The notes under the pieces are model-generated. The model had not been told where the DNA came from. It did not search any database and was given only the letters and a program-made list of their open reading frames with translations. Positions 1 to 64,000 of a DNA stretch of 64,000 bases are shown piece by piece (the stretch's first letter is position 1; every line of letters begins with the position of its first letter). The DNA comes from Segetibacter sp. 3557_3 (lineage in GTDB: Bacteria; Bacteroidota; Bacteroidia; Chitinophagales; Chitinophagaceae). The stretch is taken from NCBI RefSeq assembly GCF_004354985.1, contig NZ_SMSK01000012.1, positions 62,001-126,000 of the forward strand. The letters run 5' to 3'. The position numbers and the translations under genes were made by a program.

Positions 1-231
1 ACTTCTGATTTCTGGCTTTATAGTACAGACAGATTTAACCTTAGCAAAGTGCAGCTTACCTACAACCTGCCTGAGAAAGTTTCAGGTAACGCCTTAATTA
101 GAGGTTTGGTAGTATATGTCGCCGGCTCAAATTTGTACACGTTTTCAAAAAACCGTGAAATCCTGGATTTGTCCATTGCCAACACGCCTCAGTTCAGAAA
201 TTATATTGTAGGTATCAGGGCAAAATTTTAA
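1..231 (+). CDS. SusC/RagA-type TonB-dependent receptor, C-terminal fragment
   Basis: The reading frame is open from the first base, so this is the last 76 residues of a gene that begins outside the window. The visible part alternates hydrophobic and polar residues like outer-membrane beta strands and ends in an aromatic residue (AKF), as usual for barrel proteins. A SusD gene starts 30 bp downstream, the standard SusC-SusD order. Such receptors import oligosaccharides across the outer membrane using TonB energy. Substrate is inferred as xylan fragments from the GH10 xylanase that follows the operon. An internal GTG at 49 is not a real start. Confidence 0.85.
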   Translation, partial: TSDFWLYSTDRFNLSKVQLTYNLPEKVSGNALIRGLVVYVAGSNLYTFSKNREILDLSIANTPQFRNYIVGIRAKF

Positions 232-261
232 AGAAACATCTTACGTAGTAAAACGATAATC

Positions 262-2031
262 ATGGGTAAAAACTTACTGGTACTTCTTATAGTCGCACTA
301 GCGTTCGGCGGCTGTAGAAAGAACCTTGTTCCTCTCGACGATAACCATCGCACATTAGAAGATATTTATGCTGACGCCGGCTATGCCGAAGGAATATTAA
401 TGAATGCTTATACAAGGCTTCCAACAAATACATACACGTTTACCGAAGTAGCCACAGACGATGCGGTGACCAACAACAAATTCAGCCCACTCCTTAACAT
501 GGCCCTGGGCTCATGGTCAGCTGCTAGTAACCCGGTTGATCAATGGAACAACTCTTATACCGCCATCATGTACTTAAACCTTTTTCTCCGGGAAGTTGAC
601 AGTGTTAACTGGGCGCCCATGAGTAATAAGGATGTCCGCAGGTTATTTTCGGATCGTCTGAAAGGCGAAGTTTACGGGCTAAGGGCACTTTTTATGTTTC
701 ATCTTCTTCAGTCTCATGCCGGTTACAGTACCAGTGGCGAACTATTGGGTGTGCCGATCATTACTGAAGCACTTGAACCAGGTTCGGACTTTAAAAGGCC
801 ACGTAATACATTTGATCAATGTATGCAGCAGATATATGCTGACCTTGCAGAGTCTGAGAAGTATCTTCCATTGGACTATCTCTTCCAGGATATTACAAAC
901 CCTTCTCAATTGCCCGCAAAATACGCTGGTGTTGCAACGGGCGATTATAACCGGGTGTTTGGCAGGTTTGCAAGGCAACGTATGTCGGGCCGTATTGTAA
1001 AAGCGATCAGAGCCAAGGCAGCCCTGCTTGCCGCAAGTCCGGCATTCAATCCACAGTCACTGCAAAGTAAGTGGGAGGCTGCAGCAAATTTTGCAGGAGA
1101 AGTGCTGACCTTAAATGGAGGTGTCAACGGCATGGACCCCCAGGGAGGTTTGTTTTACACTTCCACGAATATCAATGCACTTAATCTCAATCCATCGTCA
1201 GGTTCACCAGTTGAACAACGCGAGATGTTGTGGAGAGGCAATATTGTAAATACAAGCAACTTAGAAGTCGACAATTACCCTCCAACTCTCTTTGGAAATG
1301 GACGGGTTAATCCAACGCAAAACTTAGTTGACGCCTTTCCTATGGCAAACGGCTACCCCATAACCAATCCTGCAAGTGGATATGTAGCGACTAACCCGTA
1401 TAATAACCGGGATCCTAGGTTGAGGAACTACATAGTTGTTAACGGCACCACCATGAGAAGTACTACCATCTTTACCAAGTCCGATAATCCCACAAACGAT
1501 GCGGTTGATGTACTTCCCACCTCCACCAGAACCGGCTATTATATGCGCAAGTTGCTTAACGAAAGTGTGAACGCTAACCCCACCTCCATCAGCAATCAGC
1601 GACATTACCCGGTCCATATCCGGTACACCGAGATATACCTGATTTACGCGGAAGCAGCAAACGAAGCCTGGGGACCTACAGGTACGGGAACCCACGGGTT
1701 TTCGGCCCGCGATGTTATTGCCGCTATACGCAGGAGAGCGACGATAACTCAGCCGGATAATTACCTGGCAACAATTGGTACAAAAGAAGAGATGCGCAGC
1801 CTGATCCGCAACGAAAGAAGACTGGAACTGAGCTTTGAAGGTTTTCGTTTTTGGGACCTGCGCCGCTGGAAGGAAAACCTGAATGATCCTGCAAGAGGGG
1901 TGCTCATAAACAATAACGTTTACAACATCAGAACGGTGGAAAGCAGGCAGTATACCAATGATATGTATTATGGTCCTATTCCTTTAACCGAAGCACTGAA
2001 GGCCAATCTTCAACAAAACAAAGGCTGGTAA
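262..2031 (+). CDS. SusD/RagB-family outer-membrane glycan-binding lipoprotein
   Basis: 589 residues. The N-terminus is a lipoprotein signal with a lipobox at FGGC (Cys18), so the protein should be anchored in the outer membrane and face outward. The SusD hallmark near the C-terminus, around residues 515-535, is present (RNERRLELSFEGFRFWDLRRW). In this family the protein caps its SusC partner and hands over oligosaccharide. It lies 30 bp after the SusC fragment and 31 bp before a second surface lipoprotein, which indicates one operon. Placement next to a GH10 xylanase suggests xylo-oligosaccharide ligands; that is inference. Confidence 0.93.
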   Translation: MGKNLLVLLIVALAFGGCRKNLVPLDDNHRTLEDIYADAGYAEGILMNAYTRLPTNTYTFTEVATDDAVTNNKFSPLLNMALGSWSAASNPVDQWNNSYTAIMYLNLFLREVDSVNWAPMSNKDVRRLFSDRLKGEVYGLRALFMFHLLQSHAGYSTSGELLGVPIITEALEPGSDFKRPRNTFDQCMQQIYADLAESEKYLPLDYLFQDITNPSQLPAKYAGVATGDYNRVFGRFARQRMSGRIVKAIRAKAALLAASPAFNPQSLQSKWEAAANFAGEVLTLNGGVNGMDPQGGLFYTSTNINALNLNPSSGSPVEQREMLWRGNIVNTSNLEVDNYPPTLFGNGRVNPTQNLVDAFPMANGYPITNPASGYVATNPYNNRDPRLRNYIVVNGTTMRSTTIFTKSDNPTNDAVDVLPTSTRTGYYMRKLLNESVNANPTSISNQRHYPVHIRYTEIYLIYAEAANEAWGPTGTGTHGFSARDVIAAIRRRATITQPDNYLATIGTKEEMRSLIRNERRLELSFEGFRFWDLRRWKENLNDPARGVLINNNVYNIRTVESRQYTNDMYYGPIPLTEALKANLQQNKGW

Positions 2032-2062
2032 AATCGGTTTTACAATCATCAAGACAATTAAC

Positions 2063-3091
2063 ATGAAAAGACTTTTTTTAATATCCTCTTTATTCCTTCT
2101 TGTACTAACAGCCTGTAACAAGGATTGGGAATTTCCTGACTACAAGTTTTCTACGGTATATTTTCCTTATCAATCGCCGGTAAGAACGCTGGTACTGGGG
2201 GAAGATATCTTTGATAACACTTTGGATAACCAACGGAAGTTTTCCGTTATGGCTACCATGGGTGGTGTTTACGAAAACAAGAAAGATGTAACACTTGACG
2301 TTTTGGTAGAGAATACGCTTACCCAGCGGTTAAAATTCAATACGGCGACCGGTGATGATGTAGTTGCTTTGCCAGCTAACTATTATACTTTGCCTCAGGA
2401 CATGAAGATCAGAATCCCTGCCGGCAAGGTTATGGGTGGAATGGAAGTTCAGCTTACTGATGCGTTTTTCGCAGATCCCCGCTCAATTAAAAATACTTTC
2501 GTTCTTCCCCTCAAGATTGTTTCGGTAACCAATGCAGACTCAATCTTAAAGGGCACAAGTAGCAAGACTACTCCTGATCCGCGTCAGGCGGGCGACTGGG
2601 GTGTAGCGCCGAAGGATTATGTGCTGTATGCGGTTAAATACATCAATCCTTTTCATGGTGCCTATTTGCGCAGGGGTATCGATGAAGTGAAAGGAAATAA
2701 TGGAAACACTGCCCTTGATACCACAGTTGTTTATCGGAATGCTTTTGTAGAGCAAGACGAGGTGGTTAGCCTTTTCACCAGATCGCTGACACAGGATAGT
2801 ATATCGTTAAACGCAAAGAACAAGGGGAATATCAATGCTCCATTCCGGTTGGTGCTAACCTTTGATAATGCCGGAAAATGTACCGTCTCGGCCGTTCCTT
2901 CTGCAACGTATACCGTTTCAGGTAGCGGGCAGTTCGTTAAAAAAGGCGACATGTGGGGAAATGAAAAAAGAGATGTGCTGCATTTGAAATACCAGGTTAA
3001 TTTCGGTACTACTACACATAATCTTACCGATACGCTGGTAATGCGCGACCGGGCGGTTAAGTTTGAAACCTTTTCCATGGTCGTAAATTAA
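2063..3091 (+). CDS. DUF1735/DUF5627-type surface lipoprotein, probable glycan-binding protein
   Basis: 342 residues with lipoprotein signal (LTAC, Cys18). The N-terminal part matches in style the DUF1735 (BT_3987-like) domain of Bacteroidetes polysaccharide loci; the second half, from about residue 190 (YINPFHGAYLRRG onward), looks like DUF5627. No catalytic motif is visible. Proteins in this position, third after SusC and SusD and before a GH10 gene, act as surface glycan-binding proteins in known xylan loci (XusE-type). Domain names come from recognition of the sequence style, not from a profile search. A hairpin terminator follows at 3126. Confidence 0.75.
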   Translation: MKRLFLISSLFLLVLTACNKDWEFPDYKFSTVYFPYQSPVRTLVLGEDIFDNTLDNQRKFSVMATMGGVYENKKDVTLDVLVENTLTQRLKFNTATGDDVVALPANYYTLPQDMKIRIPAGKVMGGMEVQLTDAFFADPRSIKNTFVLPLKIVSVTNADSILKGTSSKTTPDPRQAGDWGVAPKDYVLYAVKYINPFHGAYLRRGIDEVKGNNGNTALDTTVVYRNAFVEQDEVVSLFTRSLTQDSISLNAKNKGNINAPFRLVLTFDNAGKCTVSAVPSATYTVSGSGQFVKKGDMWGNEKRDVLHLKYQVNFGTTTHNLTDTLVMRDRAVKFETFSMVVN

Positions 3092-3125
3092 TAATCCTCC
3101 AACCACATAACGCATAGGTCTTACA

Positions 3126-3157
3126 AAGCAAGCCCGGGCTTCTTACCGGGTTTGCTT
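3126..3157 (+). terminator. Hairpin terminator after the first SusCD operon
   Basis: A 12-bp stem (AAGCAAGCCCGG pairing with CCGGGTTTGCTT, one G-T pair) encloses an 8-base loop, 34 bp after the lipoprotein stop codon. The T-run after the stem is weak. The remaining sequence from 3158 to the GH10 start holds no recognisable gene, so GH10 probably has its own promoter in this gap. Confidence 0.6.
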
Positions 3158-3459
3158 TGCTACCAAACCAGACTTATTAAATCCATTAGGCTTTTCAGGC
3201 GCGGTGAGTTGACAATGGTCACTTCGCGCGCTATGACACGCATTGTTGTTCCGGTTTGCCGTTGATGCAAGCTGGAACAGCATTAGCAATGCTAATGAGG
3301 TTAACTGAAAGACATGAGCATCTCGTATGCTTGAAGTAGCACTCGTTAGGTAACAGCACTTCTTACCTATACTCTTTCCGGTTTAAACGAGGCAATGCAC
3401 GAGTTGCTTTGACCCAATTGTATAATCGAACACCCACAATATTCTTTTCAATAACAATC

Positions 3460-4572
3460 ATGAATTCGATGAAATCTTACCTGCTGCTATTAAGTACGCT
3501 TTGTATTGCAGTCCTGTTTAGCCGGTGCACGGGAAAGATGTCCGCGCAAAATGCTACGCAATCGTCGCGATCCACAAAAGGTCTTAAGGACTACTATAAA
3601 AATTACTTCACCATGGGGGTCGCTGTATCCCCACGGGAGTTAAGAACAGATGCAGCTAAGCTGGTTGCTGAACACTTTGCCAGTGTTACACCCGAAAACG
3701 CCATGAAGATGGGGCCGATACATCCCAGGGAAAATGAATACTTCTGGTCAGATGCCGATACCATTGTTGCCTTTGCCAAAAAGAATAAAATGAAAGTACG
3801 TGGTCATACCCTCGTATGGCATGCACAAACACCCAACTGGCTCTTTACAGGAGCTAATGGCGACACGGTATCGAAACAGCTATTGTTGCAAAGAATGAAA
3901 GATCATATCACTACTGTTGTTAACCGCTATAAAGGCAGCATCTATGCATGGGATGTTGTTAACGAAGCAATAGACGATAATAACCAGCTTTACCTGCGCA
4001 ATACTGCATGGTACCGCATTTGTGGCGAAGAATTCATTGCCAAAGCATTCGAGTATGCACACGCAGCCGATCCCAAAGCAGTACTTTTCTACAACGATTA
4101 CAACACCGAAAACCCTGGAAAGCGGGATCGTATTTTCAAGCTGGTAAAAGGTTTGAAAGACGCCGGTGTACCCATTCACGGAGTCGGTTTGCAGGGCCAT
4201 TGGTCTGTAAACAACCCCAGTCGCGAAGAGCTCGAGCAATCGATAAAAATGTTTTCTTCTCTTGGTCTCCAGGTACAGGTCACCGAGCTGGATGTCTCGG
4301 TTTATGCGGGCCGCCAGGGTGGTCAGCTCATCAACGGACAGCGCGATACTTCAAGCACCTTTACAGCTGAAATGGAGCAACAGCAACTGGAGAAGTATAA
4401 AATGGTATTTGATGTATTTCGTAAATACAAAAAGGAGTTAACGGGTGTTACTTTTTGGAATATCTCTGATCGTTATAGCTGGCTTGATGGGCGCGGGCGC
4501 AAAAACTACCCGCTCCTGTTCGATAGAAACCTCCAGCCAAAAAAGGCCTTTTGGGAAGTTGTAAATTTTTAG
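3460..4572 (+). CDS. GH10 endo-1,4-beta-xylanase
   Basis: 370 residues from the ATG at 3460; the open frame extends upstream to a TTG at 3409, but the signal sequence starts at MNSMKSYLL. The catalytic acid/base is Glu169 in WDVVNEAID and the nucleophile Glu276 in VTELDVS; their spacing of 107 is right for GH10. WHAQTPNW and the family's ASVTPENAMK-type motif (here FASVTPENAMKMG) are also present. It cleaves internal xylan linkages. The signal ends at Cys23, but the residues before it are FSR, so Arg at -1 makes this a poor lipobox; surface lipoprotein or soluble periplasmic enzyme are both possible. It follows a SusC/SusD/surface-lipoprotein operon, as in known xylan loci. Confidence 0.96.
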   Translation: MNSMKSYLLLLSTLCIAVLFSRCTGKMSAQNATQSSRSTKGLKDYYKNYFTMGVAVSPRELRTDAAKLVAEHFASVTPENAMKMGPIHPRENEYFWSDADTIVAFAKKNKMKVRGHTLVWHAQTPNWLFTGANGDTVSKQLLLQRMKDHITTVVNRYKGSIYAWDVVNEAIDDNNQLYLRNTAWYRICGEEFIAKAFEYAHAADPKAVLFYNDYNTENPGKRDRIFKLVKGLKDAGVPIHGVGLQGHWSVNNPSREELEQSIKMFSSLGLQVQVTELDVSVYAGRQGGQLINGQRDTSSTFTAEMEQQQLEKYKMVFDVFRKYKKELTGVTFWNISDRYSWLDGRGRKNYPLLFDRNLQPKKAFWEVVNF

Positions 4573-5625
4573 AATTATTTGTCGTTTGTTTTAAGGGGCA
4601 CGATGTGCTGCATGCCTTTACACCATCACCTTTAAACATGAAGGTGAACTACGCTAACAGCAATATGGGCCACCCCGCTAACCTGGTAACACGATGCCGA
4701 TAATGGCTTTGGGTTACTAGGATTGTGGTTTGAAATGGACCAGGTGTGGCTCATGGACAGATCCTGCTCCGGTATGGTTTGTCAACCACAGATTGAAGAG
4801 CGCTATTAGAAGACCTTAGACGTTACGTTCTCACAATATCCGTTCAGGGCTTAGCAGAACTTCTCAACTAAAAATTAGATACAATAACCTTAAGCAGTTT
4901 TAGAAAAGGTCAATGCGATAACGGTTTGGAGCGATGTTTTCCCGCAGTCAACCTGCTTATAGTCATACCACCCGGCCAGTACCTAAGCTCAAGGGCTGCA
5001 TGAGCTTCAGACTAAAAAAGCCTTGTTTCTTAGGTATAGACTCCAGGGTATCTGATAAAATAATTTCTTTAACTTGCTTCAGGGGCGAATAGTTTCCGGT
5101 CAACCAATCATTACTTGAATCCGGTAGTCAGTAGAAGCGGTTCTGGAGTGCTAATTCTTAGCGTGGTTATTTCCATACTTAAACTCCTTGCTTGGCCGCA
5201 TTGGAGGTGCCAATTTCGAGCATTATCTGAATCACCAATGAACCCGGACAAGGTGTGATTCCCAAACTTAGCTTGATCCAAACCGTTTTCCTTGTTTCAT
5301 TGCCAGCGAATAACTGATAGGGGATATGGAGTCTGTAGAATACTTAATTTACCTTACAATTTCGATCCTGTTTATCAGGTCGAAGATTCCCTAAACATTC
5401 ATTGCATCTATTTCAACATTTCAGCTCTGTTAAAACCCGTCTTAATTATAATTTGAGTGAGATTAATTATGGTCATGCGAGTGGGTATTTAAATTGATCA
5501 AACCGGCTCAATCCACCACGCTAATCACATTTAAGTTTTCCTGAGTCCCATCAAAAAAATTAACCATTCAGTTTTTTGAGCATTTGTTTAATGCCGATCA
5601 TACATCAAACGATTCCTGCATAAAT
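4573..5625. other. Gene-free interval, about 1 kb
   Basis: No open frame of useful length on either strand between the GH10 stop and the PQQ dehydrogenase start, with only a short fragment near 4600. I see no tRNA, no strong hairpin and no repeat shared with the other gaps. It may be a decayed gene or old insertion scar, but nothing in the translated frames identifies one. Confidence 0.6.
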
Positions 5626-7893
5626 ATGAAAAAATTTCCAGCGAAAATGACCTGTGCAATTCTTGCACTTTCAACTTTGTTTATCTATGCGTCATTTACT
5701 ACAAACACCCCGGATAAGATTTATTCCAATAGCGACAGTGTTTCAACCTGGCGTCAATACGGTGGTGGACCGGACCAGTCGAAATACTTTAGTGCTTCGC
5801 ACATTACCAAAGAAAATGTGAGCCAGCTCAAGGTGGCCTGGGTTTATCCTACTGCCGATTCCTTTCCAAACTTTTTTAGTCCGATCGTTGTCGATACCAT
5901 CATGTATGTGATGGCCAAAAACTCTTCGCTAGTAGCGGTAAATGCGCAAACCGGTAAAGAGATTTGGATACATGCCAACCTGCAGGGATTAACGCGCAGA
6001 GGAATGAACTACTGGGAGAGTAAAGACCGGAAGGACAGGCGCCTATTATTTACCCTGAACAATACATTGCAGGCTATTGATGCCCTGACCGGGAAGTCTG
6101 TTATGACTTTTGGCAAGGACGGTTATGTGGATATGAGGGAGGGCCTCGGCCGTGTTCCTTCGACCATCAGGAGAATGCAATCGATGATGCCCGGTGTTGT
6201 GTTTGAAGATCTTATCATTATGGGCTCAGCCCCTGGGGAAGGTTATTTTTCTGCACCCGGCGATGTCCGGGCTTATAATGTAGTTACCGGAAAGCTGGCC
6301 TGGACCTTTCATACCATTCCACGCCCCGGTGAATTTGGTTATGATACCTGGCCAAAAGATGCCTATAAATATGTAGGCGGCACAAACGTATGGAGCGAAA
6401 TCTCTATTGATGCTGCAAGAGGCATTGCCTACCTGCCCATTGGTTCGCCAACGTACGACTTTTATGGTGCTGACAGAACCGGAACCAACCTATTTGGCAA
6501 CTGCCTTGTTGCACTAAATGCCCGTACAGGAAAACGGATTTGGCACTTTCAAACGGTGCACCATGATCTTTGGGACTATGACCTTTCTTCTGCACCTCAA
6601 TTAATCACGGTAAAAAAAGAAGGCAAAAATGTTGATGCCGTTGCTGTCGCAACCAAACACGGTTTCATGTTTGTATTCGACCGGTTAAACGGTAAACCAA
6701 TATTCCCTATTGAAGAAAAGCCTTTTCCTGCAAGTCAGATGCCGGGCGAGAAATCGTGGCCCACCCAACCCATTCCAACGGTCGTACCTGATTTTACCAG
6801 GCATGCGGTAACCAAAGAAATGCTCAACCCTTATTTACCTGAAGATGAAAAACAGAAATGGTATAAGCGGATCGCAGCTGCAAAATCAGGACTATTTATG
6901 CCCCTCTCTGATAAGTATGAAACCATTGCGTTACCCGGTGCTTTAGGCGGTGTAAATTTTGGCAATACTGCGTCAAACCCGGGCAAGGGAATGGTGTATA
7001 TCCTCACCCAGGAGTACCCCTCTGTATATAAACTTGAAAAGGTTAAGTCAGCACGTGAACTGATGTCCAAAGACGAGGTAGAGAGAGCCAAGTCGATATT
7101 ATCTACGAGTTGCCGCTCTTGCCATGGCGACAACCTGACCGGAAGAGGTATAGCACCTTCCATTGTTACTTCCGGACAGCGGATGTCATTCGAAGAATTC
7201 AAAACAGTTTTGTCGGTTGGCCGTGGTCAGATGCCTGGTTTTGCCCATATCGACGAACAAAGAATGATTGCTGTTCACCGCTACCTCGGTGGTAGTCCTC
7301 TTCCAAGAGCAGGTTTTGGTCCCAGAAGAAGTCAGGCATCAAGAACCCCGGAGGGACCTGTAGTGGCTTCGGGTGGCGCACCAGTTAAACCAGATGTAGA
7401 CCCGGTTCCCGCAATGAATGATTATCCTAAACCGGTACCTCATCCGGCAAGCCGCTACACAACAGATTACGGTACCGCATGGCCCAATTTGTTGGGGCCA
7501 ACCTGGGCATGGGTTATGGCATATGATCTTAATAGCGGTACCGTAAAATGGAAACAACCACTCGGCGAAGATTCGGCTGCTATGGCCAGGGGTGATAAAA
7601 CATCCGGCGCCGTAAACGGCTCGCAACGTAAAGGCATGATTGTTACATCAACCGGGGTGCTCTTTTGTAACGGTAAGGGTGGAAAATTATATGCTTATGA
7701 TGCAGATAATGGAAAACTCTTATGGGAGACCACGTTAAGTAATGAGTCAAATGCCCAGCCGATAATGTATGAGTTGAATGGTAAACAATTCCTCGTGGTT
7801 AATTCAACAGCAGGTTTCTCCAGGGATAGTTATGACCACTCTAAAAAGGCTGGTGCTTTACCAAGGGGTTATGTAGTGTACTCGTTGCCTTAA
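5626..7893 (+). CDS. PQQ-dependent aldose/alcohol dehydrogenase with inserted cytochrome c domain
   Basis: 755 residues from the ATG at 5626, chosen because MKKFPAKMTC begins a Sec signal; a TTG frame start at 5584 adds 14 unlikely residues. Propeller motifs of the quinoprotein family are clear: WRQYGGGPDQSKYF, ALNARTGKRIWHFQ, WDYDL and, near the end, AYDADNGKLLWET. A haem c motif CRSCH lies at about residue 496, with a probable Met ligand in GQMPGF, and the propeller resumes afterwards (WAWVMAYDLNSGTVKW), so the haem domain sits inside the propeller sequence. Family members oxidise aldoses or alcohols in the periplasm and pass electrons to the respiratory chain. Glucose or xylose to aldonolactone is a reasonable guess. 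No PQQ synthesis genes are in the window. Confidence 0.9.
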   Translation: MKKFPAKMTCAILALSTLFIYASFTTNTPDKIYSNSDSVSTWRQYGGGPDQSKYFSASHITKENVSQLKVAWVYPTADSFPNFFSPIVVDTIMYVMAKNSSLVAVNAQTGKEIWIHANLQGLTRRGMNYWESKDRKDRRLLFTLNNTLQAIDALTGKSVMTFGKDGYVDMREGLGRVPSTIRRMQSMMPGVVFEDLIIMGSAPGEGYFSAPGDVRAYNVVTGKLAWTFHTIPRPGEFGYDTWPKDAYKYVGGTNVWSEISIDAARGIAYLPIGSPTYDFYGADRTGTNLFGNCLVALNARTGKRIWHFQTVHHDLWDYDLSSAPQLITVKKEGKNVDAVAVATKHGFMFVFDRLNGKPIFPIEEKPFPASQMPGEKSWPTQPIPTVVPDFTRHAVTKEMLNPYLPEDEKQKWYKRIAAAKSGLFMPLSDKYETIALPGALGGVNFGNTASNPGKGMVYILTQEYPSVYKLEKVKSARELMSKDEVERAKSILSTSCRSCHGDNLTGRGIAPSIVTSGQRMSFEEFKTVLSVGRGQMPGFAHIDEQRMIAVHRYLGGSPLPRAGFGPRRSQASRTPEGPVVASGGAPVKPDVDPVPAMNDYPKPVPHPASRYTTDYGTAWPNLLGPTWAWVMAYDLNSGTVKWKQPLGEDSAAMARGDKTSGAVNGSQRKGMIVTSTGVLFCNGKGGKLYAYDADNGKLLWETTLSNESNAQPIMYELNGKQFLVVNSTAGFSRDSYDHSKKAGALPRGYVVYSLP

Positions 7894-7940
7894 GCAAGCA
7901 GTATAATGATGAAGTATGAATCATGAATGCATTTATACTT

Positions 7941-8858
7941 CATCATTCCCATTGCGGGCGCAGCAAAGCAATCCCGTGTTAATGCAGAAGTATGAATGAT
8001 GAATGCATTTGTACTTCATCGTTCGTCATTGCGCGCGCAGCAAAGCAATCCCAAGTTGTAGCATCGTAAGCATATGTTAGCAGAAGCAAACCCTTGCCAA
8101 TCGTCATTGCGCGCGCAGCAAAGCAATCCCGTGTTAATGCAGAAGTATGAATGATGAATGCATTTGTAATCTGCAATTCGTCATTGCGCGCGCAGCAAAG
8201 CAATCCCTTTATTTAATTTTGAAGTATGAATGATGAATGCATTTGTAATCTGCCAATCGTCATTGCGCGCGCAGCAAAGCAATCTCATGTTGTGGCATCG
8301 TAAGCATATGTTAGCAGAAGCAATCCCTTGCCATTCGTCATTGCGCGGCAGCAAGGCAATCCCATGTTAATGCAGAAGTATGAATGATGAATGCATTTGT
8401 AATCTGCCAATCGTCATTGCGCGCGCAGCAAAGGAATCTCATGTTGTGGCATCGTAAGCATAATATTAGCAGAAGCAAACCCTTGCTTATCGTCATTGCG
8501 CGCGCAGCAAAGCAATTCCTTTTTTCTAATGATGAAGTATGAGTGAATATCGTTTACTTAACGTGAGTTGCAGAAATTGGTGAATAAAGCGATGCGGTAC
8601 AAGGGAGTGACACAACGATGGCAAATAGAATTGCCACAGCTGGTCACCAAAGATTTCTCTTAAGTAAACGACATTGAACTATGAATGATGAATGCATTGG
8701 TTATCTGCCATTCATCATGCTTACTGCTCACCGGAGCAATCCGAAGTTGTGGCGTCGTAAGCATATGTTAGCAGAAGCAAACCCTTGCCAATCGTCATTG
8801 CCCGCGCAGCAAAGCAATCCCATGTTGTAGCATCGTAAGCATGTGTTAGCAGCAGCAA
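7941..8858. repeat. Alternating three-module intergenic repeat array
   Basis: Module A is about 30 bp and contains CATTGCGCGCGCAGCAAAGC; copies begin near 7943, 8023, 8101, 8178, 8257, 8335, 8411, 8490, 8711 (decayed) and 8792. Between A copies lie one of two spacers that are themselves repeated. Module B, about 47 bp, contains GAAGTATGAATGATGAATGC (near 7976, 8131, 8208, 8364, and one interrupted copy at 8521/8677). Module C, about 48 bp, contains GCATCGTAAGCATATGTTAG (near 8053, 8287, 8441, 8743, 8822). The order is A-B-A-C-A-B-A-B-A-C-A-B-A-C-A, then a disrupted part. No coding sequence is credible. Module A resembles a dispersed intergenic repeat seen in many bacteria. Confidence 0.92.
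8541..8680 (-). mobile_element. MITE-like element, copy 1, nested in the repeat array
   Basis: The ends are inverted repeats: AATATCGTTTACTTAA at 8546-8561 and its near-complement CTTAAGTAAACGACATTG at 8659-8676. The internal 100 bp has no open frame. It interrupts a module B copy of the surrounding array; TATGA lies directly outside both ends, consistent with a 5-bp target duplication. Read on the minus strand it matches a second copy at 38490-38640, including TGGTGACCAGC, TTCTATTTGCCATCGTTG and CTTGTAC blocks. It is therefore a small non-autonomous element; no transposase is in the window. Confidence 0.75.
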
Positions 8859-8868
8859 GAACCAAGGC

Positions 8869-8899
8869 AAAAAAAGGGCCCTGTGTAAAACAGGGCCCT
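8869..8899 (-). terminator. Rho-independent terminator of the cupin gene
   Basis: A perfect 10-bp stem, AGGGCCCTGT pairing with ACAGGGCCCT around a 5-base loop, is followed on the minus strand by a run of seven T. It lies about 50 bp after the stop of the minus-strand cupin gene at 8949 and separates it from the repeat array. Confidence 0.9.
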
Positions 8900-8948
8900 G
8901 GACGAACCTTCAGGATTAGTAAGAATCTAAAGGTAAATATCGCTCATT

Positions 8949-10166
8949 TTATCGCTGGTCATCTTCACCCGCCACATCATAACCTCTCCACTTATAAGCT
9001 TTGGCAAGTTTTGCAGCTGCTGGCCATGCAACCTTGTGTTGTTCGCTGGCTACCCACTTGCGCCGGTTTTCTTCGGTATCAAATGCAATTTGTACCTGGT
9101 AATTGTATTCTGTTGGTTCAGCTTCAATTGATTTGCTGACATCTGCCGGAAACATGCGCAGCAACTTTGACCAGAGATAACCCGTTTGAACTTTCATTGC
9201 GGGAACATAAATGGAAGAATACATTTTTTCAAATGCTTCGCTGTTTTCTTTTGTTACGGTAAAGTCCATCTGCAATGCAATGCCTTTGGTTTTATCGGCA
9301 GGCTTCCTGGTCCCCTGGTCCTGGAGCTTATCTGTACTAATACCAACGACCAGTAACTGCAACTCGGTATTACCACGGTTTGATAATTTTAATGTTTCGC
9401 CTACCTTAACAAAAAAGGCATCATCCGCTTTAACAGCTGTAGAGTCACCATTGATGGTAACCGTACCCGAGCCATTCATAACATAATACACCTCTTCAAT
9501 ACCCGCCACCGGGCGCGGCTCACCAGAGCCACCCGCAGGTATCACAACATGGTCAACATGGTTCCAGTTGGTACCAAATACACCGGGACCCAGCTCGCGA
9601 CGATATAGCGCACCACTGCCGGGGTAAGCTGTATTATTTGCCCTGAGGCCCTCCCGTTTTAACTGGCTGGAAACAAATACCGGGATAGGATCCAGGTGTG
9701 CGCCCACACGTGTATCGCCGAGATCAAAGTTTTCTGAACGGCCTTTTACCTGGCTCACAGCGAAGTTGAGCCATTTAACAGGTTGTGCTGTTGCATTATA
9801 AATTGCATGTGCATCGCCTAATTTACAAGGAACAAGCGCAGGGGCCTTTAACCTGGAGGTATGACCGTTAATGGTAAATTCTGCTTCACCACTAAGGAGC
9901 ACATACATCTCTTCGATGCTGTGGTGAAAATGGTGGCCAATACCACTTTTTGGTTCTATCACGCCGGCGTGCAGGTAAAGAAAGTTGGTCGATAATGCCT
10001 GGCGTCCGATTAATTCGGTAAAGCCCATTTTTCCTGCTCCCGCATGCACTGCAGACAATGACCGGTATTTGGCTGGGTCATTTTGGATAACCCGTTTACT
10101 GTTTGCTTGTGCACAAACTGTTAAACAGGTGAGGACTGTGGATAATAGTAAAAGAGATCGGTTCAT
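8949..10166 (-). CDS. Exported bicupin protein with C-terminal alpha/beta-barrel domain
   Basis: 405 residues with a Sec signal ending near CAQA. Two cupin domains are visible: the first around residues 65-140 with GHHFHHSIEEMYVLLSG, holding the His/Glu metal ligands, the second around 205-275 (VDHVVIPAGGSGEPRPVAGIEEVYYVMNGSG). The last 100 residues (MDFTVTKENSEAFEKMYSSIY onward) look like a dimeric alpha/beta-barrel domain of the antibiotic-monooxygenase/EthD kind. No reaction can be assigned. It is on the same strand as the sugar-acid operon but 608 bp downstream, so it is probably a separate transcript, closed by the terminator at 8869. Confidence 0.8.
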   Translation of the reverse strand: MNRSLLLLSTVLTCLTVCAQANSKRVIQNDPAKYRSLSAVHAGAGKMGFTELIGRQALSTNFLYLHAGVIEPKSGIGHHFHHSIEEMYVLLSGEAEFTINGHTSRLKAPALVPCKLGDAHAIYNATAQPVKWLNFAVSQVKGRSENFDLGDTRVGAHLDPIPVFVSSQLKREGLRANNTAYPGSGALYRRELGPGVFGTNWNHVDHVVIPAGGSGEPRPVAGIEEVYYVMNGSGTVTINGDSTAVKADDAFFVKVGETLKLSNRGNTELQLLVVGISTDKLQDQGTRKPADKTKGIALQMDFTVTKENSEAFEKMYSSIYVPAMKVQTGYLWSKLLRMFPADVSKSIEAEPTEYNYQVQIAFDTEENRRKWVASEQHKVAWPAAAKLAKAYKWRGYDVAGEDDQR

Positions 10167-10774
10167 GTTGATGAAATTTGCCCCATAAAGGGAGAAAATG
10201 TTTGAGTTACTCTGATCAGCAATTGCCTGGAACGGCTCACCTCGGTCTACTTCACCAGGTTGTTCCGAACGGGTTTAGCGCTTTTCTTGGCTGTTCCTGA
10301 AAGATGAGTCTTAGCCATCAACGGCCAGCCGGAGAATGTGCACATGGATTAGAAAATCATAATTACAAAAGCGCATGTATGATAAAACGCTTTACGCGTT
10401 TGTTTACCGCTTTTTTGCAAATGACTTTTGGTCGTTGTTTATTAGTGTAAGTTGTTTTAAAGTTTATCGCCGGCAGGCAGGTGTAATCATTCTGCCCGGC
10501 AAATCAATGGGCAACTTTGGTCTTTAAGATCTTATTCCACTTATAGTAAACCCAAAATAAAGGTTTACGATCAATGAAAGCGGACCATAGTGAAAGCCTG
10601 AAGTTGCCCAAAGCTATGCGGATGAATGGAGGGTCGCCCCCCGTCCGAACCCGGTTCATCCGGGCGGGCGTCCGACTTGCGCAGCCGGGCGGGCAAGCAA
10701 AGCCTCCATGAAAAACAAATGTTCGCGACCAAGAAAAGTTTTCCTGTTTGTGAAAGAATAATCGGTTCAGATCA
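10167..10774. other. Intergenic gap with GC-rich hairpins
   Basis: No credible gene. A 100-residue minus frame running into the enolase-family gene is mostly translated repeat and is not believed. At 10640-10694 two GC-rich hairpins follow each other: CCCGTCCG with CGGGCGGGC (10640-10669), then GTCCG and CGGGCGGGC (10670-10694). The same motif occurs at 33373, 44520 and 49631. A weaker inverted repeat (GCCGGCAGGCAG with CTGCCCGGC) lies near 10470-10500. Confidence 0.65.
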
Positions 10775-12052
10775 CTATGCAAAAAACGGAACATTAGGTG
10801 TTGCATATTTTTTCATTGCCTCAATATTCAGATCAACCCCGATACCTGGCTTCTCAGAAACCCTGATGTAACTATCTTTTACCCAGTTTGCTTCATCAAA
10901 AGTTACAATCTCCCTGAACATGGGTTCTGTATGAAAATAAGATTGCCACTCCATCAGGTGGAAGTTAGGCACGGTAACACAAACGTGTGCACAGGCCATA
11001 GCTCCAAGTAAAGAAGCCACCATGTGCGGAGAGAAAGGAACATAATACATGTTGGCAAGATTAGCAATACGCTGACCTTCACCCAGGCCACCACATTTTT
11101 GCAAGTCAGGCATTACGATGTCTACACCATTATCGAGCAATTGCTTGAAACCATAACCAAGATATACGTTTTCGCCCGCAGCAATTGGTGTATTCGTTTC
11201 CGCTGCAATTGACTTGAATGCAGCATAATTCTCTGCCGGAATGGGCTCTTCTAACCAGGTAAGGTTTAAGGGCTCTACTTTTTTAGCGATAGCCTGTGCG
11301 GTTGCAAAATCGTACCGGCCGTGCATATCTACGCAAAGGTCAATTTTCGGCCCGACTGCTTCACGTACGGCAGCAAGCTGGTTGTACATCCTTTGTAATT
11401 CACCAGGGCTGGCCGTCCAGTTATAGCGGTCCTTCTTATCCGGATCAGATGCATAATCCAGGTCAAACTTTAACGCGTCGAAGTTCCACTTTTTGATGGC
11501 TTCTTTACCTGCGTCAGCAAAGTCTTTGGGTGTAGGAAATTGATTACGGTAAAGTGCTGTATCGCAGTATACCCTAACCCTGTCGCGGAGCTTGCCACCC
11601 AGCAACTGGTAAACAGGCATGTTATAAGCTTTCCCGGTCAAATCCCACATGGCTGTTTCAATAGCCGACAGTACTGCTACATACATACCTGATTGTCCGC
11701 CGCCGAAGTGAGCGCTCCTGCGCAGGTCTTCAAATATTTTATGCGGGTTCAACGGGCTTTGGCCCCTTAATCTTCTGCCAAGGTTTTGTACCAGGTGATA
11801 GGTGCCGCCGATGGCGTCTACACCTTCGCCCAAACCATAGATATCCTGGTTGGTAAAGATTTTTACAAAAAGGCTACCACGGATATATCCACATTTTACA
11901 TCGGTAATTTTTAAATCGGATGGGGGAGAGCTCATTGGCGTTTTCTCAATCGCGTCCTCCATTGGCCTGCCAAAGGTTGCCAGTGGGGCAAGTGGGGCCA
12001 GGGCTGCCGCGAGCCCGGCTTTTGATAAAAATGATCGTCTTGAATTCGACAT
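10775..12052 (-). CDS. Tat-exported enolase-superfamily (mandelate racemase-like) sugar-acid dehydratase
   Basis: 425 residues. The N-terminus has a twin-arginine signal (SRRSFLSKAG followed by a hydrophobic alanine-rich stretch). The mandelate-racemase subgroup metal ligands are Asp242 (VDMHGR), Glu268 (WLEEP) and Glu294 (AAGENVY), spaced 26 and 26 as in mandelate racemase; His343 in FSPHMVAS is the likely general base. Family relatives dehydrate aldonic acids (galactonate, gluconate, arabinonate types) to 2-keto-3-deoxy acids. The exact substrate is not readable. It is the last gene of the operon with RraA-like protein, transporter, gluconokinase and AraC. Export of a sugar-acid dehydratase is unusual; the Tat route would suit a protein folded before export. 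Confidence 0.88.
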   Translation of the reverse strand: MSNSRRSFLSKAGLAAALAPLAPLATFGRPMEDAIEKTPMSSPPSDLKITDVKCGYIRGSLFVKIFTNQDIYGLGEGVDAIGGTYHLVQNLGRRLRGQSPLNPHKIFEDLRRSAHFGGGQSGMYVAVLSAIETAMWDLTGKAYNMPVYQLLGGKLRDRVRVYCDTALYRNQFPTPKDFADAGKEAIKKWNFDALKFDLDYASDPDKKDRYNWTASPGELQRMYNQLAAVREAVGPKIDLCVDMHGRYDFATAQAIAKKVEPLNLTWLEEPIPAENYAAFKSIAAETNTPIAAGENVYLGYGFKQLLDNGVDIVMPDLQKCGGLGEGQRIANLANMYYVPFSPHMVASLLGAMACAHVCVTVPNFHLMEWQSYFHTEPMFREIVTFDEANWVKDSYIRVSEKPGIGVDLNIEAMKKYATPNVPFFA

Positions 12053-12127
12053 TGTAATCGTTTTAATTTTTCTGAAATGGAGTTGAGTATTCGATTTAAA
12101 TGGTTGATCCCGCTACTAACTTAGGTC

Positions 12128-13141
12128 TTAGAAGGTGTTGGTTTGTACGCCGCTTTCTCTTTGTTTGATAATTTCCTGCACCTGCTCTTTGCCAACCGGT
12201 AATTTGTTCACGTTGTCTTTAAGCCATTGTGTGAAGTCTTTCTGAATGGGATCGGCCCATCTTGTATCAATCTGTCCGGAAGTATATTTTCCTTCACGTA
12301 TACGGGTTTGACCGAACAGGTCTTCCAAACGGACACGTTCAGAATTCTTTACCACTCTCTCTGCCAAATGTGGTGGAATAAACATAACCATTCCCATTTT
12401 GCCTAATACCACATCGCCGGGCATTACCGTTACACCGTGAATATTCGTTGGCCTGTTAATTCCTACAATCATCGTTGTGAGGTCCCTGTTATTTCCGCCT
12501 CCGGGATTATGAAAGGAAGGATCGTAACTATTGAAGTAAGATGTAAAACCATTAAACTCCTTCAAACCTTCTACATCTCTTAATGCACCATTATAAACAA
12601 TGCCATTACCGGTTCTCGTGTAAATATCTGTACCTACTCTATCTCCAATGGTAGGGCCATTCTTTTTTGCGCCAAATTGATCAGCAACATATACGTCACC
12701 CTTTTGCAACTGTTCTACGGCCCAAACATTTTGAGCCCGCCTGCCCACCTTTTTTCCGTCGGCAGTTATCACGCTGTCTTTCCTGCCCATCGAATCGATG
12801 GCTCTCCATACATCGGGGCGACCCGGCATAAACGTGGCGGTAAAAGCACGACCGACAAGTACACTATCAGGGTTGATGATCTGTCCCCAGCCTTCAGCAA
12901 TTTGATACCTGAAGCCTCCTTGCCCCTGCACTACTTCCCATGCTTCTTCTATCGTTACAGCTTTCATTCTTTTAAGAATATCATCTGTTACTTTAGGTCG
13001 CCCATCGTGGAAACGATCGCCTTTCCAGTCAGGGGTTAGTGCAATAAGCTCTTCTTTGCTGGCCTGCACATATTGTGCTTGCAGGTGAGTTGTGAATACC
13101 ACTAATAAGGAAAGCAAAAACAAACGTTTGGTTTTAGACAT
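12128..13141 (-). CDS. Exported RraA/HMG-aldolase-family protein (paralogue 1)
   Basis: 337 residues, with a Sec signal ending at LQAQ (about residue 23). The body is the RraA-like fold: GALRD with Arg188-Asp189 as the catalytic pair of the HMG/CHA aldolase branch, and a late GDVVLGKMGMVMFIP segment matching the family's GD...GV...P motif. This branch cleaves 4-hydroxy-2-oxo acids to pyruvate plus a carbonyl compound, or decarboxylates oxaloacetate; the RNase E-inhibitor branch lacks a role outside the cytoplasm. Residues 25-60 are very close to the second copy at 50844 (ELI-LT--WKG-RF-DGRPK). It lies 75 bp upstream of the dehydratase gene, so dehydratase plus aldolase is a plausible periplasmic pair. 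Confidence 0.82.
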   Translation of the reverse strand: MSKTKRLFLLSLLVVFTTHLQAQYVQASKEELIALTPDWKGDRFHDGRPKVTDDILKRMKAVTIEEAWEVVQGQGGFRYQIAEGWGQIINPDSVLVGRAFTATFMPGRPDVWRAIDSMGRKDSVITADGKKVGRRAQNVWAVEQLQKGDVYVADQFGAKKNGPTIGDRVGTDIYTRTGNGIVYNGALRDVEGLKEFNGFTSYFNSYDPSFHNPGGGNNRDLTTMIVGINRPTNIHGVTVMPGDVVLGKMGMVMFIPPHLAERVVKNSERVRLEDLFGQTRIREGKYTSGQIDTRWADPIQKDFTQWLKDNVNKLPVGKEQVQEIIKQRESGVQTNTF

Positions 13142-13170
13142 ACCGGCTTATATTTTAAATGAACAATGTT

Positions 13171-14325
13171 TTAGAGGATATCTGCTTTTAAAACTTCTTT
13201 TTCGTCGGCGATTTTTTCGTTGTCCACCAGGTCATCTTTTGGCACACGGTTATGCCACCAACTTGAAAGCAACGAGCCGGTGATATTCATCATTGGTCCG
13301 AAAACAGCAGGAGCCAGCGCAACTGCAGGACTGGTACTAATCTTAGACGCTAACGCTGATGCGAGTCCTGCGTTCTGCATACCCACCTCCAGTGCGATTG
13401 TCCGGCTATCTCTTTCATTAAACTTGAACAATCTTGCTGACCAGTAACCTAATAGATAACCCAGTGTATTGTGAATGAATGTTGCGAGTACGATTAAGGC
13501 ACCAACCTGTAAAAGTGCATCTCTTCCTTTTGCGATAATGATAACCAGGATCAGCACAATACCAATCATCGAAGTAATCGGCAGCACCTTGTTCAGCCAT
13601 GTCGCCTTTCCTTTCAGCAGGTAGCGCAACAGCATACCTGCAGCTACAGGAATAACTACCATCTTCACCATTTCCCAAACCATATCGAGGAGGTGAATGG
13701 TAATAAAACTTCCTCCGAGGAACCGCATAAGCAAGGGGGTTAGTAAGGGTGCCAGTAAGGTTGACACCGTGGTGACAGATACAGACAGCGCCAGGTTGCC
13801 ACGCGATAAATAACACATCACATTTGATGCGAGGCCACTGGGAGAACAACCAACGAGTATGATACCGGCTGCTATTTCGGGAGGAAAATTAAACATATTG
13901 GCCACACCAAAACCTATCATGGGCATAATGGTATAGTGGCAAACGATTCCGATTATTACACCTTTTGGCATCTGGAGGATACGACTAAAATCCTGCATAC
14001 TCAACTCGGTACCCATACCAAACATGATGAGCTGCAACAGCGGTACGATAATAAGCGAAAGGTTGAAGCCCCCTAATGTTTTAAAATAATCAGGGTAGTA
14101 CATAGACAGGCTCACCGCCGCAAAAATCAGTACGGTGTAAGAAAACCCTTTCAGGAATTTGTTTCCCCTGAAAGCAACCACAAGGCTCAGGAAGAACAGC
14201 ATCAGCAGCCATCCGCCATACTGATGCATTTGCTGAATGCTTACAAAAATCCAGGCTGCCAAAAAGATACCGGCAGCAACGTAGCAAAGATTATAGATCG
14301 TGTTACTTTTCATACGAGCAATCAT
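13171..14325 (-). CDS. BASS-family (bile acid:sodium symporter-like) inner-membrane transporter
   Basis: 384 residues with about ten hydrophobic segments between residues 8 and 350. The family signatures are visible: GTELSMQDF in the first half, VGCSPSGLASNVMCYLSRGN near residue 160 and EVGMQNAGLASALA near residue 300. Family members carry organic anions with sodium, including bile acids, pyruvate and ketopantoate. The charged tail is cytoplasmic or disordered. The gene lies between gluconokinase (18 bp upstream) and the RraA-like gene (29 bp downstream), so import of gluconate or of a keto acid made outside is likely. A start at 14313 (MKSNT) is also possible. Confidence 0.87.
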   Translation of the reverse strand: MIARMKSNTIYNLCYVAAGIFLAAWIFVSIQQMHQYGGWLLMLFFLSLVVAFRGNKFLKGFSYTVLIFAAVSLSMYYPDYFKTLGGFNLSLIIVPLLQLIMFGMGTELSMQDFSRILQMPKGVIIGIVCHYTIMPMIGFGVANMFNFPPEIAAGIILVGCSPSGLASNVMCYLSRGNLALSVSVTTVSTLLAPLLTPLLMRFLGGSFITIHLLDMVWEMVKMVVIPVAAGMLLRYLLKGKATWLNKVLPITSMIGIVLILVIIIAKGRDALLQVGALIVLATFIHNTLGYLLGYWSARLFKFNERDSRTIALEVGMQNAGLASALASKISTSPAVALAPAVFGPMMNITGSLLSSWWHNRVPKDDLVDNEKIADEKEVLKADIL

Positions 14326-14343
14326 ATTGATTTAAAAAACGGG

Positions 14344-15876
14344 TTAGTTTCCGGCGTCTTGTTGCAAACCTGCAATTGCTTCAAATTCATCAAACAGCTT
14401 TACACTTAGTCTTTCAAAAATCTCGAAGTGCTTCATATATACTTTGTGGTGCTGCGCATGGGGAAGAAAACTGTCGGGCAGTTTCACCGTTTTTGCAGCT
14501 TCTTCCAGGTTTTCATATTGGCCGTTTTCTGTTGCGGCGAGTAAAAAGGAGCCATAAGCCACACTGTCTGAACCTGACCCCTGCTTTATATGAACGGGCT
14601 TGTTAAAAATATCAGCCATCATTTGTGTCCAGAAAGGATAAGAAGCAAATGTGCCGTTTGCAGAAAGACTGGTGTACGTGCGATGTTCTGAAAGGCTTTT
14701 GCCGATGTTATAAAAGGCATATAAAATTCCTTCGATAGTGGCGCGCACAAAATGCTTTTGTTCGTGCTTTATGTTCAATCCAAAATAAACACCCCGTGCA
14801 TTTGCATTCCAGATCGGCGCCCTTTCTCCCTGCAGGTACGGAAGAAAAATCAATCCATCAGATCCCACGGCAACCTTGCCTGCCTCATTAATCAGGTTCT
14901 CCATACAGTCCTCGAGATCGAAGGCTTTCTTGAAATCACCAAATTGTTTGGCATACCACTCAAACACCGCACCCGCATTGTTGGTCGGCCCCCCGGAAAC
15001 ATAGTTTCCTTCGGTTAGGAGGTAATTAAATATGCGTTGCTTTTCATCCTGTAGTACTTCTTTGCCGATCACGCGCACGGCCCCACTTTCTTCAAGCGTT
15101 ACCGTTGCTTTTCCATCACCCCAAACGCCTGCGCCTAGTGTCGCCATACATCCGTCGCTTGATCCGACAATGATTTTAACCTTATCGTGCAGGCCCAACG
15201 ACTTTTGATATTCTTTCTTTATTTTTTTTGGTGAATAAAAAACCGATACGAGATCCGCCAGCCTTTCCGTTTTTATACCGCTATGCTTTAGTGCATCAGC
15301 TTCCCAGTTCAAAGTATGAATATTTAGCATTCCGGTTGCAGAAGCCACACTGTAATCAATTACATATTCACCGGTTAGTTGCTGTATGATGTACGATTTC
15401 AGCGAAATGAACTTTTTTGTTGCCTGGAAGCGATCCTTGTCATTATTTTTTAACCACGTAATCTTATTGAGTGGTGACATGGGATGTATCGGGGTTCCGG
15501 TTTCTTTGTACAAAGATTTTCCAAGCTCGGAATTTTTTAGATCGTTTGATTCTTTTTTAGCCCGGTTATCCGACCAGACAATCGCGTTCCCAATAGGTGC
15601 CCCATTTCTGTCAATGGGCAATACACTATGCATGGCAGAACTAAAGCATATACTTACAACCTTGTAATTTTTGGGATGGATTTTATCGTTTAAGAAATTT
15701 TTCAGCAAGTACAACAGCGTAATGAAAATCTGCTCAGGGTCCTGCTCACTGAAATCCGGCTTTTCATGGAAAGTAGGATAGGCACCTTTTAGGGAGCCAA
15801 ACATTTTTCCCTGCATAGTACAGGCAACAATTCTTATTGCTCCTGTTCCTATTTCTATTGTGATAATACATTCCAT
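14344..15876 (-). CDS. gntK: FGGY-family gluconokinase
   Basis: 510 residues. The N-terminal phosphate-binding motif is IEIGTGAIRI, and the second domain carries the FGGY family segment LPYLQGERAPIW. The stretch FSSAMHSVLP followed by GTPIHPMSPLNKITWLK is the pattern I know from Bacillus-type gluconokinase rather than xylulokinase. It would phosphorylate D-gluconate to 6-phosphogluconate in the cytoplasm. It begins 2 bp after the AraC gene stops, so the two are co-transcribed. With the PQQ dehydrogenase at 5626 a glucose to gluconate to 6-phosphogluconate route is possible. Substrate specificity within FGGY kinases is not certain from sequence. Confidence 0.85.
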   Translation of the reverse strand: MECIITIEIGTGAIRIVACTMQGKMFGSLKGAYPTFHEKPDFSEQDPEQIFITLLYLLKNFLNDKIHPKNYKVVSICFSSAMHSVLPIDRNGAPIGNAIVWSDNRAKKESNDLKNSELGKSLYKETGTPIHPMSPLNKITWLKNNDKDRFQATKKFISLKSYIIQQLTGEYVIDYSVASATGMLNIHTLNWEADALKHSGIKTERLADLVSVFYSPKKIKKEYQKSLGLHDKVKIIVGSSDGCMATLGAGVWGDGKATVTLEESGAVRVIGKEVLQDEKQRIFNYLLTEGNYVSGGPTNNAGAVFEWYAKQFGDFKKAFDLEDCMENLINEAGKVAVGSDGLIFLPYLQGERAPIWNANARGVYFGLNIKHEQKHFVRATIEGILYAFYNIGKSLSEHRTYTSLSANGTFASYPFWTQMMADIFNKPVHIKQGSGSDSVAYGSFLLAATENGQYENLEEAAKTVKLPDSFLPHAQHHKVYMKHFEIFERLSVKLFDEFEAIAGLQQDAGN

Positions 15877-15878
15877 TG

Positions 15879-16778
15879 TCAGGCAGTTTCGTCAGATGGC
15901 GCTACGTGTTTTTTTCGAAATTCACTCGGGGTATAGCCGGTAAGCTTCTTGAAAGTTGTAGCAAAATGTTGTGATGAATAAAATCCTACATCCAGCGCTA
16001 TATCGGTAATCTGCACATCTATTCGTTTCAGCAATTTCAGGGCTTCGGAAATGCGAATGTTAATCAGGTAATTCAGGGGAGAAAAGCCGGTAAAGCCTTT
16101 AACCTTTTCCGAAAATGCCGTAATGCCTAATCCAACCAATGCTGCCATTTCATCAACCGTCCATTGATGTGAGAGATCCGCGCGAAGCGTTTGTTCGAGT
16201 TTCGTAAAGGCTTGCGGGAAATCCCTTCTTGCATTGTTGTGTCGCGTTAGTTGGCGGGCCACCAGGATGATCAATTCATCCAATAACTGGTTAATGCGCG
16301 CAACATAACCGATTTCCTGGTTGATAAATTCTTTGTGTATTGTTTGTAAAATGGTACCTGCGTCTTTAAGTTTAGGAAATACCTGGCAGTTACTTACAAG
16401 TAGCATTTTTCCTATCGTTGTGCATTCTGTGTCCGAAAGACGACTCCAGTTTCCTATCGCCAGCTTTCCCTGTTGTTCCAATTCCTGCTGCTCCAGGTGA
16501 ATCCATGAAACGGTGCCGATATCAAGTAAATCTTTTTCTCCGCCAAAGCATTGACCGGGTAAGATAATCGCCAGGTCACCTGGATAAAGTATATAATGTT
16601 GCTCCTCTATGTTCCAGTCGAAACGTCCATCTACTACATAATAAAAGCGCAGAAATTTGCAGGTTTCTTTTCTAAGCGAACCAAATTGTATCGTATTATT
16701 TTTTTTAAACGCGAATTCAAGCACATGAGGAAACGCATGAAGTTCCTTACATTCTTTTTTTAAAAAATATTGATTCAT
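15879..16778 (-). CDS. AraC/XylS-family transcriptional regulator
   Basis: 299 residues. The N-terminal half is a cupin-like sensing domain (YYVVDGRFDWNIEEQHYILYPGDLAIILPGQ split over residues 45-80). The last 95 residues hold two helix-turn-helix units: WTVDEMAALVGLGITAFSEKVKG, and ITDIALDVGFYSSQHFATTFKKLTGYTPSEFR. It is first in the minus operon and divergent from the second SusC gene, with 184 bp between them, so it may control both directions. It is the only dedicated transcription factor recognised in the window. No hybrid two-component or ECF sigma/anti-sigma pair is present. Confidence 0.92.
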   Translation of the reverse strand: MNQYFLKKECKELHAFPHVLEFAFKKNNTIQFGSLRKETCKFLRFYYVVDGRFDWNIEEQHYILYPGDLAIILPGQCFGGEKDLLDIGTVSWIHLEQQELEQQGKLAIGNWSRLSDTECTTIGKMLLVSNCQVFPKLKDAGTILQTIHKEFINQEIGYVARINQLLDELIILVARQLTRHNNARRDFPQAFTKLEQTLRADLSHQWTVDEMAALVGLGITAFSEKVKGFTGFSPLNYLINIRISEALKLLKRIDVQITDIALDVGFYSSQHFATTFKKLTGYTPSEFRKKHVAPSDETA

Positions 16779-16824
16779 GCGATCGTTAGGTTCTGAAGTT
16801 CCGCTTCTTGCAGCGATATTAGTG

Positions 16825-16859
16825 AAAAAAGCGAAGGAGTTTGTACAATATCCTTCGCT
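16825..16859 (-). terminator. Intrinsic terminator-like hairpin in the AraC leader
   Basis: A perfect 9-bp stem (AGCGAAGGA with TCCTTCGCT, 12-base loop) is followed on the minus strand by six T, ending 46 bases before the AraC start. A terminator here either attenuates transcription into the AraC operon, or blocks leftward transcripts from the SusC side while the AraC promoter lies in the short stretch after it. It could also serve as an inverted-repeat operator. Confidence 0.65.
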
Positions 16860-16962
16860 GGGTTTTATTGGAAGTTTAACGTTCTGTAGTGCAGATATTT
16901 GTATAGTAAAGTGAAAGGCATTTTCCTTTTTTCATTTCCCCCTTAACGATCAATTTCTTGCC

Positions 16963-19900
16963 ATGAACCCAAATCTCCACAGGCAGATTTCTGCACCATT
17001 TAAACGATTGTTTTTTTCGCTGCTGTTCCTGCTTTTATCAGCGTCCGCATTTTCCCAGGCCATTACGGGTACTATTACCGACGCTAACAAAAGCCCCATT
17101 AGTAAAGCTACCGTATCGGTGAAAGGCACACCAAGAGCGACTACTACGGATGATGCCGGAAAGTTCTCGATTAATGCATCGCAAAACGATGTACTTGTAA
17201 TCAGCTTTGTTGGCTTTGCTCAACAGGAAGTTCCGGTAAGAGGACAAAGATCCATAACTGTGTCCATGGTTCCGGATACCAGGAATCTTGATGATGTAGT
17301 GGTAACTGCACTTGGTATCAAACGCGCAGCAAGAAGTCTCGGTTACTCTGCAACAACCGCTAAAGTGGATGAATTGCAGCAAAACCGAACCAACAATTTG
17401 GCGACTTCGCTGGAAGGTAAAATAGCAGGACTGGATATTTCTCCCCCTTCTGCCGGTCCCGCATCCAGTAATAAGATTCGCATACGTGGTCAGTCGGCAT
17501 TTGCTGGCGCTGATAACAGCCCTTTGCTTGTAATAAACGGCCTTCCAATGAGCCAGGGCGCAACCAGCGCTGCTGGTGGTGGCGGCGGTGGTGATGCTAA
17601 CAGCCGTGATAGAGGCGACAACCTGCTGTTGGTTAATCCGGATGATATTGAAACGATGACGGTGTTGAAAGGCGCTACTGCTGCGGCGCTATACGGATCA
17701 AGAGCTTCGAATGGCGCTATAATCATTACAACAAAAAGCGGCGCGAAGAATACGGGCCTTGGTGTTGAGGTTACATCGGGTGTTAACGTCGACGAAGTAC
17801 TCGACCTTACCGATTATCAGATGGAATTTGGACAGGGCACGCTTGGTCAGGGCCAGCCTTCACGACCGGGGGTAAGGGGTGTAACTGCAGCGGCCACGGG
17901 CCAGTTCGGATGGGGTGAAAGATATGATGGGGTACCTACCATACAATTTGATGGCGTGTCAAGACCTTATTCTCCTCCTGCAAAAAGCCGGATCAAAGAA
18001 TTTTTTAATACCGGGCTTACTTTAAGTAATACCGTCGCACTGTCAGGTGGAGGTCCGAAGGGAAGTTTCAGGGTATCGTATTCGCAGCTGGATGCCCAGG
18101 GCATTACCCCTGCAAATGAATACAAGAGAAAGATTTTTAATCTTGGTTTGAATCAGAACCTCGGCGATAAACTTTCCGTGTCCGTCAACATAAATTATAC
18201 GAATGATAGAAACATCAACCCGCCCCAGGTTGGTGTGCAGGGGCAAGGTTACATGAACTTTATTGTAAGAACATCACCTGTTGTACCACTCACGGCTTTC
18301 CGGGAAAGTGCAGCAAACGCGGTAGGTGCTGAAAACCTCACCACCGGATTTGGAGCAACCATCCTTAATCCTTATTTCTATATACCAAGGCAATTTTACA
18401 AGAACTATGGCGACAGGGTACTTGGTACGGTTACTACAAAATACCAGTTTCTTAAATGGCTCTACTTACAGGGACGTATAGCAGTCAATTATGATGTAGC
18501 GCACGCTGAATTTAATAACCCTACAGGCGGCGCAGGCTTAACGCAATTTAGCAACGGCGGTGTCTATTATAATGCCTCCAGAAATACCTTCAACGGTACC
18601 TACGACCTAAACGAAAGCCAGTCGAAAGATATCAACTACGACTTCATACTGGGCGGTAATCATGAATTTAAAGATTTTACGGTTGGTTTTGGCTTTTCCG
18701 GTAACAGGAGAACCACCGTTGAGCGTGGTATAAGCGCAGGATCGGAGGCTTTTTTATCCAAGGATGTTTACACGCTTGCGAATGGAACAGTGTTTCGGCA
18801 GGGCCAAACATCTCGTCAGTCCTGGGTTAATTCGCTGTTTGGCTGGGCAGAGCTCGGCTGGAAGAATATGCTTTTCCTAAACGTAACCGGACGTAATGAT
18901 TGGTTTTCGGTACTGAACCCTGATTATAACAGCTATTTCTATCCCTCAGTAAGTGGCAGTTTTGTGTTCACCGAGTTACTAAAAGGCCAGCCCAAATGGT
19001 TAAACTATGGCAAGGTACGTGCTTCGTGGGCAGAAGTAGGGCAACTTACCAATGTTGGTCCTTATTACTTCAACATCAATTATAGCTATAGTACACAACA
19101 ATATCTGGGTCGTACGGTCGGATCAATCGGAACTAATGTACCTAACCAACAAATTGCACCCTACAGCTTACAGGAAAAAGAAGTTGGTTTGGAACTAAGA
19201 ATGTTCAACAACAGGTTGACAACGGATATGGCGTTTTATCATAAGAAAACCACCAACCAGATTTTAAGCGTATTAACCTCCACAGCCTCCGGTGGAAGCA
19301 GTGTTCTTCAAAATGTTGCGGCACTTGAAAACAAAGGTGTTGAACTCCTCTTCGATGCCACTGTTTTAAAAACCACTAATTTTTCATGGAACTCTGCGTT
19401 CAACACAGCGTACAACATTAGCAAAGTGCTCGATTTGGGTGGTCAACAAAGAATGACTGTAATCGACTGGTACAACAACGGCTCAAGCAACGAATTCATG
19501 GGTAAGCAGGTTTACGAAGTAGGTAAACCATTGTCGCAGATTGCTGCAAGAACCTACCTCAGAAATGCTAATGGACAAGTATTATTGGACAACAGGGGAC
19601 GGCTTATAGGCACACCAAACGATACGCTTTTTGGTAGCGCGCTGCCAAAATGGACCGGAGGATGGAACAACACTTTCCGTTACAAAAGACTAAGTCTTCT
19701 GGTACACTTCGACTATAAAGCTGGTGGCAAGTTTGTTTCGGGAAGCGCCCTGAATGCTTTAAGGCAAGGTCACTCAAAAGCATCTTTAGTCGGTCGCCGG
19801 CCTGGTGAAAACGGCGTTGTTTTCGACGGAATTTACAGGGATGGTCCTAACGCAGGAAAAGCAAATACAACAGCTGTTTTCGGCCAGGATTTCTATACTG

Positions 19901-20190
19901 ATTACCGCGGACAGCAAATAGCCGATCCTTTTATTTTCAAATCAGACTATATCAAGCTCAGAAACGTCACTTTAACGTATGATTTTACACGTATGATTGG
20001 CACTCAGCTCAATTGGGTTAAAGGGCTAACCCTGTCGCTTTCCTGCCGCAACGTTGCCATCATAAAGAAATATGTTCCGGATATCGATCCTGAGCAAATT
20101 GCATCTACCAATGATAACAGGGCCGGGTATGAGGCGGTGTCATTACCAACTACCCGTACATGGGGCGCTAACCTAAATGTGAAATTCTAA
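16963..20190 (+). CDS. SusC/RagA-type TonB-dependent outer-membrane receptor
   Basis: 1075 residues. A Sec signal ends at SAFSQ, followed by a carboxypeptidase-regulatory-like beta-sandwich (ITGTITDANKSPISKATVSVKG, residues about 34-110), then the TonB-interacting DDVVVTALGIKR segment and plug (KIRIRGQSAF, residues about 115-270), then the barrel to the C-terminal NVKF. A run of six glycines lies in the plug near residue 205. The VVVTALGI subtype usually pairs with a SusD of the SusD_2 kind, and that is what follows 12 bp later. It imports oligosaccharides; the divergent AraC-gluconokinase operon suggests sugar-acid-bearing or xylan-derived ligands. Confidence 0.95.
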   Translation: MNPNLHRQISAPFKRLFFSLLFLLLSASAFSQAITGTITDANKSPISKATVSVKGTPRATTTDDAGKFSINASQNDVLVISFVGFAQQEVPVRGQRSITVSMVPDTRNLDDVVVTALGIKRAARSLGYSATTAKVDELQQNRTNNLATSLEGKIAGLDISPPSAGPASSNKIRIRGQSAFAGADNSPLLVINGLPMSQGATSAAGGGGGGDANSRDRGDNLLLVNPDDIETMTVLKGATAAALYGSRASNGAIIITTKSGAKNTGLGVEVTSGVNVDEVLDLTDYQMEFGQGTLGQGQPSRPGVRGVTAAATGQFGWGERYDGVPTIQFDGVSRPYSPPAKSRIKEFFNTGLTLSNTVALSGGGPKGSFRVSYSQLDAQGITPANEYKRKIFNLGLNQNLGDKLSVSVNINYTNDRNINPPQVGVQGQGYMNFIVRTSPVVPLTAFRESAANAVGAENLTTGFGATILNPYFYIPRQFYKNYGDRVLGTVTTKYQFLKWLYLQGRIAVNYDVAHAEFNNPTGGAGLTQFSNGGVYYNASRNTFNGTYDLNESQSKDINYDFILGGNHEFKDFTVGFGFSGNRRTTVERGISAGSEAFLSKDVYTLANGTVFRQGQTSRQSWVNSLFGWAELGWKNMLFLNVTGRNDWFSVLNPDYNSYFYPSVSGSFVFTELLKGQPKWLNYGKVRASWAEVGQLTNVGPYYFNINYSYSTQQYLGRTVGSIGTNVPNQQIAPYSLQEKEVGLELRMFNNRLTTDMAFYHKKTTNQILSVLTSTASGGSSVLQNVAALENKGVELLFDATVLKTTNFSWNSAFNTAYNISKVLDLGGQQRMTVIDWYNNGSSNEFMGKQVYEVGKPLSQIAARTYLRNANGQVLLDNRGRLIGTPNDTLFGSALPKWTGGWNNTFRYKRLSLLVHFDYKAGGKFVSGSALNALRQGHSKASLVGRRPGENGVVFDGIYRDGPNAGKANTTAVFGQDFYTDYRGQQIADPFIFKSDYIKLRNVTLTYDFTRMIGTQLNWVKGLTLSLSCRNVAIIKKYVPDIDPEQIASTNDNRAGYEAVSLPTTRTWGANLNVKF

Positions 20191-20202
20191 AAAGAAGGAA
20201 AA

Positions 20203-21786
20203 ATGAATAATTTGAAGCGTATACTAACAATGTGCCTGGCGGTTTCTTTGATGACGTCGTGCGATAAAGGTTTTGAACAACTAAATACAAATCCACTCGC
20301 AATAACTCAAATTAGTGATCCGGGTCTTCTGTTGACGAACATCTTACGAAACACATCCACTGCCGGCGGGTGGGATGCTGAATCGACCATAGTCCAGCAT
20401 TTCGTACTTCCCTATAACGTGGGCGCTACATTGGGCTACCAGTTTAATGACAATAACCCTGGTATAAACGCCGGTCCGTGGGGTGTTTATACAGGGGTGT
20501 TAAGAACCACAGGGCAACTGATCACGCTGGTAAAAGACAATCCTGCAAGGTCTAACCTTTATAACATGGCCAGGATCTGGAGAGCATACCACTTTATGTG
20601 GTTGGTCGACCACTATGGAGATGTACCTTATTCTGAGGCTTTGCAAGGCCAGGCTGAAGGCAAATTTTATCCTAAATACGATAAAGGTGCTGTTATATAC
20701 GAAGACCTTTACAAAGAGATCAAAGAAGCAACGGCTGCATTAGATCCCGCAAAGGACAATAATGCTGCGTTCGACATATTTGTGTCTACCAGTGCCTCTA
20801 CGGCTGCTGAAATAACATTCTGGAAAAGACTGGGGTATTCCTTACTGCTGAGACTGGGAATGCGCTATTCGAAAGTTGACGCCAATAAAGCCAGAACGAT
20901 TGTTACAGAAGCTTTCAATGGTGGGGTAATGCAAACCAACGCCGATAATGTGGTAGTTAGAAACATGACCGATGCCGGTGCGCCTATTGTAGGGTTTGAA
21001 AACGGCAGAATGACAACCATTCGCGTCCAAAATGCATTTAACTACTACGTGGCTGAACCCTTTGTTGATACCTTGAAAAGGTTCAGAGATCCGCGGTTAA
21101 AATTCATTGCTGCCCGTTATGCTCCGCTTCAGTCTACAGCGCCCCAGGTCGTGAGTCCTGATACGACGATGGCAAACCAATTTGGTTTTCCGGTGGGTAT
21201 CGACCAATCAAATTTTCCTACAACGCACCCAAGCTACAGGGCTCCTACTGGGACCGGCCAAAACTTTTCACAGCTCAACTATAATGTTGTTGCCAATATG
21301 ACAACCCCGTCGCTGGTAATTACCAATGCACAAACCAAATTGCTATTGGCTGAGGCGGCCTTTAGAAACTGGCTTCCTGCCGGTGCTCAAACAGCCCAAC
21401 AGTATTACGAAGCAGGAGTAAAGGCCTCAATGGATGCATATACCTTGTTTCCAAATACAACCCCTATTCCCGTCTCGCTTCAAAATGAATACCTGAATGT
21501 TCCTGGTGTTGCATGGGATAATTCAAGTGCCCTAAGTTTAATCAATACCCAATATTGGATCGAAAACTTTAATAATGGATACGAAGCATGGTGTAATTGG
21601 AGAAGAACAGGTCTCCCGGTGTTGAAACCCAATCTTATCAATGCTAATCTTGCGGGTGGTTTCATCAGAAGATTTTCTTATCCGCAGGATGAACAAACAA
21701 CAAATGCGGTAAATTACCAGGCAGCAGTATCAACATTGGGTGGCCCGGATTTTCTTACTACGCGAATTTTTTGGGACACGCCATAG
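20203..21786 (+). CDS. SusD_2-type outer-membrane nutrient-binding lipoprotein
   Basis: 527 residues with lipobox LMTSC (Cys20). The N-terminus (DKGFEQLNTNPLA) and the C-terminal EAWCNWRRTGLPVLKPN segment, about residues 455-472, are typical of the SusD_2 subgroup rather than classical SusD. It starts 12 bp after its SusC partner and is surely co-transcribed. It should bind the oligosaccharide on the cell surface and close over the SusC pore. A hairpin follows the stop codon directly. Confidence 0.93.
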   Translation: MNNLKRILTMCLAVSLMTSCDKGFEQLNTNPLAITQISDPGLLLTNILRNTSTAGGWDAESTIVQHFVLPYNVGATLGYQFNDNNPGINAGPWGVYTGVLRTTGQLITLVKDNPARSNLYNMARIWRAYHFMWLVDHYGDVPYSEALQGQAEGKFYPKYDKGAVIYEDLYKEIKEATAALDPAKDNNAAFDIFVSTSASTAAEITFWKRLGYSLLLRLGMRYSKVDANKARTIVTEAFNGGVMQTNADNVVVRNMTDAGAPIVGFENGRMTTIRVQNAFNYYVAEPFVDTLKRFRDPRLKFIAARYAPLQSTAPQVVSPDTTMANQFGFPVGIDQSNFPTTHPSYRAPTGTGQNFSQLNYNVVANMTTPSLVITNAQTKLLLAEAAFRNWLPAGAQTAQQYYEAGVKASMDAYTLFPNTTPIPVSLQNEYLNVPGVAWDNSSALSLINTQYWIENFNNGYEAWCNWRRTGLPVLKPNLINANLAGGFIRRFSYPQDEQTTNAVNYQAAVSTLGGPDFLTTRIFWDTP

Positions 21787-21787
21787 T

Positions 21788-21824
21788 ACCTGCTTGGCGA
21801 CAATAAAACGGCAGACAAGCAGGT
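21788..21824 (+). terminator. Hairpin directly after the second SusCD pair
   Basis: ACCTGCTTG and CAAGCAGGT form a perfect 9-bp stem with a 19-base loop that begins at the SusD stop codon. There is no T-run after it, so it may protect the 3' end of the message rather than terminate by itself. Confidence 0.45.
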
Positions 21825-22321
21825 TCAACGCTCACCCCGGTTATTGCCGGTTTACAAGGGAGAACGTTGGTTATAATGGTACGATCAAGGGCTGTAGTTC
21901 TTAATTAATCGTTCGCGCAGGAAGGCGCTGGATCGAAAGAACATTTGTGCACGAAGAGTCATTTGTCGGCGAATTAGGTCTTTTTTCGGTGACCAACAGA
22001 AGAACATCTATTTGGCTCCGGTTGTGTCACTCACTTTTACGGTAACAATGCTACTGGGCAAGCGAAGGAGGGCAACTGCTGATCTTGTTTGTTATTGTTC
22101 AGCAGGCCGGTCAGTTGGCGAGATCCTACCGGCGTATGTAGACCTTACTGTGAAAAGATGTTCATAGGAACACCAGGGTGGGTCCAAACAAATATTGCAT
22201 AATAAACAATGTTGATACAAGCGATATGGGCGATCTTGCAGGGGTAGAGAGCACAAAAGTTTTACATAGTGCCCTCTTTTCACCAACTAATCAGCATTGA
22301 TCCAAAAACAGGTTAACAGAT
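21825..22321. other. Intergenic gap with a decayed copy of the MITE-like repeat
   Basis: No gene. Positions 21988-22040 share ordered blocks with the elements at 8541 and 38490: GGTGACCA, CTATTTG, GTTGTGTCACTC and a CTT-TAC segment, in plus orientation. The terminal inverted repeats are not recognisable here, so this is an eroded copy. Confidence 0.55.
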
Positions 22322-24031
22322 ATGGAATTAAGAAGTAAAGAATGGTTCGGGAAATCCGACAAGATGGGATTTGTACATCGGTCGTGGTTGCGGAACCAGG
22401 GTTATCCCGACGATTACTTTCGCGGTAAACCAGTGATAGGCATTTGTAACACCTGGAGTGATTTAACACCTTGCAACGGGCACTTGCGCGATCTCGCCGA
22501 GGTTGTAAAACGCGGTGTACTTGAAGCAGGCGGTTTCCCGGTAGAGTTCCCCGTAACGTCGTTGGGTGAAACCATCATGAAGCCTACTACCATGCTGTTT
22601 CGTAACCTTGCTGCAATGGATACGGAAGAAATAATACGGGCCAATCCTATTGATGGGGTGGTATTATTGACCGGGTGCGACAAAACAACTCCTTCCACCC
22701 TAATGGGTGCATGCAGTGTTGATCTGCCAACAGTCGTTGTTCCGGGTGGCCCCATGTTGAACGGACGTTTTAGGGGGGAGTGTTTGGGCAGTGGCTCCTT
22801 TAACTGGATGGTTAAAGAAAAAATGCTGGTCGAGAAGTACTCAGATGAAGATATACTGGAAGCAGAAATCGGGGTGGCAAGAAGTGCGGGTCACTGCATG
22901 ACAATGGGTACTGCATCAACAATGGCATGTATGGTGGAAGCACTTGGCTTAACCTTGCCGGGTGCTGCTGCTGTGCCCGCTGTAGATGCCAGGAAGAAAG
23001 TGATGGCACAACTTACGGGAAGAAGGATCGTAGAAATGGTGAAAGAGGACCTGAAGCTTTCAAAGATACTCACCAGGCAAGCCTTTGAAAATGCCATCGT
23101 TGTAAATGCCGCCGTTGGCGGTTCAACTAATTTCATCATCCACTTGCTGGCAATTGCCGGAAGGATAGGCATTGATCTGAAGCTTGAAGATTTTGATACC
23201 ATAGGCAGTCATATTCCTTTACTCGTTAATTTAAAACCATCTGGTAAATACCTGATGGAAGACTTTTATTATGCAGGCGGCTTGCCTGTGGTGTTACAGG
23301 AACTAAAAGATGTTTTACACACCAACGCAATAACAGTAAACGGGAAAACCATAGGCGAAAATAACCTGAAGCATGTTTGTTATAACCAGGATGTTATTGC
23401 AACCATGAGTGAACCACTGCAGCAATCTGCAGGTATCGCCATATTAAAGGGTAACTTATGTGAACAGGGTGCGGTTATTAAACCTGCGGCTGCAACAAAA
23501 GAATTGCTAAAGCACCGCGGTCGTGCCGTAGTTTTCGAAACTATGGAAGACTATCACTTAAGGATTGATGAGCCTGATTTAGACATCGACGAGAACTGCG
23601 TGATTGTACTTAAAAATGTGGGTCCTGTTGGTTACCCAGGTATGCCCGAAGTGGGAAATGTTGACTTGCCCGAAAAGCTCCTGCGCAAAGGCGTGCGGGA
23701 TATGATCAGGATTTCGGATGGTCGCATGAGTGGTACCGCCTCCGGTACAGTGGTTTTGCATGTATCTCCCGAATCTGCCGTTGGTGGCACCCTTGCATTG
23801 GTAAAAGATGGCGACATAATCGAACTGGATATAGACCAACGGAAATTGAATTTACTTGTGAGCGAAGAAGAACTGGCAATTCGAAGATCAGGGTGGACCG
23901 CGCCAGAGCCCATGGCAACTCGCGGCTACGCAAAGTTTTATATCGACCATGTGCAACAAGCCAGCCTTGGCGCCGACCTCGATATTCTGCAGGGTGGTTC
24001 GGGCTCTATTATAACAAGAGATTTGCATTGA
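22322..24031 (+). CDS. IlvD/EDD-family pentonate (arabinonate/xylonate) dehydratase
   Basis: 569 residues, no signal, so cytoplasmic. The opening LRSKEWFG and RSWLRNQGYPDDYF match sugar-acid dehydratases of the L-arabinonate/D-xylonate type rather than IlvD. The iron-sulfur ligands are Cys51 (TPCNG), Cys119 (GCDKTTPS) and Cys192 (GHCMTMGTAST); spacing equals that of the Rhizobium L-arabinonate dehydratase (59/127/200). The reaction is pentonate to 2-keto-3-deoxy-pentonate plus water, the first committed step of the Weimberg/Dahms routes. The FAH-fold gene 194 bp downstream fits the next step. D-xylonate, L-arabinonate or D-fuconate cannot be told apart here. Confidence 0.92.
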   Translation: MELRSKEWFGKSDKMGFVHRSWLRNQGYPDDYFRGKPVIGICNTWSDLTPCNGHLRDLAEVVKRGVLEAGGFPVEFPVTSLGETIMKPTTMLFRNLAAMDTEEIIRANPIDGVVLLTGCDKTTPSTLMGACSVDLPTVVVPGGPMLNGRFRGECLGSGSFNWMVKEKMLVEKYSDEDILEAEIGVARSAGHCMTMGTASTMACMVEALGLTLPGAAAVPAVDARKKVMAQLTGRRIVEMVKEDLKLSKILTRQAFENAIVVNAAVGGSTNFIIHLLAIAGRIGIDLKLEDFDTIGSHIPLLVNLKPSGKYLMEDFYYAGGLPVVLQELKDVLHTNAITVNGKTIGENNLKHVCYNQDVIATMSEPLQQSAGIAILKGNLCEQGAVIKPAAATKELLKHRGRAVVFETMEDYHLRIDEPDLDIDENCVIVLKNVGPVGYPGMPEVGNVDLPEKLLRKGVRDMIRISDGRMSGTASGTVVLHVSPESAVGGTLALVKDGDIIELDIDQRKLNLLVSEEELAIRRSGWTAPEPMATRGYAKFYIDHVQQASLGADLDILQGGSGSIITRDLH

Positions 24032-24225
24032 TCGTTTAACCGAAATAACGGATAACGATAAACGGGTTTTTACTTATGCCATCCGTATAAGCACTAAATC
24101 AATTATGCTGCGTTGCCACTTCTGCCTGTCATCAAAACGGGCAAACGTCAACGGCATCCGTTGCGGTAGCCAGTATACGATATGAGGCTCAATCACCGGA
24201 AAAAATTACTGACAAATAAACTGAT

Positions 24226-25053
24226 ATGAAAATTTACAGAACCACCGACGGCGTTGTTATTCAGAACGAGGGTAAATTCTATTTGTTACCAAACGAAGAC
24301 TGGGATGTTTTTATTAACGATGACGATCTTATGAGTAAGGCGCAATCCAGGATATCATCAGCTACCAGCGGAGGAAGGGAGTTAATAGGTACCGTGCTGG
24401 CACCTATGGTTAATCAGGAGCTGTGGGCATGCGGTGTAACTTATTTGCGCAGTAAAATTGGGCGGCAGGAGGAGAGCAAAGATGCAGGCGGAGGTGATTT
24501 TTATGCAAGGGTTTATGAAGCTGAGCGACCGGAAGTTTTCTTTAAGTCAACCGCACATCGGGTAGTCGGGCCAGGCGGGCAGGTTAAAATAAGAAAAGAC
24601 TCTACCTGGGATGTGCCTGAGCCGGAACTGACCCTGGTGGTAACCTCGTCGGGTAAAATTATAGGTTATACCATTGGCAACGATATGAGTAGCCGGAGTA
24701 TAGAAGGCGAAAACCCCCTGTACCTTCCACAGGCGAAAACATACGACGGTTGTGCAGCGGTTGGACCTTGCGTTTATGTAACAGAACAATCATTGGATAG
24801 TAATACCCAAATTCAACTTGAGATTACCAGGGACAACAACCTGGCTTTTGAAGGAAATATCCCCATCAGTCAAATGAAAAGAACACCCCAGGAGCTCGTG
24901 TCGTTTGTGTACCGGGAGTGTAGTTTTCCTTTTGGCTGCCTGATCATGACCGGAACCGGGATTGTTCCCGAGCAAGGCTTCACCTTACAAAGTGGAGACG
25001 TGATCAGGATCTCAATCGACGGAATCGGTCAGTTGGAGAACGTGGTGGCATAG
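24226..25053 (+). CDS. FAH-family 2-keto-3-deoxy-pentonate dehydratase
   Basis: 275 residues, cytoplasmic. The C-terminal fumarylacetoacetate-hydrolase fold begins about residue 70. The metal-binding motif is visible in VPEPELTLV, with the acidic residue of [16 protein letters not shown] completing the site; [11 protein letters not shown] follows. This pattern is that of KdaD/XylX-like enzymes, which dehydrate 2-keto-3-deoxy-pentonate to 2-oxoglutarate semialdehyde. Context agrees: pentonate dehydratase upstream, xylose isomerase downstream, and the semialdehyde dehydrogenase at 42782. A 2-keto-3-deoxy-acid hydrolase or aldolase of the same fold is the main alternative. Confidence 0.85.
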
Positions 25054-25965
25054 GGATAAATGGTCGTACCGGCTTCAAAGCATAAGTTTAAAAATACGTA
25101 GATGGAAGGTGCGGGTGCCTGGCTACTCCCTTCGACTGGCCTCCACGCCTGGTGCCCGCGCAAACCATCTTTTCGGGTTGAATCCCCCGATTGCACCCGG
25201 ATGAACCCATTGGATTTCCCTGCACAGAAGCTTCATCAGGGAACTGCGGATGAACGGAGCGTCGCAACGGCTGCCACATCAAGGCTCTGCAGTTGACCCA
25301 CAAAATGGACTCTCAAGTTCTATGCTCCGGCTTTAGACAAGCTGTTGACGCTATCATGCTAAAAGGAGATTGGGGGCTTAGCTCCTGTAAGCGTTCATCG
25401 CTCCAACGTAACCGAAACCTGGAGGTGGTAGTTGCCAACGTTCAAACAGGATACTTAAGCTTAAGATAAGGACAACAGGTTGCACCTGCGATGCCGGCTT
25501 GTGCAGGTTGATTTTGAGAACGAGCACTTTTTTCAATTAAAGTCAGCGATATGATCACCTGGGTTCGGCAGCCGCCTGTGCCTCGTTTGAAGAGGGTTAT
25601 TGATACCCTTCGGTATCTGCCAAAGTGTAATGGTTTTTAATGGTTTAAAGAACATCTGTTCCATAAGTATCAACAAATGTTTCCTACTTCGCCTGGGTAA
25701 ACGGGTAGTTTTGAGAACTGCGTTTTATTGGAAAAGTCGTCTGCAGGCATGGAAAATCCCCCATAGTGATATGTATTCAGGGGTTAACGGATAAGGAAGG
25801 TGGAAGTTATTCATGCAGCTTACCAGTTGAAAACGTTGTATTCGGGAACGGCTAACAGTTGTGCAATTTTGAACAGCCTGCCAATGCCTCCCGGAAAATG
25901 ATTGCTGTTATTTCCCCATCGAAAAGGTGGGGGGCAACAACACCTGTTTTATATAAATAGCCATA
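25054..25965. other. Gene-free interval of 912 bp before xylA
   Basis: No credible gene on either strand; frames of about 64 residues at 25102 and 25600 have no family resemblance. An imperfect GC-rich inverted repeat spans about 25107-25157 (GCGGGTGCCTGGC with GCCTGGTGCCCGC, 10 of 13 positions paired). Sequence near 25190-25290 (CCCGGATGAACCC, GCGTCGCAACGG) resembles fragments of the GC hairpin repeats seen elsewhere. The xylA promoter must lie in the last part, but I cannot place it. Confidence 0.6.
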
Positions 25966-27291
25966 ATGAAAGTTGAAGCCCCTAAAACTTATTTCCAGGA
26001 TATTCCCGACATTAAATACGAAGGTTTAGAAAGCGACAACCCCCTTGCTTTTCGCTGGTATGATGAAAACAAAGTGGTAGCTGGTAAAACGTTGCGGGAC
26101 CATTTTAAATTTGCCTGCGCTTACTGGCATTCCTTCAACGATACGGGCGCTGATCCTTTTGGCGAGTCCACCCACCAGTTTCCCTGGAATGAATACAAAT
26201 TTTCTATTGATCGGGCAAGGGCTAAAGCCGATGCCGCTTTTGAATTTATTACAAAGCTCCATCTGCCTTATTACTGCTTTCACGATATGGATGTAGTTGA
26301 TTACACCAGCGACGTAGCAGATAATGACAAACGCCTTCAGACACTCACGAGCCACCTGAAACAAAAGCAACAGGACACTGGGGCAAAGTTGTTGTGGGGT
26401 ACCGCAAACCTGTTTTCCAATAAACGTTATATGAATGGTGCTGCCACCAATCCCGACTTCCTGGTATTGGCGCACGGCGCGGCACAGGTAAAAGCAGCCC
26501 TTGATGCAACAATAGAACTGGGTGGAGAAAACTATGTGTTTTGGGGTGGCAGAGAAGGTTATATGTCGCTGCTCAATACAAATATGAAGCGGGAAAAAGA
26601 ACATTTGGCGCGCTTCCTCCATACCGCAAAAGACTATGCGCGGAGAAACGGGTTTAAGGGTACTTTTTTTATTGAGCCAAAACCGGCTGAACCATCAAAA
26701 CACCAATACGACTACGATGTGGAAACCGTTGTTGGATTCCTGCGACAGTATGACCTCATCGGGGATTTCAAAATTAACATCGAAGTAAATCATGCAACCT
26801 TAGCCGGGCACACTTTCACCCATGAGCTGCAGGCAGCAGCTGACCACGGCGTGCTGGGTTCAATCGATGCCAACCGGGGTGACTACCAAAATGGGTGGGA
26901 CACCGACCAGTTCCCAAATAATATCAACGAGATTACTGAGGCGATGCTCATCTTCCTTGAAGCCGGTGGGCTACAGGGTGGTGGGGTAAACTTTGATGCC
27001 AAGATCAGGAGAAACTCTACGGATCCGCAAGACCTTTTTTATGCCCACATCGGAGCCATGGATACGTTTGCAAGGGCATTGATTATTGCAGACGAGATAT
27101 TGCAAAACAGTGAATACAAAAAGTTTCGCCAGGAACGCTATGCAAGCTTCAACAGCGGTAAAGGAAAACAATTTGAAGAAGGCATCCTGAAGCTGGAAGA
27201 CCTGCGACAATACGCGATCGATAATGGCGAGCCCGAAGTAAGAAGCGGCCGCCAGGAATGGCTGGAGAACCTTATCAACCGATACATCTGA
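25966..27291 (+). CDS. xylA: Xylose isomerase
   Basis: 441 residues, the length of class II xylose isomerases; no signal, cytoplasmic. Signature motifs are YYCFHDMDV (catalytic His with Asp), [24 protein letters not shown] (metal-binding Glu and Lys) and [17 protein letters not shown], ending with the metal-site stretch [17 protein letters not shown]. It converts D-xylose to D-xylulose. A xylulokinase gene, the usual partner, is not in the window; the only FGGY kinase here looks like gluconokinase. Its place between Weimberg-type genes and xylan hydrolases gives the cell two fates for xylose. Confidence 0.97.
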
Positions 27292-27567
27292 TGGCTTGGA
27301 TGACCTGTAACTAACGTAGTCACCGCCGTTACAGGTGTACGAAGATGTTATTTGTTTTTCCTGTGTGCGGGTATAGCAGGAGACTTTTATATCGATTTTA
27401 AAACTGAACTGGGAGTCAGGGAGGCAACGCCATATCATTGCTAAATGAAGGTTGGTTTCAATCCAGCTCAGCAATTGTATAGCTGTACAAGGAGCCCTAT
27501 ACCGCACTCGTGGCGCTCCTCAGAACCCGTTATTAGGGTTAAAAATCTTTCCTAAGAAATACTCAAG

Positions 27568-28416
27568 ATGAAAACATTAAGGCTGTTCTTTTTGGTTGCA
27601 ATAACTGTGGTGAGCACAGGCGCCTTTGCCCAGGATAAGAATTTTTATATCTTCCTGTGCTTCGGGCAATCCAATATGGAAGGGAATGCAAGAGTGCAGG
27701 CACAAGACTCGTCAGGAGTACCCGAACGTTTCCAGGTTTTGGAAGCTGTTGACTGTGCTAACCTTAACCGTAAGAAGGATAACTGGTACACTGCCGTTCC
27801 ACCGTTGAGTCGCTGCAGAACCGGCCTTACCCCTGCCGATTACTTCGGGCGCACAATGGTTGAAAACCTTCCTGAAAAGATCAGGATAGGGATCATCAAT
27901 GTTTCTGTAGGGGGTTGTAAAATTGAGCTCTTCGATAAGGATAATTATGGGTCTTATGCGGCTACAGCTCCGGCGTGGATGGTTAATATGATTAAAGAGT
28001 ACGACGGCAATCCATATGGTCGTTTAGTGGAACTGGGGAAGTTGGCCAGCCAATACGGTGTAATTAAAGGCATCCTGCTGCACCAGGGAGAGTCGAACAC
28101 CAATGATAGTTTGTGGCCCGGCAAAGTGAAAGGAGTCTACAATAACCTCGTGAAGGACCTTCATCTAAAAGCCAAAAAAGTGCCCTTGCTTGCAGGAGAA
28201 CTCGTTAATGCCGATCAGCAAGGCAGATGTGCAAGTATGAATAACATCATTGCGACGTTGCCGCAAACGATCCGTAATGCGCATGTAATTTCTTCAGCAG
28301 GTTGTGAAGCGGCACCAGACAGGTTGCATTTCAACGCGGAAGGTTATCGCAAGCTAGGTAAAAGGTATGCCGTTAAGATGCTTTCCTTGCTGGGGCATAC
28401 GGTTACGCAACCTTAA
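27568..28416 (+). CDS. CE6/SASA-family acetyl xylan esterase
   Basis: 282 residues with a Sec signal ending at AFAQ. The SGNH-type catalytic residues are Ser35 (CFGQSNMEG) and Asp251/His254 (APDRLHF), with the HQGESNTND block between them. This is the sialate-O-acetylesterase-like (SASA) domain of carbohydrate esterase family 6, whose plant-polymer members deacetylate xylan. It probably acts in the periplasm on acetylated xylo-oligosaccharides. It stands 276 bp after xylA and ahead of a run of glycoside hydrolases. Confidence 0.9.
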   Translation: MKTLRLFFLVAITVVSTGAFAQDKNFYIFLCFGQSNMEGNARVQAQDSSGVPERFQVLEAVDCANLNRKKDNWYTAVPPLSRCRTGLTPADYFGRTMVENLPEKIRIGIINVSVGGCKIELFDKDNYGSYAATAPAWMVNMIKEYDGNPYGRLVELGKLASQYGVIKGILLHQGESNTNDSLWPGKVKGVYNNLVKDLHLKAKKVPLLAGELVNADQQGRCASMNNIIATLPQTIRNAHVISSAGCEAAPDRLHFNAEGYRKLGKRYAVKMLSLLGHTVTQP

Positions 28417-28700
28417 GCAAAATGGGTTGGCCAAAGCGAAAGCGGTCAGCCGTGGTTCAGCAGCTTGGCTAGGCTATCGTAGCTAACCTGTCCGCTGGTA
28501 TGCGATAGAACAGGAGTTTGGGTACTTTACGTCGACACCCTCCAGGCACCTAAGCAAGAATGTCTACAGTTCTGGCACCTTTTTAAGTTTTAGGTGATGG
28601 TAACCTGGTAAGCCTTCGCATTTACCGCCGGCTAACCGTGTTTGGCTTCTAACCCGCAAGAGGGGCCATCGGTTTAAATCAACTAATGATCAATATTCTA

Positions 28701-30635
28701 ATGAAACTATTGCTGGTTACAGGGATCGTATTTATAACAGGTGTATTTTCCGCAGTGGCGCAGAAAGTGACCATCAAATCACCAAATCAAAAAATTACAG
28801 CATCACTTTTTTGCCGGCAAAATGCCATGATTGGTGAATGGTATCTAAGAGCCGATTATACCAATAACGAACAGACCTCTGAAGTAATTCCACAGATCGA
28901 CCTTGGACTATCAAGAAGCGACCAGGTATTTACCAACGAACTAAAGTTCTTACGCACAAGCAAGCCCGTTTTAATTAACGAACAATACACGGCGCTTCAT
29001 GGAAAAAAATCAGTGCGCAGCAATGCTGCCTATGAAACCATTGTCTCTTTTGAGAATCCCTCGAAGGCGAAAATGAACCTGGTTTTAAGAGCGTACAATG
29101 ATGGTATCACTTTCAGGTATGAGTTCCCGGAAAAAGGCGGGAGTTTCGTGATTAAAGATGAGCAAACAGCTTACACTGTTACCCGCGAAACCGAAAGATG
29201 GATGGAACGATGGAACCCGGCAAATGAAGGACTTTACACGGCGATGAGCAATGAGAAAGTGCAAAAGCAGGAATGGTGCTACCCGGCGCTGTTCAAATTA
29301 AAAGATAGTGCTTGCTGGTACCTGCTGCATGAAGCGGGGCTTGATCGCACCTATTGTGGTACAAAGCTCAGTAATGTGGTAGACAGCTCCCGGTACAAGC
29401 TCACCTTTCCGAATCCTCGTGATGGCAGGGGCATGGGAGAGTCGGCACCAACAATCACCCTCCCATGGAAATCACCGTGGCGGCTTGTAACCATTGGTAG
29501 CCTTTCCGACATCGTAGCTTCTACCTTGGTAGATGATGTTTCGCCACCTTCAGTAGTAAGTAATACAGCCTGGATAAAACCGGGCCTGGTGTCATGGAAT
29601 TACTGGTCGAGCAATCATGGAACAATGGATTATAAGATTGTGACAGACTTTGCTGACCTGGCTGCTGAAATGAACTGGCCTTATACCTTACTCGATTGGG
29701 AATGGGACAGAATGAGCAATGGCGGCAATGTGGAAGACGCAGCAAAATACATTTTGTCTAAAGGGGTAAAGCCATTGATCTGGTATAATTCAGGCGGCAA
29801 TCATACCTGGGTTTCATCAACGCCAAAAGATCGTATGTTAACGCACGAAAACCGTCTTGTTGAATTTGCAAAGCTCAGGAAAATGGGGTTCGCAGGCGTT
29901 AAAATCGACTTCTTTGAAAGTGAGAAGCAGGATATGATCCGCTACTACCTTGACATTCTTGATGATGCCGCACAATTCGAAATGATGGTTTACTTTCATG
30001 GGTGCCTGGTGCCACGTGGATGGTCGCGCACTTACCCGCACCTGATGACGTACGAAGCAGTGCGCGGGGCAGAATGGTATAACAATACCCCTGATTTTAC
30101 CATGCCTGCGGCTGAGCATAATGCAACCCTTCCTTTTACACGTAACGTTGTCGGGGGAATGGATTATACACCTGTCACCTTCACCAATTCGCAGTTTCCC
30201 CATGTTACTTCATATGCACATGAGCTGGCCCTAAGCGTATTGTTTGAATCGGGTCTTCAGCATTTCGCTGACCGACCCGAAGGATATCGTGCCCTGCCGG
30301 ATGCAGTCAAAACGTTTTTGAAAGAAGTGCCAAACGCCTGGGACGACATCAGGTTGATAGAAGGAACTCCCGGCAAAAACGTGTTGTTAGCGCGACGAAA
30401 AGGAACCGGTTGGTACCTTGGGGGTATCAATGCCGAACAACGGGAAAGACGTAAAACAATAAAGCTAGACTTCCTTGAAGAAGGAGTGAAGTATAAGCTC
30501 ACGCTAATTGCAGACGGCAAACACGATAAAGATTTCACAACCGAATATATGGTTGTTGATAAAACGGGTTCAATGGATGTAAGGGTACTTCGACGTGGTG
30601 GTTTTGTTGCTTCACTAAAACCAATGACAAAATAA
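28701..30635 (+). CDS. GH97 glycoside hydrolase, retaining type
   Basis: 644 residues from MKLLLVTG at 28701; an ATG at 28686 would add five residues. Signal peptide ends near AVAQ. The N-terminal beta-sandwich (IKSPNQKITASLF), the central barrel (WPYTLLDWEWDRM, KPLIWYNSGG) and the C-terminal all-beta part are in the GH97 order. Asp403 in VKIDFFESEK matches the position of the nucleophile of retaining GH97 members, so alpha-galactosidase or beta-L-arabinopyranosidase activity is more likely than the inverting alpha-glucosidase activity of SusB. It would remove side-chain sugars in the periplasm. Confidence 0.92.
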   Translation: MKLLLVTGIVFITGVFSAVAQKVTIKSPNQKITASLFCRQNAMIGEWYLRADYTNNEQTSEVIPQIDLGLSRSDQVFTNELKFLRTSKPVLINEQYTALHGKKSVRSNAAYETIVSFENPSKAKMNLVLRAYNDGITFRYEFPEKGGSFVIKDEQTAYTVTRETERWMERWNPANEGLYTAMSNEKVQKQEWCYPALFKLKDSACWYLLHEAGLDRTYCGTKLSNVVDSSRYKLTFPNPRDGRGMGESAPTITLPWKSPWRLVTIGSLSDIVASTLVDDVSPPSVVSNTAWIKPGLVSWNYWSSNHGTMDYKIVTDFADLAAEMNWPYTLLDWEWDRMSNGGNVEDAAKYILSKGVKPLIWYNSGGNHTWVSSTPKDRMLTHENRLVEFAKLRKMGFAGVKIDFFESEKQDMIRYYLDILDDAAQFEMMVYFHGCLVPRGWSRTYPHLMTYEAVRGAEWYNNTPDFTMPAAEHNATLPFTRNVVGGMDYTPVTFTNSQFPHVTSYAHELALSVLFESGLQHFADRPEGYRALPDAVKTFLKEVPNAWDDIRLIEGTPGKNVLLARRKGTGWYLGGINAEQRERRKTIKLDFLEEGVKYKLTLIADGKHDKDFTTEYMVVDKTGSMDVRVLRRGGFVASLKPMTK

Positions 30636-30751
30636 TCCAGGTTGTATTTTAATCGAAGAATCGCGGTTACATGTTGTGTCCCGGCTGTGCTTTGGCATCT
30701 ATTCAAGCGAAATCATTATATCAACATCCATCTCAATCTCATTAGTTATCC

Positions 30752-33241
30752 ATGAACTTTCGCATCAAGGTTAGTTGTATCAAAATACCGTTTTTCGTTT
30801 TATTGCTGATTGCATCAACAAATGGCTACGCTCAAAACAAGCCCGGTTTAAAACTTTGGTACAATAAGCCATCCGGTAAAACCTGGGAGAATGCACTTCC
30901 AATCGGAAACGGACGCCTCGGTGCAATGGTGTTTGGAAATGTAGAAAAGGAAACCATTCAGCTTAATGAGCACACCATATGGAGCGGGGGACCCAATCGA
31001 AACGACAATCCCCTCGCACTGGATTCTTTGCAAACAATAAGACGATTGATTTTTGAGGGTAAGCAAAAGGATGCGGAACGGATCGCCAACAGGGTAATCA
31101 TTACAAAGAAGTCGCATGGCCAGATGTTTCAGCCTGCCGGTAATGTTCAGCTCACTTTTAATGAACACGAAAACTTTACCAGCTTTTATAGGGAGCTCGA
31201 TATAGAAAGGGCGGTCGCTAAAACTTCCTACAAGGTTGGTGATGTTACCTATACACGCGAAGCATTTGCATCTTTCCCCGACCGTGTAGTGGTGATGCGA
31301 TTAACAGCAAGCAAGCCGGGCAGCATTTCCTTTACCATTTCGTTTTCAACCCCGATGCCCAAGGTACAAGTGAAAACTACTCCTGCTAAAGCGTTAACCT
31401 TTGCAGGCACAACCATGGATCATGAGGGCGTCAAAGGAGTAGTGAATTACAAAGGCATCGTGCATGTTCAACCGGAAGGAGGAACGCTTACTTCAAACGA
31501 TACTTCCGTTACGGTTAGCAACGCGAATACGGCGACGATCTATATTTCAATTGCCACCAACTTCAACAATTATAACAGTGTTGGCGATGATGAAGATGAA
31601 AGGGCTGCAGGGTATTTGAATAAGGTCTTTCGCAAACCCTATCCCGCTATCTTAGCCGCCCATGTTGCTGCATACCAAAAATATTTTAACCGTGTCAGGC
31701 TGGATCTTGGTACTTCTGAGTCTGCAGGTGCGCCAACTGACGAGCGATTAAAGAATTTCAATAGTGTTGTTGATCCGCAGCTGGTAACACTTTATTACCA
31801 GTATGGAAGGTATCTGTTGATTTGCTCGTCGCAGCCAGGTGGTCAGCCGGCAAACCTGCAGGGGATTTGGAATGATAAAGTTCGTCCGCCATGGGATAGT
31901 AAATACACCATCAACATCAATGCGCAGATGAATTACTGGCCTGCCGAAAAAGCCAACCTTTCAGAATTGCATATGCCGTTCCTGGAGATGGTAAAAGACC
32001 TGTCTGTTACTGGTCAGCAAACGGCTAAGGATATGTACGGCGCACGAGGTTGGGCAGCCCATCACAACACCGATATATGGCGCGCTACGGGTGCAATTGA
32101 TGGTGCCACCTGGGGTGTTTGGAATGGCGCCGGCGGATGGACAAGTCAGCACCTTTGGGAACATTACCTGTATACCGGGGATAAGGCTTTTCTTGCATCG
32201 ATATACCCGGTGTTAAAAGGGGCCTCAACATTTTACGTTGATTTCCTGGTTGAGCATCCGACAAAGAAATGGCTTGTTATTAACCCTGATATGTCGCCTG
32301 AAAATGCTCCCGCGGCACATCAAAATTCATCCCTCGATGCGGGTACAACGATGACGAACCAAATTGTTTTCGACATATTTAGTTCAACCATAAAGGCAGC
32401 TGAGCTATTGAAACAGGATGCGGCCTTTGTTGACACACTTATACAAATGCGTCGGCGTTTACCGCCCATGCAGGTTGGTAAACATGGCCAGCTACAGGAA
32501 TGGCTGGATGATATCGATGATCCAAAAGATAATCACCGCCATATATCGCACCTCTATGGATTATTTCCCTCCAACCAGATTTCTCCTTATCGCACCCCGG
32601 AACTCTACAGTGCTGCTAAAACTACATTAACCCATCGCGGCGACATCTCAACGGGCTGGAGCATGGGATGGAAGGTAAACTGGTGGGCAAGAATGCTTGA
32701 TGGTAATCACGCATATAAATTAATCCAGGGGCAACTTTCACCGGTTAGAAGTGGAAGAGGCGAGGGCGGCGGATCTTACAATAATCTTTTTGATGCCCAT
32801 CCGCCATTTCAAATAGATGGCAACTTTGGTTGCACTTCAGGCATTACCGAAATGCTGGTGCAAAGTGCCAATGGTGAAGTTCACTTATTGCCGGCCTTGC
32901 CCGATGCCTGGCCCGAGGGCAGCATTGGGGGTATTAAGGCAATCGGGGGTTTTGAACTTCTCGGAATGGAATGGAAAGATGGCAGGCTGGTTAAAGCAGT
33001 TGTGACATCAAACCTGGGTGGTAACCTTCGTTTACGGCTCCCCAATGCTGTTAAGTTGAGCACCGGTAGCGGGCTCAAAGTAGCCAAGGGAACAAATACA
33101 AATCCGTTTTATAAAATAGAGGAAACGCTTGCACCTGTTATATCGTCAAATGCGAACGTTACACCTCCTGATTTGAAGAAAACTTTAGTTTACGATTTAC
33201 AAACACAGCGAGGCAAAACATATACGCTGGTTGCTCAATAA
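30752..33241 (+). CDS. GH95 alpha-L-fucosidase / alpha-L-galactosidase
   Basis: 829 residues with signal ending at GYAQ. GH95 signatures are plain: LWYNKPSGKTWENALPIGNGRLGAM and QLNEHTIWSGGP at the start, INAQMNYWPAE with HHNTDIW in the middle, NPDMSPENAP, and HPPFQIDGNFG, whose Asp689 belongs to the catalytic set. The family inverts alpha-1,2-L-fucosides or alpha-L-galactosides; xyloglucan and some arabinoxylan side chains carry these. It follows GH97 by 116 bp on the same strand. Which sugar it prefers is not readable. Confidence 0.95.
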   Translation: MNFRIKVSCIKIPFFVLLLIASTNGYAQNKPGLKLWYNKPSGKTWENALPIGNGRLGAMVFGNVEKETIQLNEHTIWSGGPNRNDNPLALDSLQTIRRLIFEGKQKDAERIANRVIITKKSHGQMFQPAGNVQLTFNEHENFTSFYRELDIERAVAKTSYKVGDVTYTREAFASFPDRVVVMRLTASKPGSISFTISFSTPMPKVQVKTTPAKALTFAGTTMDHEGVKGVVNYKGIVHVQPEGGTLTSNDTSVTVSNANTATIYISIATNFNNYNSVGDDEDERAAGYLNKVFRKPYPAILAAHVAAYQKYFNRVRLDLGTSESAGAPTDERLKNFNSVVDPQLVTLYYQYGRYLLICSSQPGGQPANLQGIWNDKVRPPWDSKYTININAQMNYWPAEKANLSELHMPFLEMVKDLSVTGQQTAKDMYGARGWAAHHNTDIWRATGAIDGATWGVWNGAGGWTSQHLWEHYLYTGDKAFLASIYPVLKGASTFYVDFLVEHPTKKWLVINPDMSPENAPAAHQNSSLDAGTTMTNQIVFDIFSSTIKAAELLKQDAAFVDTLIQMRRRLPPMQVGKHGQLQEWLDDIDDPKDNHRHISHLYGLFPSNQISPYRTPELYSAAKTTLTHRGDISTGWSMGWKVNWWARMLDGNHAYKLIQGQLSPVRSGRGEGGGSYNNLFDAHPPFQIDGNFGCTSGITEMLVQSANGEVHLLPALPDAWPEGSIGGIKAIGGFELLGMEWKDGRLVKAVVTSNLGGNLRLRLPNAVKLSTGSGLKVAKGTNTNPFYKIEETLAPVISSNANVTPPDLKKTLVYDLQTQRGKTYTLVAQ

Positions 33242-33339
33242 GTGCATCTGCAACCAAAAGTTAGATGCCAGCATTGTCTTCTTTGCGCTAATAGTCGAGC
33301 TGATGTTTTTGGGCCAGGCAGAAGACGTATATGGAGCTT

Positions 33340-33413
33340 CTTTTGCGTCGCAACTTGTTGGCGGGTCGCACTCCCGTCCGACTGCCGGGCGGACTTGTAC
33401 CATCGGAACGCTG
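33340..33413 (+). repeat. MITE-related repeat remnant carrying a GC-rich hairpin
   Basis: In the gap between GH95 and the esterase gene, the blocks TTCTTTTGCGTCG, TTGGCGGGTCGCACTC and CTTGTACCATCGG follow the order of the element at 38490. Between the last two lies the hairpin CCCGTCCG-ACTGC-CGGGCGGAC (33373-33394), the same module as at 10640, 44520 and 49631. It looks like a decayed element into which a hairpin module was inserted. Confidence 0.5.
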
Positions 33414-33480
33414 TGCAGCTTGCCCGCGAACATTTAAACAGCTACGAAATCTAAAAAATTAAGCCTTCGGTTTTCACAAC

Positions 33481-34383
33481 ATGAAAATAGCCAGCCACAT
33501 TCTTCTATTGATCTTATGGTGTCCTTCTATCATTCAGGCACAAGAGATCGTTTCCCTATATCCCGGAGCTATACCAAATTCAAGGGCCACCAATGTTAAA
33601 GAGAATAGCACCCTGCCAGCAAACGGTATGTATAACCGGGTAACTATTCCCACCCTTGAAATATACCAGCCTGAAAAAGAGAAGGCTTCCGGTGCTGCAG
33701 TAATTATTTGCCCTGGCGGCGGGTATAGCGTAGTTGTTTACCAGGGTGAGGGTATTGGAACAGCCAAAGAGTTTGCTAAAAGCGGGGTAACTGCTTTTGT
33801 ATTGAAATATCGTCTTCCTGATGATTCGACAATGGTAGATAAAAGCATTGGGCCATTGCAAGACGTTCAACAAGCCATCAAACTTGTCCGTGAAAAAGCA
33901 GGCCAGTGGGGAATTGACGTAAACAAGGTAGGGATTGTCGGATTTTCTGCTGGCGGACACCTTGCTTCAACCGGCGCTACCCATTTTACCAAATCATATA
34001 TTGAAAATAGCAATGGTACCAACCTTCGTCCTGATTTCCAGGTACTCGTCTACCCGGTGATCAGTATGCAGGACAGTTTAACGCATAAGGACTCCAGAAG
34101 AAAGTTATTGGGCAACCAACCTTCCGGCGAGATGGTAACCTTATTTTCAAATGAGTTACAGGTTGCCCGCAATTCGCCCCCTGCTTATCTAACCCATGCC
34201 GCTGATGACAAGGTAGTGGATGTGGATAATAGCATTGCCTATTTTGAAAAGTTACGCCGACTAGGCGTGGATGTAGAAATGCATATCTATCCCAAAGGCG
34301 GACATGGCTTTATATTCAGACAAAAGGGCTGGATGGAACCACTTATCCAATGGATGAAAAACAATAAATGGATGGCTAATTAA
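33481..34383 (+). CDS. Exported alpha/beta-hydrolase esterase (BD-FAE-like)
   Basis: 300 residues, signal ending at IIQAQ. The oxyanion-hole motif CPGGGYS, the nucleophile elbow GFSAGG (Ser156), an acid loop AADDKVVD and the His in GGHGF make a complete catalytic triad. The family includes acetyl xylan and feruloyl esterases common in Bacteroidetes xylan loci. It ends 8 bp before the GH39 gene, so the two are co-transcribed and probably act on the same substituted oligosaccharides. Acetyl esterase is my preferred reading. Confidence 0.85.
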   Translation: MKIASHILLLILWCPSIIQAQEIVSLYPGAIPNSRATNVKENSTLPANGMYNRVTIPTLEIYQPEKEKASGAAVIICPGGGYSVVVYQGEGIGTAKEFAKSGVTAFVLKYRLPDDSTMVDKSIGPLQDVQQAIKLVREKAGQWGIDVNKVGIVGFSAGGHLASTGATHFTKSYIENSNGTNLRPDFQVLVYPVISMQDSLTHKDSRRKLLGNQPSGEMVTLFSNELQVARNSPPAYLTHAADDKVVDVDNSIAYFEKLRRLGVDVEMHIYPKGGHGFIFRQKGWMEPLIQWMKNNKWMAN

Positions 34384-34391
34384 ATCCAATC

Positions 34392-36104
34392 ATGCTTTTA
34401 CCACGACTAATAACCGGAACGATGGATGCATTAAAGTATGTTGCAGGGAGTGTTATCTTTTTACTATTCATCCACGGTGCAAGTGCGCAGCAAACTGCGG
34501 TAACGATACGGGTAGACGCGGCTAAAACGGTCGGGGATATGAAGCCGTTTTGGGCTTTTTTCGGCTACGATGAACCCAACTATACTACACGGGAAAACGG
34601 TAAGAAACTGTTGACCGAACTACAACAATTGAGCCCGGTCCCAGTATACGTTAGACCACACAACCTGCTGACCTCGAAGGGCAATAGTCCGGGTCCGGAT
34701 CTCAAGTGGGGCTTTACAAACGCTTATCAAGAAGATGCAGCCGGTAAGCCAATCTATAACTGGACAGTCGTTGACAGCATCATTGATACCTATGTTCAAA
34801 GGGGGATGAAGCCCCTGATGGAAATCGGGTTTATGCCAAAAGACCTTTCCTCAAAGCCTGAACCATACGAGCATACCTGGAGCAAGAATGGCAAGATCTG
34901 GACGGGCTGGACGTACCCTCCAAAAGACTATGATAAATGGAGAGAACTGGTTTATCAATGGGCTAAACACTCGGTAGAACGTTACGGGAAACAAGAGGTT
35001 AACTCGTGGTTATGGGAATTATGGAATGAACCTGATATCGGGTATTGGTCGGGTACTTTTGAAGAGTTTTGCAAACTATACGACTACACCGTCGACGGGT
35101 TAAAGAAAGCCTGTCCCGAATGTACCATTGGAGGGCCGCATACTACAAATCCCGGGGGAGACAAAGCTTATGACTTTCTAACCAAGTTTATTGAGCACTG
35201 CCTGCAGGGTCAGAACTACGCAACAGGAAAGAAGGGAACACCACTACAATACATCGGCTTTCATGCAAAAGGAGCACCCGAACTTGTGAATGGAAATATT
35301 CGCATGAATATGGGCACGCAGTTGAAGAGTATTGAACGTGCTTTTGAGACCATCAGCAAGCATCCCCGATTTAAGAACATTCCAATAATAATTGGTGAAA
35401 ACGATCCTGAAGGTTGTGCCGCATGCTCCGAAAAGCGGGAGCCTAGATACGGTTATCGAAACGGAACCATGTACCCGGCTTATACCGCATCGTCGTATGC
35501 AAGAATTTACGAATTGATGGACCGGTACAAAGTAAACCTGAGGGGTGCTGTAACATGGGCGTTTGAATTCGAGGACCAGGAGTGGTTTGCAGGTTTTCGT
35601 GATTTGGCTACCAACGGCGTTGATAAACCGGTGATGAACGTTTTTCGCATGTTGGGTATGATGAGTGGAAAAAGGATTCCAGTTCAATCTGGCGAAGGCT
35701 TCAGTGCAGCAGATATTATAGCTAACGGTGTACGGGGCAAAAACGATATTCATGCATTTGCAAGCAGGGATGGCAATTCAGTTGCCATTATGGTTTGGAA
35801 TTATCATGATGACAACGTGGAAGGCCCGGCCGCCCCTGTCCAGTTATCTGTTAGCAACCTCGGCAAAAACAAGGTATTGGTTCATCATTACCGGGTAGAC
35901 GATAAATTCAGCAATTCATTTAGTAAGTGGAAGGCAATTGGTAGCCCACAGCAAGTGAATGCTGAACAATTCAGAGAACTGGAACGTGCTGGGCAATTAC
36001 AATTATTTACATCGCCGGAATGGAAGGAATCAAAAGAGGGTAACACTCAGTTGCGATTTGAATTGCCAAGGCAAGGTGTATCGTTTATCCGCTTGAGCTG
36101 GTAG
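34392..36104 (+). CDS. GH39-family beta-xylosidase-like hydrolase
   Basis: 570 residues from the ATG at 34392; MDALKYVAG at 34422 gives a neater signal peptide and may be the real start. Signal ends near ASAQ. The barrel carries the acid/base Glu213 in LWNEPDIGYW and a candidate nucleophile Glu in IIIGENDPEG, where GH39 xylosidases usually have a TEF-type segment, so the second site deviates. A C-terminal beta-sandwich begins near residue 425. Family members release xylose or related sugars from non-reducing ends. The gene is tightly linked to the esterase upstream. Confidence 0.85.
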   Translation: MLLPRLITGTMDALKYVAGSVIFLLFIHGASAQQTAVTIRVDAAKTVGDMKPFWAFFGYDEPNYTTRENGKKLLTELQQLSPVPVYVRPHNLLTSKGNSPGPDLKWGFTNAYQEDAAGKPIYNWTVVDSIIDTYVQRGMKPLMEIGFMPKDLSSKPEPYEHTWSKNGKIWTGWTYPPKDYDKWRELVYQWAKHSVERYGKQEVNSWLWELWNEPDIGYWSGTFEEFCKLYDYTVDGLKKACPECTIGGPHTTNPGGDKAYDFLTKFIEHCLQGQNYATGKKGTPLQYIGFHAKGAPELVNGNIRMNMGTQLKSIERAFETISKHPRFKNIPIIIGENDPEGCAACSEKREPRYGYRNGTMYPAYTASSYARIYELMDRYKVNLRGAVTWAFEFEDQEWFAGFRDLATNGVDKPVMNVFRMLGMMSGKRIPVQSGEGFSAADIIANGVRGKNDIHAFASRDGNSVAIMVWNYHDDNVEGPAAPVQLSVSNLGKNKVLVHHYRVDDKFSNSFSKWKAIGSPQQVNAEQFRELERAGQLQLFTSPEWKESKEGNTQLRFELPRQGVSFIRLSW

Positions 36105-36223
36105 TAGTAGGTGGGCGTAAACACGCAACGCTTAGTTAAGAAAACCTGGAGTGAATACTACCTATCGTACACGAGTCAACCAACTGGTTTATCAACACAC
36201 CAGTATCATATAAGAAAGCTGTG

Positions 36224-37393
36224 ATGATCATGTTCAAAAAAGGGATGCTCCGTTTATTGTTGATTGCAGTCGTTATTTGTTTTGTAGCGCCCGCATATAG
36301 TCAACCGCCGAGAGGACCACTGGTTAAATCGCCCCAAGTACTTGCCGATAAGAAAGTGACTTTTCGCTACCTCGCACCCTCGGCAAAAGAGGTAAGGCTT
36401 GCAGGCGGCCAGTTTGGTGCTGCTAATGTTCCAATGAAAAAAGATAGTGCCGGCATCTGGAGTATAACCGTTGGCCCCGTTATACCAGACATCTACCCAT
36501 ATAGTTTTACAGTAGATGGAATTACGGTGATGGATCCTGCAAACGTTGAATTTTTCCCTAATGAAAGGTTTAAAGCCAGCCTGGTTGACGTGCCTGGTTT
36601 TACGCCACTTATACATTCCATGCGTGATGTGCCGCATGGGTCGGTAAATTATGAATACTATCCTTCAGCAGGGGGTACAACCGGCTCCCTCGTGGTTTAC
36701 ACTCCACCGGGGTATGATAAAGGGGCCGCTCAGAAGTATCCTGTCTTTTATTTAATCAGCGGTACTACCGATACAGAAGAAACCTTTTTCAAAGTAGGCC
36801 GCACAAATCTGATCCTGGATAACCTTATCGCAGAAGGCAAGGCAAAACCAATGATCGTTGTTATGCCGTATGGGAATGTAGAAGCGAGGATAGCGGCACA
36901 AAAAGGTGGAAGCAAGCCGGCAGACCCAACCGGGAGAGAAAGCGCCGACGCCATGAGCAGGATGAAGAACTTTGCGGACGATATGACAAAAAACATCATT
37001 CCCTATATCGACAGAAACTACCGGACAATTGCTGATAAAAACAATCGTGCGATAGGAGGCTTCTCCCGTGGAGGTGGGCAAACACTGCGAACTGCTTTTT
37101 GGAACATGGATAAGTTTTCCTGGATTTGCTGCTATAGTGCTTATTTGCCACCGGCAGAAATGGAGAGCAATTACCAGGCGCTGGTATCTCAGGCCGACGC
37201 TACAAATAAGCAATTGAAATTGTTATGGGTGAGCGTGGGTACAGAGGACTTTCTGTACAATGACGTGGCTACATTCCTGAATTATTTAAAATCAAAAAAT
37301 ATCAATTTTCAGAGTCATATAACCGGGGGTGGCCATACCTGGATGAACGTGAAAACGTACCTGGCAGAAACCGCACAATTGCTTTTTAAATAA
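36224..37393 (+). CDS. E-set plus CE1 esterase (feruloyl/acetyl esterase-like), paralogue A
   Basis: 389 residues from ATG 36224; GTG 36221 and ATG 36230 are alternatives. Signal ends at AYSQ. Residues about 35-125 form an immunoglobulin-like E-set (CBM48-like) domain ([33 protein letters not shown]). The esterase-D-type catalytic domain follows, with Ser281 in GGFSRGGG, an Asp in GTEDF and His in GGGHTW. Xylan-locus members with this layout hydrolyse feruloyl or acetyl esters. It is a tandem duplicate of the next gene, which starts 15 bp after its stop codon. Confidence 0.9.
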   Translation: MIMFKKGMLRLLLIAVVICFVAPAYSQPPRGPLVKSPQVLADKKVTFRYLAPSAKEVRLAGGQFGAANVPMKKDSAGIWSITVGPVIPDIYPYSFTVDGITVMDPANVEFFPNERFKASLVDVPGFTPLIHSMRDVPHGSVNYEYYPSAGGTTGSLVVYTPPGYDKGAAQKYPVFYLISGTTDTEETFFKVGRTNLILDNLIAEGKAKPMIVVMPYGNVEARIAAQKGGSKPADPTGRESADAMSRMKNFADDMTKNIIPYIDRNYRTIADKNNRAIGGFSRGGGQTLRTAFWNMDKFSWICCYSAYLPPAEMESNYQALVSQADATNKQLKLLWVSVGTEDFLYNDVATFLNYLKSKNINFQSHITGGGHTWMNVKTYLAETAQLLFK

Positions 37394-38485
<1,092 letters not shown>

Positions 38486-38489
38486 GAAC

Positions 38490-38640
38490 CAATGTCGGTA
38501 CTTAAGCGCTTTTTGTGGTGACCAGCTTCAGTAATTCTATTTGCCATCGTTGAGCGTGCCCCCAATTCATTGGCGGGTCACTCACTTGTACTGAATAAAT
38601 TTATTCACCCGGTTTCCGGCAATAGGCTTGAGTAAACGAC
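38490..38640 (+). mobile_element. MITE-like element, copy 2
   Basis: Inverted terminal repeats are CAATGTCGGTACTTAAG at 38491-38506 and CTTGAGTAAACGACATTG at 38627-38644. Internal blocks TGGTGACCAGC, TTCTATTTGCCATCGTTG, TCACTCACTTGTAC and TTTATTCACC match copy 1 (8541-8680, minus strand) in order. This copy has about 20 extra bases (GCCCCCAATTCATTGGC, itself an inverted repeat) between the second and third blocks. No coding capacity. It fills most of the gap between two esterase genes. Confidence 0.75.
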
Positions 38641-38683
38641 ATTGAAACAAGCGTTCAACTTTTTAACTTAAAAGATAATTACA

Positions 38684-39985
38684 ATGAGTATCAAATCTGT
38701 CGCCCTCTTTTGCGTAGCCGCTTTATCCGGCGGTATCAGTTTCGCGCAAAATAGTCCCACCTCAATCGCCGAGGACTTCAAGCCATCAAGTTTTAATCAG
38801 CCCTTTCAGGACTATCCACAGGTAAACTCGCAAGGGTATGCACGGTTTCGGATACACGCTCCGCAAGCAGATAGCGTGAGAGTAACCCTTGGCCTGGGTG
38901 GACAAGGTGGAACAAGACTGACAAAAGGAGGGGATGGGTATTTTACAGGTGTAACCGCTGGGCCAATGGATGAGGGTTTTCACTACTACCATCTCATTGT
39001 TGACGGTGGCGTTTTTAATGATCCCGGCACAGGAAATTTCTACGGCTCACAACGTTGGGAAAGCGGCATCGAAATACCAGCTAAAGACCAGGATTTCTAC
39101 GCGCTTAAAGATGTTCCGCACGGCCATGTTCATCAGGTTCTTTTCCCTTCAAAAAGCACGAAAACCTCACGTGTTGCCAATGTGTACACACCTCCCGGAT
39201 ACGAGAAAGGCAACACCAAATATCCTGTATTATACCTGCAACATGGTTGGGGTGAAAATGAGACCTCATGGGCTATTCAAGGCAAGACTAACCTGATTAT
39301 GGACAACATGATTGCAGAAGGCAGAATAAAGCCATTTATCGTTGTTATGACCTATGGTATGACCAATACAGGTGGTAGACCAGGGGGTGCACCTCGCCCT
39401 GCAGCTCCTGCTGCTGGCGCTCCTGCTGCTGCTCCTGCGGGTGGTGCTCCTGCCGGCGGTGCAACTCCTCCGGCTGCCGGTGGCGCTGGTGCTGCTCCTG
39501 CTGCTCGTCCGGCTGGCGGCGGTATGGGTTCAGCTGGCGTTGTGCCTAGTGGTGTAACTGCAGGCGAACCTACTGGTGTTGGCGCTTTTCAGACTGTCTT
39601 ACTTGATGAGTTGATACCTTATGTTGATTCACATTTCCGCACTATAGCTTCCAGGGATGGACGTGCAATGGCAGGACTGTCAATGGGCGGGTTTGAAACA
39701 CACACGATAACATTAGCCAGACCAGAAGTTTTTGCTTACTGGGGACTAATGAGTGGTGGTAACTATACGCCAGCACAGTTAGAAGGTAAAATGAAACCAA
39801 AGCTTATGTTTATTACCTACGGTAGTAAGGAGACGCGCGGGGCTGAAGCTCTTCCAAAAGTTGAAGCAGATTTAAAAGCAGCTGGCTTTAATGTTGGTAC
39901 TTATGTTTCGCAGGGAACTGCCCACGAATTTCAAACATGGCGCCGCAGCCTCCGTGAAATGGCTCCATTGCTGTTTAAGAAATAA
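38684..39985 (+). CDS. E-set plus CE1 esterase with Ala/Pro/Gly-rich insertion, paralogue C
   Basis: 433 residues, signal ending at SFAQ. An N-terminal E-set (YARFRIHAPQADSVRVTLG, residues about 45-115) precedes the esterase domain: YTPPGY, LQHGWGENE, Ser333 in AGLSMGG, and the final His in GTAHEFQTW. Between the VVMTYGM strand and the VLLDELIPY helix lies a low-complexity stretch of about 58 residues (residues about 229-286) made only of A, P, G and a few others. It lies where paralogues A and D have short loops, so it is an insertion into the catalytic domain rather than a linker. The DNA there is a GCTCCTGC-type repeat, suggesting growth by slippage. Confidence 0.9.
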   Translation: MSIKSVALFCVAALSGGISFAQNSPTSIAEDFKPSSFNQPFQDYPQVNSQGYARFRIHAPQADSVRVTLGLGGQGGTRLTKGGDGYFTGVTAGPMDEGFHYYHLIVDGGVFNDPGTGNFYGSQRWESGIEIPAKDQDFYALKDVPHGHVHQVLFPSKSTKTSRVANVYTPPGYEKGNTKYPVLYLQHGWGENETSWAIQGKTNLIMDNMIAEGRIKPFIVVMTYGMTNTGGRPGGAPRPAAPAAGAPAAAPAGGAPAGGATPPAAGGAGAAPAARPAGGGMGSAGVVPSGVTAGEPTGVGAFQTVLLDELIPYVDSHFRTIASRDGRAMAGLSMGGFETHTITLARPEVFAYWGLMSGGNYTPAQLEGKMKPKLMFITYGSKETRGAEALPKVEADLKAAGFNVGTYVSQGTAHEFQTWRRSLREMAPLLFKK

Positions 39986-39992
39986 AATAAGA

Positions 39993-40018
39993 GGGGGGCA
40001 GCATAACTGTCCCCTTTT
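39993..40018 (+). terminator. Intrinsic terminator after the esterase cluster
   Basis: GGGGGCAG and CTGTCCCC pair around a 5-base loop (one G-T pair) and TTTT follows. It begins 8 bp after the stop codon of the third esterase. The rest of the gap to 40272 shows no gene. Confidence 0.8.
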
Positions 40019-40271
40019 CCAATAGTTCGTGGCCTTAATGTTGATGTTCAAAAGCAGGTGAAATACAAACAGCGTAACTCCTGCAACGGGGTTTAAGAAC
40101 TTTCAAACCCTGTGTTCCTGCGATTACTTATTTGTCCATCTGGCAGGCACTTGCAACGGGTTAAAAAAGTAACAACTTCGAACGGTGCAAAGGCCTGAAA
40201 GTAGATCGCCTGTTAGAACATTAACTCAGGTAAACGATCCTTGCAAGGACCTCATCGTACCCATCAAATAA

Positions 40272-40799
40272 ATGATTATGCATAAGAAAATGGTTAGGTT
40301 TTCTTTTTTAGTTGTAGCGGCATTTGTGACCTCCATTACTTATTCCCAGTCGAATTTCAGCAGTAAGCTGATCGGAGTAGGCGTTGTGGTATCTGACCTT
40401 GAGCGCTCCCTTGATTTCTATGTAAATGGGATTGGAATGGTTAAAGCATATACTTTCACCATCAATGAAGAATTCTCAAAGCGTTCCGGTCTTTCAAACG
40501 GGGTTCCTACTGCTGTAACGGTTTTAAAACTTGAAAATAGTCCGGAAGCGAATGAATGGAAGCTTATGAGTTTTGGCAAAAAGGCCAGTCATCCTAAACA
40601 GAAATTCATACAAGATGATGTAGGCATGCAGTACATTACCATTAATGTAAAATCTTTAAAGCCGGTGATTGAAAGGCTGAAGCAAAAAAACGTTCCCCTG
40701 CTTGGCAATACACCGATACCTCTAAATGCAAAGTCACATTTCGCCTTCGTGCAGGATCCTGATGGAAACTTCATTGAGTTAATCGGGCCGCTTGAATAG
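40272..40799 (+). CDS. Exported VOC-family (glyoxalase-like) protein
   Basis: 175 residues with a Sec signal ending at ITYSQ; ATG 40278 is an alternative start. The remainder is a single vicinal-oxygen-chelate unit pair: KLIGVGVVVSDLERSLDFYVNGIGM at the start, MQYITINVKSLKPVIERLKQ in the middle and FVQDPDGNFIELI at the end, whose Glu is the usual metal ligand. The first half lacks an obvious His ligand at the strand start (VGVVV instead of a HxxL/V motif). Function cannot be named. Export is unusual for the family, which is mostly cytoplasmic. Neighbours offer no operon partner within 150 bp. Confidence 0.82.
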   Translation: MIMHKKMVRFSFLVVAAFVTSITYSQSNFSSKLIGVGVVVSDLERSLDFYVNGIGMVKAYTFTINEEFSKRSGLSNGVPTAVTVLKLENSPEANEWKLMSFGKKASHPKQKFIQDDVGMQYITINVKSLKPVIERLKQKNVPLLGNTPIPLNAKSHFAFVQDPDGNFIELIGPLE

Positions 40800-40952
40800 C
40801 AATCTTTTTCGAAGCGAAATCAATATCGCAACTTGTTTATTCTTACAAGCACCGCAGATGGTTCAGGCATAATATCAACGAACTAAACGGTTAGGAATTA
40901 TGTTATCAGGAACATTACTTACACCACATTCTTGCCTTTAGCACTTGTGATC

Positions 40953-42707
40953 ATGAAGCGACTACTAAATATTTGTTCTTTCTTTCTACTGGTGGCCGTA
41001 TTCATTTTTATCTCATGCCAAAAAGAACTTGAATGTTATGATTGTGAAACCAACAAACCACCCATTGCAAATGCCGGTATAGATCAACAAATAGTTTTGC
41101 CAAAGGACAGTGTTGTCCTCGACGGTAGTACTTCTGCCGATACTGATGGTAAGATTACCAATTGGCTTTGGAAAAAAGTTGCCGGACCAACAGCTTCGAT
41201 TACAAATCCAACTTCAGTTTCAACAGCAGCGAAAAGCCTGGTTGCAGGTGTATACCTCTTCGAGTTAAAAGTAACAGACGATAAAGGTGCAGCCACAACT
41301 GATACACTGCAGGTAACTGTTCAAACAAGGCTTGACAGTGCATTGGTAAACCGGGCACCAGTTGCTTGTGCCGGCGCTGACCAGGGCATTACCCTACCCA
41401 CAAGTTCAGTAACACTCGATGCATCATGCTCCACCGATCCGGATATGGATATTAAAGCCTATACCTGGATAAAACTTACTGGTCCTGCAGGCCCGAATAT
41501 CGCTAATGCAAACACGGCTACTACGCTGGTGTCTGGCCTGGTGCAGGGTGTTTATGAATTTCAGGTGAAGGTTACGGATGCAGGCGGCCTGTTTTCCACC
41601 GACACCATGAAAGTATTGGTGAGTGCAACAAACGTGGTCATGAATTGTGGTGATAGTAATCGACTCGTTGTCAATGCCCGGCTTGTGCCATTTGGAAAAC
41701 TATCCGCGCCGGCGAGCGGCCTGGCGGTAGCAGCAGCAGGCAATAAAGTGGTGTTCGCTGGAGCATCTCTGTCAGGCAATCCTGCGGGGTATGGCTCTTC
41801 CAGGGTCGACATATTTGATGTTGTAACACAATCCTGGACAACTGCAACTCTTAGTGCGCGCCGGGCCGCTGTTTCAACGGTTACCGCCGGCAATAAAATA
41901 TTCTTTGCCGGGGGAAGATTGGGCGACGGCGGAAATGATCAGCACTTTACCACAGTCGACATCTATGACGTGGTAACCAATAACTGGTCGGTTGCGCATT
42001 TGAGCCAGGCACGCGCCTATATTGCCAGTGCGACCGTAGGCAATAAGGTATTATTTGCCGGAGGCGAGCGGGAATGGCCCTATCCAGTGAGCGACCGGGT
42101 AGACGTATACGATCTTAATACCGGATCCTGGTCGATAACTAACCTAAGTGTTCCCCGAAATGGTATTACTGCTGTTACTGCTAACAACAGCGTTTATTTT
42201 GCCGGGGGCAGCAATCAACTTGGCGGCTCCAGTAATGTTGAAAGCATCATCGACATTTACGACAACGCTGCAAACACCTGGTCCACAACTACACTAACTG
42301 AACCCAAAACCTTTTTTGCGGGTATCAATGTGCGCAACAAAATCTACTGGGCCGGTGGTTATACCAGTTCTGATGCACCATCCTGTAAAGTAGAAATCAA
42401 AGACCCTGCTAGCCAAAACAGCACGGTTGGCTTTTTATCTCAACCGTTTACCTACGTTGTTGCAGAAGGGCAAAATGCCGTAACAAAAAATGATAAGATC
42501 ATCTGGTTCGCTTCACTGGACCCACTTTCCGGCAACGCTACCGATAAGGTAAATATTTACGACGTTAATTCAACCACCTGGTCAATAGGGGTACTGCCGT
42601 TCAGGATAAGCGGTGCCTCAGTAATTTCAGTTAACAACACCATCTACGTGGCTGGCGGCTCCGTAAACGGTAAGCTTAGCGACCAGGTATGGCTGCTTGA
42701 ATTTTGA
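40953..42707 (+). CDS. PKD-kelch beta-propeller lipoprotein
   Basis: 584 residues from ATG 40953; a TTG at 40932 is not preferred. Lipobox FISC, then a short Cys-containing linker. Two PKD/REJ-like domains follow (PPIANAGIDQQIVLP with WLWKKVAGP, then APVACAGADQGITLP with YTWIKLTGP, together residues about 36-220). The rest, about 250-584, is a kelch-type propeller of six or seven blades, each with a core such as NKIFFAGG, NKVLFAGG, NSVYFAGG or NTIYVAGG. No enzyme motif is seen. A surface-anchored carbohydrate- or protein-binding role fits, but this is only inferred from domain types. Confidence 0.85.
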   Translation: MKRLLNICSFFLLVAVFIFISCQKELECYDCETNKPPIANAGIDQQIVLPKDSVVLDGSTSADTDGKITNWLWKKVAGPTASITNPTSVSTAAKSLVAGVYLFELKVTDDKGAATTDTLQVTVQTRLDSALVNRAPVACAGADQGITLPTSSVTLDASCSTDPDMDIKAYTWIKLTGPAGPNIANANTATTLVSGLVQGVYEFQVKVTDAGGLFSTDTMKVLVSATNVVMNCGDSNRLVVNARLVPFGKLSAPASGLAVAAAGNKVVFAGASLSGNPAGYGSSRVDIFDVVTQSWTTATLSARRAAVSTVTAGNKIFFAGGRLGDGGNDQHFTTVDIYDVVTNNWSVAHLSQARAYIASATVGNKVLFAGGEREWPYPVSDRVDVYDLNTGSWSITNLSVPRNGITAVTANNSVYFAGGSNQLGGSSNVESIIDIYDNAANTWSTTTLTEPKTFFAGINVRNKIYWAGGYTSSDAPSCKVEIKDPASQNSTVGFLSQPFTYVVAEGQNAVTKNDKIIWFASLDPLSGNATDKVNIYDVNSTTWSIGVLPFRISGASVISVNNTIYVAGGSVNGKLSDQVWLLEF

Positions 42708-42781
42708 CAAGGCAACTTCTGTTTCTTCCCACTTACTACCTGATCTCAACCTGATCTATAATTATTAAAGACGTACTTATC

Positions 42782-44380
42782 ATGATAAACACTCTAACAG
42801 GTGTGAATTTTACCGGCTTTACCACAAGCGCTGAAAGCAAAAAAACTTTCCAGGCGTTTTCACCTGCATCAAATAATTTTTTGGAAGACAAATTCAGTTA
42901 TGCAACTGAGTCCGAGCTGAAGTATGTACTTGAACTGGCAGACCGGGCCTTTCCTGTATACCGCGATTTACCTGCCCTGAGAAGAGCAGAATTCCTGGAT
43001 GCCATTGCAGATGAAATTATGGCATTGGGTGATGCGTTGATCCAGCGATGTTCAACAGAGACTGCACTTCCCGCTGCGCGGATTACCGGGGAAAGGGGTA
43101 GAACCTGTAACCAGTTAAAGATGTTTGCGCAGTTGTTAAGAGATGGCTGGTGGGTAGATGCACGTATCGATACTGCACAACCGGATAGGCAGCCGCTGCC
43201 TAAACCTGATGTAAGAAGGATGCACATTCCAATAGGCCCGGTGGCCGTATTTGGCGCCAGCAATTTTCCCTTGGCTTTTTCCACCGCCGGCGGTGATACG
43301 GCCTCAGCTTTGGCAGCAGGGTGCCCGGTTGTAGTAAAGGCACATTCTTCACACCCGGGAACAAACGAATTGGTTTCGTCTGCTATCATAAAGGCGGCAA
43401 AAACTACGGGTATGCCCGAGGGGGTTTTTTCTTCTGTTTATCTTTCTCATGATGATGTGGTTACATTGGTACAACACAGGGCCATCAAAGCTGTAGGCTT
43501 TACCGGCTCAAGGGACGTTGGCATGCTCTTATTTAAAGCCGCCAACGGGCGATTAGATCCGATACCGGTTTATGCCGAGATGAGTGCGGTAAACCCGGTT
43601 ATCTTAATGGAAGGGGCGCTGCAAACCAAGGGCGAAAAAATTGCCAAAGACCTGGCAGGCTCTATCACGATGGGGGTTGGCCAGTTTTGTACGAACCCTG
43701 GTCTGGTACTTGCCATTGAGAGCGACACTACCAAAAAGTTTTTGGAGCTGCTTGCCGGAGAGATTACATCAACTTTACCCGCTTCAATGCTAAACAGGAA
43801 CATTGCTAAAGCATATAATGAAGGGGTTAAAAAACGACAAGATAAAGCGGATGTATTAGCAACAGCAGCACGGGAGCCAAACAAAGATAAATACGAAGCT
43901 GGGGCGGTTGTACATACCATTGATGCGGAAGGATTTTCGGCAGCAAGAGAATTGTCGGAAGAGATTTTTGGGCCAGCTTCTTTAGTTGTGATGTGTAAAG
44001 ATGAAACAGCGTTAATATCGGTGCTGCAATCATTGGAAGGGCAGCTAACAGCCACCATTCATGCTACTGAAGCTGATGAGCAATCACTGGCACCAATGAT
44101 CAGCATTATTACACACAAAGCAGGCAGGGTGATCTATGGTGGTTACCCAACCGGGGTAGAAGTTTGTCATTCCATGCAACATGGTGGACCATTTCCTTCA
44201 ACTACCGACGGCCGGTCTACATCGGTGGGTACTGCGGCAATCTATCGGTTTGTTCGCCCTGTAGCTTACCAGGACTTTCCTAATCACCTGCTTCCTGAAG
44301 CACTCAGAAACGATAATCCCTCAAACATTCTGCGCCTGGTAAACAATGAATGGACCAACAAGCCCATTGCAGGCCAATAG
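42782..44380 (+). CDS. Alpha-ketoglutarate semialdehyde dehydrogenase (NADP-type)
   Basis: 532 residues, cytoplasmic. Aldehyde dehydrogenase superfamily with catalytic Cys303 (GVGQFCTNPG) and Glu266 (YAEMSAVNP); the cofactor region is GPVAVFGASNFPLAF and VVKAHSSHPGTNEL, and FTGSRDVG follows. The sequence style (ASNFPLAFSTAGGDTASALAAGCPV) is that of 2,5-dioxovalerate (alpha-ketoglutarate semialdehyde) dehydrogenases. It would finish the Weimberg-type pathway by making 2-oxoglutarate, using the product of the FAH-fold enzyme at 24226. It stands apart from those genes by about 18 kb but on the same strand. A role in hydroxyproline or glucarate breakdown is the alternative. Confidence 0.93.
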   Translation: MINTLTGVNFTGFTTSAESKKTFQAFSPASNNFLEDKFSYATESELKYVLELADRAFPVYRDLPALRRAEFLDAIADEIMALGDALIQRCSTETALPAARITGERGRTCNQLKMFAQLLRDGWWVDARIDTAQPDRQPLPKPDVRRMHIPIGPVAVFGASNFPLAFSTAGGDTASALAAGCPVVVKAHSSHPGTNELVSSAIIKAAKTTGMPEGVFSSVYLSHDDVVTLVQHRAIKAVGFTGSRDVGMLLFKAANGRLDPIPVYAEMSAVNPVILMEGALQTKGEKIAKDLAGSITMGVGQFCTNPGLVLAIESDTTKKFLELLAGEITSTLPASMLNRNIAKAYNEGVKKRQDKADVLATAAREPNKDKYEAGAVVHTIDAEGFSAARELSEEIFGPASLVVMCKDETALISVLQSLEGQLTATIHATEADEQSLAPMISIITHKAGRVIYGGYPTGVEVCHSMQHGGPFPSTTDGRSTSVGTAAIYRFVRPVAYQDFPNHLLPEALRNDNPSNILRLVNNEWTNKPIAGQ

Positions 44381-44701
44381 GCAATGCCGGGGTTCAAAAC
44401 AAACACCGGATTGGTGTGCCGTTGAAGGCTGCCTGGCTTGATAAGCTAACGTGTTTGTTACCCGGATCCGTCCGGTACCAGGGACGGCTTCGATCCACAA
44501 TGGTTTACACCTGAACTGAGCCCGTCCGAATGGCCTGCCGGGCGGACGTAGCAACGATGATCCCATAGAAAACCAATGCCGGTACCAAAAAAAGTCTCCA
44601 TAAGTTTCGTGTTTCAGTTAAAAGAAGGAATGTTTGTTCAAGCCCCCTTTTGTGCCAACTGTAAACGCTACTCCATTGCTTGTTATAAAGAATACGTGCT
44701 C
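44381..44701. other. Intergenic gap with GC-rich hairpins
   Basis: No separate gene; the open frame upstream of the GH43 ATG is not used. CCGTCC and GGACGG form a short hairpin near 44468-44487. At 44520-44547 a GCCCGTCCG/CGGGCGGAC hairpin is followed by CAACGATG and ATAGAA, which on the minus strand reads TTCTAT...CATCGTTG next to the hairpin, as in the MITE-related copies at 38490 and 49608. Confidence 0.55.
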
Positions 44702-46429
44702 ATGAAAATTACTGTTTTAAAAACCCTTGCCTTCCTTGCGTGTTTAATTGCTTCGTTAGCCACCTTTTCGCAAACAACTACTAAGGCTAAGCAAACCACC
44801 TTGTGCAACCCCGTAAACCTGAGTTACAGGTTTATGCTTGATACGCCTTCAAGGCGCGAGGCTGCTGACCCAACGATGATTGTTTATAAAGGTGAATACT
44901 ACTTGTTTGCTTCAAAGTCGGGTGGCTATTTCCATTCAACAGATATGGTCAGGTGGGACCTGATTACTACAAACGATCTACCCTTGGAAGATTATGCACC
45001 TACGGCTGTGGTAATGAATGATACGTTATACTTTATGGCGTCTGCCGCTGCCCCGGTAAAGATTTTCAAAACCGCCGATCCTAAATCCGGCAAATGGCAG
45101 ATCGCTAATTCGTCGTTCCCGATAGGCATGATCGATCCGGATTTATTTGTTGATGACGATGGTCGTTTGTTTTTCTACTATGGTTGCTCTAACATCAATC
45201 CAATTTATGCCGTTGAATTAGATAATAAAACGCTTAACCCGATCGGCAGCCCTGTAGCGTTATTTAACAGCAAAAAGAATATTTATGGCTGGGAACGCAA
45301 GGGCGACTATAACGAGGGAAGCGATAATCCCTGGATCGAAGGTGCTTGGATGACCAAACGGAACGGTAAGTATTACCTGCAATATGCCGCACCAGGAACC
45401 GAACACAAAAGTTATAACGATGGTTTGTATGTTTCGGATAAGCCGCTTGGGCCTTTTACTTTAGCCAGTCATAATCCCATTTCGTACAGGCCTGAAGGAT
45501 TTGCCGCAAGTGCAGGACATAGCAGTACTTTCCAGGACAAGTATGGTAATTACTGGCATGTATCAACCATGACGATTTCACAAAAGCATATGTTTGAACG
45601 CCGCCTTGGATTTTTTCCGGCTTTCTTCGACAAAGACGGGGTCATGTTTGTGTACACCGGTTTTGGTGACTTCCCTTATAAGCTGCCAACTAAAAAAATA
45701 AACGGACCCGAGGAGTTATTTCCAGGTTGGATGTTGCTTTCGCACAATAAACCGGTTGAAGTATCCTCCGAATTAGCCAATCATCCCAGGGCTAATGCCA
45801 CCGATGAAGAAATACGTACTTACTGGAGTGCTAAAACCGGCGATAAGGGTGAGTGGATAAGTATGGATTTACAAAAGAATTGTACTGTTAACGCCATTCA
45901 AATTAACTACGCTGAAAATAATATGCAGTTGTTTGGACGTAACCCGAATATTTACTATCAATACCTGTTGGAGTATTCAGATGATAATAAAACCTGGAAA
46001 ACACTAGCCGATAAAAGGCAGAACACCATAGATGCGCCACACGACTACATCGAACTGACAACTCCGGTAAAGGCGCGCTATATACGACTAACCAATCATC
46101 GCATGCCCGATGGAACTTTTGCGCTTGCAGGTTTACGGGTGTTTGGTAAGGCTGGGGGAAAGCTGCCGGATAGCGTAGAAGATTTTAAAATGGTGCGCCC
46201 GGATGATCGTGCAATTGTACAATTGAACTGGAAAAAATCTCTCGCCGCTGTTGGATATAATATCCGTTATGGAACTGCAAAAGACAAATTGTATCATACT
46301 TACCAGGTGCTGGCAGCAGACGCAGTTACCATCAGAAGCCTGAACAGTTTGCAAAAATATTATTTCACTATCGACGCGTTTAATGAGAGTGGTGTTACAA
46401 AAGGAAAACAGGTAATTGAACTAAAATAG
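44702..46429 (+). CDS. GH43 arabinofuranosidase/xylosidase with F5/8C and FN3-like domains
   Basis: 575 residues from MKITVLKTLA at 44702, which begins the signal peptide (ends near TFSQ); the frame runs 42 codons further upstream without a signal. The five-bladed GH43 domain has Asp56 (AADPTM) as general base, Asp145 (MIDPDLF) as modulator and Glu213 (WIEGAW) as acid. A discoidin (F5/8 type C) domain follows at about residues 350-485, and a fibronectin-III-like end domain at about 490-575. Family enzymes release arabinose or xylose from xylan or arabinan. It lies 21 bp upstream of another esterase gene and is likely co-transcribed. Confidence 0.92.
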   Translation: MKITVLKTLAFLACLIASLATFSQTTTKAKQTTLCNPVNLSYRFMLDTPSRREAADPTMIVYKGEYYLFASKSGGYFHSTDMVRWDLITTNDLPLEDYAPTAVVMNDTLYFMASAAAPVKIFKTADPKSGKWQIANSSFPIGMIDPDLFVDDDGRLFFYYGCSNINPIYAVELDNKTLNPIGSPVALFNSKKNIYGWERKGDYNEGSDNPWIEGAWMTKRNGKYYLQYAAPGTEHKSYNDGLYVSDKPLGPFTLASHNPISYRPEGFAASAGHSSTFQDKYGNYWHVSTMTISQKHMFERRLGFFPAFFDKDGVMFVYTGFGDFPYKLPTKKINGPEELFPGWMLLSHNKPVEVSSELANHPRANATDEEIRTYWSAKTGDKGEWISMDLQKNCTVNAIQINYAENNMQLFGRNPNIYYQYLLEYSDDNKTWKTLADKRQNTIDAPHDYIELTTPVKARYIRLTNHRMPDGTFALAGLRVFGKAGGKLPDSVEDFKMVRPDDRAIVQLNWKKSLAAVGYNIRYGTAKDKLYHTYQVLAADAVTIRSLNSLQKYYFTIDAFNESGVTKGKQVIELK

Positions 46430-46450
46430 TTTGCCATCAACATTGCTTGT

Positions 46451-47614
46451 ATGACTCAACAATCTTTCCTCCCACTCCTGCTCATTGTGTCGTGTTTGTT
46501 TTTGAGCAACAAGGGAAATACACAAGTGCCTGTAGGTGCTAAACCTGCCCCGACAAATATTCGTTCCAATGATTGTCCTTGTATATTCGATGACAACCGT
46601 GTTTTGTTCAGGGTAGCTGCACCCCACGCGATGAAAGTTCAGATAGCGCTGGATAAGGTGTATAATATGCTAAAGGATGACAAGGGTATTTGGACCGTAA
46701 CTACGGATCCCCAGGTGCCGGGATTTCATTATTACTCATTAGTGATTGACAGTGTTAGGGTTGCTGACCCGGCAAGCGAATCCTTTTACGGAACTGGCCG
46801 GATGTCGAGCGCCATTGATGTTCCTGAAGCAGGTGCGGATTTTTATGAGATTAAGAATGTGCCTCATGGGGATATCAGATGGAAAAATTATTTTTCTAAA
46901 ACAATGGGAACCTGGAGGAACGTAAATATCTATACACCTCCCGGTTATGATCAGGACAGCCGGAAAAGCTACCCCGTTCTGTATATACAACATGGGGGAG
47001 GCGAAGATGAACGGGGTTGGACCGTACAGGGAAAAACCAATAATATTCTTGACAATCTGATTGCCGCTGGAAAAGCGGTTTCAATGCTGGTGGTTATAGC
47101 TAATGGGAATGTTACAAAGCCGGGAGTAGCCGGCGGGTACAATGATGAGGCAATGGCTCTTTTTAAAGAAGAACTGGTTGGAAGCGTCATACCATTTATT
47201 GAAAGCAACTTTAGGGTAAAACCCGGAGTTGCCAACAGGGCTATTTCCGGATTGTCAATGGGAGGGGGACAGGCTTTTTATACGGGGCTGCGCAACACGG
47301 ATATTTTTTCTCATGTAGGCGTCTTCAGCACAGGTGTTTTTGGCGGGATAAACCGGCAACAATCAGGTGCTGCATTTGATCCGGAGGTAGCGATCCCCGG
47401 AATACTCACCAACCCGCAATCCTTCAATAGTAAGCTAAAGTTGTTTTACATCTCCGTGGGAGAGCAGGACCCCAGAATAGAGGCTACAAAAAAGCTGATT
47501 GACACTTTCAAAAGCAAGAATTTAAAGGTTGAGTTTGCTTCATTTCCGGGAGGTCATGAGTGGCAGGTATGGAGAAAATCTCTTCATGATTTTGCACAAA
47601 GACTTTTCAAATAA
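46451..47614 (+). CDS. E-set plus CE1 esterase, paralogue D
   Basis: 387 residues, signal ending around GNTQ. The E-set domain (VLFRVAAPHAMKVQIAL, residues about 48-125) is followed by VPHGDIRWKNY and an esterase domain with IYTPPGY, IQHGGGEDERGW, Ser269 in SGLSMGGG and the final His in GGHEWQVW. An acidic residue in VGEQDPR completes the triad. It is closest in layout to paralogue C but has no low-complexity insertion. Coupling to GH43 suggests it deesterifies arabinose or xylose units before the hydrolase acts, or the reverse. Confidence 0.9.
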   Translation: MTQQSFLPLLLIVSCLFLSNKGNTQVPVGAKPAPTNIRSNDCPCIFDDNRVLFRVAAPHAMKVQIALDKVYNMLKDDKGIWTVTTDPQVPGFHYYSLVIDSVRVADPASESFYGTGRMSSAIDVPEAGADFYEIKNVPHGDIRWKNYFSKTMGTWRNVNIYTPPGYDQDSRKSYPVLYIQHGGGEDERGWTVQGKTNNILDNLIAAGKAVSMLVVIANGNVTKPGVAGGYNDEAMALFKEELVGSVIPFIESNFRVKPGVANRAISGLSMGGGQAFYTGLRNTDIFSHVGVFSTGVFGGINRQQSGAAFDPEVAIPGILTNPQSFNSKLKLFYISVGEQDPRIEATKKLIDTFKSKNLKVEFASFPGGHEWQVWRKSLHDFAQRLFK

Positions 47615-47912
47615 ATTTATGTTGCAGTGCATGCATGGCCCAACATAGCGGAACAGCAGAACCCTAATCTGCCACCAGTTTCTGCGTCTGCAACAATCCA
47701 GCTGTCGAATGTTCCATATGCCTTTTTGTATGCTTAGCTGACCAGTACTATTATGATCGTTTACCGTTGCACTAACAAGTATGATGCGCGGCGATGTACA
47801 TGGAAAGTGGTACGCCCAGGCGTGATGAGGCCGTGAAAACCACTGGAGACCCTGATCAATTTAGACAGCTTTTAAGTTCGTTACTGACCAGGTGCAATCA
47901 TAATTATAACTG

Positions 47913-49571
47913 ATGAAAATTATGAGAATTTACGTTTATTCGATTGCTGCCTCGATGTTCTGCATGAGCACTAGTATCAGCAACGCTCAGGATATGCCGC
48001 CGACTTCATCAATGGTTTATCCCGGCATCAACGGCAAACTCGTATACAGGGCCGATACACTTGGTAATACCATTCCCGACTTTTCAAATGCGGGATATAA
48101 AGCTGGCGGGGTTAGTATTCCATATGTGCCCGTTAAAGCAACGGTTTGGCCCGGGTCTGGAGATAACTCAGCCAAAATCCAGGCGGCCATAGATAGTGTG
48201 TCGGCACTGGTGCCTGATCCAACGGGGTTCCGTGGTGCGGTACTGTTGAAAATGGGCAGGTACGAATTGGAGAAACCTATCAACATCAAGGCATCGGGTG
48301 TAGTGCTGCGCGGAGAAGGCAGTAGTGACATCGGTACCGTGTTGTTTGGTAAGACACCGAAGCAAACAAGTGGTCAAGGCGCAGGTCGCGGCGGAAGACC
48401 GGCGCTGGTAAACATTATGGGTGACAATGGTGTAAAGCCTGCTGAGGAAACAAAGCAGGCCATTACAGATAAATATGTGCCGGTGGGTGCAAGAAGCTTT
48501 ACCGTAACTTCTGCAAAAGCATTTAAGGTGGGCGATAAAGTATTGGTCAGGCGTATTGGCAACGAGGATTGGATAAAGGCACTTGGCGAAGACACTGCAA
48601 CCGTTGGTCGAAACAGGTGGCGGGCTTTTAACATCACCTTCGACAGGGTTATAACCGATATCAAAGCAAATACAATTACCGTAGATGGTCCAATCTTCAC
48701 TGCTATAGAATCGCAATGGGGTGGGGGTGAACTGGTAAAGTACAACGACGACAGGATTGAACAGGTTGGTGTAGAAAACCTCCGTGGCATATCGGAATAT
48801 GATCCTGGGGTTCGGGCAAAAAATTACGGCAATATGGACCGGGATAAGCTCGATGCTAAATACCGGTATGAAGGTGATGAATATTATGCGGATGAAAATC
48901 ACTACTTCAACTTCATCAATATCTCCAATGCAAAAAATGCATGGGTTCGCAATATGACCGCACTACATTTTGGCAGCAGTGTGGTACAGGTAAACCCGGG
49001 CGCTAAATGGGTAACGGTGCAGGACTGCGAATCGTGGGAGCCCGTTTCCATGCGAATGGGAGCAAGGCGTTTTACCTACCAGATGAATGGCCAGTTCTGT
49101 TTGGTGCAGCGGTGTTTTTCGCAAAAGGGCCGGCACTCATTTGTATTGCAGGGTTCTGAGGCAAGCGGTAATGTTTTCCTGGATTGCAAAGCGGTAAACC
49201 CTTATTCAACAAGTGAACCGCATAATCACTGGTCGAGCGGGGTACTTTACGATAATGTAAAAGCACCGTTGACCGCCAGGTATTGGGATTACATTATTGG
49301 CTGGGCCGGTGCAAACATTGTGTTTTGGAACTGCGAAGGTGACTTTCTGATACAAAAGCCACCAACTGCGCAAAACTATTCTTTCGGGCATATTGGTGTT
49401 AACGCAGTTGTTTTTAATGCGGGTCTGCAGGACCTTACCAAACCAAACGGGCATGTTGAATCAATGGATAAACATGTTACACCTCGAAGTTTGTACCTGA
49501 CCCAACTCAAAGAACGGCTGGGCAGCGAGGCAGTAAACAATATTAAAAAGCAAACCTCGGAACAGGAATAA
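47913..49571 (+). CDS. Exported parallel beta-helix protein, Pectate_lyase_3-like
   Basis: 552 residues with signal ending near SNAQ. Residues about 45-115 have the Pectate_lyase_3 opening (DFSNAGYKAGGVSIP, DNSAKIQAAIDSV, GAVLLKMGRYELEKPINIKASGVVLRGEG). From about 320 on, repeated short strands (NISNAKNAWVRNMTALHFG, VQDCESWEP, VQRCFSQKG, VFLDCKAVNP) indicate a right-handed helix. No lyase or hydrolase catalytic motif is certain. Related proteins lie in pectin and glucuronan-type loci. It may be an epimerase, lyase or GH28-like enzyme on acidic polysaccharide; I cannot choose. Confidence 0.78.
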   Translation: MKIMRIYVYSIAASMFCMSTSISNAQDMPPTSSMVYPGINGKLVYRADTLGNTIPDFSNAGYKAGGVSIPYVPVKATVWPGSGDNSAKIQAAIDSVSALVPDPTGFRGAVLLKMGRYELEKPINIKASGVVLRGEGSSDIGTVLFGKTPKQTSGQGAGRGGRPALVNIMGDNGVKPAEETKQAITDKYVPVGARSFTVTSAKAFKVGDKVLVRRIGNEDWIKALGEDTATVGRNRWRAFNITFDRVITDIKANTITVDGPIFTAIESQWGGGELVKYNDDRIEQVGVENLRGISEYDPGVRAKNYGNMDRDKLDAKYRYEGDEYYADENHYFNFINISNAKNAWVRNMTALHFGSSVVQVNPGAKWVTVQDCESWEPVSMRMGARRFTYQMNGQFCLVQRCFSQKGRHSFVLQGSEASGNVFLDCKAVNPYSTSEPHNHWSSGVLYDNVKAPLTARYWDYIIGWAGANIVFWNCEGDFLIQKPPTAQNYSFGHIGVNAVVFNAGLQDLTKPNGHVESMDKHVTPRSLYLTQLKERLGSEAVNNIKKQTSEQE

Positions 49572-49973
49572 TTGGCAGCTATCAAAATATTTTTTTGGTA
49601 CCGGCATAGGTTTTTTATAGCATCATCGTTGCCCGTCCGAATGGCTCAGCCGGGCGGGCGTCGCAATCCTTTCATCTGCATCGCTTTGTACGGCTCAGGT
49701 TTCTTCAGGCAAGTCGTTTAACTTATTCAGACTGGTTGCAACCATAAACAACGTGAGTGTTCTTATTCTCACATAGGCACATAGATACTCCCTTTGCACC
49801 TAAAAATGTTTCTCTTTTCTGTTTTAGTTCGTAGCAGCAAGCGCTAAGGGTTTTTCACACCCGCAAAGTCAGGCACCTTATCTTTAACAGGGTAAGGAGT
49901 TCTTTAATGTAAAACATCTTTTGGCGCAACAAGCAATGCTTTACTCACCACGTACTTACAATTTCAAATTAGT
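49572..49973. other. Intergenic gap with MITE-related remnant and GC hairpin
   Basis: No gene. At 49608-49665 the order TTTATAG, CATCATCGTTG, hairpin GCCCGTCCG/CGGGCGGGC (49631-49659), then GTCGCAA parallels the remnant at 33340 and copy 2 at 38490. Further right, GTCGTTTAACTTA near 49710 resembles the element's terminal repeat, though reversed in orientation. The rest of the gap shows nothing recognisable. Confidence 0.5.
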
Positions 49974-50804
49974 ATGAACGATAACATCCACTTAGATGTT
50001 TACAATGCAATACAAGCATCTGTAAATGCTTATATTTTTTCAGACAGTGAAAGCATAATCCTGGTCGATTGTTTACGTAACAGCCACGAAGCCCAGGCAT
50101 TGGCGGAACGAATAAGGACGCAGGATAAGCCGCTTACCCATATCCTGATCACACATGGTCATCCTGATCACTACCTGGGGCTGAATGTATTACTACACGA
50201 ATTTCCTGCAGCACGGATCGTTGTTTTAAAGCAGGAAATAAAAGACGACATCATCAACTTTTCTACCTGGATGGAAAGCGTTGGCTGGCTGGAAAACGAG
50301 CCTGCGATGAAGCCGAAAACTGCTGCTAATGAAACTGGCTTTGATTATGCCAGGCACATCGATGTTTTAATGGGAACGTCGCTCGTTTTAGCCGAAGGAG
50401 GAATTCTTGAGTTAAACAGTGATTACCCACCTTCGGAATGTGAACACCTGACAACCATTTATAGCAAAGATCTTAACGCATTTTTTCCGGGTGATTTTTG
50501 TTATAATGGTGTTCATATGTGGTTAGCCGTGGATAAGGCAAACATTGCGTACTGGAAAAAACAGCTATCGCAGTTCGAACAGGAACTTGCCACACAAAAT
50601 CCAACCATATATCCTGGTCATGGTAAACCGGCCGATATATCTTTGTTTAACGAAGTAGCAAAATATATCGAAGATTTTGAAGAAACAATTGCTTCATCTG
50701 GTACAAGGGATGAGGCAATGGCACGTATGACAACTTTGTATCCCAACCATCAGCAAGCCGATTTCCTGCTTTTTAATTCCGTAAATGCCGTTATCCCCGC
50801 TTAA
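49974..50804 (+). CDS. Metallo-beta-lactamase-fold hydrolase
   Basis: 276 residues and no signal peptide. The zinc motif THGHPDH has His61, His63, Asp65 and His66; further ligands are probably Asp in PGDFCYNG and His in YPGHGKP. The family covers lactonases, thioesterases and glyoxalase II-like hydrolases. Next to an RraA-like gene (39 bp downstream, same strand) and in a sugar-acid region, a lactonase is attractive because oxidation of aldoses gives lactones and no other lactonase is seen here, but the sequence alone does not show that. The absence of a signal argues against acting on periplasmic lactone. Confidence 0.85.
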   Translation: MNDNIHLDVYNAIQASVNAYIFSDSESIILVDCLRNSHEAQALAERIRTQDKPLTHILITHGHPDHYLGLNVLLHEFPAARIVVLKQEIKDDIINFSTWMESVGWLENEPAMKPKTAANETGFDYARHIDVLMGTSLVLAEGGILELNSDYPPSECEHLTTIYSKDLNAFFPGDFCYNGVHMWLAVDKANIAYWKKQLSQFEQELATQNPTIYPGHGKPADISLFNEVAKYIEDFEETIASSGTRDEAMARMTTLYPNHQQADFLLFNSVNAVIPA

Positions 50805-50843
50805 TTGTAATTTCCTTTTTAAACCATTATTCTAAGTACCCAT

Positions 50844-51770
50844 ATGAAATTGAACGTTGCTATTTTATTTATCTTTTGTTTTAGTTGCCTTTTTTGTACA
50901 ACCTCTTCAGCACAAACCATTTCCAAAGACGAATTAATTTTCCTGACTTCCGAATGGAAGGGCGAACGCTTTGCTGATGGCAGGCCCAAATTGCCGGATA
51001 ACTTGCTTGAACGCGCCAAACGTATTATGATTGATGATGCCTGGACCGTGTTGAAAAATGAAGGCTATTTAAACCAATACGAGGGTGGCTGGAAAAGGGT
51101 GAACGATACCCTGATGACCGGTCGGGCGGTTACCGCTATGTATATGCCCAGCCGGCCGGATGTTGAAAAAAACATTAAAGCAAGGGGAGCCAGCCAGGGC
51201 AGAAAAGGCAATACCAATTCATGGCCGATTGACATGCTTACCAAAGGTGACTTGTATGTTGCAGATGCCTTTGGCAAAATCAGCGGCGGTGGAATTATGG
51301 GTGCAACCCTGGCAAATTCTACTTTTAGCAAATCGGGTAATGGAGTAGTGTTTGATGGTGCATCAAGGGACCTGCAGGAAATCAGGAACATTAAGGGGTT
51401 TAACGCTTATGTGCGCGACTTTCATCCTTCCTTCACCGAAGAAATGGTATTGATGGGACTCAATACACCCATTCGTATCGGCAGTGTTATGGTACTGCCC
51501 GGCGACCTGGTAATTGCAACGGTAGAAGGGGTGCTCTTTGTGCCGGCACATATGGCCGAGCAGGTGGTTAGCACATCGGAATTTGTCATCCGTAAAGACC
51601 AGTTTGGTTTTGAAATGGTTCGCACCGGTAAATACACCACTGGCGAGATCGACAGTCAGTGGAATGATCAATTAAAGACCGATTTTCTGAAATGGCTCGA
51701 AAAGCATCCCGAACTGGGTAAGATGACGCGTGCAGAAGTAGACAAGGTAATGAGCAAACGTACCTGGTAG
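50844..51770 (+). CDS. Exported RraA/HMG-aldolase-family protein (paralogue 2)
   Basis: 308 residues with a Sec signal ending at SSAQ (about residue 24). Catalytic pair Arg175-Asp176 is in FDGASRDL, and the late GDLVIATVEGVLFVP segment matches the family's metal/substrate loop. TGRAVTAMYMPSRPDV is nearly the same as GRAFTATFMPGRPDV in paralogue 1 at 12128. This copy is 29 residues shorter, mainly through shorter loops. The two exported copies lie 38 kb apart on opposite strands. A pyruvate-yielding aldolase or keto-acid decarboxylase is likely. It is 39 bp from the metallo-beta-lactamase-fold gene, so probably the same transcript. Confidence 0.82.
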   Translation: MKLNVAILFIFCFSCLFCTTSSAQTISKDELIFLTSEWKGERFADGRPKLPDNLLERAKRIMIDDAWTVLKNEGYLNQYEGGWKRVNDTLMTGRAVTAMYMPSRPDVEKNIKARGASQGRKGNTNSWPIDMLTKGDLYVADAFGKISGGGIMGATLANSTFSKSGNGVVFDGASRDLQEIRNIKGFNAYVRDFHPSFTEEMVLMGLNTPIRIGSVMVLPGDLVIATVEGVLFVPAHMAEQVVSTSEFVIRKDQFGFEMVRTGKYTTGEIDSQWNDQLKTDFLKWLEKHPELGKMTRAEVDKVMSKRTW

Positions 51771-51942
51771 AAAATTCACTTTCACGACTGCCGGAGAAGT
51801 GTCTCGAGCAAATTTGGAATGCGCTCATTTGTAAGATCTGGCTATAAATATGAAACAGGTATATGGGCTGGTAAATAGTTTCAAATGTGATTCGAAAAGC
51901 TGGATGAAACATTTGAATTGAATATAATAAATTGCTCAAATC

Positions 51943-51976
51943 TTGCTTAATAAATGCACAAAACAAATTATATTTG
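51943..51976 (+). promoter_or_regulatory. Candidate Bacteroidota housekeeping promoter for the third SusCD operon
   Basis: TATATTTG at 51969-51976 is a perfect TAnnTTTG -7 element. TTG at 51943-51945 stands 23 bases before it, at the upper end of spacing reported for Flavobacterium-type promoters. The start codon of the SusC gene is about 210 bases downstream, leaving a long leader. The remaining gap 51771-52188 holds no gene that I can see. Confidence 0.45.
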
Positions 51977-52188
51977 GATACAATAATCTACGGGTATCTA
52001 CTTCACTATTTCAAGTATAAATTTTTTCTTCAGCCGTTAAATATAACAGGGAAGGGGTAAAGAACAGGTGATTTTTAAAGCCGCATGTATGGTACGGGTG
52101 CAAAGCTCTATTCTGTTGAATATTGCTTGTTGCGGCCGGCACTAAATACATATTGTGGTTGAATATAAATATTCAAGGTAAAATTCCA

Positions 52189-55100
52189 ATGATTATGAAA
52201 TTATGCTTGCTGCTATTAACTAAGTCTGCCGTAACCCGGGAGCGCCTGAATGTAAAAAGGATCATTCCTTTTCTGTTTATGCTCTTCTTTTCGAATGTGA
52301 TTCTTGCACAAGGAACAGTGCAGGGAAAAGTTACGGCGGGTGATTCTGCACTCTCCAATGTAACCGTCCAGGTAAGGGGAACGGGTACTGCAACGCAGAC
52401 AGACAACAACGGCCGTTTTGTAATTTCTGCTCCGCCTGATGCCATACTGGTTTTAAGTGCAGTAGGGTATACGACGCAGGAGGTTAGCGTAAATAATAGA
52501 TCAACCGTTAACGTGAGTCTTATATCGAGTTCAGCCCAGCTTGAACAGGTGGTGGTTGTAGGATATGGAACACAAAGAAGAGCTACGATTACGGGCGCAG
52601 TTTCCAATGTGAGCGGTAAAACCGTATCCGAATTGCCAGTGCCCAACATTTCCCAGGCCTTGCAGGGCCGGGTAGCCGGGGTTAATGTAACCAACAATGG
52701 TGGTCCCGGTGCACAGCCGATTGTACGTATACGGGGTATCAGTTCGATCTCTTTTGCTTCGGATCCTTTGTATGTAGTGGATGGATTTCCAACAGGAGAC
52801 CTGTCGACCATTGATACAAGAGACATCGAATCCGTTGACGTATTAAAAGATGCCTCCGCTGCGGCTATCTACGGATCAAGAGCTACAAGCGGGGTAATTA
52901 TGATCACCACGAAAAAGGGACGAAGAGACGGAAAGTTGCATGTAAGCCTTGACTCATATTATGGTCTACAGGAAGTAACAAAAAGATTAGACCTGTTGGA
53001 CAGGGAGGGTTTTAAACAATATGCACTTGCATACAGGGGCACCTTACCTGGACGACTTTTGCCTCCTGAAGCGGATAAGCCAATTTATGCAGGCGCCACA
53101 CAAACCTATGGTCAAACCAATACCGACTGGCAGGATGCCTACTTCAGGAGCGGTTCCATAACACAGCATAATATAGGGCTGAGTGGCGGTAACGAAACTT
53201 CCCGTTTTTATGCTTCCGGCGGTTTTATGGATCAGCAAGGTACTTCACCAACCGTAGCTTATCGCCGTTATAATTTCCGCATCAATTCAGAACATAACAT
53301 CAGTAGAACATTCACATTTGGTCAGAACCTTTATGCTGCATCAGCTGACCAGGCTTATGATAATAATGAAACCCAGGCGAGAAGCAACCTTGTAAATGTA
53401 ATCCGGAACTTCCCGCATATGCCCGTGTATGATCCAACATCTAACGGAGGTTACAGAGGGGTAAACAGCGTCCTGGATGGTGGTGACCCCACAAACCCCA
53501 TTGAAGATGCAGAGCTCAAAAATCCCGGTAACCGGACGACCGCGAAAATACTTGGAACGGCTTTCCTGGAAGTTAACCTGATCAGATCTTTGAAGTTCCG
53601 TTCAACATTCGGGATAGACTATGCGAATGGCCTAGATTATCGTTTCTCACCTATTTTCAATAATAATGGAACAGTAAACGGTTCAAACGCCAACGTCGCA
53701 TCAATCACCAACAACAGAAGTGCTTCTACCGTACTCTTATTTACTGAGCAACTTACATTTGATAAAACTTTCCGCGATCACCATATAAATGTTATTGCAG
53801 TATACGAACAGCAGGGTCAAAAAATAAGAAATGAAAATGGGAGCGGGCAACAGCAATCCAATGAGCTGCGAACACTGAATAATGCCAGCAATGTGGCGGT
53901 TCAAACCCTGTTTGGTGAGAATATGCTGATGTCTGTTCTGGGCCGGGTGAATTATGATTTCAGGAGCAAATACCTTTTCAGTGCTGCCGTACGTCGTGAT
54001 GGTCTTTCTATTTGGGCGCCTGGTAACAAATGGGCAACTTTTCCTTCAGCTTCCGTGGGTTGGAGAATCGACCAGGAAGATTTCATGATTGGGAATACAA
54101 AGATCTCTGAGCTTAAGCTAAGAGCAGGTTATGGTATTACCGGTTTAAACGGAACAGTGTTAGGTAATACGCCATGGTTGGTAACGGTTAACGCCAATAG
54201 TGCGCTTTATCCTTTTGGCAACACTCCTGCTTCCGGTCCCGCATCTTCTATTCAGCGGCTCGGAAACCGCGAATTGGAGTGGGAGAAAACAAAACAGTTA
54301 AACATAGGCCTCGACTTAGGACTTTTAAGGAACAAGATTACATTGTCGGCTGAGTATTTCAATCGTAAAACCGATAACCTGATCTTGAGTGTGCCACTTG
54401 CCAACTCTCTCGGTTTCATCACCAGCACCGTGACACAAAATGTAGGCGCAATGGAAAACAAGGGTGTTGAACTCCAGGTGGGCTATAACGACAGGGAGGG
54501 AAGTTTTAAATGGAATGCCAATGCTAACTTTAGTGCCATCAGAAATAAAGTTACCAGCTTAGCAGAGGGTGTTAACAATATCGAAAGAGGTAGTGATCAG
54601 GATTTTGGTAATGAAAACATTACAAGAACCCAGGTTGGGCAGGCTGTACAGTCTTTTTACGGATACGTTGTAGAAGGCATTTTCCAGGACTCTGCTGATT
54701 TGAAAGGTCATGCGAAACAAAGGGATGGTACGGGGCCTGGCGACCTTAAATTTAAGGACCTGGACAAGAATGGCGTAATCGATGTAAATGACAGGCAGTT
54801 CCTGGGAAGTTTCATTCCAAAATACACCTATGCTGTTAACTTGAGCGCAAACTACCGCAACTTTGATCTGTCACTTTTCTTCCAGGGGGTTCAGGGAAAT
54901 AAGATCTTCAACGCTACCAGGGTAATTACCGAAGGGATGGTGCGTTTCTTCAATGCTGGTACGCAAGTGTTACGGGCGTGGACACCCACAAACAGGAATA
55001 CCGATATTCCACGTGCAGCTTCCGGCGACCCTAACCAAAATTCAAGACCTTCTACCCGGTTCATTGAAGACGGGTCTTACCTGCGCCTGAAAAATATTAT

Positions 55101-55329
55101 TCTGGCTTATAACGTCCCGGCATCGTCGTTGCAGTCGATAACCAGGGGTACGGTAAACAACCTTCGAATTTACGTTTCGGCCCAAAACCTGTTGACCTTT
55201 ACCAATTATTCAGGTTATGATCCGGAAGTAGGTAACAGAACTCCCAATTCATCGCTGACAAACGGAATAGATTTCGCTGTATATCCCCAGCCTAAAGCTT
55301 ACCAGGTAGGTATCCAGGTTGGTTTTTAA
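52189..55329 (+). CDS. SusC/RagA-type TonB-dependent outer-membrane receptor
   Basis: 1046 residues from ATG 52189; ATG 52195 is equally good, and a TTG frame start at 52123 is not believed. The N-terminus is long before the hydrophobic core KRIIPFLFMLFFSNVILAQ. Next come a carboxypeptidase-regulatory-like domain (GTVQGKVTAGDSALSNVTVQVRG, with LVLSAVGY), the TonB-interacting VVVVGYGTQ segment, the plug (VRIRGISSI, DPLYVVDGFP, VLKDASAAAIYGSRAT) and the barrel, ending in VGF. It is a different subtype from the receptor at 16963 (VVGYGTQ rather than VVTALGI) and pairs with a classical SusD. Substrate unknown; neighbours suggest plant polysaccharide. Confidence 0.95.
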   Translation: MIMKLCLLLLTKSAVTRERLNVKRIIPFLFMLFFSNVILAQGTVQGKVTAGDSALSNVTVQVRGTGTATQTDNNGRFVISAPPDAILVLSAVGYTTQEVSVNNRSTVNVSLISSSAQLEQVVVVGYGTQRRATITGAVSNVSGKTVSELPVPNISQALQGRVAGVNVTNNGGPGAQPIVRIRGISSISFASDPLYVVDGFPTGDLSTIDTRDIESVDVLKDASAAAIYGSRATSGVIMITTKKGRRDGKLHVSLDSYYGLQEVTKRLDLLDREGFKQYALAYRGTLPGRLLPPEADKPIYAGATQTYGQTNTDWQDAYFRSGSITQHNIGLSGGNETSRFYASGGFMDQQGTSPTVAYRRYNFRINSEHNISRTFTFGQNLYAASADQAYDNNETQARSNLVNVIRNFPHMPVYDPTSNGGYRGVNSVLDGGDPTNPIEDAELKNPGNRTTAKILGTAFLEVNLIRSLKFRSTFGIDYANGLDYRFSPIFNNNGTVNGSNANVASITNNRSASTVLLFTEQLTFDKTFRDHHINVIAVYEQQGQKIRNENGSGQQQSNELRTLNNASNVAVQTLFGENMLMSVLGRVNYDFRSKYLFSAAVRRDGLSIWAPGNKWATFPSASVGWRIDQEDFMIGNTKISELKLRAGYGITGLNGTVLGNTPWLVTVNANSALYPFGNTPASGPASSIQRLGNRELEWEKTKQLNIGLDLGLLRNKITLSAEYFNRKTDNLILSVPLANSLGFITSTVTQNVGAMENKGVELQVGYNDREGSFKWNANANFSAIRNKVTSLAEGVNNIERGSDQDFGNENITRTQVGQAVQSFYGYVVEGIFQDSADLKGHAKQRDGTGPGDLKFKDLDKNGVIDVNDRQFLGSFIPKYTYAVNLSANYRNFDLSLFFQGVQGNKIFNATRVITEGMVRFFNAGTQVLRAWTPTNRNTDIPRAASGDPNQNSRPSTRFIEDGSYLRLKNIILAYNVPASSLQSITRGTVNNLRIYVSAQNLLTFTNYSGYDPEVGNRTPNSSLTNGIDFAVYPQPKAYQVGIQVGF

Positions 55330-55360
55330 ATCCTTTCACAGGTTATCTAAATAAAAGATT

Positions 55361-56881
55361 ATGAAACTTAGTATTAATAAACTGGTGATTGCAGGATTTC
55401 TTGGTTTAACTCTTGTTAACGGTTGTTCCGATAAGCTCGATGTTCTGGACCGGAACAATCCAACTACTGAAAGTTATTTTAAAACTGCTGCAGAACTTCA
55501 AAATGGAACAAATGCCATTTATTCTTCTATGCGTGGCGATAACTTTATCGGCAGGCCATGGCACTATTTGCATGAGATGAGGGGTAGTGAAGCCGCAGCT
55601 GGTGGCCCTCAACTGGAAGCGCCAAATGCAGAATTGTTATTGCAAACAAACGGTGCCCCTTCCAACGGAACGGTAACGAGTATATGGAACGCGTCGTACC
55701 AAATGATCAACAGGGCAAATATGGTTCTTTCCAAGGCGCCAGGAGTTACAGACAATCCTACGCTTAGGGATATCCTGGTTGGAGAGGCGAAGTTCCTAAG
55801 AGCTTGGGCCTATTATGAACTGGTATCGCAATGGGGTGATGTTCCTTTGTATACAGAAGTAGTTAATGCAATTAGCGGGTATAAGGGCAAGTCGCCGGCT
55901 ACAGAGATCTATACACAGATCACCAAGGACTTAACAGAGGCTGCCCAGGCCCTGCCTGAAACTCCGGCACAACAAGGCCGCGCAACAAGAGGAGCCGCTA
56001 ATGCTTTGTTGGGAAGGGTGCTGATGCAAAAAGGAGACTATGCAGCGGCCAAAGATGCGCTGTTAAAGGTGTATGGCAAATATATCCTTGAGCCAGATTT
56101 CTTAAGTAATTTCAGCGGAGATGTCAGATCAGGTACCACCTTATTGGCAACCGGTACCGAATTCAACAGGGAGTCAATCTTTGAGGTGGCATTTTACGAC
56201 AGGGGCGACAATGGCTTTAATTGGGGCGGCAACGGCGAAGGTGTTGCGGCCGCTGCTACTACAGCACGAAGCCAGGATTTTGGAATGGTGTGGGGCAATG
56301 TGATTCCTTCGAATCGTTTGTTAGATGAATTCGACAATACTGACCCTCGTTATAAGTATACCATTTATGAAGAGGGAGACAGGATATTGACTTTCAATGG
56401 CACCCAGCCTGGCAAAATCCTTACCGCAAATGACCTCAACGTTGAGCCCAGCACCCAACGTGGTGTAACCAGGAAACGCATATTTCGGAAATATTCTGTT
56501 AGTGATTGGGTTCAGGAGCCGATCCATATGTCTGGCATTAACCAGCGTTTGATCAGGTATGCTGATGTTTTATTAATGCTGGCGGAGTGTGAGGCTGAAA
56601 CAGGCAATTTTGCCAACACTGCAAAATACATCAACGAAGTACGTGCCCGTCCAAGTGTTAACATGCCTCCCATCACGCTTGCATCCAAGAATGAATCAAT
56701 AAGAGCAGTAATGCGCGAAAGAGCCCTCGAATTAGCTGGTGAAGGGTTGAACAACCTCGACATTCTCCGTTGGAGACGAAAAGGCTATTATCCTTCTATA
56801 ATGCCCGATCCTAGGCCAAACCAGCAGGAATTCCTGCCCATTCCTGCAGCCGAAATTGCAGCAAACCCAATGATCCGCTAA
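55361..56881 (+). CDS. SusD/RagB-family outer-membrane glycan-binding lipoprotein
   Basis: 506 residues, lipobox LVNGC (Cys22). The N-terminal tetratricopeptide-type part (TAAELQNGTNAIYSSMRG, EAKFLRAWAYYELVSQWGDVPLY) and the C-terminal RERALELAGEGLNNLDILRW motif, about residues 450-470, are classical SusD. It starts 31 bp after its SusC partner. The FG-GAP protein follows after a 510-bp gap, so it is probably not in the same operon by spacing alone. Confidence 0.95.
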   Translation: MKLSINKLVIAGFLGLTLVNGCSDKLDVLDRNNPTTESYFKTAAELQNGTNAIYSSMRGDNFIGRPWHYLHEMRGSEAAAGGPQLEAPNAELLLQTNGAPSNGTVTSIWNASYQMINRANMVLSKAPGVTDNPTLRDILVGEAKFLRAWAYYELVSQWGDVPLYTEVVNAISGYKGKSPATEIYTQITKDLTEAAQALPETPAQQGRATRGAANALLGRVLMQKGDYAAAKDALLKVYGKYILEPDFLSNFSGDVRSGTTLLATGTEFNRESIFEVAFYDRGDNGFNWGGNGEGVAAAATTARSQDFGMVWGNVIPSNRLLDEFDNTDPRYKYTIYEEGDRILTFNGTQPGKILTANDLNVEPSTQRGVTRKRIFRKYSVSDWVQEPIHMSGINQRLIRYADVLLMLAECEAETGNFANTAKYINEVRARPSVNMPPITLASKNESIRAVMRERALELAGEGLNNLDILRWRRKGYYPSIMPDPRPNQQEFLPIPAAEIAANPMIR

Positions 56882-57391
56882 ACAATACCAAACTTGCTGG
56901 CAAAAGGGCATCGTGTAATCCATGCTGTTTAGTTAAACCTATTTTTTGGGCGCAAACAGAGGGATATTTATTCATCATTGTTACCCGCCCGGATGCGCCT
57001 CTGTGCACCGGGTGTCACTCACTTGTCCTTATGAGAATTCTATTGAGCCAAATTCCGTCGCGCCTGTAGTTACGACTGTAATAGTGCAATGCAGACCAAT
57101 CGCGCTGCATATTCCGGATTTTCTACCATGTTTATTTGTCGCCGCCTCGGATTGGTTACGGACGGCATGGTGACAAGTTATAAACAGCTTGCACATTTAG
57201 ACGATGCAAAACACCAGGAGCTGAGATGGACTTGAAAGTACAAGTGTGCAAACCAAAAATAGTTTAAAGGTAGAACGACAAGCTTAGCTTGATAATCGTT
57301 ATTCAGTTTTGCCCATCAAAATAAGGGCGAGAATTTACACTGTGCAGCATACTTCATTACCTTTCGGGAGCAAAGCTTGCAGTATTCAAAT
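56882..57391. other. Intergenic gap with a MITE-related remnant
   Basis: No gene. At 56973-57026, CATCATTG, a short ACCCG/CGGGT hairpin and GTCACTCACTTGT follow in the same order as CATCGTTG, the inverted insert and TCACTCACTTGT of the element at 38490. Outside that, I see nothing recognisable; no promoter could be placed for the following gene. Confidence 0.5.
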
Positions 57392-60300
57392 ATGCCAACT
57401 CAATCCTTAACAAACCGGCGGCTACTTGTTTGGATTATAGTCTGTTTGTTCATTACTCCTGATTGCAAAAACACCCGAAGAGAAAAGGCCTTATTTGTCC
57501 CGCTCAGCTCCGACCATACCGGCATACACTTCATAAATGCAGTTGAAGAGACTGACTCGACGAAGTCGTTTATAAACGAATTTGGCTACATGGGTGGCGG
57601 GGTTGGTATCGGCGATTTTAATAATGATGGACTTAAAGATATTTTCTTTACCGGCAACCAGGTAAGTTGTAAAATGTACATCAACAAAGGCAACACGCGC
57701 TTTGAAGATGTTACCGAAACAGCCGGCCTGACAACCGGGATATGGACAACCGGCATCAGTATCGCAGATGTTAATAATGATGGTTATGACGACCTCTACA
57801 TCTGTTCATACGGGAAGGATCTGTTACACAGCGCGAAAAACCTGTTGTTCATCAATCAGCATAACCTGACATTTAAAGAGCAGGCGCAGGAGTATGGTTT
57901 AGCTGACACCGGCTATTCTTCCCAGGCTGTTTTTTTTGACTATGATAAGGATGGCGACCTGGATATGTATCTGGCTAACTACATGCTTAACGGGCCCAAT
58001 GCAAACACCATATTTAGCAAAGATCTAAGCGGCCGGTCTGTTGCAAACGATAAGCTTTACAAAAACGATGGTGACCCGGTTCAGCGCGGCCATCCGGTTT
58101 TTACCGATGTAACATTACAGGCAAACATTAAAGAAGGCGGATTTGGATTAGGCGTTGTTGTAAGTGATTTCAATAACGACAATTGGCCGGACGTATATGT
58201 TGCTAACGACTTTATCTCGAATGACCTGTTGTGGCTCAATAATAAAGATGGAACATTCTCCAATTGCATCAGTACCTCTATCCAGCACCAGAGTTATTCA
58301 AGTATGGGTGCCGATGCAGCAGATATCAACAACGACTTGTTGCCAGATATAACAACGCTGGATATGCTGCCCGAAGACAATGAGAGAAAGAAGACAAGTT
58401 CTTCTTTCATGAATTACGACAGGTATGAAACCGAGCGGTCCCTTGGCTATGAGCCTGAGTTTGCCAGGAATATGTTGCAGCTCAATAATGGCATTTACAC
58501 CGTAGGTAAAACAGCAATCCCCTTTTTTAGCGAGATAGGCCAAATGGCGGGGGTGGCGGCTACAGACTGGAGCTGGAGTGTACTGACCGCCGACTTTAAT
58601 AACGATGGCTGGAAAGACATGCACATCACCAATGGAATAGGGAGAGACTTTATAAACGCTGACTTCCTGGAGTACAGCAACACGGTGTTTAGTACCGGTG
58701 GCAGCGAGAAAGATAAACGAAAAATGATCCGGGATAAATTGATAGCCCTAAAGCATATCAAACTTCCGAATTATCTGTACCTCAACAACCACGATTATAC
58801 CTTTCTTGACGCGTCTAAGGGCTCGGGCATCGACGAGCCATCTATGTCGAATGGTGCCGCTTATGCAGACCTCGATAACGACGGAGACCTTGATCTGGTT
58901 GTAAGCAACATCAATAGAGAAGCCTTTGTATTTAGTAACAATACCATCACCAACAAAAACTATGTTAACAACCACTATGTCGCATTCAGTCTAAAGGGCG
59001 ATGCCGCTAACATTAAGGGATATGGCTGTAAGGTGTATGTTTATGCAGGTGGGCAAATGCAAATGCAGGAACAGAACCCTGTGCGGGGTTACTTCTCGAC
59101 TGTTGATCAAAAGCTCGTATTTGGGCTTGGGACAAGCCAACGTGCCGACTCCATCGTTGTACAATGGCCAAATAATAAAACCGAATTCATCAGGCAAACG
59201 AAAGGTGATACGGTGTACCTGTTAACAGAAGCGAACGCGGTTTATGAAAAGACTCCTGCTGTATCCGGGGCGGCACCTGAAACGATTTTTGAAGATGTGA
59301 CTGCTGCATCAACTATTCTATATAAACACGTTGATAATCCATACAACGAATTTAATTTTCAACGACTATTACTTCAGAAGTATTCACAGTCGGGCCCATT
59401 TATAACGACCGGGGATATTAATAATGACGGGCTGACCGATTTTTTTGTTGGGGGAGCATTCAACTTTTCTGGTAAGTTTTTCATTCAGCAGCCAAACGGA
59501 ACATTCACGCCCCGCAACCTGACCGACAGCGTTAAGATGCAGGAAGATATGGACTGCACCTTGTTTGATGCAGATAAGGACGGCGATTTGGATCTCCTGA
59601 TTACCTCCGGCGACACCCGTTACGAAGAGAATGCTGAGTATTACCAGCCCAGGTATTATGCTAACGATGGAAAGGGTGGTTATTCGCTGCAGATGGGTGC
59701 AATACCATCAGATGTAAGAACAATAGCTGGCTGTGTTACCACCGGCGATTATGACGGCGACGGGGACCTGGATGTTTTTATTGGAGGAAGAGTATCAAAG
59801 AATTACCCGCTTTCACCTCGAAGCTTTATTCTTAGGAATGATCGCGGTGTTTTTACAGATGTCACTGGTCAGGTATGTCCTGCACTGCAAAATCCCGGGA
59901 TGACAACATCAGCCGCGTGGACAGATTTTGATAACGATAAGCAGCCCGACCTGATCATAGCAGGGGACTGGATGCCGGTAAGATTTTTTAAAAGCAATAG
60001 TGGCAAACTAAGTGAGGTGACCGACCTCACCGGCTTAAAACAGATTACCGGTATGTGGCGGAGCCTTACGGTAGCTGACATTGATGGCGATGGTGACCCC
60101 GATGTAATTGCGGGTAACCTTGGCGCTAATTGTATTTACCATGTAAATTCAGACAATCCTATGCACTTATTTGCCGCCGACATTGATGGCAACAGCAGCA
60201 TAGACCCTGTAGTATTTTATTACATTAAAAATAAGGATGGCAACAGGCAATTGGCACCTGCAATAAGCCGGGGTCAATTTGCTGAACAGGTACCATTGAT

Positions 60301-60772
60301 TAAGAAAAAGTTTCTCTACCATAAGGATTATGCCCGTGCAACCTTCGTTGATATCTATGATGCCCGTGCTAAGGAAAAGATGGTCACTTTAACGTGTGAT
60401 GAAACACGGAGTTGCTTTTTCGAAAATACCGGTAATGGAAAATTTACAAAACACATCCTGCCACAGGAGGCACAATTTGCACCGGTTAACGCGATAATAT
60501 GCGATGATTTAGATGGTGATAACATTCCCGATTTATTGCTGGCAGGAAATGAATACCAGGCAGATGTTATAACAGGAAGGTATGATGCATCCTATGGCTG
60601 CTTTTTAAAAGGAAGAACGAACAAGAAATTTACCTATGTGCCTCCCTCCAGGTCGGGGTTTATCGTAAGGGGTGATGTGAAAGACATGGCAATGTTAAAG
60701 ACCGCAAAACAAAAATTGATAATTACAGCAGTAAATAATGACTCAATGAGGGTAGTCAAGCTGAAATTATAG
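57392..60772 (+). CDS. FG-GAP/VCBS repeat protein with ASPIC/UnbV domain
   Basis: 1126 residues from ATG 57392; a TTG at 57377 is an alternative. Signal-like N-terminus ends in TPDC, a weak lipobox with Asp at -1. At least ten calcium-binding FG-GAP repeats of the type DFNNDGLKD, DYDKDGDLD, DLDNDGDLD or DYDGDGDLD are spread over the protein and should form one or two integrin-like propellers. An ASPIC/UnbV domain lies at about residues 545-620 (VYAGGQMQMQEQNPVRGYFS, FGLGTSQRADSIVVQWP). Such proteins often follow SusCD pairs in Chitinophagaceae genomes; their role is unproven, with surface binding likely. Confidence 0.9.
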   Translation: MPTQSLTNRRLLVWIIVCLFITPDCKNTRREKALFVPLSSDHTGIHFINAVEETDSTKSFINEFGYMGGGVGIGDFNNDGLKDIFFTGNQVSCKMYINKGNTRFEDVTETAGLTTGIWTTGISIADVNNDGYDDLYICSYGKDLLHSAKNLLFINQHNLTFKEQAQEYGLADTGYSSQAVFFDYDKDGDLDMYLANYMLNGPNANTIFSKDLSGRSVANDKLYKNDGDPVQRGHPVFTDVTLQANIKEGGFGLGVVVSDFNNDNWPDVYVANDFISNDLLWLNNKDGTFSNCISTSIQHQSYSSMGADAADINNDLLPDITTLDMLPEDNERKKTSSSFMNYDRYETERSLGYEPEFARNMLQLNNGIYTVGKTAIPFFSEIGQMAGVAATDWSWSVLTADFNNDGWKDMHITNGIGRDFINADFLEYSNTVFSTGGSEKDKRKMIRDKLIALKHIKLPNYLYLNNHDYTFLDASKGSGIDEPSMSNGAAYADLDNDGDLDLVVSNINREAFVFSNNTITNKNYVNNHYVAFSLKGDAANIKGYGCKVYVYAGGQMQMQEQNPVRGYFSTVDQKLVFGLGTSQRADSIVVQWPNNKTEFIRQTKGDTVYLLTEANAVYEKTPAVSGAAPETIFEDVTAASTILYKHVDNPYNEFNFQRLLLQKYSQSGPFITTGDINNDGLTDFFVGGAFNFSGKFFIQQPNGTFTPRNLTDSVKMQEDMDCTLFDADKDGDLDLLITSGDTRYEENAEYYQPRYYANDGKGGYSLQMGAIPSDVRTIAGCVTTGDYDGDGDLDVFIGGRVSKNYPLSPRSFILRNDRGVFTDVTGQVCPALQNPGMTTSAAWTDFDNDKQPDLIIAGDWMPVRFFKSNSGKLSEVTDLTGLKQITGMWRSLTVADIDGDGDPDVIAGNLGANCIYHVNSDNPMHLFAADIDGNSSIDPVVFYYIKNKDGNRQLAPAISRGQFAEQVPLIKKKFLYHKDYARATFVDIYDARAKEKMVTLTCDETRSCFFENTGNGKFTKHILPQEAQFAPVNAIICDDLDGDNIPDLLLAGNEYQADVITGRYDASYGCFLKGRTNKKFTYVPPSRSGFIVRGDVKDMAMLKTAKQKLIITAVNNDSMRVVKLKL

Positions 60773-61165
60773 CAAAAGGCTTTGGGTCATGAAGAATAGA
60801 TCTTAACCGAAAGTTTTTTCGGGTCCCGTTTATGTGGTGAAATTGTAATTTGAGAAGGGACATATACACTACATGCATAATTGTTGCTGACTGGCAGCAT
60901 CCGAAGCTAAAAACCATAATCGTATTTATTTTCACTGATAATTCAGCAACGGATTTCTTGGGGCTTTCATCTAACAGATAGCACTGGCCGGTCCTTAAGG
61001 CAATCGCTTACAACGCTGGATGGGAAAAAAGCACAAAGTATCCGGGCATTTATATGGTATCATTGTATGGAACCTGTACTACAATCAACTCCAGTTTTTT
61101 ATGCAAACATTCGGGTCTATATTTAAAAATAAATCATTGTACACTGCTTTAAAATTTGTGATTGT
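60773..61165. other. Intergenic gap, 393 bp
   Basis: I see no gene, repeat or strong hairpin. The last 80 bases are A+T-rich and presumably contain the promoter of the hydrolase gene, but no TAnnTTTG match with acceptable spacing is present. Confidence 0.55.
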
Positions 61166-62077
61166 ATGAACAGGTATGCTTCGCTTATTATTCTTGTTTT
61201 CGGAGCTTTTGCTTGCTCTAATGCTGTGGTTGGGCAGTCAACTGCTACTGCTGTTAAACCCGCTTCAAGAACAATTGAGGATGGCGGCAACGGACCCCAT
61301 AAGGCGCTTATGTTATCGGAGGCCTCACTGCCCACTCATACCGTGTTTCGACCAAATGATATGAGCGCTTTTGGGAAGAAAACAAAGCTGCCGATCATCG
61401 CCTGGGGAAACGGTGCTTGTGCCAATTCTCCATGGGAACATGTCAATTTTCTTAATGAGGTAGCCTCGTATGGCTTTTTGGTCGTCGCAATTGGCCCTAT
61501 GCCTCAGGAAGGAGAACGCGGCAGCGGCCGGTCAACCTCGTCGCAGATGTTGGATGCAATCAATTGGGCGATTAGTCAAAACAGTGACAAGACAAGTATT
61601 TATTACAATAAGTTAGATGTAAAAAAGATAGCCGTAAGCGGTATGTCGTGTGGCGGCTTGCAGACGCTGGAGACGGCTCCCGACCCCCGGGTAACTACTG
61701 CGGTAATCTGCAACAGTGGCATATTGCCTGAACCCGGAAGTGGGATGGCCGGTATGCCCGGTTTGAAGAAAGAACAACTTAGTAAATTACACACCCCAAC
61801 GCTGTACATCCTGGGCGGGGAAAAAGATATAGCTTATAAGAATGGGATGGACGATTTTAATCGCATTAACCATGTACCCGTATTTGTGGCAAACATGGAT
61901 GTAGGGCATGGCGGAACCTATCGCCAGCCACATGGTGGTGAATTCGCAAAGGTCGCAACTGCATGGTTTCAATGGCAGTTGAAAGGCGATAAGACGGCCG
62001 GCAAATTATTTACCGGCAAACCGAGTGGGTTGTCGAAAGATCCACAATGGAAAGTCGAAAAGAAGAATATGCGTTAA
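61166..62077 (+). CDS. Exported alpha/beta hydrolase
   Basis: 303 residues. The signal region ends near FACSNAVVGQ; FGAFAC could serve as a lipobox, so the protein may be a lipoprotein. The strand-turn IIAWGNGAC supplies the oxyanion hole, the nucleophile elbow is SGMSCGG with Ser161 followed by Cys, the acid is probably Asp in LGGEKD and the base His in VGHGGTY. The layout resembles dienelactone-hydrolase/chlorophyllase-like esterases. It is separated by only 3 bp from the CBM9-type protein, so the two are expressed together. Substrate unknown; an ester of plant cell wall is a reasonable guess. Confidence 0.85.
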   Translation: MNRYASLIILVFGAFACSNAVVGQSTATAVKPASRTIEDGGNGPHKALMLSEASLPTHTVFRPNDMSAFGKKTKLPIIAWGNGACANSPWEHVNFLNEVASYGFLVVAIGPMPQEGERGSGRSTSSQMLDAINWAISQNSDKTSIYYNKLDVKKIAVSGMSCGGLQTLETAPDPRVTTAVICNSGILPEPGSGMAGMPGLKKEQLSKLHTPTLYILGGEKDIAYKNGMDDFNRINHVPVFVANMDVGHGGTYRQPHGGEFAKVATAWFQWQLKGDKTAGKLFTGKPSGLSKDPQWKVEKKNMR

Positions 62078-62080
62078 CCC

Positions 62081-62878
62081 ATGAAGAAGATATCCCACAA
62101 ACAGGTTTATTCATTATTGCTGCTGATTCTTTGTGCTGCCGGAGCAAACTTGACCGTCTCCGCGCAGGATGAAAAACAATTGGTGATCGGGCAGCAGCCA
62201 GTCTACAAAGTAGCAAAAGCAAGGCACGCCATAACGGTAGATGGAAAGATGGACGATGCCGCCTGGAAAGATGCCGAGGTGCAATCGTTCGATTACTTTT
62301 ACCGGGGAGACAAACCGGTAGATAAACAAAAGAGTAAATTCAGGATGCTCTGGGATAGTGCTAATCTTTACCTTTTTTATGAATGCGAGGATACTTCACT
62401 TACAGCCCGGGAGACAAATTTTGATGCCCGCCCTTATCTTGATGACTGCGCCGAGTTCTTTGTTGTTCCTGCACCAGACAGTGTGTACATGCACTTTGGC
62501 TTCGAGATAAATATCACTAAGGCAGCCTATGATTATATTGTACTATGGAAGTATTATAACAATAGAACAATCTTTCTAAGGGGCTATAACCCGGCTTATA
62601 AGGTAGAAGTGACTTATGACGGTACAATCAATAATGACAAAGACAAGGACAAAGGGTGGAAGATGGAATTTCAAATCCCATTTACGGCACTAAGCGATTT
62701 TCAAAATCTTTCACGTCCCAGGGCAGGGGTAAGGTGGGCATTTCAGGCGGTTCGCCAGGACAGGAATCTTGTAGAAGACAGGTTTCGTTCAACGTCCACC
62801 CTTTACCCGATATATGACATAAAGCTCGATGTTCATCAGCCAGCACGTTTCGGTTTACTTGAATTTACGGGAAATTGA
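62081..62878 (+). CDS. Exported CBM9-like carbohydrate-binding protein
   Basis: 265 residues with a Sec signal ending at VSAQ. From about residue 47 the sequence follows the CBM9 domain: AITVDGKMDDAAWKDAE, RMLWDSANLYLFYECED, YLDDCAEFFVVP, then WKMEFQIPFTAL and AFQAVRQDR. No catalytic domain is attached. CBM9 domains bind reducing ends of xylan or cellulose fragments. As a free-standing exported protein it may bind sugars for the hydrolase encoded 3 bp upstream. Related single-domain proteins are common in Bacteroidota but uncharacterised. Confidence 0.88.
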   Translation: MKKISHKQVYSLLLLILCAAGANLTVSAQDEKQLVIGQQPVYKVAKARHAITVDGKMDDAAWKDAEVQSFDYFYRGDKPVDKQKSKFRMLWDSANLYLFYECEDTSLTARETNFDARPYLDDCAEFFVVPAPDSVYMHFGFEINITKAAYDYIVLWKYYNNRTIFLRGYNPAYKVEVTYDGTINNDKDKDKGWKMEFQIPFTALSDFQNLSRPRAGVRWAFQAVRQDRNLVEDRFRSTSTLYPIYDIKLDVHQPARFGLLEFTGN

Positions 62879-63031
62879 GGTCCTGGTTTGCAGGTCTGTT
62901 TCTCATGTTGAAACGCTATACACACCATTTAGTAGCATGGGAGCGACTTAATTAAAATGGCCCTATTACCTAATTGAATCGAGCTGTTTAATGAACAACA
63001 GCAGCTTTGATAAGCCATAAGTTTACACTGC

Positions 63032-63060
63032 AACTTTCACCGATACCAGTGAAAGTTTTC
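63032..63060 (+). terminator. Hairpin after the CBM9 gene
   Basis: AACTTTCAC and GTGAAAGTT form a perfect 9-bp stem with an 8-base loop and TT after it. It lies about 150 bp after the CBM9 stop codon. The T-run is short, so termination efficiency is doubtful. Confidence 0.5.
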
Positions 63061-63181
63061 CGGTAAGATGATTTAACAGCAGCACCCTGTTGAAGCAAAC
63101 CACAATTAGGATTGGATAAGAAGTCGCAAGTACAACTCACCAAACGTACATCAGCATTGTTTTAGCAACAATATTGTAGCA

Positions 63182-63230
63182 ACGCCGTGGTCGGTGGATT
63201 AGCACATGCTGGCCGCGGCGTAGCTTTTTT
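63182..63230 (+). terminator. Intrinsic terminator upstream of the last cupin gene
   Basis: ACGCCGTGG (63182-63190) pairs with CCGCGGCGT (63213-63221), one G-T pair, and a run of six T ends at 63230. No recognisable gene lies between it and the CBM9 stop codon, so it ends either a long 3' leader or an unannotated short transcript. The ATG of the next gene is 77 bp further. Confidence 0.7.
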
Positions 63231-63306
63231 CATAAAACAAGCTGGAAGTTGTTGTGCTCTTTGCATCGGAAACTGCATTTCATTATACATATCTCTAAAC
63301 CTCCAC

Positions 63307-63966
63307 ATGCGTCATTATCTGTTGCTAGTTGTTCTTTTATTGTCTCTGTTGAAAACAGGTGCACAAGACGCGGTTGCGGTAAGTAAGGAGCCATTGCATA
63401 AAAACGTGTTTGAAAATCGATATGTACGGGCTTTGGAATTGCACATTGCTCCCGGTGATACAACGATGTTTCATAAACATGAAAAACCCTGCGTTTCAAT
63501 TTCCTTACACCCGGTTCGAACAGGGTCGCAAACCTTACTTGATGACAAAGGTCCGCGGGTGCAATCTGCCGACCGGAGGATAACCTTCGACGGATTCTAC
63601 CAAAGCCCACGTATTCACCGAGTCTGGAACAGAGATTCTGAAATGTTTCATTGGATGGATGTAGAAATACTTACAAGCGGAAATCGGGTCTTGGAAGAAC
63701 CGATGGCAGCTGAAGGGATTAAGCAAGTGTTTGATGCACCTCCTGTACGGGCATACCTACTTACACTAAAAGGTAAACAAAAAATGAGCTTTAAAAGAAA
63801 TGCTCCATTCCTGATCGTTAGTCTCAGCCAGGCCAGCACGGCCACAGTAAACAAACATCATTTTTCGAGGCAAGGTGACTTTCTTTTTGTCAAGCCTTCC
63901 AAAAAGATCCGGTTCTCAAATAACAGCGACACCGATTATTCTTTGGCTGTGTTGGAACTGAAGTAA
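63307..63966 (+). CDS. Exported cupin-like protein
   Basis: 219 residues from ATG 63307, which begins the signal MRHYLLLVVLLL to KTGAQ; the frame is open 40 codons further but overlaps a terminator. The first cupin motif is MFHKHEKPCVSISL (two His ligands), the second half repeats the fold (FSRQGDFLFVKPSKKIRFSNN) with no metal residues visible. This asymmetry suggests one metal site per chain. No reaction can be named. It is the second exported cupin of the window after the one at 8949, but the two are not obviously close in sequence. Confidence 0.78.
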   Translation: MRHYLLLVVLLLSLLKTGAQDAVAVSKEPLHKNVFENRYVRALELHIAPGDTTMFHKHEKPCVSISLHPVRTGSQTLLDDKGPRVQSADRRITFDGFYQSPRIHRVWNRDSEMFHWMDVEILTSGNRVLEEPMAAEGIKQVFDAPPVRAYLLTLKGKQKMSFKRNAPFLIVSLSQASTATVNKHHFSRQGDFLFVKPSKKIRFSNNSDTDYSLAVLELK

Positions 63967-64000
63967 TGAGCACGTGTTATCATTCTCCCGATTACGAATT

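Follow-up and report, generated by a model that had tools for sequence, protein, structure and literature searches.

Predicted export of an RraA-like protein and a sugar-acid dehydratase in Segetibacter suggests that part of sugar breakdown lies outside the inner membrane

Results

Gene content of the locus

The window analysed here, a 64,000-nucleotide stretch of the Segetibacter sp. 3557_3 genome, contains a predicted operon of five genes on one strand, lying 2–75 nt apart and encoding an AraC-family regulator, an FGGY kinase, a BASS transporter, an RraA-like protein and an enolase-superfamily dehydratase (gaps of 2, 18, 29 and 75 nt in that order; Table 1). The genes named in the original prediction, which was made from the DNA letters alone, were all recovered with Pfam and NCBIfam profiles where it had placed them, and the AraC-headed operon it had described agrees with this arrangement. 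The AraC gene is divergent from the start of SusC at 16963. Plant-fibre-degrading genes adjoin the operon.

Table 1. Features of the window and the profile matches on which their names rest
Feature	Position	Strand	Profile match or motif
Exported PQQ-type dehydrogenase, proposed aldose oxidation	5626..7893	+	PF01011 531.6 bits
Exported bicupin, extra C-terminal domain	8949..10166	-	PF07883 71.3 bits
Enolase-superfamily dehydratase, Tat-signalled, type MLE-A	10775..12052	-	PF13378 188 bits, PF02746 32.9
RraA-like protein, Sec-signalled, proposed 2-keto-3-deoxy-aldonate aldolase	12128..13141	-	PF03737 54.3 bits, cut-off 24.5
BASS-family (SBF) membrane transporter, organic anion predicted	13171..14325	-	PF01758 143.6 bits, cut-off 24.3
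FGGY carbohydrate kinase, gluconokinase-like, no signal expected	14344..15876	-	PF00370, PF02782
AraC-family regulator, first in predicted operon	15879..16778	-	PF12833 67.8 bits
SusC/SusD pair, divergent from operon	16963..21786	+	
IlvD/EDD-family sugar-acid dehydratase, no export signal seen	22322..24031	+	NF004784 899.9 bits, cut-off 539; PF00920
FAH-family protein, Weimberg-like candidate, no export signal seen	24226..25053	+	PF01557 81 bits, cut-off 23.9
Aldehyde dehydrogenase, no export signal seen	42782..44380	+	PF00171 149.6 bits
Second Sec-signalled RraA-like protein	50844..51770	+	R-D kept, D of D-X20-R-D missing

Downstream of the operon, 608 nt past the dehydratase and on the same strand, begins the bicupin gene. 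A pattern scan found this gap free of minus-strand terminator-like sites and placed a stem of 10 pairs with a T run immediately past the bicupin (8899-8875). The same scan also marked promoter-like sequences between dehydratase and bicupin, and minus-strand terminator-like sites within the BASS gene (14277, 14174 and 13831), its totals being near those for shuffled sequence (13 promoters versus 16.4 shuffled; 14 terminators versus 9.9 shuffled). The PQQ dehydrogenase, which carries one CxxCH haem-c site (CRSCH; PF13442 28.6 bits, cut-off 27), lies outside the operon and scores 330.7 bits against the membrane-bound PQQ glucose dehydrogenase model TIGR03074, below its cut-off of 832.65. Its orthologues (59-62% identical) occur at four loci within RraA/MLE gene runs (L080, L081, L087 and L089), where the bicupin directly follows the PQQ dehydrogenase in one run with RraA and MLE. 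Four bicupin orthologues are likewise 59-62% identical; the structure model of the bicupin is poor (pLDDT 57.8). In searches of the genome run without a positive control, PqqE reached 110.9 bits against a cut-off of 381.35 and PqqC had no match, and PQQ may therefore need to be supplied from outside.

Of the remaining genes, the kinase had been called a gluconokinase. That label holds only as gluconokinase-like, since the TIGR01314 score of 444.6 bits is below the cut-off of 648.55; the best solved relative is a gluconate kinase (3gbt, 6.9e-86). Nine FGGY genes are present in the genome, and xylulokinase partner of XylA is a candidate role for the operon kinase. The BASS protein falls below the cut-offs of both PanS (258, cut-off 400) and TIGR00841 (249.8, cut-off 326.3). 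Beyond the operon, IlvD scores 851.5 against the L-arabinonate dehydratase model (cut-off 882), and the best NCBIfam match of the aldehyde dehydrogenase, 2,5-dioxovalerate dehydrogenase, gives 101.2 against a cut-off of 750. The window also encodes a xylose isomerase, XylA (TIGR02630 661.1 bits, cut-off 533.25), which together with the IlvD, FAH and aldehyde dehydrogenase relatives would compete with an exported route.

Active sites of the dehydratase and the RraA-like protein

The dehydratase begins with a Tat signal (MSNSRRSFLSKAG) whose RRxF is invariant in 33/33 aligned homologues. Its ligands had been described as intact, and D242, E268, E294 and H343 are indeed invariant across the same 33. 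A DxH motif with a later His is a trait of galactonate and mannonate dehydratases; the window protein has D242-M-H244 and H343, where MLE-B has D-H-Y-G-H instead. Profiles for both the N- and C-terminal domains, three acidic metal ligands and the DxH/His pair place it among the enolase-superfamily acid-sugar dehydratases. Its match to structure 2qq6 (E 3.7e-89) leads to a generic name only, and it lies below every NCBIfam cut-off displayed, including those of the galactonate, gluconate, mannonate and rhamnonate dehydratase models (best NF010624, 229.5 bits, cut-off 311).

The RraA-like protein starts with a Sec signal (MSKTKRLFLLSLLVVFTTHLQAQ). D-X20-R-D is the catalytic motif of the RraA / class II pyruvate aldolase family, and the operon copy has it as D167-X20-R188-D189. 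The Arg-Asp aldolase pair of the original prediction is thus R188-D189, kept in 43/43 aligned RraA. The full motif occurs in 133 of 150 exported RraA, the operon copy included; 16 of the other 17 have R-D only, the window's second copy among them, and L068 is the last. An AF2 model (pLDDT 87.8) matches 3k4i, 3noj, 5x15 and 1q5x in Foldseek, and its R-D aligns with that of the HMG/CHA aldolase 3noj (E 1.7e-12; TM 0.48 by query, 0.67 by target). In that enzyme Arg-123 stabilises the pyruvate enolate and Asp-124 binds the metal (PMC5065237, excerpt). Profile, motif and fold together make the protein a PF03737 member with predicted aldolase activity. Within the open-licence PubMed Central literature we found no report of an RraA-family protein acting on 2-keto-3-deoxy-aldonate.

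It is conceivable that the exported proteins have real signals and yet are catalytically dead, acting as binding or moonlighting proteins. RNase E is cytoplasmic, and in the aligned sets both families keep their metal and catalytic residues without exception, which makes such a loss of catalysis highly improbable even though E. coli RraA modulates the RNA degradosome (PMC5065237, excerpt).

Conservation of gene linkage and export signals

Loci from other genomes were selected through RraA, and relatives among them are kin and hence dependent data points. We compared the 18 most similar places (orthologue loci), 20 further loci hand-picked from that listing, and 74 named loci, these being the best 80 of 567 after six under 6 kb were dropped. 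Five loci are common to the named and unnamed sets, and candidate scoring took at most five per genome. The sequence sets leave aside ORFs cut by an end, exact duplicates and RraA ORFs of less than 200 aa. MLE lies within 500 nt of RraA on the same strand at 17/18 orthologue loci and 67/74 named loci (from the best 80 of 567). The lone orthologue-locus exception (L042) has BASS between RraA and MLE, and the other seven named loci have no MLE inside 500 nt. Among annotated Acidobacteriota loci the pair is present in L148, with no MLE at all in L147, L149 and L151. Chance co-location was rejected, the pair being present in Chitinophagaceae, Flavobacteriia, Mucilaginibacter, Algoriphagus, Spirosoma and Lewinella relatives.

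Conservation of the export signals among orthologues had been set beforehand as a test of the original prediction, and it was observed for both proteins. First, a twin-arginine motif (RRx[FLVIM] inside the first 75 residues) is present in 87/88 MLE-A and 44/45 MLE-B, compared with 0/16 ALDH, 0/35 FGGY, 0/14 FAH, 2/16 IlvD and 3/62 BASS proteins. With this conserved twin arginine and a TatC encoded in the genome, MLE-A is a predicted Tat substrate. Second, a Sec-like start was found in 143/150 RraA versus 0/16 ALDH, 1/14 FAH and 1/16 IlvD, by a rule of our own that also marks 15/35 FGGY kinases. Lastly, the window RraA and MLE are longer than their rhizobial homologues by 38 and 42 N-terminal residues; in both rhizobial regions examined MLE and RraA are adjacent, with a sugar ABC importer alongside. 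As the signals are conserved and the rhizobial homologues are without them, we rejected a start-codon artefact.

The type of RraA follows the type of dehydratase. In an RraA tree made by a quick method, with long branches flagged by the program, the partner label changes 20 times versus 47.2 in shuffles (0/200 shuffles as low), the label being that of the nearest gene, which mislabels some RraA where the operon holds both dehydratases. In a clade of 88 rows the partners are 82 MLE-A, six none, and no MLE-B or DgaE. Such tracking is expected if RraA takes the product of the dehydratase.

An alternative front end

Seven loci carry another front end, a Tat-signalled DgaE-type ammonia lyase with an exported deacetylase. 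DgaE chemistry likewise yields a 2-keto-3-deoxy acid. All seven annotated DgaE loci have an amidohydrolase, six have RidA and six BASS, the last of which fits a shared product. A DgaE-type ammonia lyase occurs in 13 family genomes, and in 10 of them at least one copy is no more than 5 kb from an exported RraA. D-X20-R-D is present in just 4/7 DgaE-partnered RraA. The host genome also encodes a signal-less RraA, between SDR and UxuA and downstream of UxaC, and in signal-less RraA from such glucuronate-type contexts (own genome, Runella, Microvirga) G replaces the D of D-X20-R-D. The support drawn from DgaE and from signal-less RraA thus comes partly from active-site variants, this D being missing in several.

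A proposed periplasmic route

Taken by family, the gene set for oxidation, dehydration and cleavage in a Dahms or non-phosphorylated Entner-Doudoroff pathway is present. We lean, with somewhat more than even confidence, towards reading the operon as encoding a non-phosphorylated route of Dahms type, located in the periplasm, that leads from aldonate to pyruvate and an aldehyde. SusC/D would admit oligosaccharides, xylan-derived to judge from the neighbouring genes, which would then be split to monosaccharides. The PQQ dehydrogenase, going by its family, would oxidise the aldose to a lactone or aldonate. The Tat-exported metal enzyme MLE-A, with its intact active site, would remove water from the aldonate to give a 2-keto-3-deoxy acid. 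The Sec-exported RraA would then cleave this acid, via a metal-bound pyruvate enolate, to pyruvate and a short aldehyde (glycolaldehyde for a pentonate substrate). BASS may carry an organic anion inwards, while a parallel signal-less set (FGGY kinase, IlvD, FAH and aldehyde dehydrogenase) could process sugar acid imported intact.

This last provision bears on how much of the pathway is exported. BASS is present at 13/18 orthologue and 40/74 named loci; at the 34 named loci where none was seen, 13 stretches are shorter than 20 kb and some may be cut off. At least two loci without BASS, L079 and L105, have a GntP-family (gluconate-type) permease. Given the many loci where BASS was not seen, these permeases and the Weimberg-like set of the window, part of the sugar acid is probably taken up unchanged. 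The original suggestion, that much of the pathway may run in the periplasm and small acids be imported, is accordingly upheld in its conserved signals and in the PQQ/MLE/RraA run of four loci, and weakened by this probable uptake of unchanged sugar acid. Carried further, the same observations could mean that only dehydration is periplasmic: BASS or GntP would import the MLE-A product, cytoplasmic FAH and aldehyde dehydrogenase would convert it to 2-oxoglutarate (Weimberg), and RraA would have a different role, such as aiding opening of the keto-deoxy acid or clearing oxaloacetate-like side products. We regard this as unlikely. FAH and ALDH genes do occur at 9/74 and 10/74 named loci as well as in the window, the GntP permeases fit such an import, and HMG/CHA aldolases decarboxylate oxaloacetate too (PMC5065237, excerpt); against this, FAH was not seen at 65/74 named loci, though it could sit elsewhere in the genome, it occurs in 1/7 DgaE loci (L070), and RraA clades follow dehydratase type.

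A further question is whether the exported set handles the main flux. XylA and an FGGY kinase are both encoded, and main flux could pass through them, leaving the exported set to clear away unusual or oxidised sugar acids, such as 4-O-methylglucuronate or products of oxidative attack on lignocellulose; L107 and L111 link RraA/MLE-A with a GH115 or GH67 alpha-glucuronidase and UxuA-like genes. We consider such a clean-up role improbable, since the linkage of AraC (14/18 orthologue loci) and SusC-like genes (14/18, with SusD-like genes at 12/18) looks like main catabolism, and a 4-O-methyl group would, by its chemistry, block retro-aldol cleavage. In a Pfam scan covering 100 of the 252 unlabelled neighbour proteins at the named loci, FecR, permeases, GH3, GH43, esterases and GH97 were among the commonest families, and they point to no single sugar.

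Discussion

The exported pair is found in many Bacteroidota, and this suggests that part of sugar breakdown takes place outside the inner membrane, an unexpected place. If the periplasmic Dahms-like route is correct, sugar carbon skeletons would be cleaved to pyruvate in the periplasm, to which hydrolysis and oxidation are usually assigned but central-carbon cleavage is not. It would give a function to recurrent exported proteins labelled RraA-like, enolase-like, DgaE-like and RidA-like, and a reason for the Tat routing of such enzymes; polysaccharide utilisation loci would have to be reinterpreted as to which compounds are imported and which might leak to neighbours. We also postulate, more tentatively and a little short of an even chance, a modular periplasmic pathway of Bacteroidota in which interchangeable exported front ends feed a central exported RraA-type aldolase, forming pyruvate from sugars on the outer side of the inner membrane without ATP or phosphorylation. 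These front ends would be either of two Tat-exported aldonate dehydratase types or, for amino-sugar acids, a deacetylase, a Tat-exported PLP ammonia lyase and RidA. Such a pathway would bring PLP enzyme chemistry into the periplasm and add a new activity to the RraA family.

By titles and the start of abstracts, the open-licence PubMed Central literature yielded no description of an exported RraA/dehydratase route. Judged at family level, one of the closest known schemes is the Dahms or non-phosphorylated Entner-Doudoroff pathway, which shares aldose oxidation, aldonate dehydration and retro-aldol cleavage to pyruvate and an aldehyde. The versions known to us have a cytoplasmic dehydratase and aldolase, the latter of other (KDX/KDG) families, whereas in the present operon the two proteins have export signals and the candidate for the aldolase step is an RraA-family member. 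The quinate-pathway dehydratase of acetic acid bacteria is periplasmic. Quinate oxidation in these bacteria similarly sets dehydration after membrane-side oxidation, but the excerpted text names neither an enolase-superfamily or RraA-like enzyme nor a cleavage step that forms pyruvate (PMC9171043). The non-phosphorylative sugar-acid pathways of SAR202 pair many enolase-superfamily dehydratases with aldolases; the aldolases named are COG3836 and COG0329, however, and the word periplasm is absent from the main text (PMC10444878). Sugar-acid enzymes of Maribacter PUL 8 are given as cytoplasmic (PMC11036162, excerpt).

Among individual enzymes, the HMG/CHA aldolase 3noj shares fold, R-D pair and D-X20-R-D spacing with the operon RraA, which differs in its predicted export, its linkage to sugar-acid dehydratases and its sequence (15% identity in the Foldseek alignment). 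The window dehydratase has the metal ligands and DxH/His pair of galactonate/gluconate-type enzymes (NF010624, NF040790; 2qq6), but bears a Tat signal and scores below the family cut-offs. The IlvD, FAH-family and aldehyde dehydrogenase genes of the window resemble the Weimberg pathway; unlike the exported pair they are without signals, and would run in parallel. In the rhizobial MLE-RraA-ABC locus (CP140797.1, CP091033.1) the homologous genes are adjacent (29% and 27% identity); having no signals and an ABC importer, it is apparently a cytoplasmic version of the pair.

Gene content and export signals

The window belongs to a genome of 6.75 Mb in 35 contigs, whose nearest named relatives, judged by the operon among the best 80 of 567, are Bacteroidota. 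The gene set named in the original prediction (PQQ-type dehydrogenase with haem c, AraC, FGGY kinase, BASS-family transporter, RraA-like protein and enolase-superfamily protein) was recovered in full. Spacings of 2, 18, 29 and 75 nt separate the AraC, FGGY kinase, BASS, RraA-like and enolase-superfamily genes, in that order. At 608 nt 3' of the dehydratase gene lies a gene for a signal-bearing bicupin; a pattern scan of the minus strand, with totals near those of shuffled sequence, placed no terminator-like site between the two and one after the bicupin gene. In four related loci (L080, L081, L087 and L089), a PQQ dehydrogenase and a bicupin 59–62% identical to those of the window lie within the same gene run, which links the operon with the PQQ gene that stands apart from it in the window. 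The bicupin gene is directly 3' of the PQQ dehydrogenase gene in these loci.

Features of the window and of one further locus of the same genome
Feature	Position	Strand	Remarks
PQQ-type dehydrogenase	within 5626–16778	opposite to AraC-headed genes	exported; one haem-c site
AraC, FGGY kinase, BASS transporter	within 5626–16778	same as RraA-like and enolase-superfamily genes	
RraA-like protein (operon)	12128–13141	−	long tree branch (0.97), small insertions versus orthologues, active-site residues retained
Enolase-superfamily putative dehydratase (MLE-A)	10775–12052	−	
Bicupin	8949–10166		exported; additional C-terminal domain
SusC/D pairs	surrounding 5626–16778		
GH10, GH39, GH43, esterases; GH95, GH97	surrounding 5626–16778		xylan-type enzymes; also GH95, GH97
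Xylose isomerase; IlvD, FAH-family, aldehyde dehydrogenase	surrounding 5626–16778		
Exported protein	47913–49571		no Pfam match; neighbour of second RraA-like gene
MBL-fold protein	49974–50804		neighbour of second RraA-like gene
Second exported RraA-like protein	50844–51770	+	first D of D-X20-R-D absent
Third exported RraA and glucuronate-type run	L053:6982–18739		contig C11; exported RraA adjoins GH39-like gene; run further along: UxaC, SDR, signal-less RraA, UxuA

In the window's dehydratase, the initial MSNSRRSFLSK precedes a hydrophobic stretch. The RraA-like protein opens with a Sec-type sequence whose last residues are AQ, and TatC is encoded in the genome. Conserved export signals, examined in the window and 112 loci, support the proposal of export. 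In 87 of 88 MLE-A and 44 of 45 MLE-B proteins, the two types of exported putative dehydratase, the N-terminal region contains a twin-arginine pattern, compared with 0/16 aldehyde dehydrogenases, 0/35 FGGY kinases, 0/14 FAH, 2/16 IlvD and 3/62 BASS proteins; RRxF is kept in 33/33 aligned dehydratases. Sec-like starts were assigned to 143 of 150 RraA proteins (controls: aldehyde dehydrogenase 0/16, FAH 1/14, IlvD 1/16, AraC 1/34) by our own hydrophobicity rule, which falsely flagged 15/35 FGGY kinases and is therefore no replacement for SignalP.

Conservation and pairing of the gene unit

At a cut-off of E 1e-40, relatives of the operon RraA turned up in 34 of 147 sampled genomes of the family and 24 of 395 of the phylum. 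All loci were picked through RraA, as the 18 most similar (orthologue loci) and 20 further places, and as the best 80 named of 567 relatives, 74 of them longer than 6 kb; five loci are common to both sets. An MLE gene lies within 500 nt of RraA on the same strand in 17/18 orthologue, 11/20 other and 67/74 named loci (best of 567), and 7 of the 20 other loci carry a gene for a DgaE-type PLP ammonia lyase. The seven named loci where an adjacent MLE is absent are L078, in which BASS intervenes, L138, L139, L141, L147, L149 and L151.

Many loci contain, within one run, both an RraA/MLE-A pair and an RraA/MLE-B pair. When 150 exported RraA proteins were placed on a tree, a clade of 88 comprised 82 partnered by MLE-A and six without a partner, with neither MLE-B nor DgaE among the partners; the remaining 62 comprised 32 with MLE-B, 17 with MLE-A, seven with DgaE and six without. 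The tree shows 20 changes of partner label, compared with 47.2 on shuffling (0/200 as low), a test weakened by near copies and nearest-gene labelling. Such tracking is expected if every aldolase uses the product of its own dehydratase.

Active sites

D242, E268, E294 and H343 are invariant in 33/33 aligned dehydratases; MLE-A additionally has H244, and MLE-B has D-H-Y-G-H or D-H-F-G-H at that position. The nearest solved relative of the window's dehydratase, 2qq6 (E 3.7e-89), bears a generic name only. For RraA, R188 and D189 are invariant in 43/43 aligned sequences, and the aldolase motif D-X20-R-D (D167 to R188-D189 in the window) is found in 133 of 150 exported proteins, the operon copy among them; 16 have R-D alone, including the window's second copy, and the RraA of L068, missed by the pattern, shows its R-D in the alignment. 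The predicted model of the operon RraA (pLDDT 87.8) matched RraA structures and the HMG/CHA aldolase 3noj (E 1.7e-12, TM 0.48 and 0.67), with R-D aligned onto R-D. In the available text of PMC5065237, Arg-123 of 3noj serves to stabilise the pyruvate enolate, and Asp-124 is a metal ligand.

Signal-less counterparts

Rhizobial plasmids (31 records matched, two regions opened) carry sugar ABC importer genes and a signal-less MLE (29% identical), directly followed by a signal-less RraA that is 27% identical over 265 residues and has D-X20-R-D. Alignment to these homologues starts only at residues 49 and 45 of the window's proteins, and the rhizobial pair is apparently the cytoplasmic counterpart of the exported one. 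Among the plasmid regions opened, those of Halococcus and Spirosoma had no annotated dehydratase. A further RraA, in Microvirga and Runella, stands alongside mannonate dehydratases or an enolase-like gene, a lactonase and an SDR, and in the window's own genome a signal-less RraA is flanked by SDR and UxuA; in all three, G replaces the first D of the motif. The last of these, in the glucuronate-type run of L053, is a candidate cytoplasmic KDG aldolase.

A DgaE-type front end

In six loci (L055, L060, L065, L067, L068 and L069), exported RraA is clustered with a DgaE-family PLP ammonia lyase and a RidA-family protein, both Tat-signalled, and with an exported amidohydrolase; in L070 RidA is missing from the set and FAH is present. 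In two scanned loci the amidohydrolase/deacetylase passes its NCBIfam cut-off (429.7 and 436.1 versus 371) and the DgaE proteins fall under theirs (185.6 and 164.6 versus 385.3). DgaE lies within 5 kb of exported RraA in 10 of 13 DgaE-bearing family genomes, with positions compared by eye; of the others, G055 and G059 have none that close, and in G053 the DgaE gene lies at the edge of a contig and exported RraA gave no match. BASS is found in six of the seven loci and PQQ dehydrogenase in three, and some have a lactonase. These clusters look like a periplasmic amino-sugar-acid route, in which an N-acetylated amino-aldonate would lose first its acetyl and then its amino group, leaving a 2-keto-3-deoxy acid to be cleaved. 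The chemistry differs, but product class, RraA and BASS are common to both routes; of the indirect arguments for RraA as an aldolase this is the most telling, tempered by the presence of D-X20-R-D in just 4/7 DgaE-partnered RraA proteins.

Proposed route and transport

Aldose oxidation, dehydration and retro-aldol cleavage most likely all occur in the periplasm. The PQQ enzyme would oxidise the aldose, Tat-exported MLE-A would dehydrate the oxidised sugar, RraA would cleave the product, and an organic anion would then be taken up. In this xylan locus the substrate might, tentatively, be xylonate or arabinonate and the products pyruvate and glycolaldehyde.

Of the predicted periplasmic sugar-acid route importing small acids, export signals and linkage stood; import of small acids alone looks less likely. 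BASS was seen in 13/18 orthologue, 10/20 other and 40/74 named loci (best of 567), leaving 34 named loci where none was seen, of which 13 are short stretches. L079 and L105 have GntP permeases, and a signal-less pentonate-type set (IlvD, FAH-family, aldehyde dehydrogenase) lies close by in the window. All three observations argue against pure import of small acids, and we think that both compartments are used for sugar acids.

Two loci, L100 and L105, encode a 386-aa protein whose start is Tat-like and whose match to UxuA is weak, adjoining exported RraA and MLE-A; L100 also has an HpcH/HpaI aldolase, and L105 a GntP permease together with another enolase-family gene. There, periplasm and cytoplasm may both carry out the same chemistry. 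In L107 and L111, exported RraA and MLE-A are followed by UxuA-like genes and an alpha-glucuronidase gene, of GH115 in L107 (where UxaC is also present) and of GH67 in L111, a possible link to glucuronoxylan acids.

Comparison with known systems

Oxidation on the periplasmic side is well known. Open-licence literature, judged by titles and abstract starts, yielded no description of an exported RraA/dehydratase pair and no periplasmic case with C-C cleavage. In acetic acid bacteria, according to the available text of PMC9171043, quinate is oxidised and then dehydrated; oxidation and dehydration would proceed likewise in the route proposed here, with C-C cleavage in addition.
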